Of a stretch of 64,000 nt of DNA, positions 1 through 64,000 are shown piece by piece (position 1 is the stretch's first letter; each line of letters opens with the position of its first letter). A model generated the notes under the pieces. The model worked only from the letters and a program-made list of their open reading frames with translations. It did not search any database and was not told the DNA's origin. The position numbers and the translations under genes were made by a program. The stretch is from NCBI GenBank assembly GCA_030651765.1, contig JAUSBY010000012.1, positions 373,501-437,500 on the forward strand, written 5' to 3'. The DNA is from Coriobacteriia bacterium. GTDB lineage: Bacteria; Actinomycetota; Coriobacteriia; Anaerosomatales; Anaerosomataceae.

Positions 1-925
1 GCACGCCGAGTTCGATTCGCGCGTACTCGGCAGGCTGATACTGCGGGAACTCGAACAGAAACCGGCCGGGGCCCACTCCCGTCAGCGGGCGATCGGCGAT
101 GAGCCCGGCGGTGCCCGTCCATATCGCCGCGCGCGCCGCGGCTGATCCTGTCGACAGGGCGGCGGGGTTGAGCTTGCCGAGCGACCCGCCGCCACCGAGC
201 ACCGCACCGGCCACCACGATTCCAAGCATCCCTGCAAGCAGGTAGCGACGCACCCGGGGTCGCGCGCTGATGCCCAGAACGATGCCTGCGGCAAGCAGGC
301 CAACCCATGCGCCGCGCGATCCGATAACGCCAAGCGCAAGTACGCCGATGGCGGCCGCGCTCCACAAGATCACGGCCACTCGGCCACGCTCTGCACGAGC
401 ACCCGCCGCAACGAGCGCGACCGCAATCGCCATCCACCCGCCGGCAAGCACCTGGTTGCCCATGGTCCCGGTCGGCGGACTGCCGGTCACCAGCTGCCAC
501 GCCACCACGGCCGACTCCACCATGAGCACCGCTGCCGCAATGCGGGGGACCATCCGGGCACGGCGTGCCGCGGCCACGCCGATCGAGAAGCTCACAAGCG
601 CAGCGGCACCGGCGGCAAGGCCCTGGAAGCGCCCATGCACACCGAATACAGCCGACGCCGGATGAGACAGCACGGCGGACGCAACGACGAGGAGCGCGGA
701 CGTCGCCAGTGCCGCAAGCGCGATCCTGGATGTCGCGGTACGGGACACGCCCGCCGCCCCTGCGGTCGCCACCGCCAGCCCGGCCAGCGCGATCACCAGT
801 GCACGCCCGGGCTGGTAGGGGTCGGCGACCAGAGGCACGAGCACCAGCGGCGCCGCTACGACTGCACCGAGTGCGACACCATGGATGACGCGCGACGCCC
901 GGTCGCTTAAGATTGATATCCGCAT
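1..925 (-). CDS. O-antigen ligase-like polytopic membrane protein (3' end beyond window)
   Basis: The minus-strand frame is open from an ATG at 925 to the window edge (308 codons) and encodes a protein rich in Ala, Val and Leu with about eight hydrophobic segments. The segment SRGAWVGLLAAG, followed by a loop with RAAIWTG, DRPLTGVGPG and FPQYQPAEY, is the pattern of Wzy_C/O-antigen ligase proteins. The same pattern recurs in the ligase at 15389-17797 (GAWIGATVSL, IWEAARAAIAERPIFGWG), so the two are probable paralogs. Expected role: polymerising or ligating a lipid-linked glycan at the outer face of the membrane. A C-terminal TPR region may lie outside the window. No Shine-Dalgarno (SD) sequence precedes the ATG. 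The family call is inferred from motifs; the substrate is unknown. Confidence 0.75.
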   Translation of the reverse strand, partial: MRISILSDRASRVIHGVALGAVVAAPLVLVPLVADPYQPGRALVIALAGLAVATAGAAGVSRTATSRIALAALATSALLVVASAVLSHPASAVFGVHGRFQGLAAGAAALVSFSIGVAAARRARMVPRIAAAVLMVESAVVAWQLVTGSPPTGTMGNQVLAGGWMAIAVALVAAGARAERGRVAVILWSAAAIGVLALGVIGSRGAWVGLLAAGIVLGISARPRVRRYLLAGMLGIVVAGAVLGGGGSLGKLNPAALSTGSAAARAAIWTGTAGLIADRPLTGVGPGRFLFEFPQYQPAEYARIELGV

Positions 926-934
926 AACGGACTC

Positions 935-963
935 AGACTATTGAGCAGCGGCAGTCGCGTCAA
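935..963 (-). promoter_or_regulatory. Candidate sigma-70 type promoter for the ligase-like gene
   Basis: On the minus strand TTGACG (958-963) and TAGTCT (935-940) are separated by 17 bases. Transcription would begin only about 3 bases before the ATG at 925, which has no SD, so the message may be nearly leaderless. An inverted repeat TCAGACT/AGTCTGA (933-939 and 970-976) brackets the promoter. Confidence 0.45.
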
Positions 964-1046
964 CGAGTAAGTCTGAACGAACGATCCCAGCCTGCCCACG
1001 GGTCTCACGCGCAACCGGTGCGCTACGATCCGAGAAAGGAGCGCCG

Positions 1047-1655
1047 ATGCGCCCCCGTCCTGGACTCCCCTCGCTGCTTCCGCGCATGGCTCTAGCCGCG
1101 GCGCTGATCGTCGCCTTGGCCGCACTCCCGGCGTGCAACGGCGCGGCCGCCGACAAGCGGGACGTGACCGACTCGAGCAGCCTGTTCCACTTCAAGATCC
1201 CCGCGACCTGGCAGTACATGATCGAGCCGAGCGTGGTCTCCGTCTACGCCGCCGATACGCTTCCCGAGACCGGACAGCCCGCGGAGGCGCTCGCGATCGT
1301 CACTCACGTGAGCAGCGCGACCACCGACACACCCGTGGCCGAGGCGCTGGTCGCCTACGCCGGCTACCTGAGCCAGACGCGCGGCTGGACAGACGTCGAG
1401 ATCGGTGAACCCGCCGACGTACTCGTAGGCGGACGGACGGCATCGGCGATCGACATCGCGGGTGCGGACGGCAACGGCCGCGCGTTCCGCGCGCGCTACG
1501 TCTGGGTCCGGACGAACAGCCGCGAGGTGCTCGTCACCGCGATCGCGCCCCCTGGCGCATGGGGCGAGTACTCGGACGACCTCGACACGCTACTCGACGA
1601 GTGGTACTGGCATCGCGCCGAAGGCACCTCGGCGGACACGACAGCTACACCCTGA
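1047..1655 (+). CDS. Predicted lipoprotein of unknown function
   Basis: A 202-residue protein with a classic lipoprotein signal: a basic start (MRPRP), a hydrophobic stretch at about residues 15-28 and a lipobox LPAC with Cys near residue 30. It would be anchored to the outer face of the cytoplasmic membrane. The mature part begins with a segment resembling PsbP-like or DUF1795-like lipoproteins (FHFKIPATWQYM, then alternating beta strands and a C-terminal WYWHR), but I cannot assign a family firmly. The start is supported by AAAGGAG six bases before the ATG. It is transcribed divergently from the ligase-like gene and converges on the Rex-like gene. Function unknown. Confidence 0.8.
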   Translation: MRPRPGLPSLLPRMALAAALIVALAALPACNGAAADKRDVTDSSSLFHFKIPATWQYMIEPSVVSVYAADTLPETGQPAEALAIVTHVSSATTDTPVAEALVAYAGYLSQTRGWTDVEIGEPADVLVGGRTASAIDIAGADGNGRAFRARYVWVRTNSREVLVTAIAPPGAWGEYSDDLDTLLDEWYWHRAEGTSADTTATP

Positions 1656-1690
1656 CCCGCCGACACCGCGGCCGACGGCGGCCCGTGCGG

Positions 1691-2347
1691 TCACATCGTC
1701 CCGACGGTGCCGACCGGCACCTGGCACCGGCACGCGAGGGACTTCAGGTCGCACGGCATGCGCAGCTGCGTCACGTTCATCCCCTCGGGACGGCGGATGC
1801 GGATGACCGGGGTCAGCAGCAGCGCGCCAGAGACGCCACCGCTGGCGAGCAGGTCGAGCGCTATCTGCACCCAGCCCGGCGAGCAGGCGACGAGCGCCAC
1901 GCTCACACCGAGGGCCGGATCGATCTGCGGGATCTCCGTAAGGTGCTTGACCTCGATCTGTCCGACCATCACGCCGGAATCCTCGGGCAGTTCCGAGTAG
2001 TAGGCCACCGGCTTCACGCCATAGCGGTCGGCCGGGAAGACGACCTGGAGCGCCTCGATCATCTTGGCGGTCCCGATCTTGACGATGGGATACTCCTCGG
2101 AGAGCCCCAGATACTTCGTGAACTCGGTGAAGAGCACCACGGGCTCATACCCGGCGCCCGGCCGGCCGATGTCGCCGACGAAGGATATGTCGCGACGGAC
2201 CGTCTCCTCCTTGATGCCGAGCTCGGCGGCGAGGTGCCGCGAGGTGATCCGGGCCGGAGCACCGACACGGATCAGCTCTCCGAGATAGCAGTGGTAAAGC
2301 GAGAGCCGGTAGAGCGTGGCGTCTGGCGCGTTCCGTCCGTCAGGCAT
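1691..2347 (-). CDS. Rex-family transcriptional regulator with degenerate NAD-binding loop
   Basis: A 218-residue protein. Residues about 10-70 match the Rex winged-helix DNA-binding domain (TLYRLSLYHCYLGEL, ITSRHLAAELGIKEETVRRDISFVGDIGRPGAGYEP). The rest follows the length and layout of the Rex NAD(H)-binding domain, but where Rex has GxGxxG this protein has KIGTAKMIEAL (residues 90-100), with one glycine. NADH sensing is therefore doubtful. The start at 2347 is chosen because GAGGAGG lies about 11 bases upstream; a longer in-frame reading to 2440 lacks this. The gene lies beyond the lipoprotein and cytochrome maturation genes on the same strand. It may regulate them in response to another ligand, but that is inference. 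Confidence 0.8.
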   Translation of the reverse strand: MPDGRNAPDATLYRLSLYHCYLGELIRVGAPARITSRHLAAELGIKEETVRRDISFVGDIGRPGAGYEPVVLFTEFTKYLGLSEEYPIVKIGTAKMIEALQVVFPADRYGVKPVAYYSELPEDSGVMVGQIEVKHLTEIPQIDPALGVSVALVACSPGWVQIALDLLASGGVSGALLLTPVIRIRRPEGMNVTQLRMPCDLKSLACRCQVPVGTVGTM

Positions 2348-2386
2348 CGCTGCAGGGCCTCCTCGGGTGTGCTGCCGATGGAGACA

Positions 2387-2414
2387 ATGGTAGCGCATCT
2401 TTGGGAGATGTCTA
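2387..2414 (-). promoter_or_regulatory. Candidate promoter with internal inverted repeat upstream of Rex-like gene
   Basis: Minus-strand TAGACA (2409-2414) and TACCAT (2387-2392) are 16 bases apart. The spacer holds a perfect inverted repeat, CATCT-TTGGG-AGATG (2396-2410 on the plus strand), suited to autoregulation by a dimeric winged-helix protein. It is seen in sequence but untested. Confidence 0.4.
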
Positions 2415-2466
2415 ACGAATCGGGTGTTCTTCCTGCGCAAACCCTCGCTTGATTGAGCGGAAGCCG

Positions 2467-2931
2467 TTATTCCTGAGCGGGTTGTCCGGCTGAAACGTCA
2501 CCGAGCGGCGCAGGGGCGGTCGTGGTCTCCAACGCGTCGGCGACCGCCCAACGGCCCTCGTCGAGCACCACGAAGAAGAGGGTTACGGGGCTCCAGCCCG
2601 GGAAGTCCACGCCCGGCCTCCAGACGACGACCACATCGGCGGTGGTGCTCGTCTCGGCACTCACGTACGGCGGCTCCCACTCCGGAACACGCGGCGTCCC
2701 GGTCGGGTCGGATGAGCCTTCCGCGAGCGCCGTGGCAACACTCGACTCGAGCAGGTGCGGGGCGTACGCGGCCGGATCGCGCACGTCGGCGCGGCGCAAC
2801 TCGAGAAGCGCTTGCACCACGGTGACGGCAGGATGGTCATCGGCGGCCGGCGACGAGCAGGCCGCAGTCGATAGCAGCGCGCAGGCGAGCAGGATTCCCA
2901 CGGCGGTGCGCATCATCGGACTCCGGTGCAT
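2467..2931 (-). CDS. Predicted lipoprotein of unknown function
   Basis: A 154-residue protein with a lipoprotein signal peptide (MMRTAVGILLACALLSTAAC, lipobox Cys near residue 25). The mature domain has an alternating alpha/beta pattern ending in FFVVLDEGRWAVADALE. That is the kind of ending seen in NTF2-like or IMS-like domains and in the next lipoprotein upstream (QDGRWLVDRV). The start at 2931 is supported by GGGAGG four bases upstream. It lies 66 bases downstream of the next lipoprotein gene and is probably co-transcribed with the cytochrome maturation genes. No specific function can be given; a periplasm-facing accessory role is inference. Confidence 0.75.
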   Translation of the reverse strand: MHRSPMMRTAVGILLACALLSTAACSSPAADDHPAVTVVQALLELRRADVRDPAAYAPHLLESSVATALAEGSSDPTGTPRVPEWEPPYVSAETSTTADVVVVWRPGVDFPGWSPVTLFFVVLDEGRWAVADALETTTAPAPLGDVSAGQPAQE

Positions 2932-2997
2932 GCTGCCTCCCGTTACCTCGGCGGGTCCGTGTCGGGTGGATCGCCGCGCCTCCAACGCACGTCCGCA

Positions 2998-3486
2998 CTA
3001 TGGCGCAGGATCCCCGACGGCAGGCTCCCCATCGAGCGACGTCACGCGGTCAACGAGCCAGCGACCGTCCTGGAGGACGAGATCGTAGCGCAGATGGTAC
3101 ACCACTCCCTGCTCGGCACGAACCGTCTCGCTCGTATCAAGACTCTCGTGCGCGTAGTCCCACACTTCCGTGGTCGTGACGCTCGCCTGCTCCTCGGCGG
3201 GGAACACCACGTCACCGAACTCGATGGACACGAGGGTTGCGAGCATACGCACGCGGCCCTCACCGAGCGCGGCCATGAGGTAGTACTCGGCAAGCGCCTG
3301 GTCCTCCGTGGCGGTAGCGTTGAGCTCGTTCATGTCCATGGTCTCGAACGCGCGGATGAGTGCTTCGTTGTAAGCGCCGACGGTGGACTGCACCGCGGAG
3401 ACCTCGGGCGCGGCGCCCCCTGATCCGCAACCCGCTAGTCCGCCGAGCAGCAGCGCCACCGCAATCAGTGTTGAGACCAGCCTCAT
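2998..3486 (-). CDS. Lipoprotein with IMS/NTF2-like domain
   Basis: A 162-residue lipoprotein: MRLVSTLIAVALLLGG then lipobox LAGC. The mature region (YNEALIRAFETMDMNEL ... VWDYAHESL ... DLVLQDGRWLVDRV) resembles ARC6-like IMS or NTF2-like domains often seen as small membrane-associated binding domains. The ATG at 3486 overlaps the stop of resC by 4 bases (ATGA), which decides this start over a much longer in-frame reading and suggests translational coupling. A role alongside c-type cytochrome assembly is implied by that coupling, not shown. Confidence 0.8.
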   Translation of the reverse strand: MRLVSTLIAVALLLGGLAGCGSGGAAPEVSAVQSTVGAYNEALIRAFETMDMNELNATATEDQALAEYYLMAALGEGRVRMLATLVSIEFGDVVFPAEEQASVTTTEVWDYAHESLDTSETVRAEQGVVYHLRYDLVLQDGRWLVDRVTSLDGEPAVGDPAP

Positions 3487-4304
3487 GAGAAGTACTCCGA
3501 GTGGACGGTCGAAGTGAACAGCGATGTTCCGAAAAGCGACAGCAATGCCAAGGAGAAGCAGGCCACCATGAGAACCGCCGCCCTGGCCCCGCGCCAAGCG
3601 TAGAAACGCCGGAGGTGCAGATACACCCCGAACACCAACCACGTTATCAACGACCATGTCTCGACCGGATCCCAACCCCAGAACCGGCCCCACGAATAGT
3701 AGGCCCAGATAGATCCCGTCAGGAGACCGACACCCCAAAATGAGAAGGCCAGCCCCGCCGAACGATACGCCAGCCCATCGAGATCATCAGCCGGCGGTGC
3801 CCAGGCGAGCGACGTGCCCAGGCTCCGGGCGATGATCAGAGCCGAGGCACCGAACGACACCAAACCGGTCGCGAACGCAACGAAGTAGAAGGAGACGTGC
3901 AGCGTCAGCCAGATGCCGGTAAATGTCGGCGGCAGCATGCGCACTTCCGGACCCGTGTAGAGGCCAAGTCCGATAAGCAGCATGACCACCGGCATGACGA
4001 CCGCTCCAAGCGGCCTCAGCCTTCCATCCCGCCACGACCAGATCAGCCAGGTGACCACCGAGGCCCACGCATACGCCGACAGGAGCTCGTAGCGGGTCAG
4101 ATACGGACCGTGGCCGGAGCCGATCCAGCGAGTCAGCAGGCCCGCGCTGTGGACGGCAAGCGCGAATCCTGACATCGCGAGCGTCCACCTCCAGCTCTCT
4201 CTTCGTGTCACAACCGTCACGATGCCCACTCCAGCGGCCAACGCGTAGCCGACCAGTGCGACGACATGCAAACGCGGATCGAGAGCCAGCAACGTCTCCT
4301 GCAT
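3483..4304 (-). CDS. resC: Cytochrome c assembly protein ResC/CcsA family
   Basis: A 273-residue polytopic protein of the CcmC/CcsA heme-handling family, the heme delivery half of the System II cytochrome c synthase. The tryptophan-rich heme-binding WWD segment is clear (WGRFWGWDPVETW, residues about 205-217). Conserved-looking histidines occur near residues 52, 136 and 229, and there are about eight membrane segments. Size is normal for the family. The ATG at 4304 is chosen because AAGGAG lies 8 bases upstream; a GTG at 4313 falls too close to it. The start overlaps the resB stop (TGATG). With ResB it would export heme and attach it to CxxCH motifs of the large cytochromes encoded upstream. 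Confidence 0.93.
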   Translation of the reverse strand: MQETLLALDPRLHVVALVGYALAAGVGIVTVVTRRESWRWTLAMSGFALAVHSAGLLTRWIGSGHGPYLTRYELLSAYAWASVVTWLIWSWRDGRLRPLGAVVMPVVMLLIGLGLYTGPEVRMLPPTFTGIWLTLHVSFYFVAFATGLVSFGASALIIARSLGTSLAWAPPADDLDGLAYRSAGLAFSFWGVGLLTGSIWAYYSWGRFWGWDPVETWSLITWLVFGVYLHLRRFYAWRGARAAVLMVACFSLALLSLFGTSLFTSTVHSEYFS

Positions 4305-5536
4305 CAGCCACACTCCTTCAGAAGGGCCTCAACATCTGGCTTGAACGCCGCCCTGGCAAGACGGCTACCAGCCAAGATGAGCCGGTGACCGTCGGCGTCG
4401 GCCACCACATAGACCGTTGCTGACGGCAGGAAGTACAGTGCGAGCGAGCTGATCATGATGATGAACGTCCCTGCTATCAGCGCCTCAGCTCCGTGCTGAC
4501 GAACCAGGACTATGGTCTGCCAGTAGCCATACCCCTCGAGGGTCATGTCGTAGCCGGCCACCGTCACCATGCCAGCAGGCGGGAGCGTACCCTGCCCTTT
4601 GGCGATGCCATCCTCCTCGACACGCACGGTCACCTCGGGCACGATTCCTGTCGACGTCTCCGTCTCGATACTGCGAATCCGAACCTCGCCTGGGATTCCC
4701 GGTATCTCGAGGTCACGATACGCGGGCATGCCAAGGATGGGGACGCTCTCGATCTCGATCCGGTACACGGTCTCGGCGAGTTCGGGGCTTGCGATGCGCA
4801 CGTCGAGCACGCGGCCGTAGACGCGACTCTGGAACAGGCGTGCGCCAGACCACCTGGTGACCGAGTTGACCGAGACGCGGAGGATCTGACCCGACTCGGT
4901 GTCTCGGAACTCGCTGTCCAGAGAGCGCAGTTCTCCCGTTGACCAGTAGACGGGATCCACGCGGTTCAGTACGAGAGCGTCGTCGAGCGCGATACCTGGA
5001 GCGAGTTGTGCTTGGAACCGCATAGTGGGCTGCGCCGAGGCATCCAGCACGTCACCCTCACGCAAGGTGTACTCAGATCGCGACTCGGTGAGCAGGACCG
5101 AGCTCATCCCAAGCATCACCAGCAGCAAACCAAGGTGAAGCGCGACACCGGCCCATCGAGACCACGGATGCCTGTGGAAGGCCACGGCATCGACATCGGG
5201 CAGCTGCTGTGACCTCCACCCACGTGCCGTAAGAGCAGCCTCGACACACTCGGTACGAACAAGGGGCTCTCGACCGGACAGACGGGGGGCCACGACCCTG
5301 CGGGTCTGGCGCATCAGTGATCGCACTTGCACGACAAGCGCGGCGCAGATCGCCACGGCACCGGCCGCAAGGAGAACTGCCACGATCGTCCTGAACGGGC
5401 GCCCCGCTTCAGCGCCTTCTGTCAGCAGGAGAGAGCCCTGGGGCAAGAGAGAGACGATTGCGAGAACCGTGACGAGCAGGATCATGAGGGCCAGTGCGAG
5501 CAGCCGCGAGGTCAGCAACCTAGATGGAGTGCGCAC
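4304..5536 (-). CDS. resB: Cytochrome c biogenesis protein ResB
   Basis: About 410 residues with the ResB/Ccs1 layout: a membrane segment near the N-terminus (LLALALMILLVTVLAIVSLL), a second (TIVAVLLAAGAVAICAALVV), a third after a cytoplasmic loop (GVALHLGLLLVMLGMSSVLL), a long extracytoplasmic domain and a final C-terminal segment (LIAGTFIIMISSLALYFLPS). It partners ResC in System II cytochrome c maturation. The start is uncertain: a GTG at 5536 overlaps the upstream cytochrome by a little, while a GTG at 5593 is also in frame; neither has a clean SD, so translation may be coupled to the upstream gene. Sitting directly downstream of an 18-heme cytochrome fits dedicated maturation. Confidence 0.88.
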   Translation of the reverse strand: MRTPSRLLTSRLLALALMILLVTVLAIVSLLPQGSLLLTEGAEAGRPFRTIVAVLLAAGAVAICAALVVQVRSLMRQTRRVVAPRLSGREPLVRTECVEAALTARGWRSQQLPDVDAVAFHRHPWSRWAGVALHLGLLLVMLGMSSVLLTESRSEYTLREGDVLDASAQPTMRFQAQLAPGIALDDALVLNRVDPVYWSTGELRSLDSEFRDTESGQILRVSVNSVTRWSGARLFQSRVYGRVLDVRIASPELAETVYRIEIESVPILGMPAYRDLEIPGIPGEVRIRSIETETSTGIVPEVTVRVEEDGIAKGQGTLPPAGMVTVAGYDMTLEGYGYWQTIVLVRQHGAEALIAGTFIIMISSLALYFLPSATVYVVADADGHRLILAGSRLARAAFKPDVEALLKECG

Positions 5537-5549
5537 GCTCCGACACCGA

Positions 5550-8500
5550 CTACCAATCCCAGTACATGGTCTGTGCCGTGCCGTTGTGAGCACCGCAGTT
5601 GATTGGCGATGAGGTCACCTGGCAGGTGGCGTTGGTCCGACCGGACCCACCGATACCCGTGGTCGGGCTGAGGTAGAAATTGACCAGTTGCGTGCCTGCG
5701 TTGTACGGAGCGGGCGTCGGACGCCCTCCAGTGGTGCCGGTGGTCGCAAGTAGCCGTGGTGCCGCCCCGCCGTGCGGGATGGCGATGTGGCACTTGCCGC
5801 ACGAGTAACCCCTGTTGGCGTGGTTCGAATGAGCGATGTTTGATGTCGCCAGGTTCGTGTGGCACTTGGCACACAGCAGGCCTGCGGTCGAGTTCAACGT
5901 GTACCCAGCGGCATTACTCGTGGGATTCCAGTTGCCTCGAAGGATGCGCGTCGTCGCCGATCCGTGCGGGCCCATCGCGACCGGCGTCACCGCGCTGTCC
6001 ATGTGACAGTCAGAGCAGTACATCGTCTGATTGCCCTTGTAGCTGTTCCACGGCCCGGTCATCGTCTGCGCGGTCCGCAACGGGCGCCTGGCCTTAGCGA
6101 ACACCGGGTGATACGAGTCGTTCGCGGGGTTGAACTCGAGTGCGACATTGGTCCACGCAGCCGCTGTCGACCAGCTGAAGGTGCCCGACGACCTGTTGGC
6201 AGCCCCATCCGGTGTGTAGCTCGAGTTGAAACCAGTGTGGCACTTCAGGCAGATCTGATACTCGGCCTGGGCGCCGTCGACGACAGCGTAGGTCGGCTCC
6301 GTCCATTCTGCGGTCGGGACTATGCTGACGCCCCAGACCCCGGCTAACGGCGAGACGTCCGCGATCGAGTTGCTTGGCGCCACCGTGCTCGAGCGCTTGG
6401 TTCCGGAAACCGCCGCCGCACCTGCGGCATGCGGGCTGTGGCAGTCCGTGCACTCCACATGCTCCCCAGCGGTGAACCGCGTCACACCGCCTACAGCTCC
6501 GGTCTCATCAAGCACCGAGGGAGCGTGGAGGCCGGCCCACGATCGCGAGACGCGGTGACTGCGCCGCGCCGCGTTGTTGTTGGCGAACTGGGTGTACACG
6601 CCCTGCGAGGCCGCGCTCATCGTCACGCCCGGGGTCTGATACCAGTCCCTGTCAGCCGCAGCCTTGAACCCCGCAGCCGACGGTGAATGACAGCTGTAGC
6701 AGAAGCGTTCCTCCGTATACGGGTCGCTGGCCGCATCCCCACGCCCAAGCGCGGCGAGGATCCGGCGTGAGCTGTTCCAGTGGAGTCCAAACGTGGGCGC
6801 CGAAGATGCCGAGTCGTAGTAGTCACGGGCCCTGTTGTCATTGTGACACTTCGCGCAGTTGGCCTGGAAGGTCGAGCTGCCGTCGCTGAACGGTGCCGAC
6901 TCGACCGTGTAGAGCGTCGTCCCATCCGTCTTGACCCCGTGCGCCGAACCGCCGTAGGTGTCCGGATCGATCGCCGGGGTGAACTCCGTTCCGTCTGCCG
7001 ACGCGCGGTTGTCCGTGTCCTTCGCGCGGACCACGTCATGGCAGCCGAGGCAGATGCCACCGGTCGACGCGACGTAGTCGGTATCGGCGGGCACAGCGTC
7101 ATCGATCGACTGGCGCAGGTTGGCGCCCTTGGAGGTCGGACCGCCATCCTTGCCGTCGTAGAACTGATCATGGTCCACGTGGCAACTCAGGCAGTAGACC
7201 TCAGTGTCGGCGAGCGGCGTGGTGCCTGCACCCGGATAGGGCTCACTATCGAACGCGTGATCCCCCCGATACGCTCCACCAAGCACATGGTGATACGAGT
7301 CCTGCCGCTGATCTCCGTCGGACTCCATAGCATCGCGATATCCGCCGTGGCAGTCGTAGCAGCGCTGCCCGCCAGCGGAGACGCCGGCGGGGTTAGGCGA
7401 ATGCGGCGATCCATGGCAGCTGCAACCCTCGAGCGTGTCGCTTTCATGCTGGGGAACCGTCGGTGGCAACTGCACCATATCGGCCCGCGCTATGCCCGTG
7501 ATCACCTTCGTGACGCTCGCCCCGGCCGAGGCCAGCTCGGAGGCCGGCCGCATCGTCCCGCTCGCACTGTCCCACCAGAACCCGTCCGAACTCAGATGAC
7601 ACGAGTAGCAGAAAGCCGACTGCCCGGCAGGCGTGCCGGGATCGAGGTTCGACCCGAGCGAGTCCTGGATGAGCAGCGCATTGCCGTTCTTCGAGCCGTG
7701 CGCATTGTGGCACTCGTAACACGGCAACGGTGAGCCGGCCTGAAGGACCGAGTCGGCCGAGCTGATGAAGTGACCGGTACCGTAGCCTTCCCCGGCTTCG
7801 TGGCATCCAAAGCACGCGTCAGCGCCCGGATCGCCTGGGGCACTCGGCCCGAACGTGTCGAGCAGATTGTCGTACTCGCTCACGCCCCTGTGACTCGCGT
7901 GGCACCAGAGGCAGTCGCCCACGACGCGCGCAGCCGTCCGCTCGGGAGCCGCCTGTATCACGACACTGTCCGATGCAGGGATCGACGCGTGCGCACTGGC
8001 GGCATACGCCGCCGCGCCGCGGAACGTGCCGGTCATCGGGTAGCCTCTCGCGTCGCGGCTCGACGACTCGTAGAGCAGGTCGTAGTAGCCATCGCCGACC
8101 AAGCCCGACCAGTTGGTGGCGAGTTCGGGCGTGTGGCACGCGAGGCACCAGGAGTTCGGCTCGGCGGTGCGACTGACCTCCTGGCCGTTGATCTCGGATC
8201 TCGGAAGCCCGGGCGCCGACGAGTGCGCATCGTGACAGCCGGAGCAGGTGTTGGTGAGATCCGGGCCCTCATCTTCGGCCACATCCTCGACCGCGTGACC
8301 GCTCAGGAATCCGCTCTCGAAGGTCGCTGCCGCGTTACTCTCGGCCGGCCCGGCGTCGGCGTGACACTTGAAGCAGAACAGCGTCTGCGTAACGACCGTG
8401 GAGGTGGAGTCGACGGATAGCAGCCCTCGGGATACGGATGCCTGGTGTGGCACATGGCATGTACCACACCTGCTGAGGTCGGGATCGGAGCTGTAGTCAC

Positions 8501-8660
8501 CGTGCGGGCTTTCGGCAGCAGCGGCAACGGAAACCAGAGAAACGACGATGATCGCGCTGGAGGTCGCCACGAACAGAGCGCGTGTGAAGCCGCGCGCCCT
8601 ACCGCGTGCTCCGGTTGCTGCCCCAGGGCACCATGCACTCCGCGCGAGCCGCACGCTCAC
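5550..8660 (-). CDS. Large multiheme cytochrome c (18 CxxCH)
   Basis: About 1036 residues with an N-terminal signal or anchor segment (LFVATSSAIIVVSLVSVAAAA) and 18 canonical CxxCH motifs spread along the whole chain, many followed by a second His a few residues on, as in doubled-CxxCH/cytochrome c3-like repeats. One additional site is CSCH (7413-7424), with one residue rather than two between the cysteines. The protein is expected outside the cytoplasmic membrane as an electron conduit or storage protein; no enzymatic domain was recognised. The start is uncertain: GTG at 8660 follows AAGGG by 4 bases, and GTG at 8654 is the alternative. It ends inside the start region of resB, consistent with one operon. 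Confidence 0.93.
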   Translation of the reverse strand: MSVRLARSAWCPGAATGARGRARGFTRALFVATSSAIIVVSLVSVAAAAESPHGDYSSDPDLSRCGTCHVPHQASVSRGLLSVDSTSTVVTQTLFCFKCHADAGPAESNAAATFESGFLSGHAVEDVAEDEGPDLTNTCSGCHDAHSSAPGLPRSEINGQEVSRTAEPNSWCLACHTPELATNWSGLVGDGYYDLLYESSSRDARGYPMTGTFRGAAAYAASAHASIPASDSVVIQAAPERTAARVVGDCLWCHASHRGVSEYDNLLDTFGPSAPGDPGADACFGCHEAGEGYGTGHFISSADSVLQAGSPLPCYECHNAHGSKNGNALLIQDSLGSNLDPGTPAGQSAFCYSCHLSSDGFWWDSASGTMRPASELASAGASVTKVITGIARADMVQLPPTVPQHESDTLEGCSCHGSPHSPNPAGVSAGGQRCYDCHGGYRDAMESDGDQRQDSYHHVLGGAYRGDHAFDSEPYPGAGTTPLADTEVYCLSCHVDHDQFYDGKDGGPTSKGANLRQSIDDAVPADTDYVASTGGICLGCHDVVRAKDTDNRASADGTEFTPAIDPDTYGGSAHGVKTDGTTLYTVESAPFSDGSSTFQANCAKCHNDNRARDYYDSASSAPTFGLHWNSSRRILAALGRGDAASDPYTEERFCYSCHSPSAAGFKAAADRDWYQTPGVTMSAASQGVYTQFANNNAARRSHRVSRSWAGLHAPSVLDETGAVGGVTRFTAGEHVECTDCHSPHAAGAAAVSGTKRSSTVAPSNSIADVSPLAGVWGVSIVPTAEWTEPTYAVVDGAQAEYQICLKCHTGFNSSYTPDGAANRSSGTFSWSTAAAWTNVALEFNPANDSYHPVFAKARRPLRTAQTMTGPWNSYKGNQTMYCSDCHMDSAVTPVAMGPHGSATTRILRGNWNPTSNAAGYTLNSTAGLLCAKCHTNLATSNIAHSNHANRGYSCGKCHIAIPHGGAAPRLLATTGTTGGRPTPAPYNAGTQLVNFYLSPTTGIGGSGRTNATCQVTSSPINCGAHNGTAQTMYWDW

Positions 8661-8818
8661 CGGTCCCTTCGCAGCCAGCCCCTCGATGTATGTCACGTAT
8701 TCAGCAGCACGACTCGTGCCACGGTGCACAAGCGCCCGAGGGCCGGTCCGTCATGCCTACTGAGCATCTACCCGCGTACCCGCTCGCGGGTAACGGCGAG
8801 ACGATCGTCGCAACTCTC

Positions 8819-8840
8819 AGTATAGCCTGTAGCTGCTACA
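8819..8840 (-). promoter_or_regulatory. Possible promoter element upstream of the 18-heme cytochrome
   Basis: Minus-strand TATACT (8819-8824) is a good -10 hexamer. Just upstream is a perfect inverted repeat TGTAGC-T-GCTACA (8828-8840) that overlaps the end of the NHL gene. No convincing -35 was found, so the site may be activator-dependent or spurious. Confidence 0.3.
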
Positions 8841-9858
8841 ACCGCACTCCGTACACCTTCACGCGGCCCACGTCCGGGTCGGTGACGTAAAGCCGCCTGG
8901 AGCGCTCGTGCCACGCCACCCCTTCCGGGGCAAGCGGTGCGTCTGTAGAGACTGTCTCGGCAGCGATCGAGTGCGTCCGCACGCCCTCGGCGTCGCACAC
9001 TCGAACGGCGGCGCCCAACACCTCTGCGACCGCAACCCCGTCGCGCACCGCCACGACGCCGCGCGGCAGGGAGTACGCATCGGCGAACACGCCGATCTCG
9101 ACTCCGGACATCGGATCGAGCATGCGGACCTGGTTCCGATCGGACTCGGCCACCACGATCCGCTCGTCGCTCACCGCGATACCGCCGACGTGTCCGAGCG
9201 GAGGCTCCGCGGCCGCGCCGAGCGAGCGGACGAATGCGCCCTCGCCGTCGTAGACGTGGATCGCTCCGACAGCGGCATCGGCAACGTAGATCTCACCGTC
9301 ATGGTACGCGACGGCCGTCGGTCGCTCCGGCGCGGTGTCGTCATCCTGAGCGCCCACTCGGAAGAGCAGGTCCGCAGAGTCTGCGGCGGTCTGGAAGACC
9401 AGCACGCGCCCGCCCCGGGCGTCGATCACCGCAAAGCGCTCCGATCCGGCGGCGGCGACTGACGTGGGCACGGCCTTCGCCTGCCCGTCCGCGACGTCGA
9501 GCACGACCTCGCCGGTCCGCTCGCCCTTCTCGTTGAAGATAGCCACCCTGCCCGCACCGGCCTCGGCGATGTAGACGCGCGAGCCGTCGATGGCGATGCC
9601 CGAGGGCTCGGCAAGGGGCTCCTCGCCCTCTGCGGGGAAGTAGCCGACCAGCCCCACCCCGATCGAAGGATCGTCTGGAAGATCGGCGAACGGATCGGTG
9701 CCGAACGGCCAGCCGATGATACTCACCGCCACGATGGCCGCGGCCACGATCAGCACGATGACGATCGCGGCGACGAGATGGCTCGGCTCGACGTACTTAA
9801 GGCGCGCGATCAACCGCCGTTGTGCGGGAATCGGGCCCTCGGGTACCTCGTCACTCAC
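8836..9858 (-). CDS. Membrane-anchored NHL-repeat beta-propeller protein
   Basis: A 340-residue protein: short cytoplasmic tail, one membrane helix (residues about 28-50, HLVAAIVIVLIVAAAIVAVSIIGW), then NHL-type repeats of the form PxGIAIDGSRVYIAEAGAGRVAIFNEKG, repeated about six times to the C-terminus. NHL propellers are interaction scaffolds; here the propeller would face the cell exterior next to the cytochromes. The ATG at 9858 overlaps the stop of the NapC-like cytochrome gene (ATGA), implying coupled translation and perhaps a stable complex. A second NHL protein of the same design is at 12835-13959. The exact partner is not known. Confidence 0.9.
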   Translation of the reverse strand: MSDEVPEGPIPAQRRLIARLKYVEPSHLVAAIVIVLIVAAAIVAVSIIGWPFGTDPFADLPDDPSIGVGLVGYFPAEGEEPLAEPSGIAIDGSRVYIAEAGAGRVAIFNEKGERTGEVVLDVADGQAKAVPTSVAAAGSERFAVIDARGGRVLVFQTAADSADLLFRVGAQDDDTAPERPTAVAYHDGEIYVADAAVGAIHVYDGEGAFVRSLGAAAEPPLGHVGGIAVSDERIVVAESDRNQVRMLDPMSGVEIGVFADAYSLPRGVVAVRDGVAVAEVLGAAVRVCDAEGVRTHSIAAETVSTDAPLAPEGVAWHERSRRLYVTDPDVGRVKVYGVRL

Positions 9859-11084
9859 TGGCCGCTCCGAACGTGGCAGGCGGCGCAGTACGTCGGGTTA
9901 TGGCACTCGAAGCACGCCTGGGCGCCGCCGTCACGCACCGCGCCCATATGCTGCGGGATCCACAGTTGCGCCGGGTCGGCGGTCTTGTGGTGGCAGCCGT
10001 TGCAGAACTCGGTGCCGGCAGCCTCGACCGGGCGGCCCTCGCCGGCATGGCACATCGCACACGAGTCGGCTTGCTGCTTGCCCGCCTCGCCGTGACCGGT
10101 GAGGAAGCCCTCGGGGTGCGGCATCTCAACGCCGTGACAGTCGACGCAGAACGTGTCCACGATGTGGCACGTGCTGCAGTAGTCGATGGACGAGACGTCG
10201 GCCAGATGCAGCACGTGGTCGTCGCCGGAGGAGGGAGCGTAGGACCCGCCGGCCTCGGCAGTCGCTTCCTCACTCGCCCCGTGGACGACCGGCTTGCGCA
10301 CCGACTCGGCCGGACGGCCCGTGGCATGGTCGACCTCCATGTTCGCCAGCTGCGCGTGGCCCTTGGGGTAGAAGCCCTCCTCCTTGTGGTTGGCGGGCTT
10401 GAGATCGAACGAGGCGCTGTGGCACACGGCACACTCGCCGGGGGCCTTGTACTCGTCGCCGGACGGTGACTCGGCCGTGAGCGTGTGGCAGCGGAAGCAC
10501 GCGGTCATCGTCATGAAGTCGGCATGCAGGGCGGCAGGCTCGCCGGTCTCCGGGTCGACCATCGTGATCTCGAGCCCGGCCTCCGGATGGGCGACCCGGT
10601 TGTGACATGCCGTGCAGTGGACGTGCTTCTCCTCGTGGACCTCGTGGTCGATGAGGATGCCTGTGCTCGGCGTGATCAGACGGTTCTCCGAGTGGCACTG
10701 CGTGCACTGCCCGGAGCCCATGTGTGCGCCGTCGAGCGCCAGGTGGCTCACGGGGTTGAGCGGCACGTGATAGGTCTTTGTCGCGAGTTCGTACGCTCCC
10801 ACGATGCCGGCGTGGGCTTTGTGATAGAGGAACGTGACCGGGTCGGCGTTAGCCGGGAGGTGACACGAGATGCACGCGACCATGTTGTGCGACGAACCGT
10901 CGTAGGCGACCACCGGATCGAGCTGGACCGAGTGGCAGAAGCCGCCGCAGAACCAGTAGCTCGACGTGGCGCCGAGCGCGACCATCATCACCAGCAGCAC
11001 GCTGACGATGCCGACGGCCGACCAGATGAGATACCGCGGCCGACGCACCGGGTCTTTGAATCCGGCAAGGGGGTTCAGCGACAT
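9855..11084 (-). CDS. NapC/NirT-like membrane-anchored multiheme cytochrome c (12 predicted hemes)
   Basis: A 409-residue protein with an N-terminal membrane helix (YLIWSAVGIVSVLLVMMVALGAT) followed at once by a heme site, as in NapC/NrfH quinol dehydrogenases. There are 11 canonical CxxCH motifs. The first site, directly after the helix, is CGGFCH (CX3CH; DNA 10932-10949), in the position of the quinol-facing heme of NapC-type proteins. Likely role: take electrons from the menaquinol pool and pass them to the larger cytochromes; the electron direction is inferred. It lies between the 15-heme cytochrome and an NHL protein and overlaps the latter by 4 bases. Confidence 0.92.
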   Translation of the reverse strand: MSLNPLAGFKDPVRRPRYLIWSAVGIVSVLLVMMVALGATSSYWFCGGFCHSVQLDPVVAYDGSSHNMVACISCHLPANADPVTFLYHKAHAGIVGAYELATKTYHVPLNPVSHLALDGAHMGSGQCTQCHSENRLITPSTGILIDHEVHEEKHVHCTACHNRVAHPEAGLEITMVDPETGEPAALHADFMTMTACFRCHTLTAESPSGDEYKAPGECAVCHSASFDLKPANHKEEGFYPKGHAQLANMEVDHATGRPAESVRKPVVHGASEEATAEAGGSYAPSSGDDHVLHLADVSSIDYCSTCHIVDTFCVDCHGVEMPHPEGFLTGHGEAGKQQADSCAMCHAGEGRPVEAAGTEFCNGCHHKTADPAQLWIPQHMGAVRDGGAQACFECHNPTYCAACHVRSGQ

Positions 11085-11109
11085 GAAGCGGCTCCTAGCG
11101 GGTCGAGGA

Positions 11110-12588
11110 TCAGAAATCTACACCGACGATCTCGCCGGGAACAACGCCGTGGCAGATCAGGCAGTTGCCGTCGAACGGGAACTGGTAGTGCCGCAGCATG
11201 AAGTAGAACTGGCTGCCGTGCGGGTTGTGACATGAGGACGTGCACGACAGCGCACTCTTGGCGTTGACGTCGTAGAACACCGGTCTCACCGGATGCTTGT
11301 TACGGTCGTTGCCACCGGTGATGTCATCGAAGTCCACCTTGGCGTGACAGGGGAAGCACACCTCGGGCTGCGGCCCCTTGAGCAGCGGGCCCCAGTCGGA
11401 TCCGTGCGGGGTATGGCAGCGCCAGCACGGTGTCGACCGGTGCGCCGACAGGTCGTAGCTGGCCTGTATCGGCACCGAGTGACAGTCGTAGCAGATGTCG
11501 TTGCCCTCGCTGTACAGCAACCCCACGTAGTTGGTCGCGTGCGGGTCGTGGCAGCTGCTGCAGTTGAGCGAGATCGTACCGACGGGGTGGTGGCTCACCT
11601 TGAGGAAGTCGTTCTTGATCTCCCCATGACAGTCGTAGCACAGCGCCGGCTGGTTCTTGATGAGCAGCGGCAAGTAGTTGGAACCGTGCGGCTCGTGGCA
11701 ACCGGTGCAGTTGTCGTAGAGGAACGGCTGGTGCTGCACGCCCATGCGCGACAGGCGCGCCACCGATGGATGGCACGTGAAGCACAGGCTGCGCTGCGAG
11801 TCGACGAGGATCCCCCGGTAGCTCGACGCGTGCGGGTTATGGCAGTCGAGGCAGACCCGGGCAGCGAAGGACGGATGGACCTGGTCGCGCTCCATCTCCG
11901 GCCCGACCTTGTGGCACGTGACGCACAAGTCCCGCACGTCTTGCGTGAGCATCCCCGCGAAGTCCGACGCGTGCGGATTATGACAGTCGACGCAGTAGCC
12001 GTTCATGAACGGTGCGTGCGTGTACGGCTCGGCACGTAGCGGCCCCATGTTCCCGTGGCACATCCAGCACAGTTCGTTGGCGGGCATCACGAGTTCCGAC
12101 TCGGCATCCTTGATCTCGGTCGTCGTCTCGCGGACGACGCGGTCGGGGTCGACCTCGCCAGGTGCCCGCCCGTCCGGCGTGTCGAACACGTCGAGCACGA
12201 GCTTCAGCGGCAGCCACTCCACGAGCGTGCGCACACGGTTCCAGGCCATCTGAAGGCCCTCGAGTACGGTCTCGGTGCGGATCTCGCCGTGAGGTGTGTG
12301 ACACGTCGTGCACCGTTCGAGCATGAACGGCTGGTGGACTGCGGTTCTGGAGAAGTCCGGGATGAGCTCCGTGTGGCACTGAAGGCACTCGAGGTTACGC
12401 AGCACACCGCGCACGACCTCATCGTCACCGCGGCTCAGATACGTCTGGGTGATGGTCGTGATCGCGCACAGGAGCAGCAGGAGAACCAGCACGGCCGCAA
12501 AGACCCCACGGCCACGACGGTTCGTGGTCCCGGTCTCTTCGCCGCCATCGGGCCCGGCGTCTATGGCCGAAACGTCCGGTTCGCTCAA
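11110..12588 (-). CDS. Membrane-anchored doubled-CxxCH multiheme cytochrome c (15 predicted hemes)
   Basis: About 492 residues: an N-terminal membrane helix (FAAVLVLLLLLCAITTITQTY) then 14 CxxCH motifs plus one CX3CH (CTSSCH, DNA 11227-11244). Most heme sites are followed by NPHxS, TPHGS or EPHGS, the signature of the paired CxxCH repeat, and repeats are spaced about 25-50 residues apart. The start is taken as TTG at 12588 because GGGGAG lies 5 bases upstream; a GTG at 12606 is the alternative. It is the first gene of the cytochrome group on this strand and lies 25 bases before the NapC-like gene. Expected to be extracytoplasmic; no catalytic domain is visible. Confidence 0.92.
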   Translation of the reverse strand: MSEPDVSAIDAGPDGGEETGTTNRRGRGVFAAVLVLLLLLCAITTITQTYLSRGDDEVVRGVLRNLECLQCHTELIPDFSRTAVHQPFMLERCTTCHTPHGEIRTETVLEGLQMAWNRVRTLVEWLPLKLVLDVFDTPDGRAPGEVDPDRVVRETTTEIKDAESELVMPANELCWMCHGNMGPLRAEPYTHAPFMNGYCVDCHNPHASDFAGMLTQDVRDLCVTCHKVGPEMERDQVHPSFAARVCLDCHNPHASSYRGILVDSQRSLCFTCHPSVARLSRMGVQHQPFLYDNCTGCHEPHGSNYLPLLIKNQPALCYDCHGEIKNDFLKVSHHPVGTISLNCSSCHDPHATNYVGLLYSEGNDICYDCHSVPIQASYDLSAHRSTPCWRCHTPHGSDWGPLLKGPQPEVCFPCHAKVDFDDITGGNDRNKHPVRPVFYDVNAKSALSCTSSCHNPHGSQFYFMLRHYQFPFDGNCLICHGVVPGEIVGVDF

Positions 12589-12796
12589 CGGTTCTCCCCA
12601 ACACACGCAAACGGGGTACCCGCACGCTCGAACGCGGCAGGCGCCCCCTCTGCCGACAGTCTACCACGCAAGCCCGTGTCCGAGTTCCGCGATTCACAAT
12701 CACGTCGGTGCACTTCTGCGGACAGCATTTGCGATGTCCCTCGGTCACCGTGCTCGAGTGTCTTCGCCGCACTGCGTGTGCGCTCCAGGTTCATTC

Positions 12797-12802
12797 ATCA
12801 TA
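12797..12802 (-). promoter_or_regulatory. Possible -10 element for the cytochrome operon
   Basis: Minus-strand TATGAT lies in the 246-base gap between the NHL gene and the 15-heme cytochrome gene. No good -35 was seen at the right distance. The leader to the start codon would be about 200 bases and contains a single Rex-like half-site, TTGTGAA (12693-12699), without its partner. Otherwise the gap shows nothing recognisable. Confidence 0.3.
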
Positions 12803-12834
12803 ACAAAACTCCGGCGTGACCGGCACCGCCATGA

Positions 12835-13959
12835 TCAGTTCACAAGACGCACGAACTGCACCCTACCGGCGCCCTTATCGGCGATCACGACGAAGCCCCT
12901 GAGCACCTCCACGTCATTCGCGAAGTTGAGCTGCCCGGGCTGCACCCCCCGCTCGCCGTACCGGGAGATGATCTCGCCCTCGGCGGATAGCCTGACCAGG
13001 TCGAACCCGAACGCGTCGGCCACGAGGATCGAGCCGTCCGGCATGACCGTGAGTCCGCGCGGGAGTTCGATCTCACGCTCCTCCTTGTCGGTCACGCCAC
13101 CCGAGATGGTTCCGACCTGCCAGAGCACCTCGCCTTCCGACGTGAAGGCCGTGACGCGATTGTGGTTGGAGTCCGAGACATAGACCGTCGCACCGTCATC
13201 GCTCACCGCGATGCCGTTGGGCCGGTCCAGATCACCGGCACCGGTGCCGGGTTTGCCCCACTGAGCGACGAACTCGCCCTGGCGATCGAAGACGATGATC
13301 TGATACGAGTCGGTCACGTAGACCCGTTCTCCGCTCACCGCGACATCGGTGGCGGCGATCCCGAGCCCGCCGGCTCCGGAGCCACCTCGGCCTGTCACCG
13401 CAAGCGGGTCCGGAAAGCGCAGAAGCGGCGCGCCGTCGGGATCGAACACCTCGACCGAATCGTTGTAGAGGCTCGCCACGTAGACGTTACCGTCCTCGTC
13501 GGTGTCGATGCCGACGGGATAGTTGAGCGATCCCGGCGCGTAGGTCGAGACCGCTCCGGCAGCGGGCTTGGCCACCCCGAACGAACCGAACTCGAACTGG
13601 AAACGCCCCTGGGAGTCGAAGACGCACACGCGGCTGTTGCCCGCGTCGGTCACGTAGATCCGGTTGCCCTCGCCAACGGCAACGCCCATCGGCCGATCGA
13701 ACAGCGGCCGTTCACCTTCGGCGGGGCCATGGACCTGCCAGACGGGCTGGATTCCCTGCTTCGCGGGTACGTCGGTCAGAACCTCCGGCCTGCCGAGGAA
13801 CCACAGCAGGTACACGACGAGCCCGATGAGGATCAGCGTCAGCGCGATCGCAAGCAGCATGAACGCGCGCCGCGGCGTGAGGTTGAAGCCGCGGCGGGGC
13901 GGCAGCACGTCTGACTCGGGAGTCGGCTCGAAAGCCTCCGGTGCATGGTTGTCGGACAC
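12835..13959 (-). CDS. Membrane-anchored NHL-repeat beta-propeller protein
   Basis: A 374-residue protein with one membrane helix (residues about 31-54, RAFMLLAIALTLILIGLVVYLLWFL) followed by an extracytoplasmic NHL propeller. Repeats such as DRPMGVAVGEGNRIYVTDAGNS and NYPVGIDTDEDGNVYVASLYN recur about six times. The start is a GTG at 13959, 4 bases after the TPR gene's stop and preceded by AAGGGTAGGAG; the reading frame stays open far upstream, but that part is out of frame with the TPR gene and has no NHL character. Together with the TPR gene it forms the tail of the operon that also carries rex. Partner unknown; an anchoring role for surface cytochromes is inference. Confidence 0.88.
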   Translation of the reverse strand: MSDNHAPEAFEPTPESDVLPPRRGFNLTPRRAFMLLAIALTLILIGLVVYLLWFLGRPEVLTDVPAKQGIQPVWQVHGPAEGERPLFDRPMGVAVGEGNRIYVTDAGNSRVCVFDSQGRFQFEFGSFGVAKPAAGAVSTYAPGSLNYPVGIDTDEDGNVYVASLYNDSVEVFDPDGAPLLRFPDPLAVTGRGGSGAGGLGIAATDVAVSGERVYVTDSYQIIVFDRQGEFVAQWGKPGTGAGDLDRPNGIAVSDDGATVYVSDSNHNRVTAFTSEGEVLWQVGTISGGVTDKEEREIELPRGLTVMPDGSILVADAFGFDLVRLSAEGEIISRYGERGVQPGQLNFANDVEVLRGFVVIADKGAGRVQFVRLVN

Positions 13960-13963
13960 GCTC

Positions 13964-14692
13964 CTACCCTTCCTGGCCGAGTCGGCGGAGGCCTTCCTGG
14001 GCCTCGGCGTAGTCTGGTGCGTAGACGAGCGCCCCGCGATAGTACTCGATGGCCTGCGACACGAGTCCAAGCTGCTCGCACGAGTAGCCCGCCAGGTACT
14101 GCAGGTCGGCGAAGTGCGGCCGGGCTTCGATGACCGGCTCGAGTGCTGTGAGCGCGGACTTGAACTGCTGCTTTCCGACGTAGTACTCGCCGAGCGCCTT
14201 GGCGGCAAGCGCATGATCCGGCGCGACCTCGAGTACGTCCCAGAAGGCGACCTCGGCATCTTTGGTGCGTCCGAGTTCGCCCAACACGACGCCGGTGTTG
14301 TACAGCGCACCGGTATTGCCCTGATCGGCCGCCAGCACCGCCTCGTAGGCCTTGAGGGCGTCCTCGTAGTCACCGCGCTGCTGGTAGGCGTAACCAAGAC
14401 CGAGCATGCTCTCGGGATCGTTCGGATCGGAGTCCAGAGTTCGCTGCCACTCGGCGACAGCCACGTCGGTTGGCGACACGACGGCATCCGAGCCCACGAT
14501 CACGCCGCGGATCACGTAGCCGCCAAGCACGGCCACGACGAGTAGCAGAAGCAGGACCGTCAGCGCGAGCCAGCCAGGGATGAGGTCCTGCGTGATCTGC
14601 TCCGCCTGCGAGGGTGTGGGCTGCGAAGCGCCGCCGCGGTCGGCGGACTCGACCTCATCGGGGTCGGGGGCGATGTCGTTGGTGTGCTGCAC
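13964..14692 (-). CDS. Membrane-anchored TPR protein
   Basis: About 242 residues: an acidic N-terminal tail, one membrane helix (LALTVLLLLLVVAVLGGYVI), then about four tetratricopeptide repeats (SMLGLGYAYQQRGDYEDALKAYEAVL, ALYNTGVVLGELGRTKDAEVAF and so on) to the C-terminus. TPR domains assemble protein complexes, and the NHL gene follows after 4 bases. The start is uncertain: GTG at 14692 has GGAG just upstream, whereas ATG at 14710 has no SD. It lies 35 bases downstream of rex. Confidence 0.85.
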   Translation of the reverse strand: MQHTNDIAPDPDEVESADRGGASQPTPSQAEQITQDLIPGWLALTVLLLLLVVAVLGGYVIRGVIVGSDAVVSPTDVAVAEWQRTLDSDPNDPESMLGLGYAYQQRGDYEDALKAYEAVLAADQGNTGALYNTGVVLGELGRTKDAEVAFWDVLEVAPDHALAAKALGEYYVGKQQFKSALTALEPVIEARPHFADLQYLAGYSCEQLGLVSQAIEYYRGALVYAPDYAEAQEGLRRLGQEG

Positions 14693-14727
14693 GACACTCC
14701 GTTTCCTCATGTGCGATGTGACGGTCT

Positions 14728-15372
14728 CTACAGCGGCTTCTGTGCCAGGTAGAACGAGAGGATCTGCAGCTCTGTAGACAGGCATGTCTGCCGCACTGCC
14801 ACCTGTTCGGGGACGGACAGACGCACGGGAGCGAGGTTGAGGATGGCCCTGACCCCGGCCTTCACCACGCGATCGGCAAGCGCCTGGGTGACCGGCGCCG
14901 GCGTCGCCATGATGACGACCTCCGCGTGTGACTCGACAAGCACGTCCTCGAGGTCGTCGACCGAACTCACCACGATCGGGCCCGAAAGTGACTGGACTTC
15001 GGTGCCGATCTTGGCCGGGTCGCTATCGATGACCGCGACGATCTCGAAGCCGCGCTCGGCAAACCCGCTGTAGCCGAGCAAAGCACCGCCGAACCGGCCG
15101 AAGCCGATGATCGCGGCACGCCGCCGCTCGGCGATGCCGAGCACGCCGGATATGTGGGTGATGAGGCTCTCGACGTCGTAGCCGATGCCTCGCGTGCCCA
15201 GCTCTCCGAGGTAGGACAGATCCTTGCGCACCTGCGCGGCGTTGGTGCCGCACATCTCGGCCATCTCGACCGAGTTGACCAGCGGCATCCGCTGGGCCTG
15301 CGCCTCAAGCAGACACCGCAGGTACAGCGGCAGACGCTGGATCGTGGTCTGGGGTACGATCGCGCGTTCCAT
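14728..15372 (-). CDS. rex: Redox-sensing transcriptional repressor Rex
   Basis: A 214-residue protein of standard Rex length. The N-terminal winged helix (about residues 11-66) includes NSVEMAEMCGTNAAQVRKDLSYLGELGTRGIGYDV. The Rossmann domain has an intact GFGRFGGALLGY loop (residues 90-101), an acidic VIDSD strand end near residue 116 and the family C-terminal stretch ILNLAPVRL. Rex represses fermentation and respiration genes when NADH/NAD+ is low and lets go when NADH binds. The start at 15372 is fixed by GGGAGG 5 bases upstream. Unusually, it lies inside a tight same-strand run between a glycan ligase and the TPR/NHL genes, so it may be transcribed with them. Confidence 0.95.
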   Translation of the reverse strand: MERAIVPQTTIQRLPLYLRCLLEAQAQRMPLVNSVEMAEMCGTNAAQVRKDLSYLGELGTRGIGYDVESLITHISGVLGIAERRRAAIIGFGRFGGALLGYSGFAERGFEIVAVIDSDPAKIGTEVQSLSGPIVVSSVDDLEDVLVESHAEVVIMATPAPVTQALADRVVKAGVRAILNLAPVRLSVPEQVAVRQTCLSTELQILSFYLAQKPL

Positions 15373-15388
15373 CGAACCTCCCGATCGA

Positions 15389-17797
15389 TTACGGGGCGGA
15401 TGTGGCCGCCGAGGTCTCCTCGGCATCCATCTCTGCCAGGCTGGCGAAGGCGTCGGCGTTGTCCGGCGAACGCCTGAGTACGTGTTCGAATGCGGCGCGT
15501 GCATCATCGGGCCGGCCGACTCTGCGATAGGTCTCGCCGAGCATGAGCCATGCACCCGTGTAGCGGCTGTCGAGGCCCGTGGCGAACTCGAGCTCGGTGA
15601 CGGCCTCCTCGATGCTGCCGGTGTTCATCAACGCGATGGCAAGCTGGACCCGGACGGCGGGACCGTACTCTTCGACGAGCACGCCGAGACGTGCCACCTC
15701 GATCGCCCGCTCGTAGTACGCGGGGTCGATGTACGTGCCCGCCTGGTTGTAGAGGTTCGAGAAGAAGACGTAGGTGTCGTACTCGTTCGGCACGTAGACG
15801 ATCGTGTCGCGGAATGCGGCCTCCGCGTTTGCCAGGTAGGCCTCGGCGGTACCGCGCATCGCCTCGTCGCCGGTAGACGCGTACTGAGAGGCCGCTGCCT
15901 CGAACATCTTCTGCCAAGCCGCGCCACGCTCGAGACGATACATCTCGTTGTACGGGTTGAGCTCGATGGCCCGCTCGATCTCGGCGACCGACGCGGCGCC
16001 GCTTGTGAGTACGCGACCGGAAAGGTAGTGGTGATCGGCGATGACGTACCGGACGTTGAGCACGACGCCGACGACGAGCAGGACGCCGACCACCGGTATC
16101 GCTATCGCCTTCCACGATGGTGCAGCAAACTGCCGGGAATGCGCCCCGGGGCTGAGCAGGACACCCATGGCCAGCCACATGATCACCGTGGAGCCGGTGA
16201 CCGAAAGCCCGAAGAACAGATGCACGACGTAGCCGGCGACGGCGGCCCAGAAGCCGGCGAGCAACAGCCGTTCGGTGCCCTTACCCCGTGCGAACACGTC
16301 GCGCGCCGACGAGGCCAGCGCGTATGCGATCAGGCCGTAGACGAGCAACAGCCCGGGAATGCCGATCCCACTCGCGAGCTGGAGCGGGTAGTTGTGCACG
16401 TTGTCGGCCACCGACAGATACCCGGCCGTCTCGACGTACTCGGCGGGCTTGAACATCGGGAAGAGCAGCCGGAAGGTATCCGCGCCCCAGCCGAAGATCG
16501 GGCGCTCGGCGATCGCCGCACGGGCGGCCTCCCAGATCTGGAAACGGGTGAGCGCACTGCCCTGATCGAACTGGAAGATCGAGACCACGCGCGTCACGAC
16601 GTTGCGGACGGCATCGGGCTGAAGTGAGCTCGCGATGACCGCGACCGCTCCGACCGCGCCCGCCGCGCCCATGAACGCCTTGTCGATGACGGTGAGCCGC
16701 ATCCCGGTGCCCGAACGAGCACGCAGGTACGCGACGACGAGCAGCACAAGCGAGACGGTCGCGCCGATCCAGGCGCCACGCACGTACGACGTGATGCCCA
16801 CGAACACGTTGAACACCGTGAACACCCAGTAGATACCGCGCCAGAGCTTGTGGTTTTCCGTGAATGCGAGGGCGATCGCTATCGCCCACGGGAAGATGAG
16901 GTAGCCGCCGAGCAGGTCGGGATTGCCGAACGTGGCGAACGCCCGGTTCGTCTCGAACGGCAGATTGCCCCACTGCACGGGATCGATCGAGACGGCGGCC
17001 AGGCCGCGCTGCACCGCGATGTCGATGTTGCCGTCGAGGCCGAGGTAGAACACCAGTCCGCCGAGAAACGCGATCGCGGCGCCGATGAACAGCGCACGAC
17101 GTGTCTCGGGGTCTCCCCCGGCACGCGTGAAGGCGAGCGCGAGCAGACCGCCCGCCACACCGAGGGCGCCGACCAGGGAGAGCGGCAGGAGCACGCGCGC
17201 GGCGCCGAGACTCACGGTGCCGATCACCTGGATGGCGCCGTAGGCAGCCACGAGGAACCCGCCGATGGCGAGCGAACGCGCGAGCGAGCGGATGCGCGAC
17301 GGCTTGTCGGCGTACTGGAGCGCCACGAAGAACGTCACGGCGTAGGTGATGAAGGAGATGAGTCCCTCGAAGCGCCGGTACTTGCCGAAGATGGCAGTGG
17401 GCGGATGCACGGAGAGCACCGAGGTGAGCACCAGCCACGCGAGGACCGCGAGGACGACCCATTCGACGCGGGTGAAACGGATCTTGCCGCCCCGCACGAA
17501 CATGCCGATCGCCCAGGAGCTGAGCGCGATGAGCATGAGCCCGCGCTGGACGAACACCTTGGCGATGTCGAACTGATCGAACGTGAGCGGGATCCCGCCC
17601 GGGCTAAGCGGCCCGAAGTTGGACATCGCGATCGGGACGAGGATCACGAGGATGTGCAGACACGTCCACGCGATGCGGTCCCAGACATCCATCGGCGGCC
17701 CCGCGGAAGCGGAGGCGCCCGGCGCTTGTTTGTCGGCGTACTTCGCTGTCGACCCATGGGCCGACTTGAAAGCAGCGCCTTTCTTCTTGTTGGCCAC
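15389..17797 (-). CDS. O-antigen ligase/polymerase-like membrane protein with C-terminal TPR domain
   Basis: About 802 residues: roughly 12-14 membrane segments over residues 30-580 including the Wzy_C region (RFQIWEAARAAIAERPIFGWGADTFRLLFP), then a soluble C-terminal part with TPR-like helices (VAEIERAIELNPYNEMYRLERGAAW, YTGAWLMLGETYRRVGRPDDARAAFEHVL). Proteins of this build join or polymerise lipid-linked glycans at the outer membrane face, or act in protein glycosylation. The start is taken as GTG at 17797, with AGGAG 7 bases upstream. It lies 10 bases after the sugar transferase gene and 16 bases before rex. Substrate unknown. Confidence 0.87.
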   Translation of the reverse strand: MANKKKGAAFKSAHGSTAKYADKQAPGASASAGPPMDVWDRIAWTCLHILVILVPIAMSNFGPLSPGGIPLTFDQFDIAKVFVQRGLMLIALSSWAIGMFVRGGKIRFTRVEWVVLAVLAWLVLTSVLSVHPPTAIFGKYRRFEGLISFITYAVTFFVALQYADKPSRIRSLARSLAIGGFLVAAYGAIQVIGTVSLGAARVLLPLSLVGALGVAGGLLALAFTRAGGDPETRRALFIGAAIAFLGGLVFYLGLDGNIDIAVQRGLAAVSIDPVQWGNLPFETNRAFATFGNPDLLGGYLIFPWAIAIALAFTENHKLWRGIYWVFTVFNVFVGITSYVRGAWIGATVSLVLLVVAYLRARSGTGMRLTVIDKAFMGAAGAVGAVAVIASSLQPDAVRNVVTRVVSIFQFDQGSALTRFQIWEAARAAIAERPIFGWGADTFRLLFPMFKPAEYVETAGYLSVADNVHNYPLQLASGIGIPGLLLVYGLIAYALASSARDVFARGKGTERLLLAGFWAAVAGYVVHLFFGLSVTGSTVIMWLAMGVLLSPGAHSRQFAAPSWKAIAIPVVGVLLVVGVVLNVRYVIADHHYLSGRVLTSGAASVAEIERAIELNPYNEMYRLERGAAWQKMFEAAASQYASTGDEAMRGTAEAYLANAEAAFRDTIVYVPNEYDTYVFFSNLYNQAGTYIDPAYYERAIEVARLGVLVEEYGPAVRVQLAIALMNTGSIEEAVTELEFATGLDSRYTGAWLMLGETYRRVGRPDDARAAFEHVLRRSPDNADAFASLAEMDAEETSAATSAP

Positions 17798-17807
17798 GCG
17801 CACGCTC

Positions 17808-19169
17808 CTAACGGGCCCCGCGTCCGGTGAGAACGACCCGCACCGTCTCCGCGAGGATCTGCAGGTCCATGAGCAACGTCTGATGATACATGTAGATGAG
17901 GTCGAACTTCAGCTTGCGTTCCGGCGTCGTGGCGTAGTGACCGCTCACCTGCGCAAGCCCCGTCGCCCCCGGCTTGACCCTGAACCGCTCCCGGTAGCCC
18001 GGAATCGCCTCGACGTACCGCTCCACGAAAAACGGCCGCTCCGGACGCGGACCGACGAAGCTCATGTGACCGAGCATGATGTTGACGAGCTGCGGCAGCT
18101 CGTCGATCCGATACCGCCTGAGCACGCGCCCGACGGCGGTGATCCGGGTGTCGTCCTCGCCCGCGAGCACCGGGCCCGAGTGCGCCTCGGCGTCACGCAC
18201 CATCGTGCGGAACTTCATGACGCGGAAGGTCTTGAGATCACGTCCCGAGCGCTCCTGCGTGAAGATGACCGGCCACCCCATCGTCACCAGGATGGCGAGT
18301 GCCGCGACGAGCAGCAGCGGAGAGAGCGCCGCGAGCAGCAGCGCCGAGAACCCCACGTCGATCACGCGCTTGACGCCGACGAACCACCCTCGCGTGGCAG
18401 GGCGGGTCAGCTCCATGAGCGGGATATCGCTCACCGTCGAGTCTACCGTACCGATGAAGATCTCGTACAGCTCGGGGATGACCTCGACCCGCACGTCGGA
18501 CTCGTTGCCGATCGCCATCTCCTCGATGAGCTCACGGATAGCCACGGGGCTTGCCACGATGACCCGGTCGATACGCTCGGTAGCCACGATCGACGCCACG
18601 TCCCCCACGTCGCCGAGTACCGGCGAACGGCATCCCGCAGCGCTCTCGGTCTCGTCACGGCGGACGAAGCCGACGACGCGATAGCCCCAGGCCGTCCGCC
18701 GTTCGAACTCGGCCGCCAGTTCGCACCCGACCTCGGTGGTCCCCACGATGAGTATCCGCTGCTCGGGCCAGCTGATGGGCGCGATGCGCATCAGCGTGAT
18801 GCGCCAGCCGACGAGCAGCAGGAACTGCGCCGCCCACGCCATGACGATCGCAAGACGCGAGAACGAGAAGAACCGCGGCCCGGCGAAGAACGCGATCGCC
18901 GCCGTCAGGATTGCGCCGAGCGTGACCGCCTGGATCGCCGCGCGCGCGACCGCCCAGGCACTCTCGACCCGCTCCGGCTCGTACAGACCGTAGACGTGAG
19001 CGGCGCCAAGGTAGACCGCGGTGATCAGCGGCCAGAGGCCCGCATACGCCGCGAAGTTGAACACGGGTAGCTCGCCGCCGAAACGCAGGTAGAACGCCCC
19101 GACGATGCTCGCGTTGATGACCAGCGCGTCGAGGACGATCGAGAGGGCTATGAACCTGCTTCGCGACAT
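17808..19169 (-). CDS. Undecaprenyl-phosphate sugar phosphotransferase (WbaP/WcaJ-like)
   Basis: A 453-residue polyprenyl glycosylphosphotransferase. It has four or five N-terminal membrane helices (to residue about 125), a CoA-binding-like Rossmann region (RILIVGTTEVGCELAAEFE), a further membrane segment and the bacterial sugar transferase domain (about 262-453) with FKRVIDV-type opening, KFRTM, RRYRIDELPQLVN and SFVGPRPERP. It transfers a sugar-1-phosphate from a nucleotide sugar to undecaprenyl phosphate, the first membrane step of glycan assembly. The donor sugar cannot be read from sequence. The gene abuts the upstream glycosyltransferase with no gap, so the two probably act in succession. 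Confidence 0.93.
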   Translation of the reverse strand: MSRSRFIALSIVLDALVINASIVGAFYLRFGGELPVFNFAAYAGLWPLITAVYLGAAHVYGLYEPERVESAWAVARAAIQAVTLGAILTAAIAFFAGPRFFSFSRLAIVMAWAAQFLLLVGWRITLMRIAPISWPEQRILIVGTTEVGCELAAEFERRTAWGYRVVGFVRRDETESAAGCRSPVLGDVGDVASIVATERIDRVIVASPVAIRELIEEMAIGNESDVRVEVIPELYEIFIGTVDSTVSDIPLMELTRPATRGWFVGVKRVIDVGFSALLLAALSPLLLVAALAILVTMGWPVIFTQERSGRDLKTFRVMKFRTMVRDAEAHSGPVLAGEDDTRITAVGRVLRRYRIDELPQLVNIMLGHMSFVGPRPERPFFVERYVEAIPGYRERFRVKPGATGLAQVSGHYATTPERKLKFDLIYMYHQTLLMDLQILAETVRVVLTGRGAR

Positions 19170-20309
19170 CTAGGCGACTCCTCGGGCCTCATCGTAGACC
19201 CTGAGCGTGCGTTCGACCATGCGCGCGATGGTGAAGTCGGCGTGGGCGCGACTCGCTGCCTGCGTGCCGAGCCGGCGGCGCAGCGCGTCGTCGGTCACCA
19301 GTTCGCGCAGCGCCCCCGCGAGGGCGGCGACGTCGCCCGGAGGCACCGTGAGTCCGGTGACGCCGTGCTCGTTGACGAACGGCACGCCGGTGGTGAGTGT
19401 CGTCGACACCACCGGGGTCCCGGCCGCATGCGCTTCGAGCTGCACGAGCCCGAACGCCTCGGAGCGCGCGACACTCGGCAGGCAGAAGACGTCGGCCGCG
19501 TGGTACCAGGCGGCGAGGTCGTCGTCGTCCACCGGCTCGACGAAGTGCACGCGCCCGGAGATGCCGGCCGAGGTCGCGAGCCGCTCGAGCTCCTCGCGCA
19601 GCGGCCCGCGGCCGATCATCACGAGATCGGCGTCCACATCGGCCATCGCGCGCACGAGCACATCGGCGCCCTTGTAGTAGATGAGCCGGCCGACGAAGAG
19701 CACGACCGGCCGCGTGTACGGCGCCTTGAGCTCGGCGGCACGCGCGAGGCGCTCCGGCGTGGCCTCGAAGCGCTCGACGTGTATGCCGAAGGGCACCACG
19801 CGGCACTTCTCGGCGATCCGCGAGAGCTCGGGCGAGTGCTCGACCATGTTGGGTGAGGATGCGATCACGAGGTCCACGCGGTCGAGCAGGCGGCGGAGGA
19901 CCGGCTCGTACAGCGCGCCGAGCACCTTCTGCCGGACGATGTCGCTGTGGTACGTGAGCACGGTGGGGACTCCGCCCGCGCCGCGTCCGCCGACGCCTGC
20001 GGAGAGCCAGGCGAACTCGCCCCACGGGTACGGGAAGTGCAGGTGGAAGACGTCGGTGGCAGCGGCGGCCGCGGCGATCTCGGCACGCATCCGACCCGCG
20101 ACCGGCGTGGAAGCGTAGGCGAACGCACGGGGCAGGCGAGTGACGGCCACGCCGTCGATCGTCTCGGTGAGACTCCCGGGGCCTTCGTTGGCGACGATCG
20201 CACGTACCTCGTGGCCCGAGGCGACCAGCTCGGCGGCGAGGTCGCGCATGTGGTACTCGATGCCTCCGAGATGCGGCGGGTAGTACTTGTTGAGCATCGT
20301 CACACGCAT
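19170..20309 (-). CDS. GT4-family glycosyltransferase
   Basis: A 379-residue GT-B glycosyltransferase. The N-terminal acceptor half opens with MRVTMLNKYYPPHLGGIEYH, typical of GT4 enzymes. The C-terminal donor half has VLFVGRLIYYKGADVL and the EX7E-type segment SEAFGLVQLEAHAAGTPVV. A retaining, nucleotide-sugar-dependent transferase is expected at the cytoplasmic membrane face, adding a sugar after the initiating phosphotransferase encoded immediately downstream. Linkage and sugar are unknown. The phosphohexomutase gene is 39 bases upstream on the same strand. Confidence 0.92.
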   Translation of the reverse strand: MRVTMLNKYYPPHLGGIEYHMRDLAAELVASGHEVRAIVANEGPGSLTETIDGVAVTRLPRAFAYASTPVAGRMRAEIAAAAAATDVFHLHFPYPWGEFAWLSAGVGGRGAGGVPTVLTYHSDIVRQKVLGALYEPVLRRLLDRVDLVIASSPNMVEHSPELSRIAEKCRVVPFGIHVERFEATPERLARAAELKAPYTRPVVLFVGRLIYYKGADVLVRAMADVDADLVMIGRGPLREELERLATSAGISGRVHFVEPVDDDDLAAWYHAADVFCLPSVARSEAFGLVQLEAHAAGTPVVSTTLTTGVPFVNEHGVTGLTVPPGDVAALAGALRELVTDDALRRRLGTQAASRAHADFTIARMVERTLRVYDEARGVA

Positions 20310-20348
20310 CGTCAGAAGCGCTCCTCGGTCATCGGTGACGCCACAGCC

Positions 20349-21752
20349 TCACGCGCCCTGCACCAGCGTGCGGCCGGCCGCGAGCAAGTCGTCGACCACG
20401 CCGAAGTTGGGCGCCTCGGCGTACACGCGTACGAGCGGCTCGGTGCCCGAGGTACGCAGCAGCAGCCATGCGTCGTCGGGAAGCAGGAACTTGATACCAT
20501 CGGCACGCACGATCTCGCGAACCTCGAGCCCGGCGACGAGCGACGGCGACATCTCGGGCATGGCGGCCACGAACGCGTCCTTGACCGCCGGCTCCAGGCG
20601 CATGTCCACGCGGCCGTACTCCATAGGTCCGGTCACGGCGATGAGATCGTCCACGAGTTCGCCGAGCCCCATGCCGCGCTGGCCCATCATCTCGGCGAGC
20701 AGGAGCGCCATCAGCAGGCCGTCGCGCTCGCGCACGTGCTCGGGAATGCCGATGCCGCCGCTCTCTTCGCCGCCGATGAGCACGTCGCCCTTGACCATCT
20801 CCTCGTAGATCCACTTGAAGCCGACCGGCGTGGTGGTGACCTCGGCTCCGAGATGCGCGCCAAGGCGATCGACGAGCACGCTCGTGGAAAGCGTCTTGAC
20901 GATGCGCCCGCTCATGCCGCGGTCCTCGACGAGGTGACGCGCGACGAGCGCGATGATGCGGTGCGGGTTGACGAACGTGCCGAGGCGGTCGGCCGCGCCG
21001 ATGCGGTCGGCGTCGCCGTCGGTGATGAACGCAGCGTCGAGCTCGTGGGCGCGCACGTACTCCTGCGCCTCGGCGATGTGCGGAGGGATCGGCTCGGGGT
21101 GCAGCCCGCCGAAGCCGGGGTTCGCCTCGGCATGGAGCTCGGTGACCTCGATGCCGAAGGACCGGAGCGTCTCGGCCAGGTACGTCTGACCGGCACCATA
21201 GAGCGGATCGACGACCACGCGCAGGCGTGCCTTGGCGATGAGCTCCGGATCCACGAACGCCCGGAGCGCTTCGAGGTACGGGCCGACGAGGTCGACCGTC
21301 TCGACGCGCCCGGCCGCAGCGGCATCGGGCGCGGGCGGCTCGGCGCGCAGCTCGGCCTCAACCTGGTCGGTGAACGAGACGGGGCTCGCACCGCCATCGG
21401 CCATACGGATCTTGAAGCCGAGATACGACGCGGGATTGTGGCTGGCGGTGAGCATCACGCCGCCGATCGCCTCGGGATCGTGTGCGACCGCCCAGCACAG
21501 CGCCGGCGTGGGGAGGTAGCGGTCCGAGAGCTTCACGCGCAACCCGTGGGCGGCGAGCACCTCGGCGGCGGCGAGCGCGAAACTGCCCGCCTCGAAGCGC
21601 GTGTCGTAGCCGACGATGACGAGGCCGCCGGGACTCTCAGCGGCAAAGACGCGACCGGTGGCGTCGGTCACGCGACGCAGGTTGTCGTACGTGAAGTCGG
21701 CGCCTATCACGGCACGCCAACCGTCTGTGCCGAAGGTGATCGGTGTGGACAT
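20349..21752 (-). CDS. Phosphoglucomutase/phosphomannomutase family protein
   Basis: A 467-residue alpha-D-phosphohexomutase. All four family loops are present: active-site serine loop TASHNP, metal loop TDGDADRI, sugar-binding GGEESGG and phosphate-binding RTSGTEP. It interconverts hexose 6-phosphate and 1-phosphate. Glucose and mannose specificities cannot be separated safely; GalU and ManC in this window would use the glucose-1-P or mannose-1-P products. The start has a strong GGGAGGGG just upstream. It is the first gene of the run leading through the transferases to rex and is divergent from manC. Confidence 0.93.
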   Translation of the reverse strand: MSTPITFGTDGWRAVIGADFTYDNLRRVTDATGRVFAAESPGGLVIVGYDTRFEAGSFALAAAEVLAAHGLRVKLSDRYLPTPALCWAVAHDPEAIGGVMLTASHNPASYLGFKIRMADGGASPVSFTDQVEAELRAEPPAPDAAAAGRVETVDLVGPYLEALRAFVDPELIAKARLRVVVDPLYGAGQTYLAETLRSFGIEVTELHAEANPGFGGLHPEPIPPHIAEAQEYVRAHELDAAFITDGDADRIGAADRLGTFVNPHRIIALVARHLVEDRGMSGRIVKTLSTSVLVDRLGAHLGAEVTTTPVGFKWIYEEMVKGDVLIGGEESGGIGIPEHVRERDGLLMALLLAEMMGQRGMGLGELVDDLIAVTGPMEYGRVDMRLEPAVKDAFVAAMPEMSPSLVAGLEVREIVRADGIKFLLPDDAWLLLRTSGTEPLVRVYAEAPNFGVVDDLLAAGRTLVQGA

Positions 21753-21862
21753 GGCCCCTCCCTCGGGTGTCGCTTACATCGTGCCGAACACTGGCCCCCC
21801 ATTCTGCCGCATCGGGCGCGCTTCGGGTACCATCTGAGGGTCCCGCTAAACGAAAGCAGACG

Positions 21863-23350
21863 ATGACCACACAAGCTCGCATCCCCCACCTGCACGCCGT
21901 GATCCTTGCCGGCGGAAGCGGCACGCGGTTCTGGCCGCTGTCGCGCGAACTCTCGCCCAAACAGTTCATTAGCATCTTCGGCGGCGTGAGCCTCATCACG
22001 CAGGCGGTCCGCCGCGTGAGCGAGCTGGCGGAGGCCGACGGCGTCCACGTGCTCACCAACGAGCGGCTGCGCGACGAGTTGCAGAACCATCTGAAGTCGC
22101 AGGCTGCGCTCGTCGGCTGCACCATCGACTACCTCGCCGAGCCGACGCCACGCAACACGGCGCCGGCCATCGCGCTGGCCGCTGCCTATCTCGAGAGACT
22201 CGACCCCGAGGCGATCATGGTCGTGCTGCCGTCGGACCACCTGCTCGAGGACGGCGAACGATGGGAGCGCACGCTGCGCGTGGCCGTGGGCCTGGCCGAG
22301 CGCGGACGCCTCGTGACGCTCGGGCTCACGCCGACGTACCCCGAGACCGGCTACGGCTACATCCACATGGGAGCGCCGATCGCAGATGCCGCCGAGGGCG
22401 ACACGGTCGGTCACGACGTGGCCGCCTTCGTGGAGAAGCCCGACCGCGAGACGGCCGAGGGCTACCTGGCCGAGGGCGGTTACCTGTGGAACTCGGGCAT
22501 GCTCGTGGCGCGCGCCGCGGTCGTGCTCGCCGAACTCGAAGCCGCCGGAACGCGGGCGACGACGCCCGACAGCGCGCAGGCGGCCGAGATGGCGTCGGTG
22601 GCCCGGGAGGTGGCGGCACTCGGCCCGAAGACGTGGACGCAAGACGCAGCGCGCGAACGCTTTGGCGCCCTACCCGCCGTGCCGTTCGACAAGGCCGTGC
22701 TCGAGGTCTCGGAGGCCGTGGCTGTGGTGCCCGCGGACATGGACTGGTCCGATGTGGGCTCGCTCGCCGCGCTCGAGCAGGTCGCGCAGCCCGACGAGCG
22801 CGGCAACGTGCTCTCGGGAAACGTGGTGGACATCGACTCGCACGACACGATCGTCTACTCGGCTGACCGGCTGGTGGCGACGATCGGTCTGGCGGACCTG
22901 ATGGTGGTGGACACGACGGATGCCACGCTTGTGGCGCCAAAGGACCGCGCGCAGGACGTGCGTCTCATCGTGGACGCGCTCAAGGCCACCGGCGCGCGCG
23001 AGATCGTCGAGTCGCGCTCGTCGCTTCGGCCGTGGGGCTCGTGGACGCTGCTCACCAAGGGTCCGGGCTTCCAGGTCAAGACGATCGAGGTCTCCCCCGG
23101 ACAGCGCCTCTCGCTCCAGAGTCACGAGCACCGATCCGAGCACTGGGTGGTCGTTGAAGGCCGGGGCCGCATCACACGCGGCTCGGAAGTCTTCGACATC
23201 GGGCCCAACGAGAGCGCCTACATCCCGCGCGGCTTCACGCACCGGCTCGAGAACCCCGGCACCAGCGTGCTCCGCATCGTCGAGATCGCCGTTGGCGACT
23301 ACCTCGGCGAGGACGACATCAGGCGCTTCGAGGACGACTGGCAGCGGTAG
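21863..23350 (+). CDS. manC: Mannose-1-phosphate guanylyltransferase/mannose-6-phosphate isomerase (ManC type)
   Basis: A 495-residue bifunctional type II enzyme. The N-terminal nucleotidyltransferase has HAVILAGGSGTRFWPLSRELSPKQF. The C-terminal cupin has RPWGSWTLL, SLQSHEHRSEHWVVVEGRGRITRG and YIPRGFTHRLENPG, the isomerase metal-binding signature. It makes GDP-mannose, a precursor of mannose and GDP-deoxysugars for glycans. The ATG at 21863 begins the conserved N-terminus; in-frame codons further upstream are not needed. It is divergent from the phosphohexomutase gene across a 110-base promoter gap and converges with the GNAT toxin gene. Confidence 0.95.
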   Translation: MTTQARIPHLHAVILAGGSGTRFWPLSRELSPKQFISIFGGVSLITQAVRRVSELAEADGVHVLTNERLRDELQNHLKSQAALVGCTIDYLAEPTPRNTAPAIALAAAYLERLDPEAIMVVLPSDHLLEDGERWERTLRVAVGLAERGRLVTLGLTPTYPETGYGYIHMGAPIADAAEGDTVGHDVAAFVEKPDRETAEGYLAEGGYLWNSGMLVARAAVVLAELEAAGTRATTPDSAQAAEMASVAREVAALGPKTWTQDAARERFGALPAVPFDKAVLEVSEAVAVVPADMDWSDVGSLAALEQVAQPDERGNVLSGNVVDIDSHDTIVYSADRLVATIGLADLMVVDTTDATLVAPKDRAQDVRLIVDALKATGAREIVESRSSLRPWGSWTLLTKGPGFQVKTIEVSPGQRLSLQSHEHRSEHWVVVEGRGRITRGSEVFDIGPNESAYIPRGFTHRLENPGTSVLRIVEIAVGDYLGEDDIRRFEDDWQR

Positions 23351-23390
23351 AGCGAGCGTGCGTCGTGCGGCGCAGTAGCGCTGGGCGCGG

Positions 23391-23918
23391 TCAGGCGGAC
23401 AGCGTGCCCGCGATCCTGCCGAACGGCAGAACCATGGGAATCAGCCGCGGACGCACCGCAGAAGCGCCCTCGATGACGTCGACCGTCCGGAATCCGAACC
23501 GCTCGTAGTAGCTCACCGCATCCGGAATCGCCTCAACGAGAACCGCCGCGCAGCCGCTGGTTGCAGCCTGCACCAGCGCGACCTTGAGTGCGTGGGCAAG
23601 GAGTGAGGTCCCAAGACCCCGGCGCTGGAAGCGGCGGTCCACCGCCAGGCAGCCGATGCGCAGCGCAGGCACGCTACCACCGAACGATCTCGGGGCAATG
23701 CGAGTCCGAACATCCGACCTGGCCTCCGAAGCGGACACTGTGACGTATGCGAGTACGCTGCGGGTCAGCTCATCGGTTGCCACATACGTCACCGCCAGGT
23801 GATGCCGATGCTGGTTCTGCCACGCGAAATCCACGAGGTAGCGGTCGTGCAGCGCCGAGCCCGACTCGAACGCCGTGCGCACGTCGGAACGCTCGAGCGG
23901 CTTAATCGTCACTTCCAA
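23391..23918 (-). CDS. GNAT-family acetyltransferase, probable TacT/AtaT-like toxin
   Basis: A 175-residue GCN5-related N-acetyltransferase: RIGCLAVDRRFQRRGLGTSLLAHALK carries the acetyl-CoA pyrophosphate loop (RRGLG), followed by VEAIPDAVSYYERFGFR. Toxins of this class acetylate aminoacyl-tRNA and stop translation. The toxin reading rests on the gene pair: it overlaps the small RHH protein gene just upstream by 17 bases, the standard order antitoxin then toxin. The start could be TTG at 23918 or GTG at 23912; AAGGAG precedes both. A housekeeping acetyltransferase remains possible without the pairing. Confidence 0.85.
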   Translation of the reverse strand: MEVTIKPLERSDVRTAFESGSALHDRYLVDFAWQNQHRHHLAVTYVATDELTRSVLAYVTVSASEARSDVRTRIAPRSFGGSVPALRIGCLAVDRRFQRRGLGTSLLAHALKVALVQAATSGCAAVLVEAIPDAVSYYERFGFRTVDVIEGASAVRPRLIPMVLPFGRIAGTLSA

Positions 23919-24207
23919 AGAGCTCCTTCAACTCCTTCCGATACGGACGCAGCAACTCAACGAGCGCTGGCGTGGGCGGCGTCGGGTTCTCAGTCTCCCG
24001 AGCGAGCCACTCCCAACTCTCTTCATCGAGCACGAACCGCGTGGGAACGATGTACTCCGCAGGAAGTTCATCGAGTGCGTCGAGCCGTGCCTCGATCGCG
24101 TCCTCGATGATGCGGCCCTTCTTGAGTCCCGTCTCCCGGGCGTACTGGTCGAGCCGCGAGCGAGTAGCCTCACTGATCTGGGCTGAGATCTGAACGTAGT
24201 CGGCCAT
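23902..24207 (-). CDS. Ribbon-helix-helix antitoxin partner of the GNAT toxin
   Basis: A 101-residue protein. The first 45 residues (YVQISAQISEATRSRLDQYA, GLKKGRIIEDAIEARL) form a ribbon-helix-helix DNA-binding fold. The C-terminal half, ending RPYRKELKELFGSDD, would wrap and neutralise the toxin. The start at 24207 is fixed by GGAGGTGA 5 bases upstream. It probably represses its own promoter through the CGTAG repeats immediately upstream. Confidence 0.85.
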   Translation of the reverse strand: MADYVQISAQISEATRSRLDQYARETGLKKGRIIEDAIEARLDALDELPAEYIVPTRFVLDEESWEWLARETENPTPPTPALVELLRPYRKELKELFGSDD

Positions 24208-24218
24208 GAAGTCACCTC

Positions 24219-24255
24219 CGTAGAAAACTCTACGAAAACGTAGACGAGCCGACAA
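24219..24255 (-). promoter_or_regulatory. Promoter and CGTAG operator repeats of the GNAT/RHH module
   Basis: Minus-strand TTGTCG (24250-24255) and TAGAGT (24227-24232) are 17 bases apart. Three copies of a CGTAG box in alternating orientation lie at 24219-24223, 24230-24234 and 24239-24243, overlapping the -10 and spacer. Each neighbouring pair forms an inverted repeat (CGTAG-N6-CTACG and CTACG-N4-CGTAG), a natural array for RHH dimers. Confidence 0.6.
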
Positions 24256-24330
24256 GGCCGGACCGACTCCCGCTCGATGAGCGGCCCGGTGAGCCGACGA
24301 GCGGCGGTGATTGACGCGGGAGCGAGTCCG

Positions 24331-25440
24331 CTACGCCGAGAGCGTGCGGATGAAATCCATGCCGCGCCTGGTAGCGGCGGCCGCTGAATAGTCGTCGATC
24401 GCACGCAGCCGGGCCGCCTTGCCAAGAGTCCTCGCGTGCTCGGGATCGTCCAGTAGCGCACTCACCGCCTCGGCCAGCGCCGGGGCGTTGCCCTGCGGCA
24501 CCAGCGCGATCTCGACGCCGTCGGCGAACATCTCACGTATCCCGTCCACATCGCACGCGACGATGGGACGCCCAAGCGCGGCGGCCTCGAGCAGCGAGGT
24601 AGGTATCCCGGGGGCGCTCGACGGGAAGACGCACACGTCGAGCGTGGAGAGGAACGCCGGCACGCTCGCGGGGCGCCCGACCAGCTCGATGCGGCCGTCG
24701 AGGCTCGCGGGCAGCAGACCGAGGCGCGCCGGCCCCTCGCCCGCCACGAGCACACGAGCCTCGGGGTGGCGCTCCCGGATCGCGGGCGCCGCAGTGGCCA
24801 GGGTACCGAGGCCGCGACTGCGCTCGAGTGCGCCCGCGTAGCCCACGCGAGGATGCCCTTCCGGCATCTCGAAAGCGATCGCCGCATCGCGTATGACGGT
24901 GCCGATGTCGATGCCCGGTGGGATCACATGGATCGCGCCCGCCGGGATACCATCGGCTTCGAGCATGTCGGCCAGGCCGCGACAGTCCACGGCGAACGCA
25001 TCCACCCGGCCGCGCGTTCGCCGCTCCATCCAGCGTCGGCCCCACGTGCTCAGCGGCCCCATACCGTGCGGCGGCCAGCCGCCGCAGTGCGCGGAACTCA
25101 CCACCTTGACCGGCAGGCCGCGCGCCGCCAAACGCAGCGGAGCGTCGGCCCGGTAGCCCGCGCCAAACGCCACGGTCGGCTCGTGCCGCTTCATGTACGC
25201 GCGCAGCCGGTTGCGCGTGATCCAGATGTTGAACCGGTCCACGTGATACGGCGCGATCGTGGCACCGAGCGCGCGGGCAGGCGCGACGATCGGTCCGCGC
25301 GGCGCCCCCACCACGAGCACGTTCGCCCGCTCGGCAACGAGAGCGGCCATGAGCGGGAGCCACGAGCGCTCAACGCGCGAGAGCGACGGGCCGACGCGCC
25401 CGGTGACGAAGAGCACGGTGGCGGTGCGCAAGGGACTCAT
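24331..25440 (-). CDS. GT4-like glycosyltransferase
   Basis: About 369 residues with a GT-B fold: an N-terminal half starting ATVLFVTGRVGPSLSRVERSW, and a donor half with VGYAGALERSRGLGTLATA, VFPSSAPGIPTSLLEAAALGRPIVACDVDGIREM, matching the GT4 glycine-rich and EX7E-type segments. A cytoplasmic glycan-building transferase is expected. The start at 25440 (MSPLRT) opens the conserved domain; the reading frame continues upstream to 25539 but without recognisable domain sequence, and neither start has a clear SD. The gene lies between two toxin-antitoxin modules. Sugar specificity unknown. Confidence 0.87.
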   Translation of the reverse strand: MSPLRTATVLFVTGRVGPSLSRVERSWLPLMAALVAERANVLVVGAPRGPIVAPARALGATIAPYHVDRFNIWITRNRLRAYMKRHEPTVAFGAGYRADAPLRLAARGLPVKVVSSAHCGGWPPHGMGPLSTWGRRWMERRTRGRVDAFAVDCRGLADMLEADGIPAGAIHVIPPGIDIGTVIRDAAIAFEMPEGHPRVGYAGALERSRGLGTLATAAPAIRERHPEARVLVAGEGPARLGLLPASLDGRIELVGRPASVPAFLSTLDVCVFPSSAPGIPTSLLEAAALGRPIVACDVDGIREMFADGVEIALVPQGNAPALAEAVSALLDDPEHARTLGKAARLRAIDDYSAAAATRRGMDFIRTLSA

Positions 25441-25554
25441 CGGCTGCCGGGCTGCCTTCCAGAGATGCGCGTGCAGTGCCGAATCGTGACACACCCGAGG
25501 GTGCGGCGCCAGTGTACGCCCGTGGTGTCGACACGTCACTTCGAGGGGGGCGCC

Positions 25555-26016
25555 CTACTCCGAGGGGCGCGTGCGGTACGGCCCCCTACGCTCGCGTGCG
25601 ACGAAGCCGAGTTCGGGTAGCAGTTCAGGATGATGACGGATCAGGCGCATCAATCGGTCCGCCGTGGCACCCTGTAGCACTTCCCCCCGCTCCCACCGGC
25701 CCACAGTGCCGGCACTCACACCAAGCTGCGACTCGAGCTCGGACTGGGTCAGGCCGAGGGTGAAGCGAGCCTCGCGAATCTCCTCCGAGGAGAGGCGCTC
25801 GAGGTCGGTGCGGGCCGCTACAACCGTTCGACGTTGAAGCTCGTCGAGATCCGCGCCTCGGACCAGGGTCTCGCCGCACGCATCACACCTCTCGTAGCGG
25901 AAACCCTCGACGACCGCGACGTCACCGTCGTCGAACTCCTCGTGGAGCGGCTCGTCACTCCAGTGCAACGCGCCTCCGGCGCCGCACACCGGGCAGGTTC
26001 TTCCTACTTCCGCCAT
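25555..26016 (-). CDS. mqsA: MqsA-type antitoxin (zinc-finger plus XRE HTH)
   Basis: A 153-residue protein. The N-terminal zinc-binding region has CPVC (residues 8-11) and CDAC (44-47), as in MqsA/YgiT. The C-terminal helix-turn-helix (FTLGLTQSELESQLGVSAGTVGRWERGE) binds DNA. It would neutralise the MqsR-like toxin encoded just upstream and repress the module. The ATG at 26016 is chosen: AAGGGG lies 8 bases before it and includes the toxin's stop. Order toxin then antitoxin matches E. coli mqsRA. Confidence 0.9.
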   Translation of the reverse strand: MAEVGRTCPVCGAGGALHWSDEPLHEEFDDGDVAVVEGFRYERCDACGETLVRGADLDELQRRTVVAARTDLERLSSEEIREARFTLGLTQSELESQLGVSAGTVGRWERGEVLQGATADRLMRLIRHHPELLPELGFVARERRGPYRTRPSE

Positions 26017-26028
26017 CGCCACCACCCC

Positions 26029-26367
26029 TTAGTGGGCTTCGCCATCGGCGCAAGACGACAGGACCACGAATCGGGATGCCTCGTCATCCGAAATGAACTT
26101 GAGATAGCGACGTTCGTTGCCCACCCACGGACGGTAGACATCCAGCCAGACTCGCTCTCTGGACAGATGCTGCTGCGACTTGTGGAAATCCGCAGACGTC
26201 AGCGCGCAGGCGCACCCGACAAGATCCTCACGAGTCCAGCCCTTGCGCCGCATGTGCCGACGCACTCGAGCCGTGACCTCATAACGGCCTTCTGCCACTG
26301 CGCGCCTCACCTCGCCGAGATCGTACTCGGGCGTATCCCGCTCGCGCGATAGCGGTTCTGCACACAT
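26029..26367 (-). CDS. mqsR: MqsR-type mRNA interferase toxin
   Basis: A 112-residue protein. The C-terminal half, ALTSADFHKSQQH ... VWLDVYRP ... RRYLKFI, matches MqsR (in E. coli, GLSESDFYKS ... IWQDVYRP ... VYLKI) in order and spacing. MqsR is a RelE-fold endoribonuclease that cuts mRNA in stress. Compared with E. coli MqsR it has a short N-terminal extension before the conserved core. The ATG at 26367 has AAGGGG about 5 bases upstream. It is 12 bases upstream of mqsA. Confidence 0.9.
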   Translation of the reverse strand: MCAEPLSRERDTPEYDLGEVRRAVAEGRYEVTARVRRHMRRKGWTREDLVGCACALTSADFHKSQQHLSRERVWLDVYRPWVGNERRYLKFISDDEASRFVVLSSCADGEAH

Positions 26368-26412
26368 GAGGGCCCCTTCTCGCACTGCGTCAGCGCGAGA
26401 GGGGCTCGCAGT

Positions 26413-26444
26413 CCAAATATAGCATCATGCGCTATTTGGGGCAA
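26413..26444 (-). promoter_or_regulatory. Promoter and palindromic operator of mqsRA
   Basis: Minus-strand TTGCCC (26439-26444) and TATATT (26416-26421) are 17 bases apart. An imperfect palindrome, CCAAATATAGC with GCTATTTGG as the opposite arm (26413-26439), covers the spacer and -10. This is where MqsA-like repressors bind. It differs from the E. coli MqsA site (AACCT-N3-AGGTT). Confidence 0.6.
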
Positions 26445-26454
26445 CGTCCCAGGA

Positions 26455-27600
26455 CTACGACGAAGCTGCCGACGCCGCGGCAACGCTGCGGTAGACCGCA
26501 ACCAGCTCGTCGGCCATGCGCTCGAGGCCGAAGCGTTCGCGCACGATCGCTGCGCCGGCCTCGCCCATGCGCGCGCGGGCATCGGGGTCGCCGAGGAGGC
26601 GCACGATCGCGCCGGCGAGCGCGTTCGAATCGCCCGGTGGGACGAGCAGGCCGCTTTCGCCGTCGGCCACCGCCTCCGGGATGCCGTCCACACCCGTGCT
26701 CACCACCGGTACTCCGAACGACATCGCCTCGAGGACGACGTACGGCAGCCCCTCCCACAGCGAGGAGAGCGCGAAGATGTCCGCATCCGCGTAGGCAGGC
26801 GCCAGATCGGGGCGCGGCGCGACGAAACGTACCGCGTCGCCGAGGCCGAGCTCCTCGGCCAGCGCGCGCAGCTCGGCGTCGAGCTCACCGGCCCCCACGA
26901 GAGCGAGGACCGCAGCGGGCACGCGCTCGCGCACGAGCGACCAGGCGCGCAGGAGGGTGGGCTGGTCCTTCTGCTCGTGGAAGCGGCCTATCGAAAGGGC
27001 AAGCGGCACGCCCTCGGACACGCCAAGTTCGGCACGGAACGTCCCGCTTGCCGACCCTGTTGAGGGCACCTCGATACCGTTGTACACGGTGGTCGACCGC
27101 CGCGACTCGAGTATGCCGAGGCGCGCGCCCTTGCGCCTATCGGAGTCGCAAACGGTCACGAAACGCGCGGTGCGGGGTTTCAGTACGCGTTCGGCGGAGA
27201 CAAAGGCCGATTGCCGAAGCGCCGATCCCGCCTTGTCCACGTGGATGCCGTGCAGCGTGTAGACCACGCGACGCGCCGCCTTCGGGTCGGCGAGCCGTGC
27301 ATAGAACGCGGCGCGCGACCCGTGCGCGTGGACGATATCGGGCTCGAACGTGTGGATCGCGGTGCCGATTTGGGATCGGCCGGCCATCGACAGACCGCCC
27401 GCGATGTCGGCGTGATGGAACGGGATGCCCACGTGCGCGGCGAGGAGCGCAAGATCGCCGCCCGGCGGAGTGACCAGCCCGACCTCGATGCCGCGGGCGG
27501 GCAACAGTCGCAGCAGGTCCGCCACGTGCCGCTCCCCGCCGCCGGTGGTGGATGTGGCGGCAGCGACCAGCAGGACGCGAAGCTCGCGGTCAGCGGGCAT
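26455..27600 (-). CDS. GT4-family glycosyltransferase
   Basis: A 381-residue GT-B enzyme: N-terminal VLLVAAATSTTGGGERHVADLLRLL, linker DIVHAHGSRAAFYARL, donor half PLALSIGRFHEQKDQPTLLRAW and the EX7E segment SLWEGLPYVVLEAMSFGVPVVSTGVDG. A retaining sugar transferase acting on cytoplasmic lipid-linked glycan is expected. Its 5' end overlaps the neighbouring glycosyltransferase gene by 11 bases, so four consecutive transferase genes from 32424 downward, followed by this one, form a tight unit. Acceptor and donor not identified. Confidence 0.92.
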   Translation of the reverse strand: MPADRELRVLLVAAATSTTGGGERHVADLLRLLPARGIEVGLVTPPGGDLALLAAHVGIPFHHADIAGGLSMAGRSQIGTAIHTFEPDIVHAHGSRAAFYARLADPKAARRVVYTLHGIHVDKAGSALRQSAFVSAERVLKPRTARFVTVCDSDRRKGARLGILESRRSTTVYNGIEVPSTGSASGTFRAELGVSEGVPLALSIGRFHEQKDQPTLLRAWSLVRERVPAAVLALVGAGELDAELRALAEELGLGDAVRFVAPRPDLAPAYADADIFALSSLWEGLPYVVLEAMSFGVPVVSTGVDGIPEAVADGESGLLVPPGDSNALAGAIVRLLGDPDARARMGEAGAAIVRERFGLERMADELVAVYRSVAAASAASS

Positions 27601-28903
27601 CAGCGATCACCTGCTCGAGGACGGAGGAGACATGCCCCACAAGCGCACGCCGATCGTACTCCGCAACCACCTCGGGGTCCGGCGCCGGCAAGGCGTCGGC
27701 GCGCCATGCAGCGTGGGCGTCGCGAAGCGCACGTGCGGCGGCGTCCACGTCGTGCGGCGGCACGATCCACCCGGCTCCCGCGCGTCGCACGAGCGAGGCG
27801 GCCTCGCCGTCAGGAACCAGCGCGAGCACCGGTCGCCCGGCCGCAAGGTACTCGGGCAGCTTGCCGGTGAGAATGTCGGCGCTCTCCGGTTCGGGGCCAA
27901 GGATCACCACGAGCAGCGTGGCCACACGCATCTCGGCAATGGCCTCATGGTGCGGGACAAACCCGGTCCGGTCGACCACGCTCGCCAGGTCGTGTCGCTC
28001 GATCGCCGCACCGGTCCCGGGGTCAAGCGGACCGACGAGTCGCACGCGAACATCACGCGCGAAATCCGAGTCGGCCTCGCGAGCCCGCACGACGGCTGCC
28101 AGGAGCGTGTCTGCGGTGATGCTGCCCTGGAAGGTGCCGACGTACGCGACGGTGAAGCCGGCCGCAGGATCGGGCGAGGGGCCGGCAAAGTCGACCGGAT
28201 CGAAGCCGTTCGTGACCGCGTGCAGACGCTCGGCGGCATCCGGGCAGCGCACGGCCAGCGCGTTGCGCATGCCTTCGGTGGCCGTGATCACGCGAGATGC
28301 ATGTGCCACGACCCGTCGCTCGTACGCGCGCATGAGCCACGCATGCAGTGGCGTGTGCGGACGGAAGAAGTAGCCGCCCACGATCGGGTCGCGTAGGTCG
28401 GCGACCCACGGGATTCGCAGCGCACGAGACAGCCGACGACCGATGCCGAGCGCGGTGAACGGCGGTCCCGACGCGAGAATCACATCGAACGGTGCCTCCC
28501 GATGCAGCTTCTTGCCGTGACTGACCGCCCACGGTGTCCAGCCGAGTTTCTCGTCGGGGATGAAGAATCCCTGGACGAATCGGATGAAGCCACCAGGCAT
28601 GCCCGAGTAGCCGCGCGCGCCGCTGGTTTCGCTCCGTGTGCTCCTATCCGAACGCGCCCGCGCACGACGCAGCGCTTGCATCAGACGGGTCGGCTCGAGG
28701 GACCATGCCCGCTCGACACGCACGGAAGCGGGCAGATTCGCCAAGGGGGTCTCGTCACGGACCGAAGCGGGCGGGTCAGCGACCGTGAGCACGGTCACAT
28801 GCCAGCCGGCCTCCGCAAGATAGCGCGCCATGTTCAGTGGACGCTGCACGCCGACACCGCCCTTGGGCGGAAACTCGTAGGTGACGAGGAGGAGGCTAGG
28901 CAT
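27590..28903 (-). CDS. GT4-family glycosyltransferase
   Basis: A 437-residue protein of the larger GT4 type. The N-terminus MPSLLLVTYEFPPKGGVGVQ and the segment PFDVILASGPPFTALGIGRRLS are characteristic. The donor half has VAYVGTFQGSITADTLLAAV and an EYLAAGRPVLALVPDGE stretch in place of the longer EX7E motif. The start at 28903 is chosen because AGGTGG lies 6 bases upstream; upstream in-frame residues are shadow sequence. It overlaps both neighbours by a few bases. Sugar specificity unknown. Confidence 0.9.
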   Translation of the reverse strand: MPSLLLVTYEFPPKGGVGVQRPLNMARYLAEAGWHVTVLTVADPPASVRDETPLANLPASVRVERAWSLEPTRLMQALRRARARSDRSTRSETSGARGYSGMPGGFIRFVQGFFIPDEKLGWTPWAVSHGKKLHREAPFDVILASGPPFTALGIGRRLSRALRIPWVADLRDPIVGGYFFRPHTPLHAWLMRAYERRVVAHASRVITATEGMRNALAVRCPDAAERLHAVTNGFDPVDFAGPSPDPAAGFTVAYVGTFQGSITADTLLAAVVRAREADSDFARDVRVRLVGPLDPGTGAAIERHDLASVVDRTGFVPHHEAIAEMRVATLLVVILGPEPESADILTGKLPEYLAAGRPVLALVPDGEAASLVRRAGAGWIVPPHDVDAAARALRDAHAAWRADALPAPDPEVVAEYDRRALVGHVSSVLEQVIADAR

Positions 28904-29933
28904 CCACTGCCACCTGCTCCACGGCGTCGATGATCGCGGGCACGTTCTTTGCGCGATCTCCGCGCTCAAGAACGGTCTCGCGCGCGGCGTCACCGAGGCG
29001 CGCACGCAGTGCCTGGTCGCCGGCCACCTCACTCAGCCGAGCGGCGAGAACGTCAGGGGCGCCACACGGAACCAGCACCCCGGTGCGACCCTCGTCGATC
29101 CACTCACGATTGGCAGGGATGTCGCTCACCACCACCGGGAGTCCGCAGCTCATCGCCTCAAGCAACGATAGTGACGCCCCATCCGAGCGCGACATCGAGC
29201 AGTACACAGCCGCCGAGCGCAGGGCGTCCGGCATGCTGTCTACGCCACCCATGAACGACACACGTGCACCAAGAGCGAGCCCCTCTGCGAGCTCCTTGAG
29301 TTCCATGGCCTGCGAGCCCCGGCCCGTGAACACAACCCGGCTCACCAAGTCCTCGCTCACCAGAGGGAGCGCACGCAGGATGTCCTCGTGACCGTAGACC
29401 GGCTTGAGTGACCGGGTGCAGATCACCCGCACCGGAGCATCGCTTGCCGGTGCGCTGGCTGGCGAGAACTCGTTGGTGTCCACTCCGTACTGGAGCGTCA
29501 CCACCCGCTCGGGCCGCACTCCGAGCCCGCCGAGGACCTCGGTCATGTGCCGCGCCGGAGAGACCACGAGCGTCGCCGAGCGAAGCGCCCACGCAACCAC
29601 AGCGCGCTTGAGTGGCCGAGTGAGATCCCTCAGCACATCGGAGCCCCACACGCTCAGGACGAGCGGCTTGTCCATACGGGAGAGTGCCCATGCATCGGTG
29701 GCGACGTAGTGCTGGCTCACCACGTCCGGCGCATCGGCACGCACCTGGCGCCGCAGCCATCGCGCGCGGCCGATCGGCCCGCTGCCCTCGACGGTCGAGA
29801 CATGCGCAGGCGAGAAGTCGACCGTGACTGGCGGGTACGCGTAGACGAACACGTCGTGTCCGCGAAGGGCGAGCTCCTCCACCCACGGCAGGGTATGACT
29901 GCTGTCACCCGGGCAGACAAGGGCGATGCGCAT
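28896..29933 (-). CDS. GT4-family glycosyltransferase
   Basis: A 345-residue GT-B enzyme: MRIALVCPGDSSHTLPWVEELALRGHDVFVY opens the acceptor half (shown in parts MRIALVCPG and PWVEELALRG). The donor half has RVICTRSLKPVYGHEDILRA and SRSDGASLSLLEAMSCGLPVVVSD, the EX7E-type region. The start codon overlaps the stop of the upstream transferase (TGATG). It is probably co-translated with its neighbours in stepwise assembly of one oligosaccharide. Confidence 0.9.
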   Translation of the reverse strand: MRIALVCPGDSSHTLPWVEELALRGHDVFVYAYPPVTVDFSPAHVSTVEGSGPIGRARWLRRQVRADAPDVVSQHYVATDAWALSRMDKPLVLSVWGSDVLRDLTRPLKRAVVAWALRSATLVVSPARHMTEVLGGLGVRPERVVTLQYGVDTNEFSPASAPASDAPVRVICTRSLKPVYGHEDILRALPLVSEDLVSRVVFTGRGSQAMELKELAEGLALGARVSFMGGVDSMPDALRSAAVYCSMSRSDGASLSLLEAMSCGLPVVVSDIPANREWIDEGRTGVLVPCGAPDVLAARLSEVAGDQALRARLGDAARETVLERGDRAKNVPAIIDAVEQVAVDA

Positions 29934-31210
29934 CAGCGATCTCCTCCGGCAAGCGAGCGAAGCAGCTGCTCGTAGCTGTCGGTTATCCGCTCGATATCGT
30001 ACTGCGCGGATGCGGCTGATGCGGCGCTCGACATCCGCTCCCTCAGCGCCGGGTCCGCGAGCAGGCTCCCGATCGCCCGCGAGAGGCCCTCGATGTCGCC
30101 CACCTCAACGAGATAGCCGGTGGAGCCGTCATCGACAATGTGCTCGAAAGCCTGGACCCGGTAGGCCACAAGCGGTAGGCCCGCAGCAAGCGCCTCAACG
30201 CTCGCAACGGAGGTTCCGGCGCCGAACAGGTACGGGAACACCGCGACGTCGGCGAGGTGGAACCACCGCGGGATGTCCTCTGCGGGCGCCTCGCCGAGGA
30301 AGACGACGGCGCTGCCGATGCCGAGCTCATCTGCGAGTGTGCGGTACACCTCAACGTCTCCCCGGCCGGTCGCAACGACGGTCGTGGCGGATCGCAGGCT
30401 CTCAGGCAACAGCGCGAACGCTCGCAGCAAGTGGTCGAACCCCTTGATGTCGCGCAGCATCGACGGGAACAACACCACATACTCCCGAAGCGCGTGTGCC
30501 TCTCGAAGGTCGGCGACGTCGTAGCCTGCCGAGAAGCGCCCCGTGTCGATCGCACTCGGTATGTAGACCACGCGGGGCGGGACCGCACCACGAGCGGCGA
30601 GGTCCATCTCGATGTCCCGGCCATTGACGACGATACAGCGGGCGTTGGCCAATACCCGATCCTCGATACGCCTGAGCGTGCGGCCGAGAAGGCCAAAGAC
30701 ACGCCCAGAACTCGCCAGCTCGGCCGCCCAGTTCGCCCACCGCAGCACAACCGCAGGCGGTCCGCCGGCCGCGTCAGACTCCATCGCGGCGTCGGCGCTG
30801 GTGAAGTCCGCAATCACGACGCCAGGCCGCCCATGGTCATCCGCGCCACGCCGCACTCTGCGCATGGCTGCGTGGGGCCATCGTCGCAGCGTCCAAAACA
30901 GCGCCAGCGGACCGAGCACTGGTATTCGCGAGATGACGAGCAGTGGTGCGGGTACGGGGATGACCCCGATTCCGGAACCCGACGCGTCGAGCAGCGGTAC
31001 CGGACGTCGATGGATGTTGGGCAGGGCGTACACGGTCACGTGATGCCCGCGAGCCACGAGCGCCTGCGCGATTGAGTGGATGAGCTGGTTCACACCACCC
31101 GAGCGCCATGGGTAATCAGAGAAGGTGAGGAGGGCAACGGTAAGACGGCGGCCCTGCAAGCTTGGCCGAGCCTCGATGCACTCAAGCCCGGAAGCTCGTG
31201 CTGCGCTCAT
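29933..31210 (-). CDS. GT4-family glycosyltransferase
   Basis: A 425-residue GT-B enzyme with VALLTFSDYPWRSGGVNQ at the N-terminus. The donor half contains YVVLFPSMLRDIKGFDHLLRAF, VVFLGEAPAEDIPRWFHLADV and GAGTSVASVEALAAGLPLVAYR, where the usual first Glu of EX7E is replaced in part (GAGTSVASVE). The ATG at 31210 overlaps the next transferase's stop by 4 bases. Donor and linkage are unknown. Confidence 0.9.
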   Translation of the reverse strand: MSAARASGLECIEARPSLQGRRLTVALLTFSDYPWRSGGVNQLIHSIAQALVARGHHVTVYALPNIHRRPVPLLDASGSGIGVIPVPAPLLVISRIPVLGPLALFWTLRRWPHAAMRRVRRGADDHGRPGVVIADFTSADAAMESDAAGGPPAVVLRWANWAAELASSGRVFGLLGRTLRRIEDRVLANARCIVVNGRDIEMDLAARGAVPPRVVYIPSAIDTGRFSAGYDVADLREAHALREYVVLFPSMLRDIKGFDHLLRAFALLPESLRSATTVVATGRGDVEVYRTLADELGIGSAVVFLGEAPAEDIPRWFHLADVAVFPYLFGAGTSVASVEALAAGLPLVAYRVQAFEHIVDDGSTGYLVEVGDIEGLSRAIGSLLADPALRERMSSAASAASAQYDIERITDSYEQLLRSLAGGDR

Positions 31211-32424
31211 GAATCCTCCGGTCCGGGCACCAGTCCACCACGAACGAAGGCATCTCGAATCCCGTCGTGCATGACCTCGAGCGTGTACCTCTCTTCGAAT
31301 CTCGCCCGCGCTCCGCGTCCCAAACGCTCTGCAAGCGCCCGATCGTCGCGCAACCTCACAATCGCTTCTGCCAGACGGGCCTCATCGCCACATTCGACAA
31401 GTAGGCCGGTAACCCCGTCCTCGATCATCTCCGGCACGCCACCGACCCTGCTCGCTACGATCGGCAATCCAGCCCTCATCGCCTCCATCACAGTGAATGG
31501 AAGACCCTCGCTGAGCGACGGCAAGACGAACGCGTCAAGGGACGCAAGGAACCGGGGCGCATCCTCATCAGGAACGAACCCGCAAAACTCCACGGCCCCG
31601 TCCAGACCGACTTGAGACGCCTGCTGAGTCAGCCGCCCGAGCTCTGTCCCCTCGCCCGCAATCACGAGCGAAATGTCGTCGGCCTTTTCACGCGCCTGCG
31701 CCACTGCGGCAACCAAGTGGTGGACGCCCTTCTTCAGCGCCAGGCGCCCGAGCGTGCCCACGCGGAACCGGTCGCGGGTACGGTCTGGCCGATCAAGCAC
31801 TGGCAGGTCACTGATACCGTTGGGCACCACGACTACCTTCCCTGAAGGCAGCCCCCGCTCCCGCCCGTGCGCCTCACCGACCGCGCGCGCGTTGACCATC
31901 ACGAAGCTCGCGACCTTCCACATACGATGATCAAGCTCCGGCCTCGCCCGCAGCTTCATACTGTCGAACGCGTCAGGCATGCCGAGCATGTAGGTTGCCA
32001 CAGGAATCTGCCTCCTGCCGCACACCCCGATCATCGCCCAGTGAATCCTCTGGTGACCGTGATTCGCGCAGAACACCGCGTCGGGTCGATGCTTCCGAAC
32101 GGCGCGGCTGCAGACCAATGGCAGCGTCACCAAGTCCATTCGACGCAGCAACCACAGGGCAGCTTGAGTCAGCTTCCACGAGACCCGACAGACTGAGTTC
32201 CAGACGCCTGTCTCAGTCAAGTAACTGAGGTCTGCGTGTTCCGCGCCAACCTCCGCAATAACCTCCGGTAGACCGCCGAAGTCCAGCCCTCCCCGATTTG
32301 CCGCAACGACCACTCGTTCATAGAGAGGGCGCACGGCCACGATCACCTCCCGCAGATACGCGCCTGCCCCGCCCCAGGCGTGGTTCTCCGTGACTATCAT
32401 CAGTGTGCCTCGGGAGGCTGTCAT
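31207..32424 (-). CDS. GT4-family glycosyltransferase
   Basis: A 405-residue GT-B enzyme. The N-terminal half starts TLMIVTENHAWGGAGAYLREV. The donor half has FRVGTLGRLALKKGVHHLVAAV, VEFCGFVPDEDAPRFLASLDAFV and SLSEGLPFTVMEAMRAGLPIVASRVGG, a textbook EX7E region. It heads the five-transferase run 32424 to 26455. GGGA precedes the ATG by 5 bases. Confidence 0.92.
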   Translation of the reverse strand: MTASRGTLMIVTENHAWGGAGAYLREVIVAVRPLYERVVVAANRGGLDFGGLPEVIAEVGAEHADLSYLTETGVWNSVCRVSWKLTQAALWLLRRMDLVTLPLVCSRAVRKHRPDAVFCANHGHQRIHWAMIGVCGRRQIPVATYMLGMPDAFDSMKLRARPELDHRMWKVASFVMVNARAVGEAHGRERGLPSGKVVVVPNGISDLPVLDRPDRTRDRFRVGTLGRLALKKGVHHLVAAVAQAREKADDISLVIAGEGTELGRLTQQASQVGLDGAVEFCGFVPDEDAPRFLASLDAFVLPSLSEGLPFTVMEAMRAGLPIVASRVGGVPEMIEDGVTGLLVECGDEARLAEAIVRLRDDRALAERLGRGARARFEERYTLEVMHDGIRDAFVRGGLVPGPEDS

Positions 32425-32467
32425 GGTGATCCCGCTCCGCTCTGCGGTCTTGCGCCTCGGCCCGCGT

Positions 32468-33628
32468 TCAGCCGGACCGCCCCCTCAGCCGCACGTTCCG
32501 CAGGAAAGGCATGAGCCTCCTGAGCAGCGCTATCGTACCGGAGACAACGCGACGCGTCGCGCGTTCTGCCAGCGATGGCAGTGTGCGCACCAGCACCCTC
32601 CTGACGCCTGCGGGAACCAGACCAGGAGTAGCTGGCCTGGCGTCAAAACGCTCACCGCTGTCGCGCCAGTATAAGGCGCGGCCAAAGCGGTCGAGGCGAT
32701 CCAGCCATTGCAGCAGGTCCTTCATCTCGCTCGGTGCGAGGGCGTGCTCGATGCCGAGATAGAAGTCAGCAGCCCGCCGCTGCGCCTGCGTGGGCGTAGC
32801 CACCTGCTGCGAGAATAGTGCCGCGATCTCATCTACCGCCGCTCTGCGCGCATCTGTGAGGGTCGGCGCCTTAAGGCGGAGGTCCGCTTCAGAGCCCGAG
32901 CGCCGATATGGCATCTCTACCAGGCGGACTGTGCATCCTGCCTGCAGCGCGTAGAAGACGTGCGAACCGACCGCGTTGCTGATCACGTAGACATGACTCT
33001 TGAGCAGATAGCACAGCCTGGGCAGGAACTCAGAATCGTATATGTGGCCGGCCGAGACAATCCGGTATCCCCTGTCTGCAAAGGGGCGATGCCTGCCCAG
33101 CAGGTAGTCATGCCAGTAGACGATGACCGTCAAGGGCTTCATGGCCTCTGGCAGAGCATCAAGAGCATCCGCGGCCGCCTCTAGGTCCATCTCGACAGTG
33201 AGTCCCGGCAACGAATGCGCAGGAAAGAAGAGGGCGCCACTGCGCGGCGGATGCGCACTCATGAGCCTCTCCGCATACACAAATGGCGCTGCCGAGGGGA
33301 CCTCCAGCATCCGACCGCGGTCCCGGTATAGCCCGAGTCGGTACTGTGGGTAGACGAGCGCGGCCGCAAGACCCGCCTTGCGCTCAAAATCTGCGAGCTC
33401 GTGATCATTCTGATAGATGCCGTGCGGGACAACCGCCTTCACGGGACGCTGCTGTGGGTAGCCTGCGTAGCGCTTCAGGATCGACGCGATTCCGTAGTAC
33501 TCATTTGGCAGGAAGAGCTCCGTCCTCGACCAGTCACGTTCCGCGCACAGGGCATCGAGGTCCTCCTGCTCCGCCTCGAATCGCTGGGCAAGATCGAGCA
33601 TGCTGAAGCTAGGCTCCCGGTTCGTCAC
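32468..33628 (-). CDS. Unknown protein of the glycan locus (possible GT-B-like fold)
   Basis: A 386-residue soluble protein with no family I can name. Visible features: an alpha/beta N-terminal half (KAVVPHGIYQND, GALFFPAHSLPG, LTVIVYWHDYLLGRHRPF), a segment RIVSAGHIYDSEFLPRLCYLLKSHVYVISNAVGSHV that looks like the donor-side loop of GT-B or capsule-polysaccharide enzymes, and a basic C-terminal helix (RRVVSGTIALLRRLMPFLRNVRLRGR) that may touch the membrane. The GTG start overlaps the ABC transporter's stop, so the two are probably translated together. An enzyme acting on the glycan before or during export is plausible, not shown. Confidence 0.7.
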   Translation of the reverse strand: MTNREPSFSMLDLAQRFEAEQEDLDALCAERDWSRTELFLPNEYYGIASILKRYAGYPQQRPVKAVVPHGIYQNDHELADFERKAGLAAALVYPQYRLGLYRDRGRMLEVPSAAPFVYAERLMSAHPPRSGALFFPAHSLPGLTVEMDLEAAADALDALPEAMKPLTVIVYWHDYLLGRHRPFADRGYRIVSAGHIYDSEFLPRLCYLLKSHVYVISNAVGSHVFYALQAGCTVRLVEMPYRRSGSEADLRLKAPTLTDARRAAVDEIAALFSQQVATPTQAQRRAADFYLGIEHALAPSEMKDLLQWLDRLDRFGRALYWRDSGERFDARPATPGLVPAGVRRVLVRTLPSLAERATRRVVSGTIALLRRLMPFLRNVRLRGRSG

Positions 33629-35481
33629 ATCAACTGACTCTCGAACAGCTTCCGATACAACTCGCCCTTCTCCACCAGCTCCGCATGCGTCCCGCGCTCA
33701 ACGACGCGGCCCTCGTCGATCACAACCAACTGGTCGGCCTGCCTGACAGTGGCGAGCCGATGGGCGATCACGATGATCGTCTTCCTGCCGTGCAGGTCCG
33801 CAAGCGCTTTCTGGATGTACTCCTCGGATTCCGAATCAAGCGCGCTCGTCGGTTCGTCGAGAATGAGAATCGACGCGTCCTCCAGTAGAACGCGGGCCAG
33901 CCCGATCCGCTGGCGCTCCCCGCCTGAGAAGCGCACGCCCCGGTCACCAATCCTGGTCTCAAGCCCTTGCGGCAGATCGTAGACAAACGCTGCGTACGCG
34001 CCCTCGAGCGCCGCCCACAACTGCTCCTCACTCGGTTCAAAGTCCAAACCGTAAACGAGGTTCTCGCGAATCGAATCGTTGAAGAGCATGGCACTCTGCG
34101 TGAGATACCCGATCCCTTTGCGCAGCGTGCCCACATCGAACGCCTTGATGTCGACACCGTCGAACAGGATGCGACCCGTGGTGACATCGCGCAGGCGCGG
34201 AAGCAGTTCCACTAGAGTCGACTTGCCGCCGCCAGATCGACCAACGAGCGCCGTGAACGAACCAGCCGGAATCGTGAGGGATACTCCTTGGAGAACCGAC
34301 TTCCCCGCGCTGATCACAGTGCCGTCCAACTCGTGCGCGTCGGGATAGTCGAACGAGACGTCCTCGAGAACGATCTCGCGCTTGAGTCCTTTGAAGACCA
34401 CCGTTCCGCGCTCGATAGTGTTGGAGGCATGAGCATCGTCGGTCATCTCGTTCACGAGCTGGAGACCGGCGATGTTCTGGGAGATCGCCTGACGCCCTGC
34501 ATTGAACTCCTTGACCTTGGCATTGAGGCGGCTCAGTACGAACAGCACGAGACCGAGTTGCGCGAGCGTCATACCGAGGACCTCGATGCCCACGTACAGC
34601 GTCGCAAACGCCGAGAGCATCAGCAGCGGATCGGCAGTGACCTCGGTGTTAGCCGCGAGCCGCGCCTGCTTGACACCTATGTCCCGCATCGTCTCGGAGT
34701 AGTCGGCAATTCGATCGGACTCGTGCGTCTTCTGGTCACGCAGTTTGATCAGACGAATCATCGCGAAACGTTCGACGATCTTACTCGACAGCTCCTGGCT
34801 CACGCGCGCCGCCGCCATGGCGTGGTCCCGCATGCGCAGGATGTTGGAGCGCACAACGATGGACACGAGCACGGCGAAGGCGGCCGTGATGGCCGTGAGC
34901 GGCACCGAGATCACGAGCAGAATCGCGATGTACAGGGCCATCAGAAGCGCTACCGACAACTGCTTGATGACGAGCAGGACAGCTTGACCAGCGGCGTTAG
35001 CCTGCGCTAGCACGACCCCGACGATCTTGCCGAGCGCGTGCCTCGTGAAGAACTCCGGGTCCGCGTTGAGAATCGCATCCAGCGTCTGCATGCGCATCCG
35101 CAGGGCGATACGACCCGCAACAACCGCCGAGTACCAGGCGTTGAAGTAGAAGACCACCTGGCGCATCAGGATCGGAACGAATGCCATCGCGAGCAACACC
35201 GGTAACGTCACCGGCAGATTGAAGACCTGCATCGCCCGGCTCAGCGCGGTCCAGATGCCGCCAGAACTCTCGATGATGGCTGTCTGACCGCCCTCGGCGT
35301 ACTGAAGGATCGGCAACAGCAGGGAGAGCCCAACGCCCTCAAAGAATGCGAACGCGACCGCAAGGGAGACCAACCCGGCAATCTCGGACGGGCGGACGTC
35401 GACGACCGTAAGCATCCGCCGTATGGCGTTGATGCGAAGGTATTCGCTCAGGAATTCGGACACCCGGCTGGGCACGATCAC
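33625..35481 (-). CDS. PglK/MsbA-like ABC exporter, fused permease and ATPase
   Basis: A 618-residue half-transporter: six membrane helices over about residues 30-330, then an ATPase domain with Walker A GRSGGGKST, Q-loop LTQSAMLFND, signature FSGGERQRIGLAR, Walker B SILILDEPTSALD and H-loop IAHRLA. No Wzx-type flippase is present in the window, so this PglK-like protein is the best candidate for flipping the lipid-linked oligosaccharide. The start is tentatively GTG at 35481; the SD is weak. It is followed by an unknown protein gene in overlapping frame. Confidence 0.92.
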   Translation of the reverse strand: MIVPSRVSEFLSEYLRINAIRRMLTVVDVRPSEIAGLVSLAVAFAFFEGVGLSLLLPILQYAEGGQTAIIESSGGIWTALSRAMQVFNLPVTLPVLLAMAFVPILMRQVVFYFNAWYSAVVAGRIALRMRMQTLDAILNADPEFFTRHALGKIVGVVLAQANAAGQAVLLVIKQLSVALLMALYIAILLVISVPLTAITAAFAVLVSIVVRSNILRMRDHAMAAARVSQELSSKIVERFAMIRLIKLRDQKTHESDRIADYSETMRDIGVKQARLAANTEVTADPLLMLSAFATLYVGIEVLGMTLAQLGLVLFVLSRLNAKVKEFNAGRQAISQNIAGLQLVNEMTDDAHASNTIERGTVVFKGLKREIVLEDVSFDYPDAHELDGTVISAGKSVLQGVSLTIPAGSFTALVGRSGGGKSTLVELLPRLRDVTTGRILFDGVDIKAFDVGTLRKGIGYLTQSAMLFNDSIRENLVYGLDFEPSEEQLWAALEGAYAAFVYDLPQGLETRIGDRGVRFSGGERQRIGLARVLLEDASILILDEPTSALDSESEEYIQKALADLHGRKTIIVIAHRLATVRQADQLVVIDEGRVVERGTHAELVEKGELYRKLFESQLM

Positions 35482-35571
35482 TCATCTCGACTCGAGGCGC
35501 GACGTTCGGCGCGGCGACGTTGTCACCTAACGAACTGACGCGCATATCGTACCGCAGTGTGATAGGAACCT

Positions 35572-36462
35572 TCAGGCGCGTCCGCTCGTCCGCGCGAGCG
35601 ATGCCCGAAGTGCTGCTCGGGGTTCCCATCCCAGCCGGCGGAGCCGCCGGCACACCCCTGTAGAGGTCGTGCCGGCAACAGTGGGATCCGTTGCCTCAAC
35701 GACGGCTCCAGAGGCCGCGACGTCGACGGCTATCTCTACGAGCTCCCCCACGCTCGTCCCCACCCCGCTGCACACGTTGTACGCCTCACCGGGTTCGCCG
35801 CGCCCGGCGAGCAGCAGCAGCGCGCGGGCAGCGTCGTCCACGTCGACGAAGTCGCGTACCGAGACGGTCTCCCGCACCCGGATCACCTCGGCGCCTGCCT
35901 CGATCTGCTCGATGATGTCGCTCACCACCGAGCCCTTCGGCTCCCCCGCACCGATGAGGTTGAAGGGTCGGGCGATACACACGCGCAAGCCATCCGTGCC
36001 CGCAAACGCACGCGCCGTCTGCTCGGCGAGCACCTTGCTCCACGCGTAGTGCGTCACCGGGTTGAGCGGCTCGTCCTCTGCGGTCGGGACGGTCGGGCTC
36101 GGGCCATAGACCGCCGCGGAACTGACGATCACCACGCCCGTGCCGGGTACAACCGCCCTGACGATGTCGAGCAGCCGCCACACGAGACCCACGTTCGCGT
36201 CGTAGAGTGCGGCCACGGACATCTCTGCCCGAGGCGTGGCCCCGGCGCAGTGAACGATCCGCTCGGGAGCGGCCTCGGAGAGCACAGTAGCCACCGCTGC
36301 GTCATCGGCCCAGTCGATCTCCCGGTACGTGACGCCCTCGATCGGCTGCGCGAGCTCGCCCGTGCGCACCAGCCCGAGTACGGACGCGCCCTCGGCCAAC
36401 CCCGCGCGGCACACAGCGCTCCCGAGGAAGCCTGCGGCTCCGGTGACAAGCACGCCGGTCAC
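35572..36462 (-). CDS. NAD-dependent sugar epimerase/dehydratase (extended SDR)
   Basis: A 296-residue extended short-chain dehydrogenase. The N-terminus [17 protein letters not shown] carries the GxxGxxG dinucleotide loop. IVSSAAVYGP and THYAWSKVLAEQ provide the catalytic Ser, Tyr and Lys (YxxxK). RDFVDVDDAARALLLL and YNVCSG are typical of UDP-sugar epimerases and reductases. The GTG at 36462 has GGGAGG 5 bases upstream. It follows the nucleotidyltransferase by one base, so it likely acts on the sugar nucleotide made there. The exact product is not known. Confidence 0.9.
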   Translation of the reverse strand: MTGVLVTGAAGFLGSAVCRAGLAEGASVLGLVRTGELAQPIEGVTYREIDWADDAAVATVLSEAAPERIVHCAGATPRAEMSVAALYDANVGLVWRLLDIVRAVVPGTGVVIVSSAAVYGPSPTVPTAEDEPLNPVTHYAWSKVLAEQTARAFAGTDGLRVCIARPFNLIGAGEPKGSVVSDIIEQIEAGAEVIRVRETVSVRDFVDVDDAARALLLLAGRGEPGEAYNVCSGVGTSVGELVEIAVDVAASGAVVEATDPTVAGTTSTGVCRRLRRLGWEPRAALRASLARTSGRA

Positions 36463-36463
36463 G

Positions 36464-37180
36464 CTAGCCTCCCTGCGGCAGGAACTCGTCGCGCTTGGCC
36501 GCGAACTCCTCTTGCGCTCGCGCGAAGTCGTCATGGCGACCGATATCGAGCCAGTAGCCCTCGAACGCGACCGATCGCACGCGCTTGCCTGCCGCCAGCA
36601 GACGGAGGATGAGATCGGGGAAGTCCAGCCGCTCGCCGTGCTCGATATGCGACAGGGCTTCGGGCGAGAACGCGTAGACACCCATACTCACGCGGTACTC
36701 GTGCTCAGGCTTCTCGATGTATCCGGTGATGTCGCCCGCCGTGTCGGTCTCCACGATGCCGAAGTCGATGCGCGTCGAGCGCTTCTTGGTAGCCACCGAG
36801 GCTGCTGCGCCCGACGCCGCGTGCTCGGCGAGAAACGCCCCGTAATCGAGTGTAGTGAGCACGTCGCCGTTCATCACGAGGAACGGCTCGCTGAGACCGC
36901 TGATGAGCGAAAGAGGACCTGCGGTGCCAAGCGGCTGCTCCTCGCGCGAGTAGTCCACCGCGATGCCAAACTTGGACCCATCCCCGAAGAACGCCTCCAT
37001 GAGCTCGGCGAGGTGCCCTACAGCAAGCGTTGCGCGTTCGAACCCGCGAGTTGCAAGCTGCCTCAGCACGATCTCGAGGATCGGTGTATCGCCGAGCGGC
37101 ATGAGCGGCTTGGGGAAGACGGTCGTGTACGGCGCCAGGCGCGTGCCTTTGCCGCCCGCCAGGATGACTGCTCGCTTCAC
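36464..37180 (-). CDS. Sugar-phosphate nucleotidyltransferase (NTP_transferase)
   Basis: A 238-residue nucleotidyltransferase: MKRAVILAGGKGTRLAPYT (nucleotide-binding loop), FPKPLMPLGDTPILE, FLVMNGDVLTT (metal-binding Asp), GYIEKPEHEY. It is short, without a C-terminal hexapeptide domain, like RmlA-related and PtmE-like guanylyltransferases. PtmE makes GDP-glucosamine in legionaminate pathways, and the next gene upstream is a LegB-like dehydratase, so a GDP-amino-sugar branch is possible. That link is inference. Confidence 0.88.
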   Translation of the reverse strand: MKRAVILAGGKGTRLAPYTTVFPKPLMPLGDTPILEIVLRQLATRGFERATLAVGHLAELMEAFFGDGSKFGIAVDYSREEQPLGTAGPLSLISGLSEPFLVMNGDVLTTLDYGAFLAEHAASGAAASVATKKRSTRIDFGIVETDTAGDITGYIEKPEHEYRVSMGVYAFSPEALSHIEHGERLDFPDLILRLLAAGKRVRSVAFEGYWLDIGRHDDFARAQEEFAAKRDEFLPQGG

Positions 37181-37189
37181 GATGGCCCC

Positions 37190-38185
37190 CTAGACGGTGT
37201 AGTCAAGACGGTACCCGGCTCGGTTGGCCGGGTTCGAGAACCATGCGATCGTTTGCTCGAGCCCGCTGCGCAGGGATTGGGCTGGCGCCCACCCGCTCAG
37301 CGTGCGGGCCAGCGAGTTGTCGGAGAGCAGGCGCTCAACCTCGCTCTTCTCCGGCCGGAGACGCTCGTCTGCCGTGACGATGCGCGCCCGGCGACCCGCG
37401 ACGTCCATGATCAGCTCGGCCAGGTCGCCGACCGAGATCTCCTCACCCACGCCGAGATTGACGTCGCGGCCAACGGCCTCATCACACTCGGCCAGCGCGA
37501 TGAACCCAGCTGCCGAATCGGTCACGTACGTGAGATCGCGCGTAGGATGCAGCGAGCCGAGGTGGATCTCCTCGGCGCCGGACAGCAGCTGCGTGATGAT
37601 CGTAGGAATCACTGCCCGGGCAGACTGACGGGGACCGTACGTGTTGAATGGACGCACGGTCGTCACCGGCAGATCGAAGCTGCGGTAGAACGACTCGGCC
37701 ATGGCGTCGGCGCCGATCTTGGAGGCCGAGTACGGCGACTGCCCCTGGCGGGGATGCTTCTCATCGATCGGTACGTACTGCGCGGTCCCGTAGACCTCGC
37801 TCGTGCTTGTGACGATAACGCGCTCGAGCTCCAGATCCCGCGCGGCCTGAAGCACGTTCAGCGTGCCTCGCACGTTGGTTTCCACATAGCTATCCGGCGA
37901 GTGATACGAGAACGGGATGCCGATGAGCGCGGCGAGATGCATCACCGCATCGGCATCCTTGAGCGCCGTGCGGACGCCGTTGGGATCACGGATGTCGCCC
38001 ATGAACACCTCGACGTCGCGCATGGTGTCCTCGGAGACGGTGTCCAGCCAGCCTCGCGAGTTGAAGGAGTTGTAGTAGCAGAACGCCGTGACCCGTGCGC
38101 CGTGCGCAACGAGCGTTTCTGTGAGGTGGCTGCCGATGAACCCGTCGGCCCCCGTGACCACGACTCTCTTGCCGCGAAGCTGCAT
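37190..38185 (-). CDS. NAD-dependent sugar-nucleotide 4,6-dehydratase-like protein (LegB-like)
   Basis: A 331-residue extended SDR. Motifs: VVVTGADGFIGSHLTE (nucleotide loop), VTSTSEVYGTAQYVPIDE with the catalytic Thr/Ser, SPYSASKIGADAMA (YxxxK) and RPFNTYGPRQS. This pattern fits the dehydratases named LegB in legionaminic-acid clusters (GDP-GlcNAc 4,6-dehydratase in Campylobacter). The ATG at 38185 is preferred because GAGG lies 6 bases upstream. It lies 4 bases upstream of the nucleotidyltransferase. A second deoxysugar besides pseudaminic acid is suggested. Confidence 0.87.
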   Translation of the reverse strand: MQLRGKRVVVTGADGFIGSHLTETLVAHGARVTAFCYYNSFNSRGWLDTVSEDTMRDVEVFMGDIRDPNGVRTALKDADAVMHLAALIGIPFSYHSPDSYVETNVRGTLNVLQAARDLELERVIVTSTSEVYGTAQYVPIDEKHPRQGQSPYSASKIGADAMAESFYRSFDLPVTTVRPFNTYGPRQSARAVIPTIITQLLSGAEEIHLGSLHPTRDLTYVTDSAAGFIALAECDEAVGRDVNLGVGEEISVGDLAELIMDVAGRRARIVTADERLRPEKSEVERLLSDNSLARTLSGWAPAQSLRSGLEQTIAWFSNPANRAGYRLDYTV

Positions 38186-38261
38186 GACTGTCCTCACCTG
38201 ACCGGATACACGTGCTTGGTGTCCCGACTAGCGTACACGAGTGCGCCGAGAGGCGATAACG

Positions 38262-39014
38262 TCACCACTCCACCGGCTTCTCCACGTGCCGATGCTCAAC
38301 CTCGGCATTGACCTGCGCGAGCGCGGGATCTGCCCGGAGCGCGTCGAGCACCTGGCGTAGACCCGCATCCGGTCCCACCCGGCCCACCACTGCCTGCAGC
38401 AACTCGAGATCGGCCGCCTCATCGAGCGTGAGCCTCAGCTCCGGCCAGCGCGCCCACTCCGGCGCCGTCACGTTCTCGAGGCGGAATCGCTCGGGGTGCT
38501 GATACAGGTACGGTGTCACGTGCTCGCGCTCGTGCGGCTGCGTGGCCCGCCCGTGCGACTTCTCGAGCACCGCTCGCGAGAACACCTCGGTGTCCATGCC
38601 GATCGGGTAGGTACGCACGAGCGTATTGGAGCAGTAGTCGATGCCCGGCGTGTCGTCGAACTCCCGGATCACAGTGTCGATCACCTCGGGGTCGATGAGC
38701 GGGCAGTCGCACGTGATGCGGACGACCACGTCCGCTGCCGACGCCTCGGCTGCCTGCGCATAGCGCGCGAGCACGTCCTCCAGGCTGCCGCGAACGTACG
38801 GCACGCCGAGTGACCGCGCGTGCTCCTCGAGCACGTCGTCGCTCGGGTCCGTGGTGATCGCCAGCCAGACGTCGTCGGCCAGCCTGGCGCGGCGCGCACG
38901 CGCGACCACGCGGTCGAGAACCGGCGCGCCACCAAGGTCCATCAGCGTCTTGCCGGGCAGCCGCGTGGATGACATGCGCGCCTGCGCGATGATGACGGTG
39001 CGAGGCACGTTCAT
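38262..39014 (-). CDS. pseF: SpsF/PseF-type cytidylyltransferase
   Basis: A 250-residue protein of the SpsF branch of cytidylyltransferases: VIIAQARMSSTRLPGKTLMDLGGAPVLDRVV contains the nucleotide-binding MSSTRLPGK, then VRITCDCPLIDPEVID (metal-binding acidic site). SpsF-like proteins are commonly found in pseudaminic acid clusters where they would activate the acid as CMP-Pse. The assignment is by context with pseI, pseB, pseC and pseGH; biochemical proof for this subgroup is limited. HigBA separates it from pseI. Confidence 0.8.
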   Translation of the reverse strand: MNVPRTVIIAQARMSSTRLPGKTLMDLGGAPVLDRVVARARRARLADDVWLAITTDPSDDVLEEHARSLGVPYVRGSLEDVLARYAQAAEASAADVVVRITCDCPLIDPEVIDTVIREFDDTPGIDYCSNTLVRTYPIGMDTEVFSRAVLEKSHGRATQPHEREHVTPYLYQHPERFRLENVTAPEWARWPELRLTLDEAADLELLQAVVGRVGPDAGLRQVLDALRADPALAQVNAEVEHRHVEKPVEW

Positions 39015-39038
39015 TTCTCGCGATCACTCATAGTCAAG

Positions 39039-39344
39039 CTACGCCACCCCGGTGTGGGTTCGGACCTCACGGTCAAGACGCTCGCCGAGCTCGTCGGATG
39101 CGATATCCAGATCAAAGTCGGCCTGGAGCCCCAGCCAGAACTGGGGCGTCGTGTCGAAGTATCGAGCGAGCCGAAGCGCTGTCTCGGCGCTTACGCGACG
39201 CTTGCCCAAGACGATCTCGTTGATGCGGCGCGGGGGCACGCCGATGCTGAGCGCCAACCGGTTCTGGCTCAAGTCGAGTGGCTTCAGGAACTCCTCGAGG
39301 AGCACTTCGCCGGGGTGCACGGGAGCGAGCTTGCGCTTTGTCAT
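39039..39344 (-). CDS. higA: HigA-type antitoxin
   Basis: A 101-residue XRE-family protein of the HigA/VapI type: PVHPGEVLLEEFLKPLDLSQNRLALSIGVPPRRINEIVLGKRRVS (here PGEVLLEEFL and SQNRLA are the hallmark) followed by FDTTPQFWLGLQADFDL. It binds and blocks HigB and represses the module. The ATG at 39344 has GAGGAGG 7 bases upstream, which rules out the longer reading to 39374. It lies 13 bases after higB, the usual toxin-first order. Confidence 0.95.
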   Translation of the reverse strand: MTKRKLAPVHPGEVLLEEFLKPLDLSQNRLALSIGVPPRRINEIVLGKRRVSAETALRLARYFDTTPQFWLGLQADFDLDIASDELGERLDREVRTHTGVA

Positions 39345-39357
39345 GGTCGGCCTCCTC

Positions 39358-39639
39358 TCAGTGGTAGTCGACAATCTCTACGTCGTACGCATCGCCGTCT
39401 TGCCAGGCGAAACACACCCGCCACGTGTCGTTGATGCGGATGCTGTGCTGACCCGCACGATCCGCACTCAGCTTCTCGAGCCTGTTGGCTGGCGGGCTTC
39501 GCAGGTCGTTGATCGAGTGGGCGTTGGCAAGCATGCGCAGCTTGCGCAAGGCGACCGACTGGATGTCTTCGGGCAGCTTCCGGGAAAACTGCCGATGAAA
39601 CACCTTCTCTGTCTCGGTATCCGCGAAGGACTTGATCAT
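39358..39639 (-). CDS. higB: HigB-type RelE-family toxin
   Basis: A 93-residue ribosome-dependent mRNA interferase of the RelE superfamily. Family marks: MIKSFADTETEKVFH, LPEDIQSVALRKLRML, PPANRLEKL, GQHSIRINDTWRVCFAW and VEIVDYH with the C-terminal His/Tyr. Full length. No SD precedes the ATG at 39639; a -10 lies only 8 bases upstream, so the message is probably leaderless. Confidence 0.95.
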   Translation of the reverse strand: MIKSFADTETEKVFHRQFSRKLPEDIQSVALRKLRMLANAHSINDLRSPPANRLEKLSADRAGQHSIRINDTWRVCFAWQDGDAYDVEIVDYH

Positions 39640-39647
39640 GGGATGAG

Positions 39648-39680
39648 AGTATAACGCGACGCGTTACACGTCAAGCGTTA
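39648..39680 (-). promoter_or_regulatory. higBA promoter and operator
   Basis: Minus-strand TTGACG (39669-39674) and TATACT (39648-39653), spacer 15 bases. A perfect palindrome TAACGCG-A-CGCGTTA (39652-39666) fills the spacer, and a third half-site GCGTTA lies at 39675-39680. The layout suits repression by HigA dimers blocking RNA polymerase. Confidence 0.65.
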
Positions 39681-39691
39681 TGCTTTGCTCC

Positions 39692-40747
39692 CTACTCCAC
39701 CAGATCCCAGCCGACCGCGGTGCCCTTGGCCGCGTCCCGCGCAATGCGCCGACCGAGCACCTCGTCGTAGTGCTTGGGTGCCAGGCCGAAGCCGGGTCGC
39801 ACCACCCGCAGGTTCACCGCCGTGAAGACATCGCCCGCACGCATGTCCTCGGCCACGTACAGCGAACGCCGGAACTGCAGGGACTTCTTCTCGGCCTCGG
39901 TGGGTCCGTACGACACGTGCCCGATAGCCTGCCACGCGCGCTCGGTCTCGGTCACAAGCGCGGCCATCTCTTCAGGCTCCATCGAGAACGCCGAATCCAC
40001 ACCACCGTCGGCACGACGCAGCGTGAAGTGCTTCTCGACGGCCACCGCGCCAAAGGCCGCTGCCGCCACGGCCGCGCCGATGCCCAACGTGTGGTCCGAG
40101 AGTCCCACGTGGCAGCCGAAGCGCTCGCGCATGTCCGGGATCGTGGCGAGGTTGGTGTTCTCGGGCGTGGCCGGATACGTGCTGGTGCACTTGAGCAGCA
40201 CGAGGTGCTCGCAGCCCGCCTCGCGGGCGGCCGCAACCGACTCAGCCAGTTCGTCTTCGGTGGCCATGCCGGTGGACATGATGATCGGCTTGCCGGTGGA
40301 TGCCACCTTCCGGATGAGCGGGATGTGCGTGTTCTCGAACGACGCGATCTTGTGGCACGGCGCGCCCAGGTCCTCCAGGAAGTCGACGGCGGTGTCGTCG
40401 AACGGCGTTGAGAACGGGATCATGCCGACCTCGCGGGCGCGGGCGAAGATCGCCTCGTGCCACTCCCAGGGCGTATACGCCTCCCGGTAGAGCTCGTGAA
40501 GCGAGCGGCCGGCCCAGAGCGACGCGGGTTCTGTGATGCGGAAATCACCGTCGGCCACGTCGAGCGTGAGCGTGTCGGCGGTATAGGTCTGGAGTTTGAG
40601 CGCGTGAGCGCCTGCGCGTGCGGCCGCGTCCACGATCTCGAGCGCACGCTCGAGCGAGTGGTTGTGGTTGCCGCTCATCTCGGCGATCACCAGCGGTGGT
40701 GCGCTGGCGCCGACGGTGCGGCTCTCTATCTGGAAGTCGCGAATCAT
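39692..40747 (-). CDS. pseI: Pseudaminic acid synthase
   Basis: A 351-residue NeuB-family synthase with an N-terminal TIM barrel and C-terminal SAF/antifreeze-like domain. Motifs include PLVIAEMSGNHNHSLERAL, ALKLQTYTADTLTL, STPFDDTAVDFLEDL, CHVGLSDHT, VEKHFTLRR and the SAF end FRRSLYVAEDMRAGD. It condenses phosphoenolpyruvate with 2,4-diacetamido-2,4,6-trideoxy-L-altrose. EMSGNHN and DNA-level context with pseB, pseC and pseGH favour PseI over legionaminate or sialate synthases. The ATG at 40747 has no SD and a -10 (TATGAT) 6 bases upstream. Confidence 0.93.
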   Translation of the reverse strand: MIRDFQIESRTVGASAPPLVIAEMSGNHNHSLERALEIVDAAARAGAHALKLQTYTADTLTLDVADGDFRITEPASLWAGRSLHELYREAYTPWEWHEAIFARAREVGMIPFSTPFDDTAVDFLEDLGAPCHKIASFENTHIPLIRKVASTGKPIIMSTGMATEDELAESVAAAREAGCEHLVLLKCTSTYPATPENTNLATIPDMRERFGCHVGLSDHTLGIGAAVAAAAFGAVAVEKHFTLRRADGGVDSAFSMEPEEMAALVTETERAWQAIGHVSYGPTEAEKKSLQFRRSLYVAEDMRAGDVFTAVNLRVVRPGFGLAPKHYDEVLGRRIARDAAKGTAVGWDLVE

Positions 40748-40753
40748 GCGGCA

Positions 40754-40759
40754 ATCATA
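40754..40759 (-). promoter_or_regulatory. Candidate -10 giving a leaderless pseI transcript
   Basis: Minus-strand TATGAT ends 6 bases before the pseI ATG, so transcription would start at or next to the A of ATG. No clear -35 and no SD are visible. Leaderless messages are common in Actinomycetota. Confidence 0.4.
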
Positions 40760-40863
40760 GCGCGTTGGTTGGGAGGCGAGCGGTTTGGGAATGCCGCGGA
40801 TCCAGTTAAGGCACGTGCGGGAGGATGCTCCCGGGAGCCCGGCGCTCCAAATGTCCGGGGCTC

Positions 40864-40894
40864 TTGCCATTACGTACTTTGCGGAATACTATTC
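40864..40894 (+). promoter_or_regulatory. Promoter and palindrome of the DUF6036/HTH pair
   Basis: TTGCCA (40864-40869) and TACTAT (40887-40892) are 17 bases apart. The perfect palindrome GAATA-C-TATTC (40884-40894) covers the -10, a likely operator for the module's HTH protein. Confidence 0.6.
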
Positions 40895-40911
40895 TTTAAC
40901 TAGAGAGCGGG

Positions 40912-41448
40912 ATGACAGCAGTGTCGGGAGGCGATGGTCTCAATTGCGGTGCATTGGAATCCCGTCTGCGCGAGTTTGATAGGGCGGTGGTTCTGCTGTA
41001 CCCGGGTCGGTCGTTCCGGCTGATCGTGGTGGGTGGTGGCGCGCTAGTCCTTCTGGGGTGTCTCACCCGCGCGACTGCCGACCTCGACGCCCTCGAGGTT
41101 CCGGCAACACTCATCGACCTTGCTGCCAGGTATGACATCAGCCATCGGGTAGCCGCGTATCTCGACCATTTCGCCCTCAACTTGGAGGACAGGTTGGTGC
41201 AGCTGGGCATCGGCACAACTGCGGTGATCTGCTATGCGGCTTCGCTCGAGGATGTGGTAGCAGCGAAGTTGTGCTCCGGTAGAGACACGGACGAAGCCGA
41301 CGTGCGCAGGCCCGAGGTGCTGGCGCAGCTTGACTGGGCGCGATTGGACGTGGTGGCCACGGAAGTCGAGGGAAGCCTGATGAGCGAGCAACGCCGCAGC
41401 CAGTTCCTGTACAACCTGCGTCGCTTCACAGAGGAGTATCGACCATGA
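40912..41448 (+). CDS. DUF6036/AbiEii-like nucleotidyltransferase, putative toxin
   Basis: A 178-residue protein with the minimal nucleotidyltransferase core LIVVGGGALVLLGCLTRATADLDALEVP: a GG pair followed by DxD. This is the DUF6036/AbiEii-type pattern, a group that includes MenT/AbiEii-like toxins acting on tRNA. The C-terminal half is mostly helical. The stop overlaps the next gene's start by 4 bases. Toxin function is inferred from the pairing. Confidence 0.75.
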   Translation: MTAVSGGDGLNCGALESRLREFDRAVVLLYPGRSFRLIVVGGGALVLLGCLTRATADLDALEVPATLIDLAARYDISHRVAAYLDHFALNLEDRLVQLGIGTTAVICYAASLEDVVAAKLCSGRDTDEADVRRPEVLAQLDWARLDVVATEVEGSLMSEQRRSQFLYNLRRFTEEYRP

Positions 41449-41975
41449 GGCGCCTAACACTCACCGGTTTTCTGAAGTCGTACGCTCGGGAACTCGCGGG
41501 CGAGGATACGCTCGCTCTCTCGCGTCTAGTCGCACACATCGACTCGGAGCCTCGGCTGATCGAGCCATTGCTACTCCTCTCGGCGACCACAGGCAGCGCG
41601 CGGCGGCTCGCGCGCCTGCTCGACAGCCGACCCGCGCTTCTCAACGAGCTCGCAACGCTGACGACCCTGCACGAGAGCGGGGCGCTTGAGACAGTGCTGT
41701 CTGCAGACGACGGCCATCTGCGTCCCGAGTACGCGAAGGTCTGGCGGAGCTACGTCGCGCGCAGGGATGCGGTGCAGCGAGATGCCGACATCCGCCTTGA
41801 GGTGCGACAGCGACTGCTCATCCTCGAGCAGGAAAAGAGCGTGACCCGCTACCGGATGGCGAAGGATCTCGGCCTGAACCCGGGAAACCTGCACGCGTTC
41901 CTCGCCCAGGGCAACCCGACGAAGATCTCACTGGATCGGGTTGCCGAGCTGCTCAGATATCTGGAGGCAGCCTGA
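41445..41975 (+). CDS. HTH protein partner of the DUF6036 gene, putative antitoxin
   Basis: A 176-residue, mostly helical protein. The C-terminal 50 residues look like an XRE-type helix-turn-helix (VTRYRMAKDLGLNPGNLHAFL, then LDRVAELLRYL); the N-terminal part (FLKSYARELAGEDTLALSRLV) may bind the partner. Coupled by ATGA overlap to the nucleotidyltransferase-like gene. A role as antitoxin and autorepressor at the GAATACTATTC palindrome is inference. Confidence 0.72.
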   Translation: MRRLTLTGFLKSYARELAGEDTLALSRLVAHIDSEPRLIEPLLLLSATTGSARRLARLLDSRPALLNELATLTTLHESGALETVLSADDGHLRPEYAKVWRSYVARRDAVQRDADIRLEVRQRLLILEQEKSVTRYRMAKDLGLNPGNLHAFLAQGNPTKISLDRVAELLRYLEAA

Positions 41976-41980
41976 TCCGC

Positions 41981-42008
41981 GTGGTAGACTCCGGTGTAGC
42001 ACTACCAC
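41981..42008 (+). repeat. Inverted repeat upstream of vapBC
   Basis: GTGGTAG (41981-41987) and CTACCAC (42002-42008) form a perfect 7-base inverted repeat; a third related box, GTGTAG, lies between them (41994-41999). It is 25 bases before the vapB start and fits a VapB operator. No convincing -35/-10 pair was seen. Confidence 0.5.
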
Positions 42009-42032
42009 TCGGCACCACCCGGAGGCACCACC

Positions 42033-42311
42033 ATGGCGAAGATCAACATCAGCATCCCCGATGAGCTGCTCGCCGACGTGGACGCGCTTGCTTCCGAGCT
42101 CGAGCGCTCGCGTAGCGGACTGGTAGCCGAGGCCACCGCCCGCTACGTGGCATCGGTCAAAGACGAGCGCGCCGAGGCCGAGCGCCGAACGCGCATTGAC
42201 GAGGCGATGGCCGAGGCACGGGCCATCGGACGCAAGGTCGGCTCCTTCGACTCCACGGCCGCTATCCGTGCGGATCGCGATCGGGACTGGAAGTCCGAGG
42301 ACCCTCGATGA
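42033..42311 (+). CDS. vapB: VapB-type ribbon-helix-helix antitoxin
   Basis: A 92-residue protein: KINISIPDELLADVDALASELERSRSGLVAEATARYV is an RHH DNA-binding domain (residues 3-40), and the charged C-terminal tail (DSTAAIRADRDRDWKSEDPR) would occupy the toxin's active site. GGAGG precedes the ATG by 7 bases. The stop overlaps the vapC start by 4 bases. Confidence 0.92.
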   Translation: MAKINISIPDELLADVDALASELERSRSGLVAEATARYVASVKDERAEAERRTRIDEAMAEARAIGRKVGSFDSTAAIRADRDRDWKSEDPR

Positions 42312-42721
42312 GTCGGCCGATCGTGATCGATTCATCGGTCGCAGTGAAGTGGTTCGAAGAGCCGACGGAATCCGGAGCGGCCGAGGCGTTCTCGCTGCTC
42401 GATGCCCATCGCGATGGAGACGTGTTGCTTGCTGCGCCGACGCATCTGATTCTTGAGGTGCTGAACGCGCTCCGGCTGTCCCCCATCTCGGCGGACGAGT
42501 TGGCGCAGGTCGCCTTGGAGCTCGAGAGATTCGCCATAGCCTGGGTGGATATCACCACCGGCCTTGCCTCCAACGCTGCACGGGTGGCTCGGAAGCACGG
42601 GCTCACCGTCTACGACGCGACGTTCGTCGCCACGGCGCTCATGCTCGACGCCGAGCTCATCACCGACGATAAGGCGATTCTGCGCTCAGGGGCGTGCCGG
42701 ATGCGAGCGCTGACCGGGTAG
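42308..42721 (+). CDS. vapC: VapC-type PIN-domain ribonuclease toxin
   Basis: A 137-residue PIN-domain protein. The acidic site is complete: Asp8 (VIDSSVAVKWF), Glu50 (HLILEVLNAL), Asp103 (TVYDATFVATA) and Asp120/121 (ELITDDKAI). PIN toxins cut tRNA or rRNA. Standard length; ATGA overlap with vapB. Confidence 0.95.
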   Translation: MSRPIVIDSSVAVKWFEEPTESGAAEAFSLLDAHRDGDVLLAAPTHLILEVLNALRLSPISADELAQVALELERFAIAWVDITTGLASNAARVARKHGLTVYDATFVATALMLDAELITDDKAILRSGACRMRALTG

Positions 42722-42761
42722 GGCTCAGAGAGCGCGGCCGACGAGGGATGCGACGGGGGTG

Positions 42762-43436
42762 TCAGCGCACGCGACGCTGCAGCTCGAACGCTTCAGCTGC
42801 AGGTAGGCCGACTGACGCGCCACGCCAGTGACCCAGCGCATCGAGTGCCGCTGCTGATCGCGCATGCGGATACGCCCGCATCTCATCGGCGTACACCTCG
42901 AGAGCCTGACGCTTGATGTCCACGAACTGCTCGATGTCGACGAACCAGTTCGGGACGAAAAGACCCGCTGACGGTGATGCCCACCCCGTGCTAGAGGCGA
43001 CTTCAAACTGAAGAAGACACTCGACCGAGCTGCCCGGGAGCGGCCGAGCCAGCGTCGCTGTCGCCCGGTGAACCACAGTGTGGTCGACATTCAAGTCGGC
43101 CGGGTGGTGCGTGTAGACGACCCTCGGCTGCAGATTCACGAATATCGGCTCGATCAGCTTGATGATGTCGAGAAGCGGAACCGAGTCCAGCCGGTTGTCT
43201 GGCATGCCGAGCAGGTGCACCGCCGACGCGCCCAGGAGCCTGGCGGCTTGGTTTGCGGCTGCCCTCAGCGCGGTGGTCGCGTCATGTGCGTGACCCTCCC
43301 TGCTTGTGGCGCCTTCAGCGACTATGACGATGTGAACGTCGTCGCCGTCCCTCGCATGACGCGCGATGGTACCGCCGCACCCGAGCACTTCATCGTCAGG
43401 ATGCGCGGCGACAACGAGAACGCGTTCAGGACTCAC
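42762..43436 (-). CDS. PIG-L-family deacetylase
   Basis: A 224-residue zinc-dependent N-deacetylase of the PIG-L/LmbE family: AAHPDDEVLGCGGTIARH gives His12, Asp14 and Asp15, and HHPADLNVDH (110-119) gives the second metal His. Such enzymes remove acetyl from N-acetyl amino sugars. The start overlaps the formyltransferase gene by 11 bases, suggesting the pair works on the same sugar: free an amine, then formylate it. That sequence of steps is inference. Confidence 0.9.
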   Translation of the reverse strand: MSPERVLVVAAHPDDEVLGCGGTIARHARDGDDVHIVIVAEGATSREGHAHDATTALRAAANQAARLLGASAVHLLGMPDNRLDSVPLLDIIKLIEPIFVNLQPRVVYTHHPADLNVDHTVVHRATATLARPLPGSSVECLLQFEVASSTGWASPSAGLFVPNWFVDIEQFVDIKRQALEVYADEMRAYPHARSAAALDALGHWRGASVGLPAAEAFELQRRVR

Positions 43437-44112
43437 TGCTGGACCTCTCTCGTATCGTGGCTCTGGCGGTTACGCCCCCGCCCTCAAGTTGAGCGTCGGT
43501 GAATTCGAGGTGCATCGCCGGAGTCTCGATGAAGGCGTGCGGATATCCCTCCGCATCCAGCATCCGGATATGGTCGTAGATCTCACGGGCACTGCCGAGC
43601 TCAGCGATGTCACTTTGCTCGGGCGTCCTCCGCGCAAAGTACACGGGCTCCCCCGCTTGCGGCACCGGCGTCGGCTGGTTCTGAATCAACTCGACAATCA
43701 TCCCCTCGATGATGCCTTCGAGCCGTGCGAAGATCTCACGAGCAGAGCCCTCAAGTGAGAAGTCGCGTTTCAAGTACACCGGTCCTGCGTCCATCTCCTC
43801 AACGCACCGAAGCGCACTCACCTTCGACGTTGTGTGTCCTCGCAAGATAAGATTCTGAAGAGGACTCCCCCCTCGTCCGAACGGAACATCGGTCATGTGG
43901 AAGATCACACACTCATGTTCCTCGTAGATCTCCGCCGGAATCTTCCAAGACCAATGAGGAAAGAAGACGTACCTGGGCTCCACCTCCGCGACTGCGGCCA
44001 GCGACAGCTCATTCGGCTGACGCACGACATGAAACGTGTCGCCGGTGCGGGCCTCGAGTCTGGACGGCAGGTCCTCGCACCACGCCTTCCCAACTCCGAT
44101 CACATACCGCAT
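43426..44112 (-). CDS. Formyltransferase-like protein of the pseudaminic acid cluster
   Basis: A 228-residue protein with the formyl_trans_N fold: VIFHMTDVPFGRGGSPLQNLILRG and VEEMDAGPVYLKRDF. The catalytic His (residue 72) and Asp (108) of the folate-dependent N-formyltransferase triad are present, but the Asn two residues before the His is Ile70. It is too short and lacks the C-terminal domain of methionyl-tRNA formyltransferase. The ATG at 44112 has GGTG 5 bases upstream. By context it may install an N-formyl group on a 4-amino-4,6-dideoxy sugar or on pseudaminic acid (7-N-formyl forms are known in Pseudomonas). Confidence 0.82.
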   Translation of the reverse strand: MRYVIGVGKAWCEDLPSRLEARTGDTFHVVRQPNELSLAAVAEVEPRYVFFPHWSWKIPAEIYEEHECVIFHMTDVPFGRGGSPLQNLILRGHTTSKVSALRCVEEMDAGPVYLKRDFSLEGSAREIFARLEGIIEGMIVELIQNQPTPVPQAGEPVYFARRTPEQSDIAELGSAREIYDHIRMLDAEGYPHAFIETPAMHLEFTDAQLEGGGVTARATIRERSSSES

Positions 44113-44206
44113 CAAGTCACCAGCCTCGCCGTCTTGAGTGCACAGCCTCGTCCATGTCGCTGATTCTCGCACACAAGACCCGGAACACCTGCTTGCCGAT
44201 ACCCTC

Positions 44207-45598
44207 TCACAGCGAGCGGAGGAGCACACGATGGGAGCCCTGCTGGGGACTCCGCTCAACGAAACCGCTACGCTCGAACATCCCATACGATCGCTCATTG
44301 CTTGCGAGCACCCGAGCACTCAACTCGTGCACGGCCGGAACCTCACGCTTCAGGATCTCCACGGATTCCGCTAGCCAGCGACCTCCGAGACCAAGGCTGC
44401 GGTACCTGGGAGCGAGGCCGAGGCTCACCTCTGCCGAAGCGCCGCTCACCTCGAAACGATAGTACGCTGCGAGATTCGCCCCGTCCCACGCCAGCAGTAT
44501 CAGAGCATCCGGGTCATCCAGCCGTGCTCGAAACCAAGCCCGGTGCTCGTCGGCGCTGATCACACCCTGCGAGAACGCGGTGGCACGAACGTCCGGGTCA
44601 TTTGCCAGTTCGAGCAGCACCGCCTCGTCATCTAGAGTCGCACGCCGCAGTTCGACGCCCGACCCCACGACCTCCCCCACCAGCCGCTTCGCCACCCGCT
44701 CGGCGCCCCTTCCGTCCACGAGGGCCCGGGCCGCCGCGGAGTACACCGCCCGCATCTCCGGATCCTCAAGCCTAACCAGCGACCGGACGATCGCCTCAAG
44801 CGTGCCGGTCTCGCCCCACTCACCCGCGAGCATCACCGCCCCGGCCCGGTGCAGCGCGAACGCCTGCGCACGCTGGTTCTCGGCCACCGTGACCGCGACC
44901 GTCGGCGTGCCGACCGCTGCGAGCTCGTAGAGCGTCTGCCCCGCCGCGGAGACGGCCACGTCGGCGGCGAGCATCGCATCGCGCATCGCGGCTGCCGGTC
45001 GCGGCGCGTCAACAACGTCGATCTCGGCATCACGCATCGCCGCGCGCGCCGCGGCGGCGAGCGCCTGCAGCGAATCGGCGGCGTCAGTACCTCCTGACAC
45101 GACGAGCACGCGCTGCACTCGTTCGCGCACCTGTCGCTCGGGGGAGTGCGCAAACTCGGCACGCAACAGCTGGTACTTCACGCCGAGCAAGCGCGTCGCG
45201 GCGGATTCGGCCCGCCACGGCAGCGTCGCCGCATCCGGGTTGCCGTTCACGACGAAGCCGCGCGGGTATGCCAGGCGTGCCGTGTCATCGATGTAGGCCG
45301 CTGACGCGACCACCTCGGCCACCACGGCGTAGACCTCTCCAGAAGCCAGGTACGAGTCCACCACCGCGATGTCGGCGCCGGCGAGCGCCTCGGCCGCCGT
45401 CGCAGGTGAACGCCAGTCGGCCACACGCACGCGGCGAGCGCCCACGATGTGTGCGGGCGCGTCACCCGCCACCACGATCGCGCACGCGCATCCGAGCGCC
45501 TCGAGCGCGTCGTAGAGCGCCACGCACCGAGCGAGGTGCCCGAGCCCGATCTCCAGGCCCGCTTCGGTGAGGATGCGCGCGGTCAGGTCGGCAGGCAT
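44207..45598 (-). CDS. pseG: PseG-PseH fusion: UDP-sugar hydrolase and N-acetyltransferase of pseudaminic acid synthesis
   Basis: A 463-residue two-domain protein. Residues 1 to about 305 match PseG, the hydrolase that removes UDP from 2,4-diacetamido-2,4,6-trideoxy-L-altrose: EIGLGHLARCVALYDAL (His21 in the G-x-G-H loop), VLVVSGGTDAADSL, AAGQTLYELAAVGTP. Residues about 313-463 are a PseH-like GNAT domain (VELRRATLDDEAVLLELANDP, LAPRYRSLGLGGRWLAESV) that N-acetylates the 4-amino group. In Campylobacter and Helicobacter these are separate proteins; fusion would couple acetylation with hydrolysis. Confidence 0.93.
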   Translation of the reverse strand: MPADLTARILTEAGLEIGLGHLARCVALYDALEALGCACAIVVAGDAPAHIVGARRVRVADWRSPATAAEALAGADIAVVDSYLASGEVYAVVAEVVASAAYIDDTARLAYPRGFVVNGNPDAATLPWRAESAATRLLGVKYQLLRAEFAHSPERQVRERVQRVLVVSGGTDAADSLQALAAAARAAMRDAEIDVVDAPRPAAAMRDAMLAADVAVSAAGQTLYELAAVGTPTVAVTVAENQRAQAFALHRAGAVMLAGEWGETGTLEAIVRSLVRLEDPEMRAVYSAAARALVDGRGAERVAKRLVGEVVGSGVELRRATLDDEAVLLELANDPDVRATAFSQGVISADEHRAWFRARLDDPDALILLAWDGANLAAYYRFEVSGASAEVSLGLAPRYRSLGLGGRWLAESVEILKREVPAVHELSARVLASNERSYGMFERSGFVERSPQQGSHRVLLRSL

Positions 45599-45637
45599 TG
45601 CTGTTCCTGGGATTCGGCTTCTGAGACGGCCATTTCC

Positions 45638-46288
45638 TTACGACTGCCTCTCCAGCAAGTACATCTGGTCCTGCACCCCACCCGGCTCATCCAGATAGGT
45701 GTAGAGCCGCTGCATTGCCAGTCTGAGTCCGGGCGCATTGGCAAGAAATGCCTTCGCGAAGTCCGTTTTCCACAGCAAGCCTTGCTGCCCTCTATACGGG
45801 ATCTCCAAATGTCCGTTGTCGGCGTAGTACTCAAGTCCCCAGATCCAGCGGCTAGCGCACCGCACCATCTCGCGTTGAACACGCGCGAGATCGTCGGGAT
45901 GGATGTGGATCAGCACTCCCGAGGTGTAGACAAGATCGAATGAGGCGTCGGCGAAAGGCAGGTCGAGCGCGGTGCCTTCTTCGACGACGATCGGAAGGTC
46001 TGTGTTCAACACCTCGGCATGCTCTACAGCGACTGGATTGATCTCAACGCCGTGCAGATCGGTGAAGCCCATCCGGGCGAGCAGGTTCAACTGCACCCCC
46101 ACGTTGCAGCCCACCTCAAGGATCCGGGCGTCCCTCGGGACCGCATGAAGGAACTCCTCATTCATCGTCGTCCGGTCCATGCCGAAACGCCTTAGGTAGA
46201 GAGCCTGCATTTCATCGGGATGGCGGGGATTCCGTAGCATGTACTCGCTCCCGAACTCCGAACCCCACCAATCGCTCTGTTCGGTCAC
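45638..46288 (-). CDS. Pseudaminic acid biosynthesis-associated methyltransferase
   Basis: A 216-residue class I SAM-dependent methyltransferase: ARILEVGCNVGVQLNLLARMG (SAM motif I), LHGVEINPVAVEHA, FDLVYTSGVLIHIHPDDL and WIWGLEYYADN. This matches the family named pseudaminic acid biosynthesis-associated methylase (TIGR03587), found only beside pse genes. Its target, on the sugar or an intermediate, is not established. Coupled to pseC by a 4-base overlap. Confidence 0.9.
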   Translation of the reverse strand: MTEQSDWWGSEFGSEYMLRNPRHPDEMQALYLRRFGMDRTTMNEEFLHAVPRDARILEVGCNVGVQLNLLARMGFTDLHGVEINPVAVEHAEVLNTDLPIVVEEGTALDLPFADASFDLVYTSGVLIHIHPDDLARVQREMVRCASRWIWGLEYYADNGHLEIPYRGQQGLLWKTDFAKAFLANAPGLRLAMQRLYTYLDEPGGVQDQMYLLERQS

Positions 46289-47436
46289 ATCACACCTACC
46301 TCTCCTGCGAGCGCGGCCACGACCGTGTCCACATCCGCGTCGGTCATCGCCGGGTATAGCGGCAGCGTGAGCGCCCGTTCGTAGTACGCCTCGGCATTGG
46401 GAAACATGCCCATGGCAAAGCCGAAGTCGATGTAGTAGGGCTGCAGGTGCACCGGGATGTAGTGCACGTTCACGCCGATGCCGGCCTCGCGCATCGCGTT
46501 GTACACGGTCGCGCGCCGGTGCTGCTCGAGCTCGATGACGAACAGGTGATACGCCGAGTCCACGCCCTCGGGAACCTGCTGCCAGCGCACGGGCATGCCG
46601 TCGAGCGCCGCGATGTATCGCGCCGCAATCTCGTTGCGCCGCTCCACGAACTCGTCGATGCGCGTCATCTGACTCGCGCCGAGGGCTGCCTGGATATCGG
46701 TCATGCGGTAGTTGTAGCCGAGGTAGAGCTGCTCGTAGTACCAGCCGCCCGTGCGAACACCGCGCATCCGTGCCAGATCGCGGGTGATGCCGTGCGTCCG
46801 GAGCGCACGCACGTACTCGGCGATCTCCGCGCTGTTGGTCACCAACACCCCGCCCTCACCGGTGGTCACGACCTTCACCGGGTGGAAGCTGAACACGGCC
46901 ACGTCCGAGTGCGCGCACGAGCCGATTGGCGCGCCTTCGTACCGGCCGCCGATCGCGTGCGAGGCATCCTCGATCACCCGGAAGCGGTATCGCCGGGAGA
47001 GCTCGCCGATGGCCGCCATGTCGCACGACACACCGCCGAAGTGCACGGGCACCACAACCGTCGGCAGCCGACCGGCCCGCTCGGCACGCTCCAGCTTCTC
47101 GGCAAGCGCCTCGACGCTCATGTTGTAGGTGTTCGGGTCGATGTCCACGAAGTTCACATCGGCGCCCGCGTACCTGCCACAGTTGGCCGATGCCACGAAC
47201 GTGTTCGGTACCGTCCAATGGAGCCGGCCCGATTCCAGCCCGAGTGCGAGACCCGCAAGGTGCAGCGCGGCCGTACCGCTGCTCACCGCAACCGCGTGCG
47301 CCGCGCCGCAGTACTCGGCCACCGCGGCTTCGAACCGCTCGATGGCCGGGCCCTGGGTGAGGAAGTCCGACCGCAGCACCGCTTCTACCGCGGCGATGTC
47401 TTCCTCGGATATCCACTGGTGTCCGTACGGGATCAT
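46285..47436 (-). CDS. pseC: UDP-4-amino-4,6-dideoxy-L-AltNAc transaminase
   Basis: A 383-residue DegT/DnrJ/EryC1 aminotransferase of PseC type. Marks: IPYGHQWISEEDIAAVEAVL, FLTQGPAIERFE, AVSSGTAALHLAG, EDASHAIGGRYEG and the PLP lysine in FSFHPVKVVTTGEGG (Lys188). It aminates the 4-keto product of PseB. The ATG overlaps the stop of the DUF4143-type ATPase gene by 4 bases, so pseC now sits downstream of an unrelated gene. Confidence 0.95.
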   Translation of the reverse strand: MIPYGHQWISEEDIAAVEAVLRSDFLTQGPAIERFEAAVAEYCGAAHAVAVSSGTAALHLAGLALGLESGRLHWTVPNTFVASANCGRYAGADVNFVDIDPNTYNMSVEALAEKLERAERAGRLPTVVVPVHFGGVSCDMAAIGELSRRYRFRVIEDASHAIGGRYEGAPIGSCAHSDVAVFSFHPVKVVTTGEGGVLVTNSAEIAEYVRALRTHGITRDLARMRGVRTGGWYYEQLYLGYNYRMTDIQAALGASQMTRIDEFVERRNEIAARYIAALDGMPVRWQQVPEGVDSAYHLFVIELEQHRRATVYNAMREAGIGVNVHYIPVHLQPYYIDFGFAMGMFPNAEAYYERALTLPLYPAMTDADVDTVVAALAGEVGVM

Positions 47437-48806
47437 GTGCCCTCGCCTCTCCTTGTCGCGTCGGTCCCGACCTCCGCTGGCTCATCCGGCTGGCGGGAGA
47501 ACCACTGCCATGCCGGCACGAAGGCGATGGTGCCCGACTCCACCTCAACGATGTCGGCCTCACTCATGGTGATGACCGTCGACTTCCGAATACCCAACTC
47601 CTGCATCCCGGCGGTCAGGGCACGCACCTCGCGCTCGCGCGTGGACGGATCGGCCACAGATGCGCTCACCTGGATCAAGCCCGATGCATGACGCGTGAAC
47701 GGATCGCCCACGACAAAATCGATCTCGTGACCTTGCGCGGTCACGTAAAACGAGATCTCGCCGCTGAGCATACGGCCGGCGCGACGACGAAGCTCGAGGA
47801 AGACCGCTGTCTCCAGTCGCGCACCCAGATTGGTGGCCGTGACGTGCGACAACGCCGAGGCGAGCCCCGGATCGACCGCATACGTCTTGCGCGGATTGCT
47901 CGCAATCACCCGCTCGGACTGACTGAATATCGGGACGGTGTAGACCAGATACGCATCCTCGAAGTAAGCGAGCAAAGAGTGCATCGTGTCCTTGGAAACC
48001 TGGAAGCCACGCGATTTCAGGTCCTTGTGAGCCTTGTTCACCGAGAAGCGCTGGCCGGATGACTGCAGGAGCAGCCGGGAGAACGCCCGCGTGGCCACGG
48101 CGTTTTCGACGCGGTGCCGCTCGATGACATCGCGCAGGAGCACGAGCTCCACGTAGTCCTGGAGCGTCTGGATCCGCAGCGCCCGGGGCAGGTCCAGCAC
48201 CTCGGGGAAGCCGCCTACCTCCAGGTACCAGTCCAGGTGCTCCAGCAGCAGCGATCTGACCCGGGGACTCGGAGCGCCCCCGGCGAACACGTCGAGTCCG
48301 CGATGACGTGCGGTCTCGGCGAAGCTCATCGGAAACACCTCTACGGCCAGACCACGCCCTCGGAACTCGGTGGCCACGTCAGTATGCAACAGGCTCGCCG
48401 ACGAGCCAGTGAGGTACAGGCGCGCCGGCAAGGTGTCGACGACCCTGCGTGCGAACCGCGCGAAGCCCGGAACGGTCTGAACCTCGTCAAGGAACACATG
48501 ACAACCCCGCTCGCGGGCCTCGGGGTTGCGCCGGAAGAACGCCTCGAGCACGTTATCGAGCACGGCCTCCTGCAGCGGATACAGACGGTCGTCCTCGAAG
48601 TTCACGTACAGGATGTCGCGCTTGTCCACGCCAGCGGCGAGCAGCCGATGCATCTCCTGGTACAGGACGTACGTCTTGCCGGTGCGTCGCATGCCGATCA
48701 CGACATTCGGTTTGCGCGGCACCTCGGGCAGCACCACATCACGCGGAGTCAGCCTTGGTAGTTCCGAGTCCTGGAACTCGGCAATGACGAAGTCCAGATC
48801 TGGCAT
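47433..48806 (-). CDS. AAA/DUF4143-type ATPase
   Basis: About 457 residues: Walker A VIGMRRTGKTYVLYQ, Walker B CHVFLDEVQTVPGF, sensor LYLTGSSASLL, then the DUF4143 C-terminal region (KTYAVDPGLASALS, ETAVFLELRRR, HEIDFVVGD), which has a restriction-endonuclease-like ExK-type look. These ATPases are widespread, strongly mobile and of unclear function. The start at 48806 is preferred over 48860 because the first of two inverted repeats (48828-48850) would otherwise lie in coding sequence. It is inserted between pseB and pseC. Confidence 0.88.
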   Translation of the reverse strand: MPDLDFVIAEFQDSELPRLTPRDVVLPEVPRKPNVVIGMRRTGKTYVLYQEMHRLLAAGVDKRDILYVNFEDDRLYPLQEAVLDNVLEAFFRRNPEARERGCHVFLDEVQTVPGFARFARRVVDTLPARLYLTGSSASLLHTDVATEFRGRGLAVEVFPMSFAETARHRGLDVFAGGAPSPRVRSLLLEHLDWYLEVGGFPEVLDLPRALRIQTLQDYVELVLLRDVIERHRVENAVATRAFSRLLLQSSGQRFSVNKAHKDLKSRGFQVSKDTMHSLLAYFEDAYLVYTVPIFSQSERVIASNPRKTYAVDPGLASALSHVTATNLGARLETAVFLELRRRAGRMLSGEISFYVTAQGHEIDFVVGDPFTRHASGLIQVSASVADPSTREREVRALTAGMQELGIRKSTVITMSEADIVEVESGTIAFVPAWQWFSRQPDEPAEVGTDATRRGEGT

Positions 48807-48827
48807 GAGCGCCTGCAGCTCCCCTTC

Positions 48828-48882
48828 CCTGTCCTTATGATAGGGACAGGATAGGCGCATTCTGTCCGTTTTACAAGGACAG
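48828..48882 (-). repeat. Two copies of a TGTCC/GGACA inverted repeat upstream of the ATPase gene
   Basis: CCTGTCC-N9-GGACAGG (48828-48850) and CTGTCC-N9-GGACAG (48862-48882) share arms and spacing. Their centres are 33 bases apart, close to three helical turns, so bound proteins would sit on one face. Probably operators; no -35/-10 was resolved. Confidence 0.65.
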
Positions 48883-48887
48883 ATTCC

Positions 48888-49898
48888 CTAGACCGTGAAG
48901 ACCGGGTCCACGTGCTCTTTGATGAGAGCGCGCAGCTGCTCGACCGAGAGCCACTCGGAGTTCTCACCGCTCGAGTAGCGGAATCCCGGATCGCACATCG
49001 CTCCGCCAAACTCGCCAAGGAAGTCGGCCACCTCCCACGTGGGCGCCGCCGGGAGGATCACGTACTTGTCGGCTAGCTCAACGGTGGAGAGCGAGTCCGT
49101 CTCGGTGATCATCTCCTCATGCAGCTTCTCGCCCGGACGTATGCCGACGATCTCAAGCTGGCAACCCGGACAGACCGCCTCGGCCACGTCCGTGATGCGG
49201 TACGAGGGGATCTTGGGGACGTACAGCTCACCGCCCCACATGTGCTCGAGCGCGTGAAGTACGAGATCGACACCCTCGGTGAGCGTGATGTTGAATCGCG
49301 TCATGCGCTCGTCGGTGATGGGCAGAACGCCCGAGGTGCGGCGCTCCAGGAAGAACGGGATCACGCTGCCCCTGCTGCCCATGACGTTGCCGTAGCGCAC
49401 CACCGAGAAGCGGATGTCATGGAAGCCGCGGTAGTTGTTTGCGGCAGTGAACATCTTGTCGCTGGCGAGCTTGGTGGCTCCGTAGAGGTTGATGGGAGCC
49501 GCGGCCTTGTCGGTGGACAGCGCCACCACGCGCTTGACGCCCCGGTCCATGCACGCCTCGATGACGTTCTGGGCGCCCAGGACGTTGGTCTTGACCGCCT
49601 CGAAGGGGTTGTACTCGCACACGGGCACATGCTTGAGCGCGGCGGCATGCACCACCACGTCGATGCCTTCCATCGCGCGCCAGAGCCGCTTCTCGTCGCG
49701 CACGTCGCCGATGAAGAAGCGGACCTGCGGATAGCGGTCCTTGGGATACAACTGCGCCATCTCGTACTGCTTGAGCTCGTCGCGCGAGTAGATGACCAGC
49801 CGACGGACGTCGGGATAGTGGTCGAGCACGGAGCGCACGAACGCCTTCCCGAACGAGCCGGTGCCGCCCGTGATGAGGATCGACGCGTCGTTGAGCAT
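48888..49898 (-). CDS. pseB: UDP-N-acetylglucosamine 4,6-dehydratase (inverting)
   Basis: A 336-residue SDR of PseB/FlaA1 type: ILITGGTGSFGKAFV (nucleotide loop), VVHAAALKHVPVCEYNP, and active site ALSTDKAAAPINLYGATK with Asp130, Lys131, Tyr139 and Lys143. VVRYGNVMGSRGSVIPFF is diagnostic. It starts pseudaminic acid synthesis by dehydrating UDP-GlcNAc and inverting C5. The ATG at 49898 has AGAGGG about 8 bases upstream. Confidence 0.96.
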   Translation of the reverse strand: MLNDASILITGGTGSFGKAFVRSVLDHYPDVRRLVIYSRDELKQYEMAQLYPKDRYPQVRFFIGDVRDEKRLWRAMEGIDVVVHAAALKHVPVCEYNPFEAVKTNVLGAQNVIEACMDRGVKRVVALSTDKAAAPINLYGATKLASDKMFTAANNYRGFHDIRFSVVRYGNVMGSRGSVIPFFLERRTSGVLPITDERMTRFNITLTEGVDLVLHALEHMWGGELYVPKIPSYRITDVAEAVCPGCQLEIVGIRPGEKLHEEMITETDSLSTVELADKYVILPAAPTWEVADFLGEFGGAMCDPGFRYSSGENSEWLSVEQLRALIKEHVDPVFTV

Positions 49899-50037
49899 GG
49901 TGGATTCCCTCTCTGCGATGGTGACCCACATCGTACCGCAGGGGCGGGGGCGGTGGCGCCCTACCCTCTCCTTGCGCAGTACGGCACCGAACCCTCACGC
50001 ACCTCGCCTGCCCCTCCCCTGACAACGATGCTCTACA

Positions 50038-50781
50038 ATGCTCGGTGTGGATCAAACACTCCTTCTCAGCTTCTCGGAGATCGAAAACGCGCACTGGTGG
50101 TTCGCGGTGCGCAGGAGGATCGTCGAGCAGGCCATACCGTCCGACATCCCGGAGACCACCCGTGTCCTTGAGGTCGGCTGCGGCACGGGGTATTTCCTGA
50201 AGCGCCTCATTGAGCGCTTCCCGCACGCCACGGTCACCGGCGTCGAGCCGAGTGAAGCAGCGGCGGCCGTGGCGCGCGAGCGGGGCTGTTCCGTGTCGTG
50301 CGGCACGCTCGAAGCCATCCCGTCCGAAATGGACGCTCCCGCGGATCTGCTGGTGGCTCTCGACGTCCTCGAGCACTGCGAGGACGATGGCGCCGCCCTG
50401 CGGGGTGCCGCGGCTGCAATGGCTCCGGGCGCACGTCTCGTGATGACCGTCCCGGCGCTCCCCTCGCTGTGGAGTACGCACGACGAGGCGAACCATCACT
50501 ATCGCCGCTACACCGCACGGCAACTGACCGAGGTGCTCGAATCGGCGGGGTTCCAGATCTCCCGGGTGACCTACTTCAACCTGCTGCTTCTGCCGGTGGG
50601 CTATGCCACGCGCCTGATCGAGCGGCTCACCCGCACCCGCGCGTTGACCGGTGTGGAGATGCCTGCCCGCTGGCTGAACGCCCTTCTCACCCGGGTCTTC
50701 TCACTCGAGGTGCCGCTACTCCGCCGCATGGATCTGCCACTCGGCATGTCACTTCTCGCCGTAGCGCGGAAGCCGGAGTGA
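50038..50781 (+). CDS. Class I SAM-dependent methyltransferase
   Basis: A 247-residue methyltransferase: N-terminal ENAHWWFAVRRRIVE is typical of glycan-cluster methyltransferases; TTRVLEVGCGTGYFLKRL is SAM motif I; LVALDVLEHCEDD and ARLVMTVPALPSLWSTHDEANHHYRRY follow. The C-terminal part is hydrophobic and may touch the membrane. The start is uncertain: TACAAT (50034-50039) overlaps the ATG at 50038, so the in-frame GTG at 50047 may be a leaderless start. Substrate unknown, perhaps a lipid-linked sugar. Confidence 0.88.
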   Translation: MLGVDQTLLLSFSEIENAHWWFAVRRRIVEQAIPSDIPETTRVLEVGCGTGYFLKRLIERFPHATVTGVEPSEAAAAVARERGCSVSCGTLEAIPSEMDAPADLLVALDVLEHCEDDGAALRGAAAAMAPGARLVMTVPALPSLWSTHDEANHHYRRYTARQLTEVLESAGFQISRVTYFNLLLLPVGYATRLIERLTRTRALTGVEMPARWLNALLTRVFSLEVPLLRRMDLPLGMSLLAVARKPE

Positions 50782-50799
50782 GCCCGGGCGCGTCGGCCG

Positions 50800-52821
50800 C
50801 TACTCGAGCGCAGCGGCCACAGCGTAGCGCACGCTCGTAGAGACGGCGCCCGTCCCGCCGAGGAAGCGCACCTCGGAGATCGTGACTTTGTTGGCGGTCA
50901 GCGCGTTTCGCGCCGAGGCGTCGAGCCCCGTGCCGGGCGTGAGCAGCATGACCGAGCCGCAGCGTCCCTGCAGCACGCCGCCCGCAAGCGCGTCCGGGAA
51001 GTCGGCACCGGTGGCGATCGCCACGCGCGACCAGCCGAGCCCGCACTCGTTCACGCCGTACGACGCGACCTTGGCCGCGGTCTCGTAGCGGTCCTTGCCG
51101 TCGATGCGCTCCGTCGAGCAGCTGACGGCCGAGGCTACCGCGCCTTGGATCGCTGCCGGCACCGCACCGAGGCCGCCGAGCACGACGGAGTGTGTGACGC
51201 CGGCCGCCTTCATCGCCGATGCGGTGGCGGCATCGACGCCCCGCGGGTCAACGAGGTAGATCGGCCAGCCCTTCGCCGCCGCCAGCGGCGAGGCGCCGAG
51301 CGCATCGGGGAACGTCATGCCGGTCGCCAGGAACGCCGTGCCGTCGTAGCCACCAGGGTCGGCCTTGAGCGCGGCCACGGCCGCTGCGGCGGTCTTGCGC
51401 GACGTCTCGTACCTGTCGGCACCCGATACGCGGTCGACATTGCTCGTGCCGAGGATGCTCTTGAGCGTCGTCTCCACGGCCGCGGAGACCGCCCCCGTGC
51501 CGCCCAGCACGATCGCCTTCGTCGCGCCGAGCCGGGCGATCTCACCGGTGAGGGCTCCGGGAAGTATCTTGGGGTCAGTGAGCAGGATCGGTGCGTCGAG
51601 CGCACCGGCAAGCGCCGCGCCGCCGAGCGCGTCCGGCCAGTTGTAGGCGGTCGCGATGATCACGGTCGACGCCTCACCGTCGGCGAACGCCTCTTGCGAG
51701 ACCTTGATGGCGGTCTCGATGCGGTTGGCTCCCGCGATCTCGGTCACGGTCACGCCGTCGGGCCAATCGATCGGCCCGTCGAGCGTCATGAACCGGGTCG
51801 TGTACTTCACGGTGGCCGGCGCTCCCGTGCTCTTCGTGTAGACGCCGCCGGAGAGCGTGACCTCAAACTCGTCACCGGGGCTGTAGGAGATGGTTGCCGG
51901 GTCGGGCCTGAAGACGAACGCGTTGCGCACGCCGATGTAGCTGAAGTCGGCGTTGAAGTACTCGCCTGCGGTGTTGGTGTCGCTCGCGTCGAACGTCCAG
52001 GTCTTCCCGTCGGCGAGGCGCTTGAGCGTCACGCGGTGACCGGTGGGGTCCCACGTGTACAGGGCGGGGTTGAGCGTGATGGACCACGGGGTGTTGGAGA
52101 CAAAGAACTCCACCGGGAACAGACCGGCGGCCGGCCAGGCGATGGTGTCGTAGCCTACCGTCTCGGTGCGCGACGAATCGAACACGTAGGTCGTGAGCCG
52201 CGTCGACGCGTACCCGATGCCGGTCTGCTTCAGTGGCGGGTTGAGCAGCCACCGGCGATGACCGACGCGGGCGATGTTGGAAGCGCCGCTATCGGCCAGA
52301 CAGCCCTTCTGGAAGCCCTCGACATCGCTATAGCCCCAGCCGATGTTGCTGCTGCTCGTCGACGCGTACCCGATGTCGTAGAACGCCTGACTCATGTCGG
52401 CGGGCTTGGGCGGTGTGTGCGAGAACTCGCTCGCGGCGAGCAGCACCGCACCGTACTGCGCGTTGCTGTTGAGCGTGGGCGTGGTCACCACGTCGGAGGG
52501 TAGCCCAGCGAGATAGCGGGCGAAGTTGATGATCTTGAGCCCGTCATCGATGAACGCCGGTGCCAGCGTGCCGGTGGCGTACGGCGCGGTCACGCTCGGC
52601 GAGGCGGTGTACGCGGACCCGTCGTAGGACGGCTTCATCTGCTCCCAGACCCAGCGGATATCACCCTCGGCACGGTGGACCGTATCGAGCGTGACGGTGT
52701 CGGCCGCTGCGGGCGCGGGGAGGACGGGCAGGAGCGTGAGCGCGAGCAGCGCCACGAGCGCGACCCGCACGACAGTGCGATAAGAACGGAGGGCGAAGAC
52801 TGACCCTGTCGGATGTATCAC
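50800..52821 (-). CDS. Secreted CAP-domain protein with three cell-wall-binding repeats 2
   Basis: A 673-residue secreted protein: signal peptide (VALVALLALTLLPVLPAPAAA), a CAP/SCP-like domain (about residues 35-260) with INFARYLAGLP, LLAASEFSHTPPKP, ARVGHRRWLLNPP, a linking beta domain, and three CWB2 repeats each carrying a pattern such as RIETAIKVSQEAF, VIIATAYNWPDALGGAALAG and VLGGTGAVS. CWB2 repeats hold proteins in the Gram-positive wall. The GTG at 52821 has AAGAAGGG 5 bases upstream. It is divergent from the asparagine-synthase-like gene across a 176-base gap in which no firm promoter was found. Confidence 0.92.
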   Translation of the reverse strand: MIHPTGSVFALRSYRTVVRVALVALLALTLLPVLPAPAAADTVTLDTVHRAEGDIRWVWEQMKPSYDGSAYTASPSVTAPYATGTLAPAFIDDGLKIINFARYLAGLPSDVVTTPTLNSNAQYGAVLLAASEFSHTPPKPADMSQAFYDIGYASTSSSNIGWGYSDVEGFQKGCLADSGASNIARVGHRRWLLNPPLKQTGIGYASTRLTTYVFDSSRTETVGYDTIAWPAAGLFPVEFFVSNTPWSITLNPALYTWDPTGHRVTLKRLADGKTWTFDASDTNTAGEYFNADFSYIGVRNAFVFRPDPATISYSPGDEFEVTLSGGVYTKSTGAPATVKYTTRFMTLDGPIDWPDGVTVTEIAGANRIETAIKVSQEAFADGEASTVIIATAYNWPDALGGAALAGALDAPILLTDPKILPGALTGEIARLGATKAIVLGGTGAVSAAVETTLKSILGTSNVDRVSGADRYETSRKTAAAAVAALKADPGGYDGTAFLATGMTFPDALGASPLAAAKGWPIYLVDPRGVDAATASAMKAAGVTHSVVLGGLGAVPAAIQGAVASAVSCSTERIDGKDRYETAAKVASYGVNECGLGWSRVAIATGADFPDALAGGVLQGRCGSVMLLTPGTGLDASARNALTANKVTISEVRFLGGTGAVSTSVRYAVAAALE

Positions 52822-52997
52822 GAGAACCCTTCTTGCCGGCTTCAAGGACGAATGGACGACTCCCCATGTACTTCGGCACTCCGCCGTCCGCTCTTGACCG
52901 CAGGGGCACGTAGTCTGCCAAGCGGTAGGGTGTGCGCTAGAGTACAACGTGTTCTCAACGTGACCGCCCACGTCCCGCCTCGCGTCCGGGAGCAGCC

Positions 52998-54773
52998 GTG
53001 CCGCTTGCCGACTTCATGCTCGTCGCTCCCGCGCAGGCTGCCGGACCGGCCCCGTTCTCTGAGCGCGGATATCGCTCCGTGGCCACCGGCGCACCCGACA
53101 TCGCGCTCCATATCGCCGACGGGCACAGCCTCTCGATCGCCCGCGCTCCCGACCCGGCTGCTGGCGTCCTCGCCATCGTGATCGGTGAGACCACATCGGC
53201 CGAGCCGGCCCGTGTACTCGCCGAACACGTCGCCGGGCGGAGTGCGCCGCACGAACCCGGGCGGCTACTGGGGGCCGAGCTGCTCGTCGGCAACTTCGCA
53301 TGTGCGCTCGTCACGCCCCACGGGGCGTACGCGATCACCGATCACCTCGGCGTCGTACCCGTCTACCGCGCGATCGCCGCCGACGGCTCGCTCGTTTTGG
53401 GCACGCATCTACACCACGTGGCCGAGACCTGCGGGCTCCGGACGCTCGACGTCCTCTCGGCGTGCCAGTTCATGAGCGCCGGGCGCATCACCGACCCGTT
53501 CACGATGTTCGAGGGAGTGGCGCGCCTGCCCGCCGGAAGCGTGACGCGTGTGAGCCCGGCGACGACGCCGGCATCCGGCCACTACTGGCTCCCCCGTGCC
53601 GACGGCGCCGCATCAGGACTAACGCCCCGCGAGACCGCCGTGCGCGCCCGCGAGATCATGACGGACAACATCGCCGCGCTCGTTCGGACGCGCGAGCGCG
53701 TGGTCGTGCAGATGAGCGCCGGAGAGGACTCGCGGGTCCTCGCCGCGCTGGCGGCTCGCGCGTCCAAGCGCCCGGTACGTGCGGTCATCTTCCTCGATGG
53801 CGAGAACCGCGAGTGGAAGGTCGCCTCGGCGGCGGCACGCGCGCTCGGCATCCCGCTGGAGATGCGGCGGCGCGAGCCGGACCACTACACGCGGGACCTG
53901 GAGGCGCTGATGGAGCTCCTCGGCGCCGACATCCACACCGGGCACGCGCACGCGCGCGGCCTGGTCGACTCAGCCGAGGCCGACCTGTTCATCGACGGCT
54001 GGGGCTCGGATGCGCTGTTCAAGGCCTGGTACGCGCCACGTGCGCCGAAGCCGACGCGCTGGCGCGACCTGCGGCTGGAACGGCACCCCGGCGGCCCCGA
54101 CGTCGCGACGCAGCTACCGTTCATCCCCTACTCGGCCGAGATCGAAGCGGGCATCGCCGAACGGGTTCGCGCGCACGAGCGCCGCGTGAGCGAGTTCCGC
54201 CCGGAGCAGTCAGTGCCGACGTGGGCGCGCCTGTGGCCGATCGCGGGGAGCGCGAGCAGCGCGCATCCCGCCTGCACGCGACGCCTCGTGCCGAACGCAT
54301 CGCCGTACCTGTTTGGCAACCTCGTGGACGCGATCGCGCACATCGCGGAGGCCGACAAGCTCAACCGGCGCCTGTTCGCACTCGCGTTCGGCCCCGCGCT
54401 CGGCCGCTCAGGCTTCCTACCGGCATCAGACGGCGTCGTTCCCCGGGCGCCCGCGAGGGTGAATCTCCTGCTCGCGGAGCGCTACCGGCGCGCGAGACGC
54501 CGCGCGATACGGCGCGGGGCGCGCGTGGGCGATGCGACCGGATGGCTCCCCCGGGATGTCCGCCTCGCCGCGATCCAGGACGCGTACCTGCGCCTGACGC
54601 CGCACACGCGCGATCGGGTCTCGAAGCTCGGGCGGGGATTCGCCGTGCCCGAGGTGCGCGTGGTCCACGCGCCGGTCCACGACATCGAGACGATCCTGCA
54701 CGTGGCCACGGTCCTGCAGGCGAGCGACCCCGCCTACGAGACCCGCGCGTACCTGCCGAGACTAGCCGAGTAG
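52998..54773 (+). CDS. Asparagine-synthase-like protein lacking the glutaminase cysteine
   Basis: A 591-residue protein with the two-part layout of asparagine synthetase B: an N-terminal beta-rich region (ITDHLGVVPVYRAI, LVLGTHLHHVAE, RLPAGSVTRV) and a PP-loop ATPase domain with VVVQMSAGEDSRVLAALA (residues 236-253; SxGxDS). The N-terminal Cys2 needed for glutamine hydrolysis is absent (it starts with Met-Pro). FIDGWGSDALFKAW follows. Relatives modify lasso peptides, beta-lactams or surface glycans by amide formation. The GTG start has GGGAG 6 bases upstream. Substrate unknown. Confidence 0.88.
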   Translation: MPLADFMLVAPAQAAGPAPFSERGYRSVATGAPDIALHIADGHSLSIARAPDPAAGVLAIVIGETTSAEPARVLAEHVAGRSAPHEPGRLLGAELLVGNFACALVTPHGAYAITDHLGVVPVYRAIAADGSLVLGTHLHHVAETCGLRTLDVLSACQFMSAGRITDPFTMFEGVARLPAGSVTRVSPATTPASGHYWLPRADGAASGLTPRETAVRAREIMTDNIAALVRTRERVVVQMSAGEDSRVLAALAARASKRPVRAVIFLDGENREWKVASAAARALGIPLEMRRREPDHYTRDLEALMELLGADIHTGHAHARGLVDSAEADLFIDGWGSDALFKAWYAPRAPKPTRWRDLRLERHPGGPDVATQLPFIPYSAEIEAGIAERVRAHERRVSEFRPEQSVPTWARLWPIAGSASSAHPACTRRLVPNASPYLFGNLVDAIAHIAEADKLNRRLFALAFGPALGRSGFLPASDGVVPRAPARVNLLLAERYRRARRRAIRRGARVGDATGWLPRDVRLAAIQDAYLRLTPHTRDRVSKLGRGFAVPEVRVVHAPVHDIETILHVATVLQASDPAYETRAYLPRLAE

Positions 54774-55613
54774 GCGCTCGAGGTTTTCCCGTAGTTGCGC
54801 CCCGAACTCCTCCGTCTCGAGCGCGAGCGCGACATTGGTCTCGATCCACGACAGGATGTTGCCGGTGTCGTAGCCCTGGCAGTTCATGGTGACCGCGAAG
54901 ACGTCCTCGCTCTTGAGGAGCTCACGCAGCGCGTCGGTCAGCTGGATCTCGCCGCCTCGCCCCGCTTCGATGTGCGGGAGGATCTCCATGACCTTGGGTG
55001 TGAGCAGGTACCGGCCGAAGATCGCCATGTTGCTCGGCGCCTCGTTGACAGGCGGCTTCTCGACGAGATCGGTGAGCTTCCACACGCCGGGCTCCACCTC
55101 GTGGCCGGCGATGACACCGTAGCGGCTCACGTACTGCTGCTCCACCGGCTCGACCGCGATGACGGAGGCGCCGTACTTGTCGTAGACCTCCTTGAGGCGC
55201 GACAGACAGCCATGCCCGGGCACGATGACATCGCCGAGGAGCACGAAGAACGGCTCGTCGAGCGTGTGCGGGGCGCCACACAACACGGCGTGGCCGAGAC
55301 CGCGCGGGCGACCCTGGCGCACGTAGAAGACGTTGGCGAGCTCGGGGATGTTGCGGATCTGGCGCAGCTTGTCGGTGCTGCCCGAGCGCTCGAGCAGGTC
55401 CTCGAGCTCCACCGAGCGGTCGAAGTGGTCCTCGATGGCGCGCTTGCCGCGACCCGTGATCATGAGGATGTCGTCGACGCCGGCCGCGACCGCCTCTTCC
55501 ACGACGTACTGGATGACCGGCTTACTCACGACCGGCAGCATCTCCTTCGGCTGCTCCTTGGTAGCCGGCAGGAACCGCGTCCCAAGCCCAGCCGCCGGGA
55601 TGATCGCCTTCAT
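54762..55613 (-). CDS. galU: UTP-glucose-1-phosphate uridylyltransferase
   Basis: A 283-residue GalU: AIIPAAGLGTRFLPATKEQPKEMLPVV at the N-terminus (shown as AAGLGTRFLPATK and PKEMLPVV), VRQGRPRGLGHAVLC, FFVLLGDVIVPG and EKPPVNEAPSNMAIFGRY. It makes UDP-glucose from glucose-1-P. The 3' end overlaps the converging asparagine-synthase-like gene by 12 bases. Confidence 0.97.
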   Translation of the reverse strand: MKAIIPAAGLGTRFLPATKEQPKEMLPVVSKPVIQYVVEEAVAAGVDDILMITGRGKRAIEDHFDRSVELEDLLERSGSTDKLRQIRNIPELANVFYVRQGRPRGLGHAVLCGAPHTLDEPFFVLLGDVIVPGHGCLSRLKEVYDKYGASVIAVEPVEQQYVSRYGVIAGHEVEPGVWKLTDLVEKPPVNEAPSNMAIFGRYLLTPKVMEILPHIEAGRGGEIQLTDALRELLKSEDVFAVTMNCQGYDTGNILSWIETNVALALETEEFGAQLRENLERLLG

Positions 55614-55688
55614 GACTCGCCTTCTTCCAAAAGAATCGACATGGACGTGTCCCGCGCTCCGGGCACACGCCCCCGATAACGAATTCGG

Positions 55689-55744
55689 GGCGCGGGATCA
55701 CCCGCGCCACCCCACCACCCTACACCACGGTCACGGAACGTCAA
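55689..55744 (-). promoter_or_regulatory. galU promoter and 5' leader hairpin
   Basis: Minus-strand TTGACG (55739-55744) and TAGGGT (55717-55722), spacer 16. Transcription from it would begin at about 55710, directly before a perfect 8-base stem GGCGCGGG-ATCA-CCCGCGCC (55689-55708). The hairpin would form the very 5' end of the galU message. Confidence 0.4.
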
Positions 55745-57297
55745 TCGTGAGCAGGTGACACAAGAAGCAGAGCAGTGCCGATGAGCGCCAGCGGCATCAC
55801 GTGCTGACCCCAGTAACTGCTGCTCGGCCCCACCACGAGGTAGAAGACAAGCCAGAACGCCGGCAGCGAGGCCGCCAACCACGCCAGCCACCTGTCCCGT
55901 CGCAGCGCGTACCAGAGGCCGACGATGCCAAGCGGCAGGAAGACCGCCGCCGGGAACGAGAACATGCCATACGGGAACATCATGTAGCTCGTGGCGGGCA
56001 GCACCTTCACCTCAAGTGGGCGGCCCATGTTCTTCACGAGGAACGCTCCCCCGTCCGTACCGGTGGCCGCATCCGAGATGATGCTCTGCGCCGCACCGTA
56101 ATGCACGAAAAGGGCAACGCCGAAGATGGCGAGCAAGATCGCGCCCGCCACGACGGCCTTCCGTGCGGACGCGTCCTTCCGGGCGGCCATGAAAGCGCCC
56201 ACCGTGAGGATGACGAGCCAGACCACCATCACCTCGCGCATGAGTGTGGCAAGGAGCGCGAAGCACATAGCCACGACGAGTTGTTTCCGAGACAGAGCGA
56301 ACACGCTCGCCAACACCGCAAGCGCCGTCCACCAGTCATGCTGGAACACGTTCAGCCACACGGTGGAGAGCAGCATGACGGGGTACAGCACCACCCCCAG
56401 GAAGACCGCGCCTTCACCCACGTGGTCACGAAACGCCCAGTATGCGAGGACCAGGACCGACGCGGCAGCCATCATCGAAAACGTCACGACAGACCCCACG
56501 CCGCCGAAAAGGGCCGTCACCCGCCAGATCCAGAACATCCACGGCTGTCGGATGAGGAACGGACTGCCCCAGTTCGTCGTGAATCCGGTCTCATCGAAGG
56601 CGTCTTCATTGATGAGCCGCACATCGTGGCTCGCCGAATAGAAGTACGCGTCGTAGTACGGATCTCCGTCGGCCATTCGGTGGACCGTCCGCACGTTGAT
56701 CATGTAGTCGATCGCGTACTCGCCGTCGGCCGGCTCGGTTCTGACCAGGTCGCGCAACGGCTCCGTGGCCGGCCACGCCGTGGCGACGAATCCGAGTGCC
56801 ACAACGCCGATCGTCGCCCATCCCACCAAGCGGCGCACGTCCCGACCCGTGGGCACGATGTGCGGCAACCGATTCAGGCCGAGGACCACGAGCGGCGTCA
56901 CGAGCGTGCCGGCAAGCACCACGAGCACCCAGCCGGTGCTGCCCCCCGACACGACCGGGTTCGCCTGGAGCATCGGAATGATCGTGGCGGTATAGAGACT
57001 GCCCGTGACATCCACGTTGGCGTACGGCGGCATCGCCTGCAGCGCGCTCGTGAGCGACCGCACCGAGAACACCACGCTTGCCGCCGCCGAGCCGAGGAAT
57101 CCCGCAGCGACTCCGGCGATGAGTCCGGTCGTATCGTCGCGCGCGATCAGCCAGACGATCGCACCGGCGATCACCGGCACCATGATGATCGGCGCGATCG
57201 CCCAGTACGCGAACAGCAGCACGAACGTCACGATACCCGCGAGGGATGCGAGTACGACCCTCACGACGTTGACGCCGGCGACGCTACGAGAGCCCAC
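55741..57297 (-). CDS. Polytopic membrane protein of unknown function
   Basis: A 518-residue protein with about 11-13 membrane segments. A loop after the fifth segment ([39 protein letters not shown], seen as [16 protein letters not shown]) and [18 protein letters not shown] resemble GT-C fold membrane glycosyltransferases (GT87/GT39-like), but no catalytic motif is firm. The GTG at 57297 has GAGGTG about 5 bases upstream and overlaps hemL by 14 bases, so it is co-transcribed with the heme genes although its function seems unrelated. Confidence 0.78.
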
Positions 57298-58570
57298 TGA
57301 GCACCTCGGCAGCGGCGGTGGTCATCGCGTCGATGTCGGCATCCGAGTGAGCCATACCGACGAACGTCGCCTCGAACTGACTCGGCGCGAGTACGAAGCC
57401 CCGGTCGAGCATTCCGCGGAAGTACGCGCCAAAGCGCTCGGTGTCGCTCGTGGATGCGGTGGGCCAGTCGACGACCTCGGCCGATGTGAAGAACATGCAC
57501 GCCATCGCCCCGACGCGGGTGAGACACGCCTCCACGCCCGACGCGACGAGGGCGGTGCGCAGCCCCGCCTCGAGGCGCGCGCCCTTGCGCTCGAGCTCGG
57601 CGTAGACGCCGGGCCGGGAGAGCTCGGCGATGAGCGCGAGACCGGCCACCATCGCGATCGGGTTGCCCGAGAGCGTGCCCGCCTGGTAGACAGGGCCGAT
57701 CGGCGCGAGGTGCTCCATGATCTCGCGCTTGCCGCCAAAGGCGCCGACCGGGAAGCCGCCGCCGATGATCTTGCCGAGTGTGGTGAGGTCGGGCATGACG
57801 CCGTAGCGCTCCTGTGCGCCACCGAGCGCCACGCGAAATCCGGTGATGACCTCATCGAAGATGAGCACGGTGCCGTGCGCGTCGCACAGCGCGCGCAGAC
57901 CCTCGAGGTAGCCCTCGGCAGGCGGCACGACGCCCATGTTGCCGGCGACCGGCTCCACGATGATGGCCGCCACCTGCTCCGGATAAGCCGCGAGCGCCTC
58001 ACGGACCGCCTCGAGGTCGTTGTACGGCAGCACGATCGTGTCGGCGGTGGCGCCGGCCGTGACACCGGGCGTCCCGGGGATGCCGAGTGTCAGCAAGCCG
58101 CTGCCGGCGGCCACGAGCAGCGCGTCCGAGTGACCGTGGTAGTTGCCGTCGAACTTGATGAACTTGTCCCGGCCGGTGTAGCCGCGGGCCAGACGGATGG
58201 CGCTCATGGTGGCCTCTGTGCCGCTCGAGACCATGCGCACCATCTCGATGGACGGCACCGCCGCGATGACCGCCTCGGCAGCGCGCACCTCGATCTCGGT
58301 GGGAGCGCCGTAGCTCGTGCCCCGGTCCAACTGCTCGCGCACGGCGTCGAGCACCACGTCGGGCGCGTGGCCGAGGATCATCGGTCCCCAGGAGGCCACG
58401 AAGTCGATGTACTCGTTACCGTCGGCGTCCCAGACGCGGGAGCCCTTGGCGCGCTCGTAGAAGATCGGATCGGTGCCCACGCTTCGGAACGCCCGGACCG
58501 GCGAGTTCACGCCACCGGGGATCACGCGCTGCGCGCGGGCGAACAGGTCCGAGGAGTGTGCGTGCTGCAT
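57284..58570 (-). CDS. hemL: Glutamate-1-semialdehyde 2,1-aminomutase
   Basis: A 428-residue class III PLP enzyme: [76 protein letters not shown], and the PLP lysine in [19 protein letters not shown] (Lys267). It makes 5-aminolevulinate in the C5 pathway. AGGGGG lies about 10 bases before the ATG. It is the last heme gene of the group in the direction of transcription. Confidence 0.97.
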
Positions 58571-58636
58571 GTCCGGAAAACCCCCTAGGGAGTCGGGAAC
58601 GGCCGAAAGCAGAGTATATCAGCCCGCCTTGGCCGA

Positions 58637-59623
58637 CTACTCGCCATCCGCGAAGTACCGCATGGGCGCGCGCTTGAACTCCTGCACCGGGTAGAGCACG
58701 CGCGGCGGCTCGAGGTCGCTCGCCACCCGGATGCGGTCCACCGTCCGGTCGAGCGCGGCCCGATCGGCCACCTCGACGAGTGCGAGAACCGCGGTTCCCG
58801 CACCGGGCACGCGGCGCGTGAAGCAGTGCAGCACCTCGGAGAACGAACCGATGACCTCCCCGTGCGACGCGTGCTCGTCCGGACACAGCCACACGGTGAG
58901 CGCCAGCCGCAGGGGATCCTCGCGCGTGCGGAGCGTGGCCTCGATGCCCCGCATATCGCCGGCGGAGACCAGCGACTGCACCTGGCCGAGCGCACCGCGC
59001 TCGTCGATGTCGTACCCGCACTCGCCCAGCGTGATAGCCAGGTCCGAGAACGGACGCTGCACGAGCGGGAACTCGCCCTGGAGCAACCGCACGAGTGCCT
59101 TCTCGTCTCGGGAGAGCGCTACGTCCTGCCCTGCGGATGCGGGTCCGGGCAGCTCGGGCGCGCCCTCGGCATCAAACGCCCCCGTCACCTTGAACGCCTC
59201 GTCCGGCAGCACGCGGTAGCGGTCGGCCGCCGACACCCGGCCGGCGATCTCAGCCTCGGCGACCTCGAGGCGCACACGTGACGGCGCGAGGATCGCGTAC
59301 CACAGCGGGTAGCGGTCCTCCATCTCGAAGGCGTGCGTCACGCCCGGCAGCGTGCCGAGATGCGCCGCAGCCGCCTCGATCCGATCCTCGGGAACCGCGA
59401 CGGCGCCGAGCGCCGCCTCATAGCCGAACGCGCCGGGTGCGAAGACCGCGCCGATGCGCACGATCACGCGCTCGGCGCGGAGGTCGCGGAGCGCCGAGAT
59501 GACGTCGTCCTCGGACATGCCCACCCGCGCGCCGAGATCGGCGTACGGGCGCAGCGAAAGCGGTAGTCCCTCGGCGAGCGCGGTGACAAGCCGAGAGACG
59601 GTCTCGTCGAGCTGGTGGCGCAT
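58637..59623 (-). CDS. Siroheme decarboxylase, AhbA-AhbB fusion
   Basis: A 328-residue protein made of two related halves, each an AsnC/Lrp-like unit: residues about 1-160 (PLSLRPYADLGARVGMSEDDVISAL, VLPDEAFKVTG) and 170-328 (PLVQRPFSDLAITLGECGYDIDE, LHCFTRR). AhbA and AhbB are normally separate subunits that decarboxylate siroheme at C12 and C18 to 12,18-didecarboxysiroheme. The ATG at 59623 has GGAGG about 5 bases upstream; the frame remains open to 59974 as antisense of ahbD and is not coding there. Confidence 0.92.
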   Translation of the reverse strand: MRHQLDETVSRLVTALAEGLPLSLRPYADLGARVGMSEDDVISALRDLRAERVIVRIGAVFAPGAFGYEAALGAVAVPEDRIEAAAAHLGTLPGVTHAFEMEDRYPLWYAILAPSRVRLEVAEAEIAGRVSAADRYRVLPDEAFKVTGAFDAEGAPELPGPASAGQDVALSRDEKALVRLLQGEFPLVQRPFSDLAITLGECGYDIDERGALGQVQSLVSAGDMRGIEATLRTREDPLRLALTVWLCPDEHASHGEVIGSFSEVLHCFTRRVPGAGTAVLALVEVADRAALDRTVDRIRVASDLEPPRVLYPVQEFKRAPMRYFADGE

Positions 59624-59661
59624 CGTGTCCTCCGGGGCCGGGAGCGGCCCTTTGGTGTCGG

Positions 59662-61086
59662 TCAGGCGTCGGTCTCGTCGCACGCGCCGGTCCAGCCGGG
59701 CGGCTCGTAGATGCAGTACGGCTCGGCCTCGAGGTAGTCGCCGGTGATCTCGAGCGCACGCGCACGGCACCCGCCGCAGACGGCCTTGTACTCGCACGCG
59801 CCGCACTTGCCCTTGAGCAGCGAGTAGTCGCGCAGGTCGTTGAAGACCTGCGAGTCGGTCCAGATCTGCGAGAACGGCCGGTCCTTGACGTTGCCGAGTT
59901 GCATATCGAAGTACCCGCATGGCTGCAGGTCGCCGGTGTGGCTGATGAAGCAGAACGTGATGCCGCCGAGGCACCCGCGCGTCATCGCGTCCAGACCGTA
60001 CTCCTCGCGTGTGACCTTCTTGCCCTCGGCCTTGGCGAGCTGCCGGATGATCCGGTAGTAGTGCGGCGAGTCGGTCGGCTTGAAGTGCAGCGGGCTCGTC
60101 TTCTGCCGGTGGTACGCCCAGGTCAGCACCTTCTCGTACTCCTCGGGCGGCAGTTCCTTGTCGAGCAGGTCGCTCCCCCGGCCCGTCGGCACGAGCATGA
60201 AGATGTGGAACGCATCGATGCCGAGGGACTCGGCCAGATCGTGCACGGCCTCGACCTTGGTGTGGTTGAGCGTGGTGACCGTCATGTTGATCTGCACGCC
60301 GATGCCGTGACGCTTGGCGATCTTGATGCCTTCGATCGAGGCATCGAAACAGCCCACTTGGCCCCGGAACGCGTCGTGCTCATCGGCTGTGGGGAAGTCG
60401 ATCGAGACCGAGATGCGCGGGATCCTGTGCTCGGCCATCTTGGCTGCGATGTCCTCGGTGATGAGGGTGGCGTTGGTGCCGATGACCGGCATGGCGCCCT
60501 TCTCGTGGGCGTAGTCCACGATCTCCCAGATATCGGGCCGCATGAGCGGCTCGCCGCCGGTCAAGATAATGATCGGGTTGGAGATCGTGACGATGTCGTC
60601 GATGACCTCTTTGATCTTGTCGAGCGACAACTCGCCGTCGTAGTGGCCGAACTCGGCCGCCGCGCGACAGTGCGCGCACGAGAGGTTGCAGGAGCGCGTG
60701 ATCTCCCACGCGATGATGCGCGGTGCCTTGATGCCGGTGCGCGCCTCATACGCGAGCGCCTCAGGCCCGCCGCCCGGACGGAAGCCCACGGAGCGCGCAC
60801 CGCCGTGGCGCTGACGGTCGCCCGGGCCTCCAGGGTGGCCGCCGGGGTGGCCCGGCGGCGCCGGAGCCTCTGACGAAGCCTCCGCAGGGCGGGTTGTGCC
60901 CGAGGACAGCGAGGAAGAGGCTACCGGCGCGCCGGGCCCCGCGAGCGGCATTCCGATGGCGGTCTGCCCGCAACCGGCCAGGGCGTCGGCCATCTCCTGC
61001 TCGTCGATCGTCGGCCGGTCGTCTCCGAACTCCTCTTCGAGTTCCAGGTCGGGTCGGGCGTCTGAGTTCCCTACGTTGTCAGCCAT
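59662..61086 (-). CDS. ahbD: Radical SAM heme synthase AhbD
   Basis: A 474-residue radical SAM/SPASM enzyme. The cluster-binding CxxxCxxC is CNLSCAHC (Cys133, Cys137, Cys140) in RIIAWEITRSCNLSCAHCRA, the AhbD rather than AhbC pattern; GGEPLMRPDIW follows. The C-terminal SPASM has GKCGACEYKAVCGGCRARAL. It converts Fe-coproporphyrin III to heme b by oxidative decarboxylation. The first 115 residues are unusual: acidic, then Pro/Gly/His-rich (PPGHPGGHPGGPG). AGGACAGG precedes the ATG at 61086, so the extension is probably real. Confidence 0.92.
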   Translation of the reverse strand: MADNVGNSDARPDLELEEEFGDDRPTIDEQEMADALAGCGQTAIGMPLAGPGAPVASSSLSSGTTRPAEASSEAPAPPGHPGGHPGGPGDRQRHGGARSVGFRPGGGPEALAYEARTGIKAPRIIAWEITRSCNLSCAHCRAAAEFGHYDGELSLDKIKEVIDDIVTISNPIIILTGGEPLMRPDIWEIVDYAHEKGAMPVIGTNATLITEDIAAKMAEHRIPRISVSIDFPTADEHDAFRGQVGCFDASIEGIKIAKRHGIGVQINMTVTTLNHTKVEAVHDLAESLGIDAFHIFMLVPTGRGSDLLDKELPPEEYEKVLTWAYHRQKTSPLHFKPTDSPHYYRIIRQLAKAEGKKVTREEYGLDAMTRGCLGGITFCFISHTGDLQPCGYFDMQLGNVKDRPFSQIWTDSQVFNDLRDYSLLKGKCGACEYKAVCGGCRARALEITGDYLEAEPYCIYEPPGWTGACDETDA

Positions 61087-61112
61087 GTGTCCTGTCCTTC
61101 TCGGGCATCAGG

Positions 61113-61517
61113 TCATTCGGAGATGGGCACGACGACGACCGCCGTGCCGTAGGCGAAGATCTCGTTCGCCGGTTGGATGGAGGTGGAGTCGAAGCGCGCA
61201 CCGACCACCGCGTTCGCGCCGAGGCTCACGGCGCTCGCCTGCAGACGCTCCAGCGCCTCCGAGCGTGTGGCCTCGGCAAGATGCACGAACTCGGTGATCT
61301 CACCGCCGACGATCGTACGCAGGCCGGCTACGGCCTGGTTGACGACGTCCTTGCTGCGGACGGCGACACCCCAGCAGAGCCCTATCGTGCGCTCGATGCG
61401 GTACCCCGCCGGAGCGTCCATGGTCGTGTACACGGGGATGCGGCGGGGCGCGTCTCCGTGCTCAGCCCCGGGCGCAGCGATGGGCTCGGGTTTCTTCTCG
61501 CCGTAGAATGCGCACAT
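61113..61517 (-). CDS. YbjQ/UPF0145-family protein
   Basis: A 134-residue protein of the YbjQ (DUF74) family, which forms pentamers and is loosely called heavy-metal-binding: VYTTMDAPAGYRIERTIGLCWGVAVRSKDVV, LASAVSL-type SAVSLGANAVVGARFDSTSI, GTAVVVVP. Function unknown across the family. It has an N-terminal extension of about 35 residues beginning MCAFYGEKKPEP. The ATG at 61517 is 4 bases after the hemB stop, with GGAGG inside the end of hemB. Confidence 0.88.
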   Translation of the reverse strand: MCAFYGEKKPEPIAAPGAEHGDAPRRIPVYTTMDAPAGYRIERTIGLCWGVAVRSKDVVNQAVAGLRTIVGGEITEFVHLAEATRSEALERLQASAVSLGANAVVGARFDSTSIQPANEIFAYGTAVVVVPISE

Positions 61518-61521
61518 CCGC

Positions 61522-62502
61522 CTAGCCCTCCTCGAGCCACTTCGCCGCGTCCTTGGCGTGGTACGTGAGGATGAGGTCGGCGCCGGCACGCTTGAAGCCG
61601 GTGAGCGTCTCGAGCACCACGCGGCGCTCGTCGATCCAGCCGTTGGCGGCGGCGGCCTTCACCATCGCGTACTCGCCACTCACGTTGTAGGCGGCGGTCG
61701 GGTACCCGAACTCGTCTTTCACGCGGCGGATGATATCCATGTACGCCAGCGCCGGCTTGACCATCACGATGTCGGCGCCCTCGGCGATGTCGAGCGCGGT
61801 CTCCCGAAGCGCTTCCTCGGTGTTGGCCGCATCCATCTGGTAGGCGCGGCGGTCGCCAAAGGCCGGGGCGCTGTCGGCGGCGTCGCGGAACGGACCGTAG
61901 TAGGCGCTCGCGTACTTGGCCGAGTACGCCATGATCGGGATGTCGCCGTAGCCCTCGGCATCGAGCGCCGCGCGTATGGCGGCCACGCGGCCGTCCATCA
62001 TGTCCGAGGGCGCCACCATGTCGGCGCCGGCCTCGGCGTGGCTCACGGCCGTGGAGGCGAGCATCTCGAGCGTCACGTCGTTCATGACGCACCCGTGCTC
62101 ATCGAGCGCGCCGCAGTGCCCGTGCGAGGTGTACTCGCACATGCAGACGTCGGTCACCACCGTGAAGTCCGGGTCGTGCTCCTTGATGACGCGAATCGCC
62201 TGCTGCACGATCCCGTCTTCGGCAAACGCACCGCTGCCCGCCTCGTCCTTGGTATCGGGGATGCCGAACAAGATGACCGCGGGGATGCCGAGGCTCTTGA
62301 GCTCGTCGATCTCGGCGGGAAGCTGGTCGAGCGAGAGGTTGAACACGCCGGGCATCGACGAGACCTCGCGGCGCACGTTCTTCCCGAAGACGACGAACAG
62401 CGGGTAGATGAGGTCCGCAGCGTCAAGCGTGGTCTCGCGCACCATCGCGCGCAGCGCCGAGGTGCGGCGCAGGCGGCGGGGCCGGTAGGCGGGGAACTCC
62501 AT
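61522..62502 (-). CDS. hemB: Delta-aminolevulinic acid dehydratase (porphobilinogen synthase)
   Basis: A 326-residue HemB. Zinc-type cysteines Cys120, Cys122 and Cys130 ([14 protein letters not shown]) and both Schiff-base lysines, Lys196 ([18 protein letters not shown]) and Lys249 ([11 protein letters not shown]), are present. It condenses two 5-aminolevulinates to porphobilinogen. The ATG at 62502 has AAGGA about 7 bases upstream; the longer reading to 62583 is rejected. Confidence 0.98.
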
Positions 62503-62543
62503 GGCGGTTCCTTCCCTCGTGGGCGACACATTCCTGCCAAACA

Positions 62544-62578
62544 GTCGAGGCGCCCCGCACACGGCAGGCCGCCTCGAC
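62544..62578 (-). terminator. Terminator-like hairpin after tRNA-Ala
   Basis: A perfect 9-base inverted repeat GTCGAGGCG/CGCCTCGAC (62544-62552 and 62570-62578) lies 11 bases downstream of the tRNA on the minus strand and is followed by TGTTTGG. The U-tract is short, so it may be partial. Confidence 0.5.
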
Positions 62579-62589
62579 ATCACATCCGA

Positions 62590-62665
62590 TGGTGGAGATG
62601 AGCGGGCTCGAACCGCCGACCTCTGCGTTGCGAACGCAGCGCTCTCCCAGCTGAGCTACATCCCC
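62590..62665 (-). tRNA. tRNA-Ala (anticodon CGC)
   Basis: A 76-base tRNA with encoded CCA. The acceptor stem GGGGATG pairs with CATCTCC and has the alanine identity pair G3-U70; the D arm is AGCTCAGCTGGGAGAGC, the anticodon stem-loop CTGCG-TTCGCAA-CGCAG gives CGC, and the T arm has GGTTCGAGCCC. It lies between hemD and hemB on the same strand. Confidence 0.97.
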
Positions 62666-62701
62666 ATCTGCGCACACGACCGATGAGGGTCCGAATGCAG
62701 A

Positions 62702-62735
62702 TGTATACAATGCCGAGCGATGCTCGCTTTGTCAA
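62702..62735 (-). promoter_or_regulatory. Candidate promoter region for tRNA-Ala
   Basis: A consensus TTGACA (62730-62735) abuts the hemD stop, and TATACA (62702-62707) lies downstream, but the 22-base spacing is too long; CATTGT at 17 bases is the alternative -10. A hairpin CGAGC-GAT-GCTCG (62714-62726) lies between them and may instead end hemD transcription. Confidence 0.35.
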
Positions 62736-63500
62736 TCAGCCGAAGTACGCCCCGAGCGCCTCGACGAGCGCCGGAATGGTGTACTCGGCGGGCTCCACCG
62801 CAACGTCCATGCCGAGTTCGCGCGCGGTCGCCGCGGTGATCGGTCCGATGCATGCGATCGCCACGCCGGAGAGGGCGACTCCCCCGGCCAGGGCGGCGAA
62901 ATGACGCACCGTCGACGACGACGTGAAGACGACCGCGTCGGCCTCGCCCGCGCGCATGCGAGCGAGCGTAGCTGCGTCGCCGGCACCCGGCACCGTGCGG
63001 TACACGGGAACCACGTCGACGCGTGCACCGCGCGCCCGGAGCCCCTCGGGCAACACATCGCGCGCCTCGAGCGCGCGCGGGAGCAGGATGCGGGTGTCCT
63101 CACTCACGCCGCGCGCGCACAACCCCTCGAGGACACCCTCGCCCACATGGTCGTCGGGCACGAAGTCGGCGCGGATGCCGTTGCGCTCGAGCGCCTCGGC
63201 TGTGGCCGGTCCCACCGAGGCCACGCGAAGTCCGTGCATGTGGCGCGCATCGACGTCGGCCTCGGCCATGCGCCCGAAGAAGCGCTCCACCGCGTTGACG
63301 GAGGTGAAGACGACCCAGGAGTACAGGTCCAGGCTATGAATCGCGTCGTCGACCGGCCCGAAGTCAGGCGGGTCCACGACCTCGATCGTCGGGAAGACGA
63401 GTACCTCGGCGCCGGCGTCCTCGAGCAGGCGCACGAGCGCGGCTACCTGCGGAAGCGCCCGCGTCACCACCACACGCTTTCCTGCCAGCGGTCCTGCCAT
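62736..63500 (-). CDS. hemD: Uroporphyrinogen-III synthase
   Basis: About 254 residues with the two-domain HemD fold: GKRVVVTRALPQVAALVRLLEDAGAEV (shown as RVVVTRALPQ), YSWVVFTSVNAVERFF, VASVGPATAEALE, ADAVVFTSSSTVRHF and IACIGPITAATARELG. It closes hydroxymethylbilane to uroporphyrinogen III. ATG at 63500 has GGAGG 7 bases upstream; ATG at 63506 would be only one base from it. Confidence 0.94.
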   Translation of the reverse strand: MAGPLAGKRVVVTRALPQVAALVRLLEDAGAEVLVFPTIEVVDPPDFGPVDDAIHSLDLYSWVVFTSVNAVERFFGRMAEADVDARHMHGLRVASVGPATAEALERNGIRADFVPDDHVGEGVLEGLCARGVSEDTRILLPRALEARDVLPEGLRARGARVDVVPVYRTVPGAGDAATLARMRAGEADAVVFTSSSTVRHFAALAGGVALSGVAIACIGPITAATARELGMDVAVEPAEYTIPALVEALGAYFG

Positions 63501-63514
63501 CGGCATGCCTCCGA

Positions 63515-64000
63515 TCACGTGCCGAGCAGCGTGTCGACGTCTCCGTCCGGCGACGCTTCCCGGATCTCGGCGAGGATCGCATCGGCGCCGAGCGCGCGCA
63601 GGCGGACGACCATCGCCACGCCAAGCGCCTCGGGCTCGCCGGCGTCCCCGCACAGCTGCTCGCGGATGATGCGGGCGCCATCCACGGAACCCACCATCGC
63701 GTCCATCGTGAGCGTGCCGTCCTCGTAGCGCGCGTACGCGCCGATGGGAACCTGACAACCGCCTTCAAGCGAGCTCATGACGACACGCTCGGCGGTCACG
63801 CACTCCATCGTCTCGGGATGGCCGATCTGCTCCATGACGTGCAGCATGAACTCGTCGTCCTCGCGGATCTCGACGCCGATGGCGCCCTGACCCACGGCCG
63901 GGACCATCTGCGTCACGGGCACGTAGCTCGTGATGCGATCGGCCCAGCCCATGCGCGTGATGCCTGCCGAGGCGAGCACGACCGCGTCAACCTCGCCGTT
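63515..64000 (-). CDS. hemC: Porphobilinogen deaminase, C-terminal part (5' end beyond window)
   Basis: The frame is open from the right edge to the stop at 63515 (about 161 residues). It begins in GEVDAVVLASAGITRMG and includes MVPAVGQGAIGVEIRE and the dipyrromethane cofactor loop EGGCQVPIGAYA with its Cys. It polymerises porphobilinogen into hydroxymethylbilane. It is 14 bases upstream of hemD; hemA would be expected off the edge. Confidence 0.96.
   Translation of the reverse strand, partial: NGEVDAVVLASAGITRMGWADRITSYVPVTQMVPAVGQGAIGVEIREDDEFMLHVMEQIGHPETMECVTAERVVMSSLEGGCQVPIGAYARYEDGTLTMDAMVGSVDGARIIREQLCGDAGEPEALGVAMVVRLRALGADAILAEIREASPDGDVDTLLGT

Follow-up and report, generated by a model that had tools for sequence, protein, structure and literature searches.

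Extent and gene content of the locus

To our knowledge, the passage of electrons through a thick Gram-positive wall is understood in detail for few genera only. A locus from an uncultured member of the order Anaerosomatales (Coriobacteriia) raises the question whether three large multihaem cytochromes encoded together could form such a path, and what the neighbouring genes contribute. For positions 5550-12588 of the window (the whole 64 kb stretch of DNA that was analysed), a sequence-only reading had listed three cytochromes with about 45 haems, two NHL propellers and co-encoded ResB/ResC. Motif counts and Pfam searches bore this out: the three cytochrome genes, all on the minus strand, encode 14+1, 11+1 and 18 haem motifs, 45 in total (43 CXXCH and two CX3CH), both NHL proteins exceeded the cut-off for NHL repeats (52.7 and 87.3 bits vs 20), and ResB and CcsA/ResC matches were found within the cluster. 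As had been described, the start of NHL1 overlaps the NapC-like gene, lying 4 bp inside its end, and no terminal reductase gene was found alongside the cluster. Hydrophobic segments also agreed with the anchoring claimed for MHC15 and gave the NapC-like protein a membrane helix. The unit had, however, been drawn too small. It spans about 1691-15555 and also takes in NHL2 (12835-13959), together with genes for a membrane-bound TPR protein and for two regulators of the Rex type; the TPR and Rex genes had been overlooked (Table 1). For NHL2, start analysis favoured the GTG at 13959, directly past the TPR stop.

Table 1. Features of the cytochrome locus (positions in the window)
Feature	Position	Strand	Basis
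Rex, redox-sensing (NADH/NAD+) repressor	14728..15555	-	NCBIfam Rex equivalog, 253.1 vs cut-off 226 bits
Membrane-anchored TPR protein, start uncertain	13964..14785	-	Pfam TPR families; hydrophobic segment 74-92
NHL2, N-terminally anchored NHL propeller	12835..13959	-	Pfam NHL, 3.2e-25; hydrophobic segment
MHC15, MtrA/DmsE-like, 14 CXXCH + CTSSCH, N-terminal membrane anchor	11110..12606	-	Motif count; MtrA match
NapC/NrfH-like 12-haem cytochrome, 11 CXXCH + CGGFCH, N-terminal membrane helix	9855..11084	-	PF03264; NrfH match
NHL1, N-terminally anchored NHL propeller	8836..9858	-	Pfam NHL, 3e-14; hydrophobic segment 30-48
MHC18, secreted 18-haem cytochrome, giant-cytochrome family	5550..8729	-	Motif count; alignment of relatives
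ResB (CcsB-type), divergent	4304..5593	-	Pfam ResB, 37.4 bits (cut-off 24.6)
ResC/CcsA haem-attachment protein, WWD-type motif WGRFWGWDPVETW	3483..4313	-	Pfam Cytochrom_C_asm, 5.4e-35, 121.4 bits (cut-off 29.9)
Lipoprotein, true start probably near 3490	2998..3738	-	Adjoins ResB/ResC in several relatives
Second Rex-like regulator, opposite flank of the cluster	1691..2440	-	NCBIfam Rex subfamily, 6.4e-27, below cut-off; Pfam Put_DNA-bind_N

Conservation of the haem motifs

Within the window, the three cytochrome genes are the only open frames with at least two CXXCH motifs. Genome-wide, the DNA pattern for CXXCH occurred 526 times, compared with 134 for the reversed control. All 18 CXXCH motifs of MHC18 are invariant across 15 relatives, and the Cys and His residues of the motifs are likewise invariant in 21 orthologues of the NapC-like protein and in 14 orthologues of MHC15. 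Because of this invariance and the excess over the control, the motifs are not due to chance. Paired-CXXCH domains in the cytochromes were confirmed by Pfam. Relatives of MHC18 possess a 19th CXXCH at a position where MHC18 itself has CSCH, a degenerate site. A literature search for CX3CH motifs in Gram-positive multihaem proteins returned no report.

A NapC/NrfH-like protein and an MtrA-like cytochrome

The 12-haem protein belongs to the NapC/NirT family (PF03264, 31.7 bits, cut-off 24.1) and matches NrfH (2j7a, E=1.4e-6) over the membrane helix and haems 1-2. It has one hydrophobic segment only (residues 19-37), corresponding to a single N-terminal helix. This helix and haem sites 1 and 2 are shared with the quinol dehydrogenases NrfH, NapC and CymA, but those enzymes carry 4-5 haems instead of 12. 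Its first haem motif is CX3CH in 21/21 orthologues and the CHIM methionine of NrfH is replaced, so that the classic NrfH pattern (4-5 haems, CXXCH as first motif, Met ligand) does not apply; the NCBIfam cut-off for the NrfH equivalog was missed by a wide margin (44.4 vs 134.2 bits). From these homologies, the protein is probably the quinol-facing entry point. Its electron donor is uncertain, since quinones were undetected in the two described isolates (PMC9686372).

MHC15 narrowly missed the cut-off of the DmsE family (TIGR03508; 184.7 vs 192.2 bits). Shewanella MtrA and DmsE-type proteins are decahaem cytochromes, whereas MHC15 has 15 haems, one of them at a CX3CH motif, together with an N-terminal anchor and a porin-free cluster; no MtrB-type outer-membrane porin was detected among the annotated neighbours. 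It matched chain A of 6r2q with E=5.7e-27, an entry that we take to be MtrA, although the search table labels it differently. Judged by sequence, MHC15 is homologous to MtrA. AlphaFold models were poor, with a mean pLDDT of 40 for MHC15 and 31 for MHC18 (alignments of 14 and 15 rows, respectively).

MHC18 belongs to a family of giant cytochromes

MHC18 has a signal-type N-terminus and no further hydrophobic anchor. It is a member of a family, recognized here for the first time, in which one polypeptide of ~5,100 residues carries at least 75 haems; where relatives are expanded, their haem numbers range from 33 to 75. The usual C-terminal ending in this family is a Cys-Cys-His-Trp tail, and the MHC18 tail residues H1048 and W1057 are invariant in 15 sequences. 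Pfam detected no S-layer domain in MHC18, and there was no sequence match to the nanowire proteins OmcS, OmcE and OmcZ. A weak match was obtained to 9yuq, a 16-chain multihaem entry (E=0.022).

System II genes in a genome with System I maturation

The genome contains a Ccm cluster (CcmF, CcmE, CcmB, an ABC ATPase and CcmC-like proteins, according to Pfam), and by these domains housekeeping cytochrome maturation is System I. The pair in the operon is of System II type, with ResB and Cytochrom_C_asm domains and the WWD motif WGRFWGWDPVETW within 3483-4313. This ResB is divergent, as it missed the NCBIfam CcsB equivalog cut-off (159 vs 187.6 bits), and it is the single true ResB genome-wide. A candidate second ResB at position 443926 of contig C6 was identified as CcmF instead and pointed to the System I set. 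The coexistence of both systems had also escaped the earlier reading.

Presence of ResB/ResC tracks the MHC18 family, a correlation not reported before. ResB is present in 45/45 genomes with the family, while the family is absent from 12/12 genomes lacking ResB; a further 12 genomes have ResB and no detected family member (45/0/12/12; Fisher p=3e-7, within-family permutation p=0.001). For comparison, the association of the family with CcmF gave p=0.41. The idea that ResBC is a special lyase for CX3CH motifs was rejected because in ResB-free genomes (e.g. G054, G058, G059 and G061) the 11+1 protein is unchanged, and so is the 14+1 protein in those that encode it.

Tentatively, Anaerosomatales may keep this second, client-specific ResB-ResC system for giant cytochromes that are secreted and carry from 18 to at least 75 haems. 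The Cys-Cys-His-Trp tail of these proteins might then serve as a signal for recognition or as a haem ligand between subunits, so that synthesis and export of a wall-crossing wire would be coupled to its end-to-end assembly. We regard this proposal as possible but doubtful. A parallel exists in the giant S-layer cytochromes of ANME (PMC9012536), which have up to 86 haems and, as here, an adjoining private haem-attachment copy. ANME are, however, archaea, their proteins contain S-layer domains and the private copy is a divergent CcmF (System I) paralogue, whereas here a System II pair is found in a System I bacterium. This parallel suggests that the need for private maturation arose at least twice, and because the System II pair in this System I organism goes with a single cytochrome family, the reason for that need becomes testable by simple expression experiments.

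A conserved module with NHL, TPR and Rex genes

Genes for the NapC-like, MtrA-like, NHL, TPR and Rex proteins make up a previously undescribed module that is kept across many Anaerosomatales families and partly beyond, the order MHC15-TPR-NHL-Rex recurring in other Actinomycetota families. Among 31 short loci of the 12-haem NapC-like gene, NHL was near in 16/31 and MHC15 in 15/31, compared with 0/19 at loci of the longer tandem paralogue. The TPR gene adjoins MHC15 or NHL in many relatives. A scaffold role, as suggested earlier for the propellers, is conceivable. NHL genes regularly accompany these cytochromes and also other clusters for extracellular electron transfer (EET): as here, NHL-repeat proteins occur among EET multihaem proteins in D. 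ferrophilus (DFE_0451/0463), the Uet system (UetHI) and Geoalkalibacter (PMC9769857, PMC10734462, PMC12016550). Those systems belong to diderms, Uet including a porin, whereas the present operon is Gram-positive. Of the two Rex-type proteins, the one at 14728-15555 qualified as a Rex sensor and the one at 1691-2440 fell below the cut-off; scans for Rex-box operators gave matches no better than shuffles. The order lives in the subsurface and is almost uncultured; as the module is widespread among its sampled members, it offers a defined gene set to test.

A probable electron conduit through the Gram-positive envelope

The operon probably encodes a respiratory electron conduit for EET in a Gram-positive anaerobe. 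The NapC/NrfH-like protein would draw electrons from the quinol pool, or return them, and the anchored, MtrA-like MHC15 would convey them outward. MHC18 and its giant relatives could then bridge the wall and deliver the electrons to a mineral, an electrode or a partner. ResB/ResC would provide System II haem attachment for MHC18, with the other cytochromes matured by Ccm; the TPR protein and NHL propellers may be anchored accessories for folding, assembly or positioning, and Rex may couple expression to the NADH/NAD+ ratio.

A conduit of this kind had been proposed earlier from the sequence, and it is still the best reading. The set combines an NrfH-like entry and an anchored MtrA-like wire with a large cytochrome that is secreted, neither a porin nor a terminal reductase is encoded alongside, and among the relatives are Fe(III) respirers and organisms that dominate cathodes. 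A conduit is favoured because the Anaerosomatales isolate Parvivirga hydrogeniphila reduces Fe(III) obligately and has a cluster of Rex, an MtrA-like protein, a quinol-oxidising multihaem cytochrome and biogenesis genes (PMC9686372). The reading is thus not wholly new, as a similar cluster was published by Khomyakova et al. 2022 (PMC9686372). The likeness to the multihaem clusters of P. hydrogeniphila and Anaerosoma tenue, from the same order, is by description and not by accession. NHL proteins, of which two are encoded here, go unmentioned in that paper (PMC9686372), as do, in the accessible text, TPR genes, the System I/II split, the C-terminal tail and the spread to giants. Thermincola ImdcA-PdcA-CwcA-OcwA (PMC7911101) is, again by description, a comparable Gram-positive EET chain from membrane through wall to a surface cytochrome, but its proteins have 10, 10, 6 and 9 haems instead of 12, 15 and 18, and only the present operon unites NHL, TPR, Rex and System II genes.

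Electrons might also flow inward, with a cathode, Fe(II) or syntrophic partner as the source and a hydrogenase or formate dehydrogenase as the recipient. EMTCatB1, a member of the same family, dominated a methane-producing biocathode with highly expressed multihaem genes, and direct electron uptake was proposed by the authors (PMC7943316); moreover, the genome encodes molybdopterin enzymes with in-frame TGA (selenocysteine-type). We nevertheless consider this direction unlikely: the expression in EMTCatB1 concerns multihaem genes at large, not matched to the genes of this operon (PMC7943316), and P. hydrogeniphila couples growth on H2 or formate to the reduction of Fe(III) (PMC9686372).

It is quite improbable that the proteins are wall-confined carriers for a known soluble or membrane reductase encoded elsewhere, chiefly NrfA in nitrite reduction with the NapC-like protein as NrfH equivalent. 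Since the genome also encodes NrfA (homologue fragments on contigs C10 and C12), some cytochromes could feed nitrite reduction, and the NapC-like protein does resemble NrfH. However, NrfA sits on contigs other than that of the operon, the NapC-like protein scored far under the NrfH equivalog cut-off, and nitrite reduction would have no need of a 15-haem wire or of a secreted cytochrome with 18 haems, let alone of its relatives with 33-75; a cultured relative respires Fe(III) (PMC9686372).

That the large secreted cytochromes serve mainly as electron stores (capacitors) or as haem/iron depots in the wall, is very improbable. Their very high haem number per polypeptide would suit storage, and no terminal site was identified, but their genes closely adjoin those for the MtrA-like wire and the quinol-type entry protein, implying through-flow.

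Gene content of the operon

All operon genes discussed here lie on the minus strand, with families assigned by Pfam and NCBIfam (NapC/NirT, paired-CXXCH/MtrA-like, two NHL, TPR, Rex, ResB and ResC/CcsA). The haem motifs of the three large cytochromes sum to 45, in agreement with the total of about 45 haems claimed in the sequence-only reading, and no other frame in the 64 kb window contains two or more CXXCH. N-terminal hydrophobic segments were found in MHC15, NapC12, NHL1, NHL2 and the TPR protein; that of MHC18 is of signal type (approximately residues 51-69). The most probable start of NHL2 is GTG 13959, immediately past the TPR stop codon. ResC contains a WWD-type motif (WGRFWGWDPVETW). 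Motif C and H positions were invariant in 21 NapC12 and 14 MHC15 orthologues, except for alignment shifts of the usual kind at a single site. The cluster is flanked (window 15389-20309) by an O-antigen ligase with TPR, a bacterial sugar transferase and a glycosyltransferase; similar neighbours recur throughout the order.

Genes of the operon and haem motifs of their products (+1, CX3CH)
Gene	Position	Strand	Haem motifs
Rex-like	1691-2440	minus	
ResC	3483-4313	minus	
ResB	4304-5593	minus	
MHC18	5550-8729	minus	18, all CXXCH
NHL1	8836-9858	minus	
NapC12	9855-11084	minus	11+1
MHC15	11110-12606	minus	14+1
NHL2	12835-13959	minus	
TPR protein	13964-14785	minus	
Rex	14728-15555	minus	

Conservation of the module

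Relatives of the NapC-like protein occur in 66 of the 69 Anaerosomatales genomes and fall into a short class (about 400 residues, 11+1 haems), to which that of the operon belongs, and a long class (about 720 residues, 21+3 haems). In loci covered by 15 kb of sequence or more, NHL, MHC15 and TPR genes were near 16, 15 and 18 of 31 short-class loci, respectively, and near none of 19 long-class loci; these, like the other neighbourhood counts, are minimum estimates, because relatives' genes were called by a simple codon-bias script in limited windows. The short class also takes in a second paralogue that stands alone, outside the operon, so the rates for the operon itself are higher than these figures. 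The source genome also has a long paralogue (G000:C7:185416-186636; L223 4568-6655) with 21 CXXCH and 3 CX3CH; this type is order-wide, usually with a Rex gene nearby and NHL near none of the sampled loci.

The genes recur in the arrangement (O-antigen ligase, sugar transferase)-rex-TPR-NHL2-[7-haem protein]-MHC15-NapC12-NHL1-[large MHC]-ResB-ResC-[lipoprotein]-rex, with losses and rearrangements among relatives. In genomes G008 and G009, MHC15 neighbours a 33+4-haem protein. Phylum-wide, 24 of 396 sampled genomes contained MHC15 relatives (E<=1e-30), several again adjoining TPR, NHL and Rex genes.

The large-cytochrome family

MHC18 relatives were detected in 45 of the 69 genomes, most commonly with 17-19 haems and about 1,050-1,180 residues; larger ones have 33, 42, 44, 48 or 75 CXXCH. 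The 75-CXXCH protein of genome G012 (L087/L234, G012:C25:119041-134334) is an uninterrupted frame of 5,097 residues whose haem motifs start at residue 1317, the first ~1,300 residues having none; the 75-haem frame of G060 contains an assembly gap. By comparison, the largest cytochrome reported from ANME archaea has 86 haems (PMC9012536).

In a 15-row alignment, all 18 CXXCH of MHC18 were invariant. In twelve relatives a 19th CXXCH lies between the 8th and 9th; MHC18 reads CSCH there (residues 436-439), with a spacer of one residue, and two relatives are similarly altered (CNCH, CSCH); a 46th haem in the operon is therefore possible. The 18/19-haem class has 25 conserved non-motif histidines for 18 haems. 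Its members end in Cys-Cys-His-Trp, with His1048 and Trp1057 of MHC18 invariant in 15 sequences. This tail pattern is present in 18 of 27 distinct large proteins and in no MHC15 or NapC12 protein; in loose form, it also matches one unrelated 12-haem protein by chance. A second tail-bearing relative in G000 (contig C1, L226 7714-10635; 15 CXXCH, 973 aa) has no ResBC alongside.

Association with ResB

Of the 27 large cytochromes, 17 are immediately followed by ResB/ResC; in a few others the pair lies upstream or was detected in part. G000 has one further ResB match, which turned out to be CcmF in a cluster that also encodes CcmE, CcmB, two CcmC-like proteins and an ABC ATPase; housekeeping maturation is thus System I. 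The distribution of true ResB follows that of the large-cytochrome family: both are present in 45 genomes, the family only in none, ResB only in 12 and neither in 12 (Fisher p=3e-7; within-family shuffling p=0.001), whereas the control CcmF, present in 63 of 69 genomes, showed p=0.41. Within one genus, G060 has both and G057, G058 and G059 have neither. The association is a correlation, and genome incompleteness could produce joint loss, but genomes at least 90% complete argue against this (38/0/5/9 in the same order). As NapC12, and in many cases MHC15, persist in genomes that lack ResB, ResBC is not required for the CX3CH motifs.

Putative electron path

Electrons would enter through the NapC-like protein, whose family profile matched NrfH (2j7a) with E=1.4e-6 across the membrane helix and haem sites 1 and 2; unlike in NrfH, haem 1 is CX3CH and the NrfH methionine is absent. 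MHC15 would act as the wire, matching MtrA (6r2q chain A, E=5.7e-27). MHC18, for which no close relative was found among solved structures, may form the surface step. The earlier statement that no terminal reductase is visible holds for the operon neighbourhood but not for the genome, since other loci encode two molybdopterin enzymes with in-frame TGA and fragments of NrfA. The NrfA nitrite reductase halves, at contig ends (G000:C10:152-709 and C12:133-879), are probably a single gene split by assembly.

NHL proteins are known, uncharacterised companions of EET clusters (PMC9769857, PMC10734462, PMC12016550); a scaffold role for the propellers is a guess. Rex genes at both cluster ends suggest redox control, but scans for Rex operators were negative.

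Relatives and further multihaem loci

The source genome (G000) comprises 2.26 Mb in 15 contigs, the window being C6:373501-437500. Named relatives are MAGs of Actinomycetota/Coriobacteriia/Anaerosomatales, UBA2272 being closest (98% identity in the NapC-like protein). According to PMC9686372, the walls of Anaerosomatales isolates are Gram-positive and the cells bear pili-like appendages; one isolate, P. hydrogeniphila, obligately reduces Fe(III) and has a multihaem cluster, already described there, that includes Rex and biogenesis genes. We read the operon as a probable cluster of the same kind. Electron flow through the operon may be outward, as in the Fe(III)-reducing P. hydrogeniphila, or inward, as proposed for the biocathode relative EMTCatB1, which would take electrons up (PMC7943316).

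Two further multihaem-TPR-NHL clusters were noted in G000. One (L001, G000:C6:353501-373500, 12731-19364; cytochromes of 12, 10, 4 and 3 haems) ends just short of the window start. The other (L002, G000:C1:165000-184999, 8351-20000) encodes 6+1-, 12+1- and 20-haem cytochromes and continues with a molybdopterin oxidoreductase with in-frame TGA and an iron-sulphur-type subunit.
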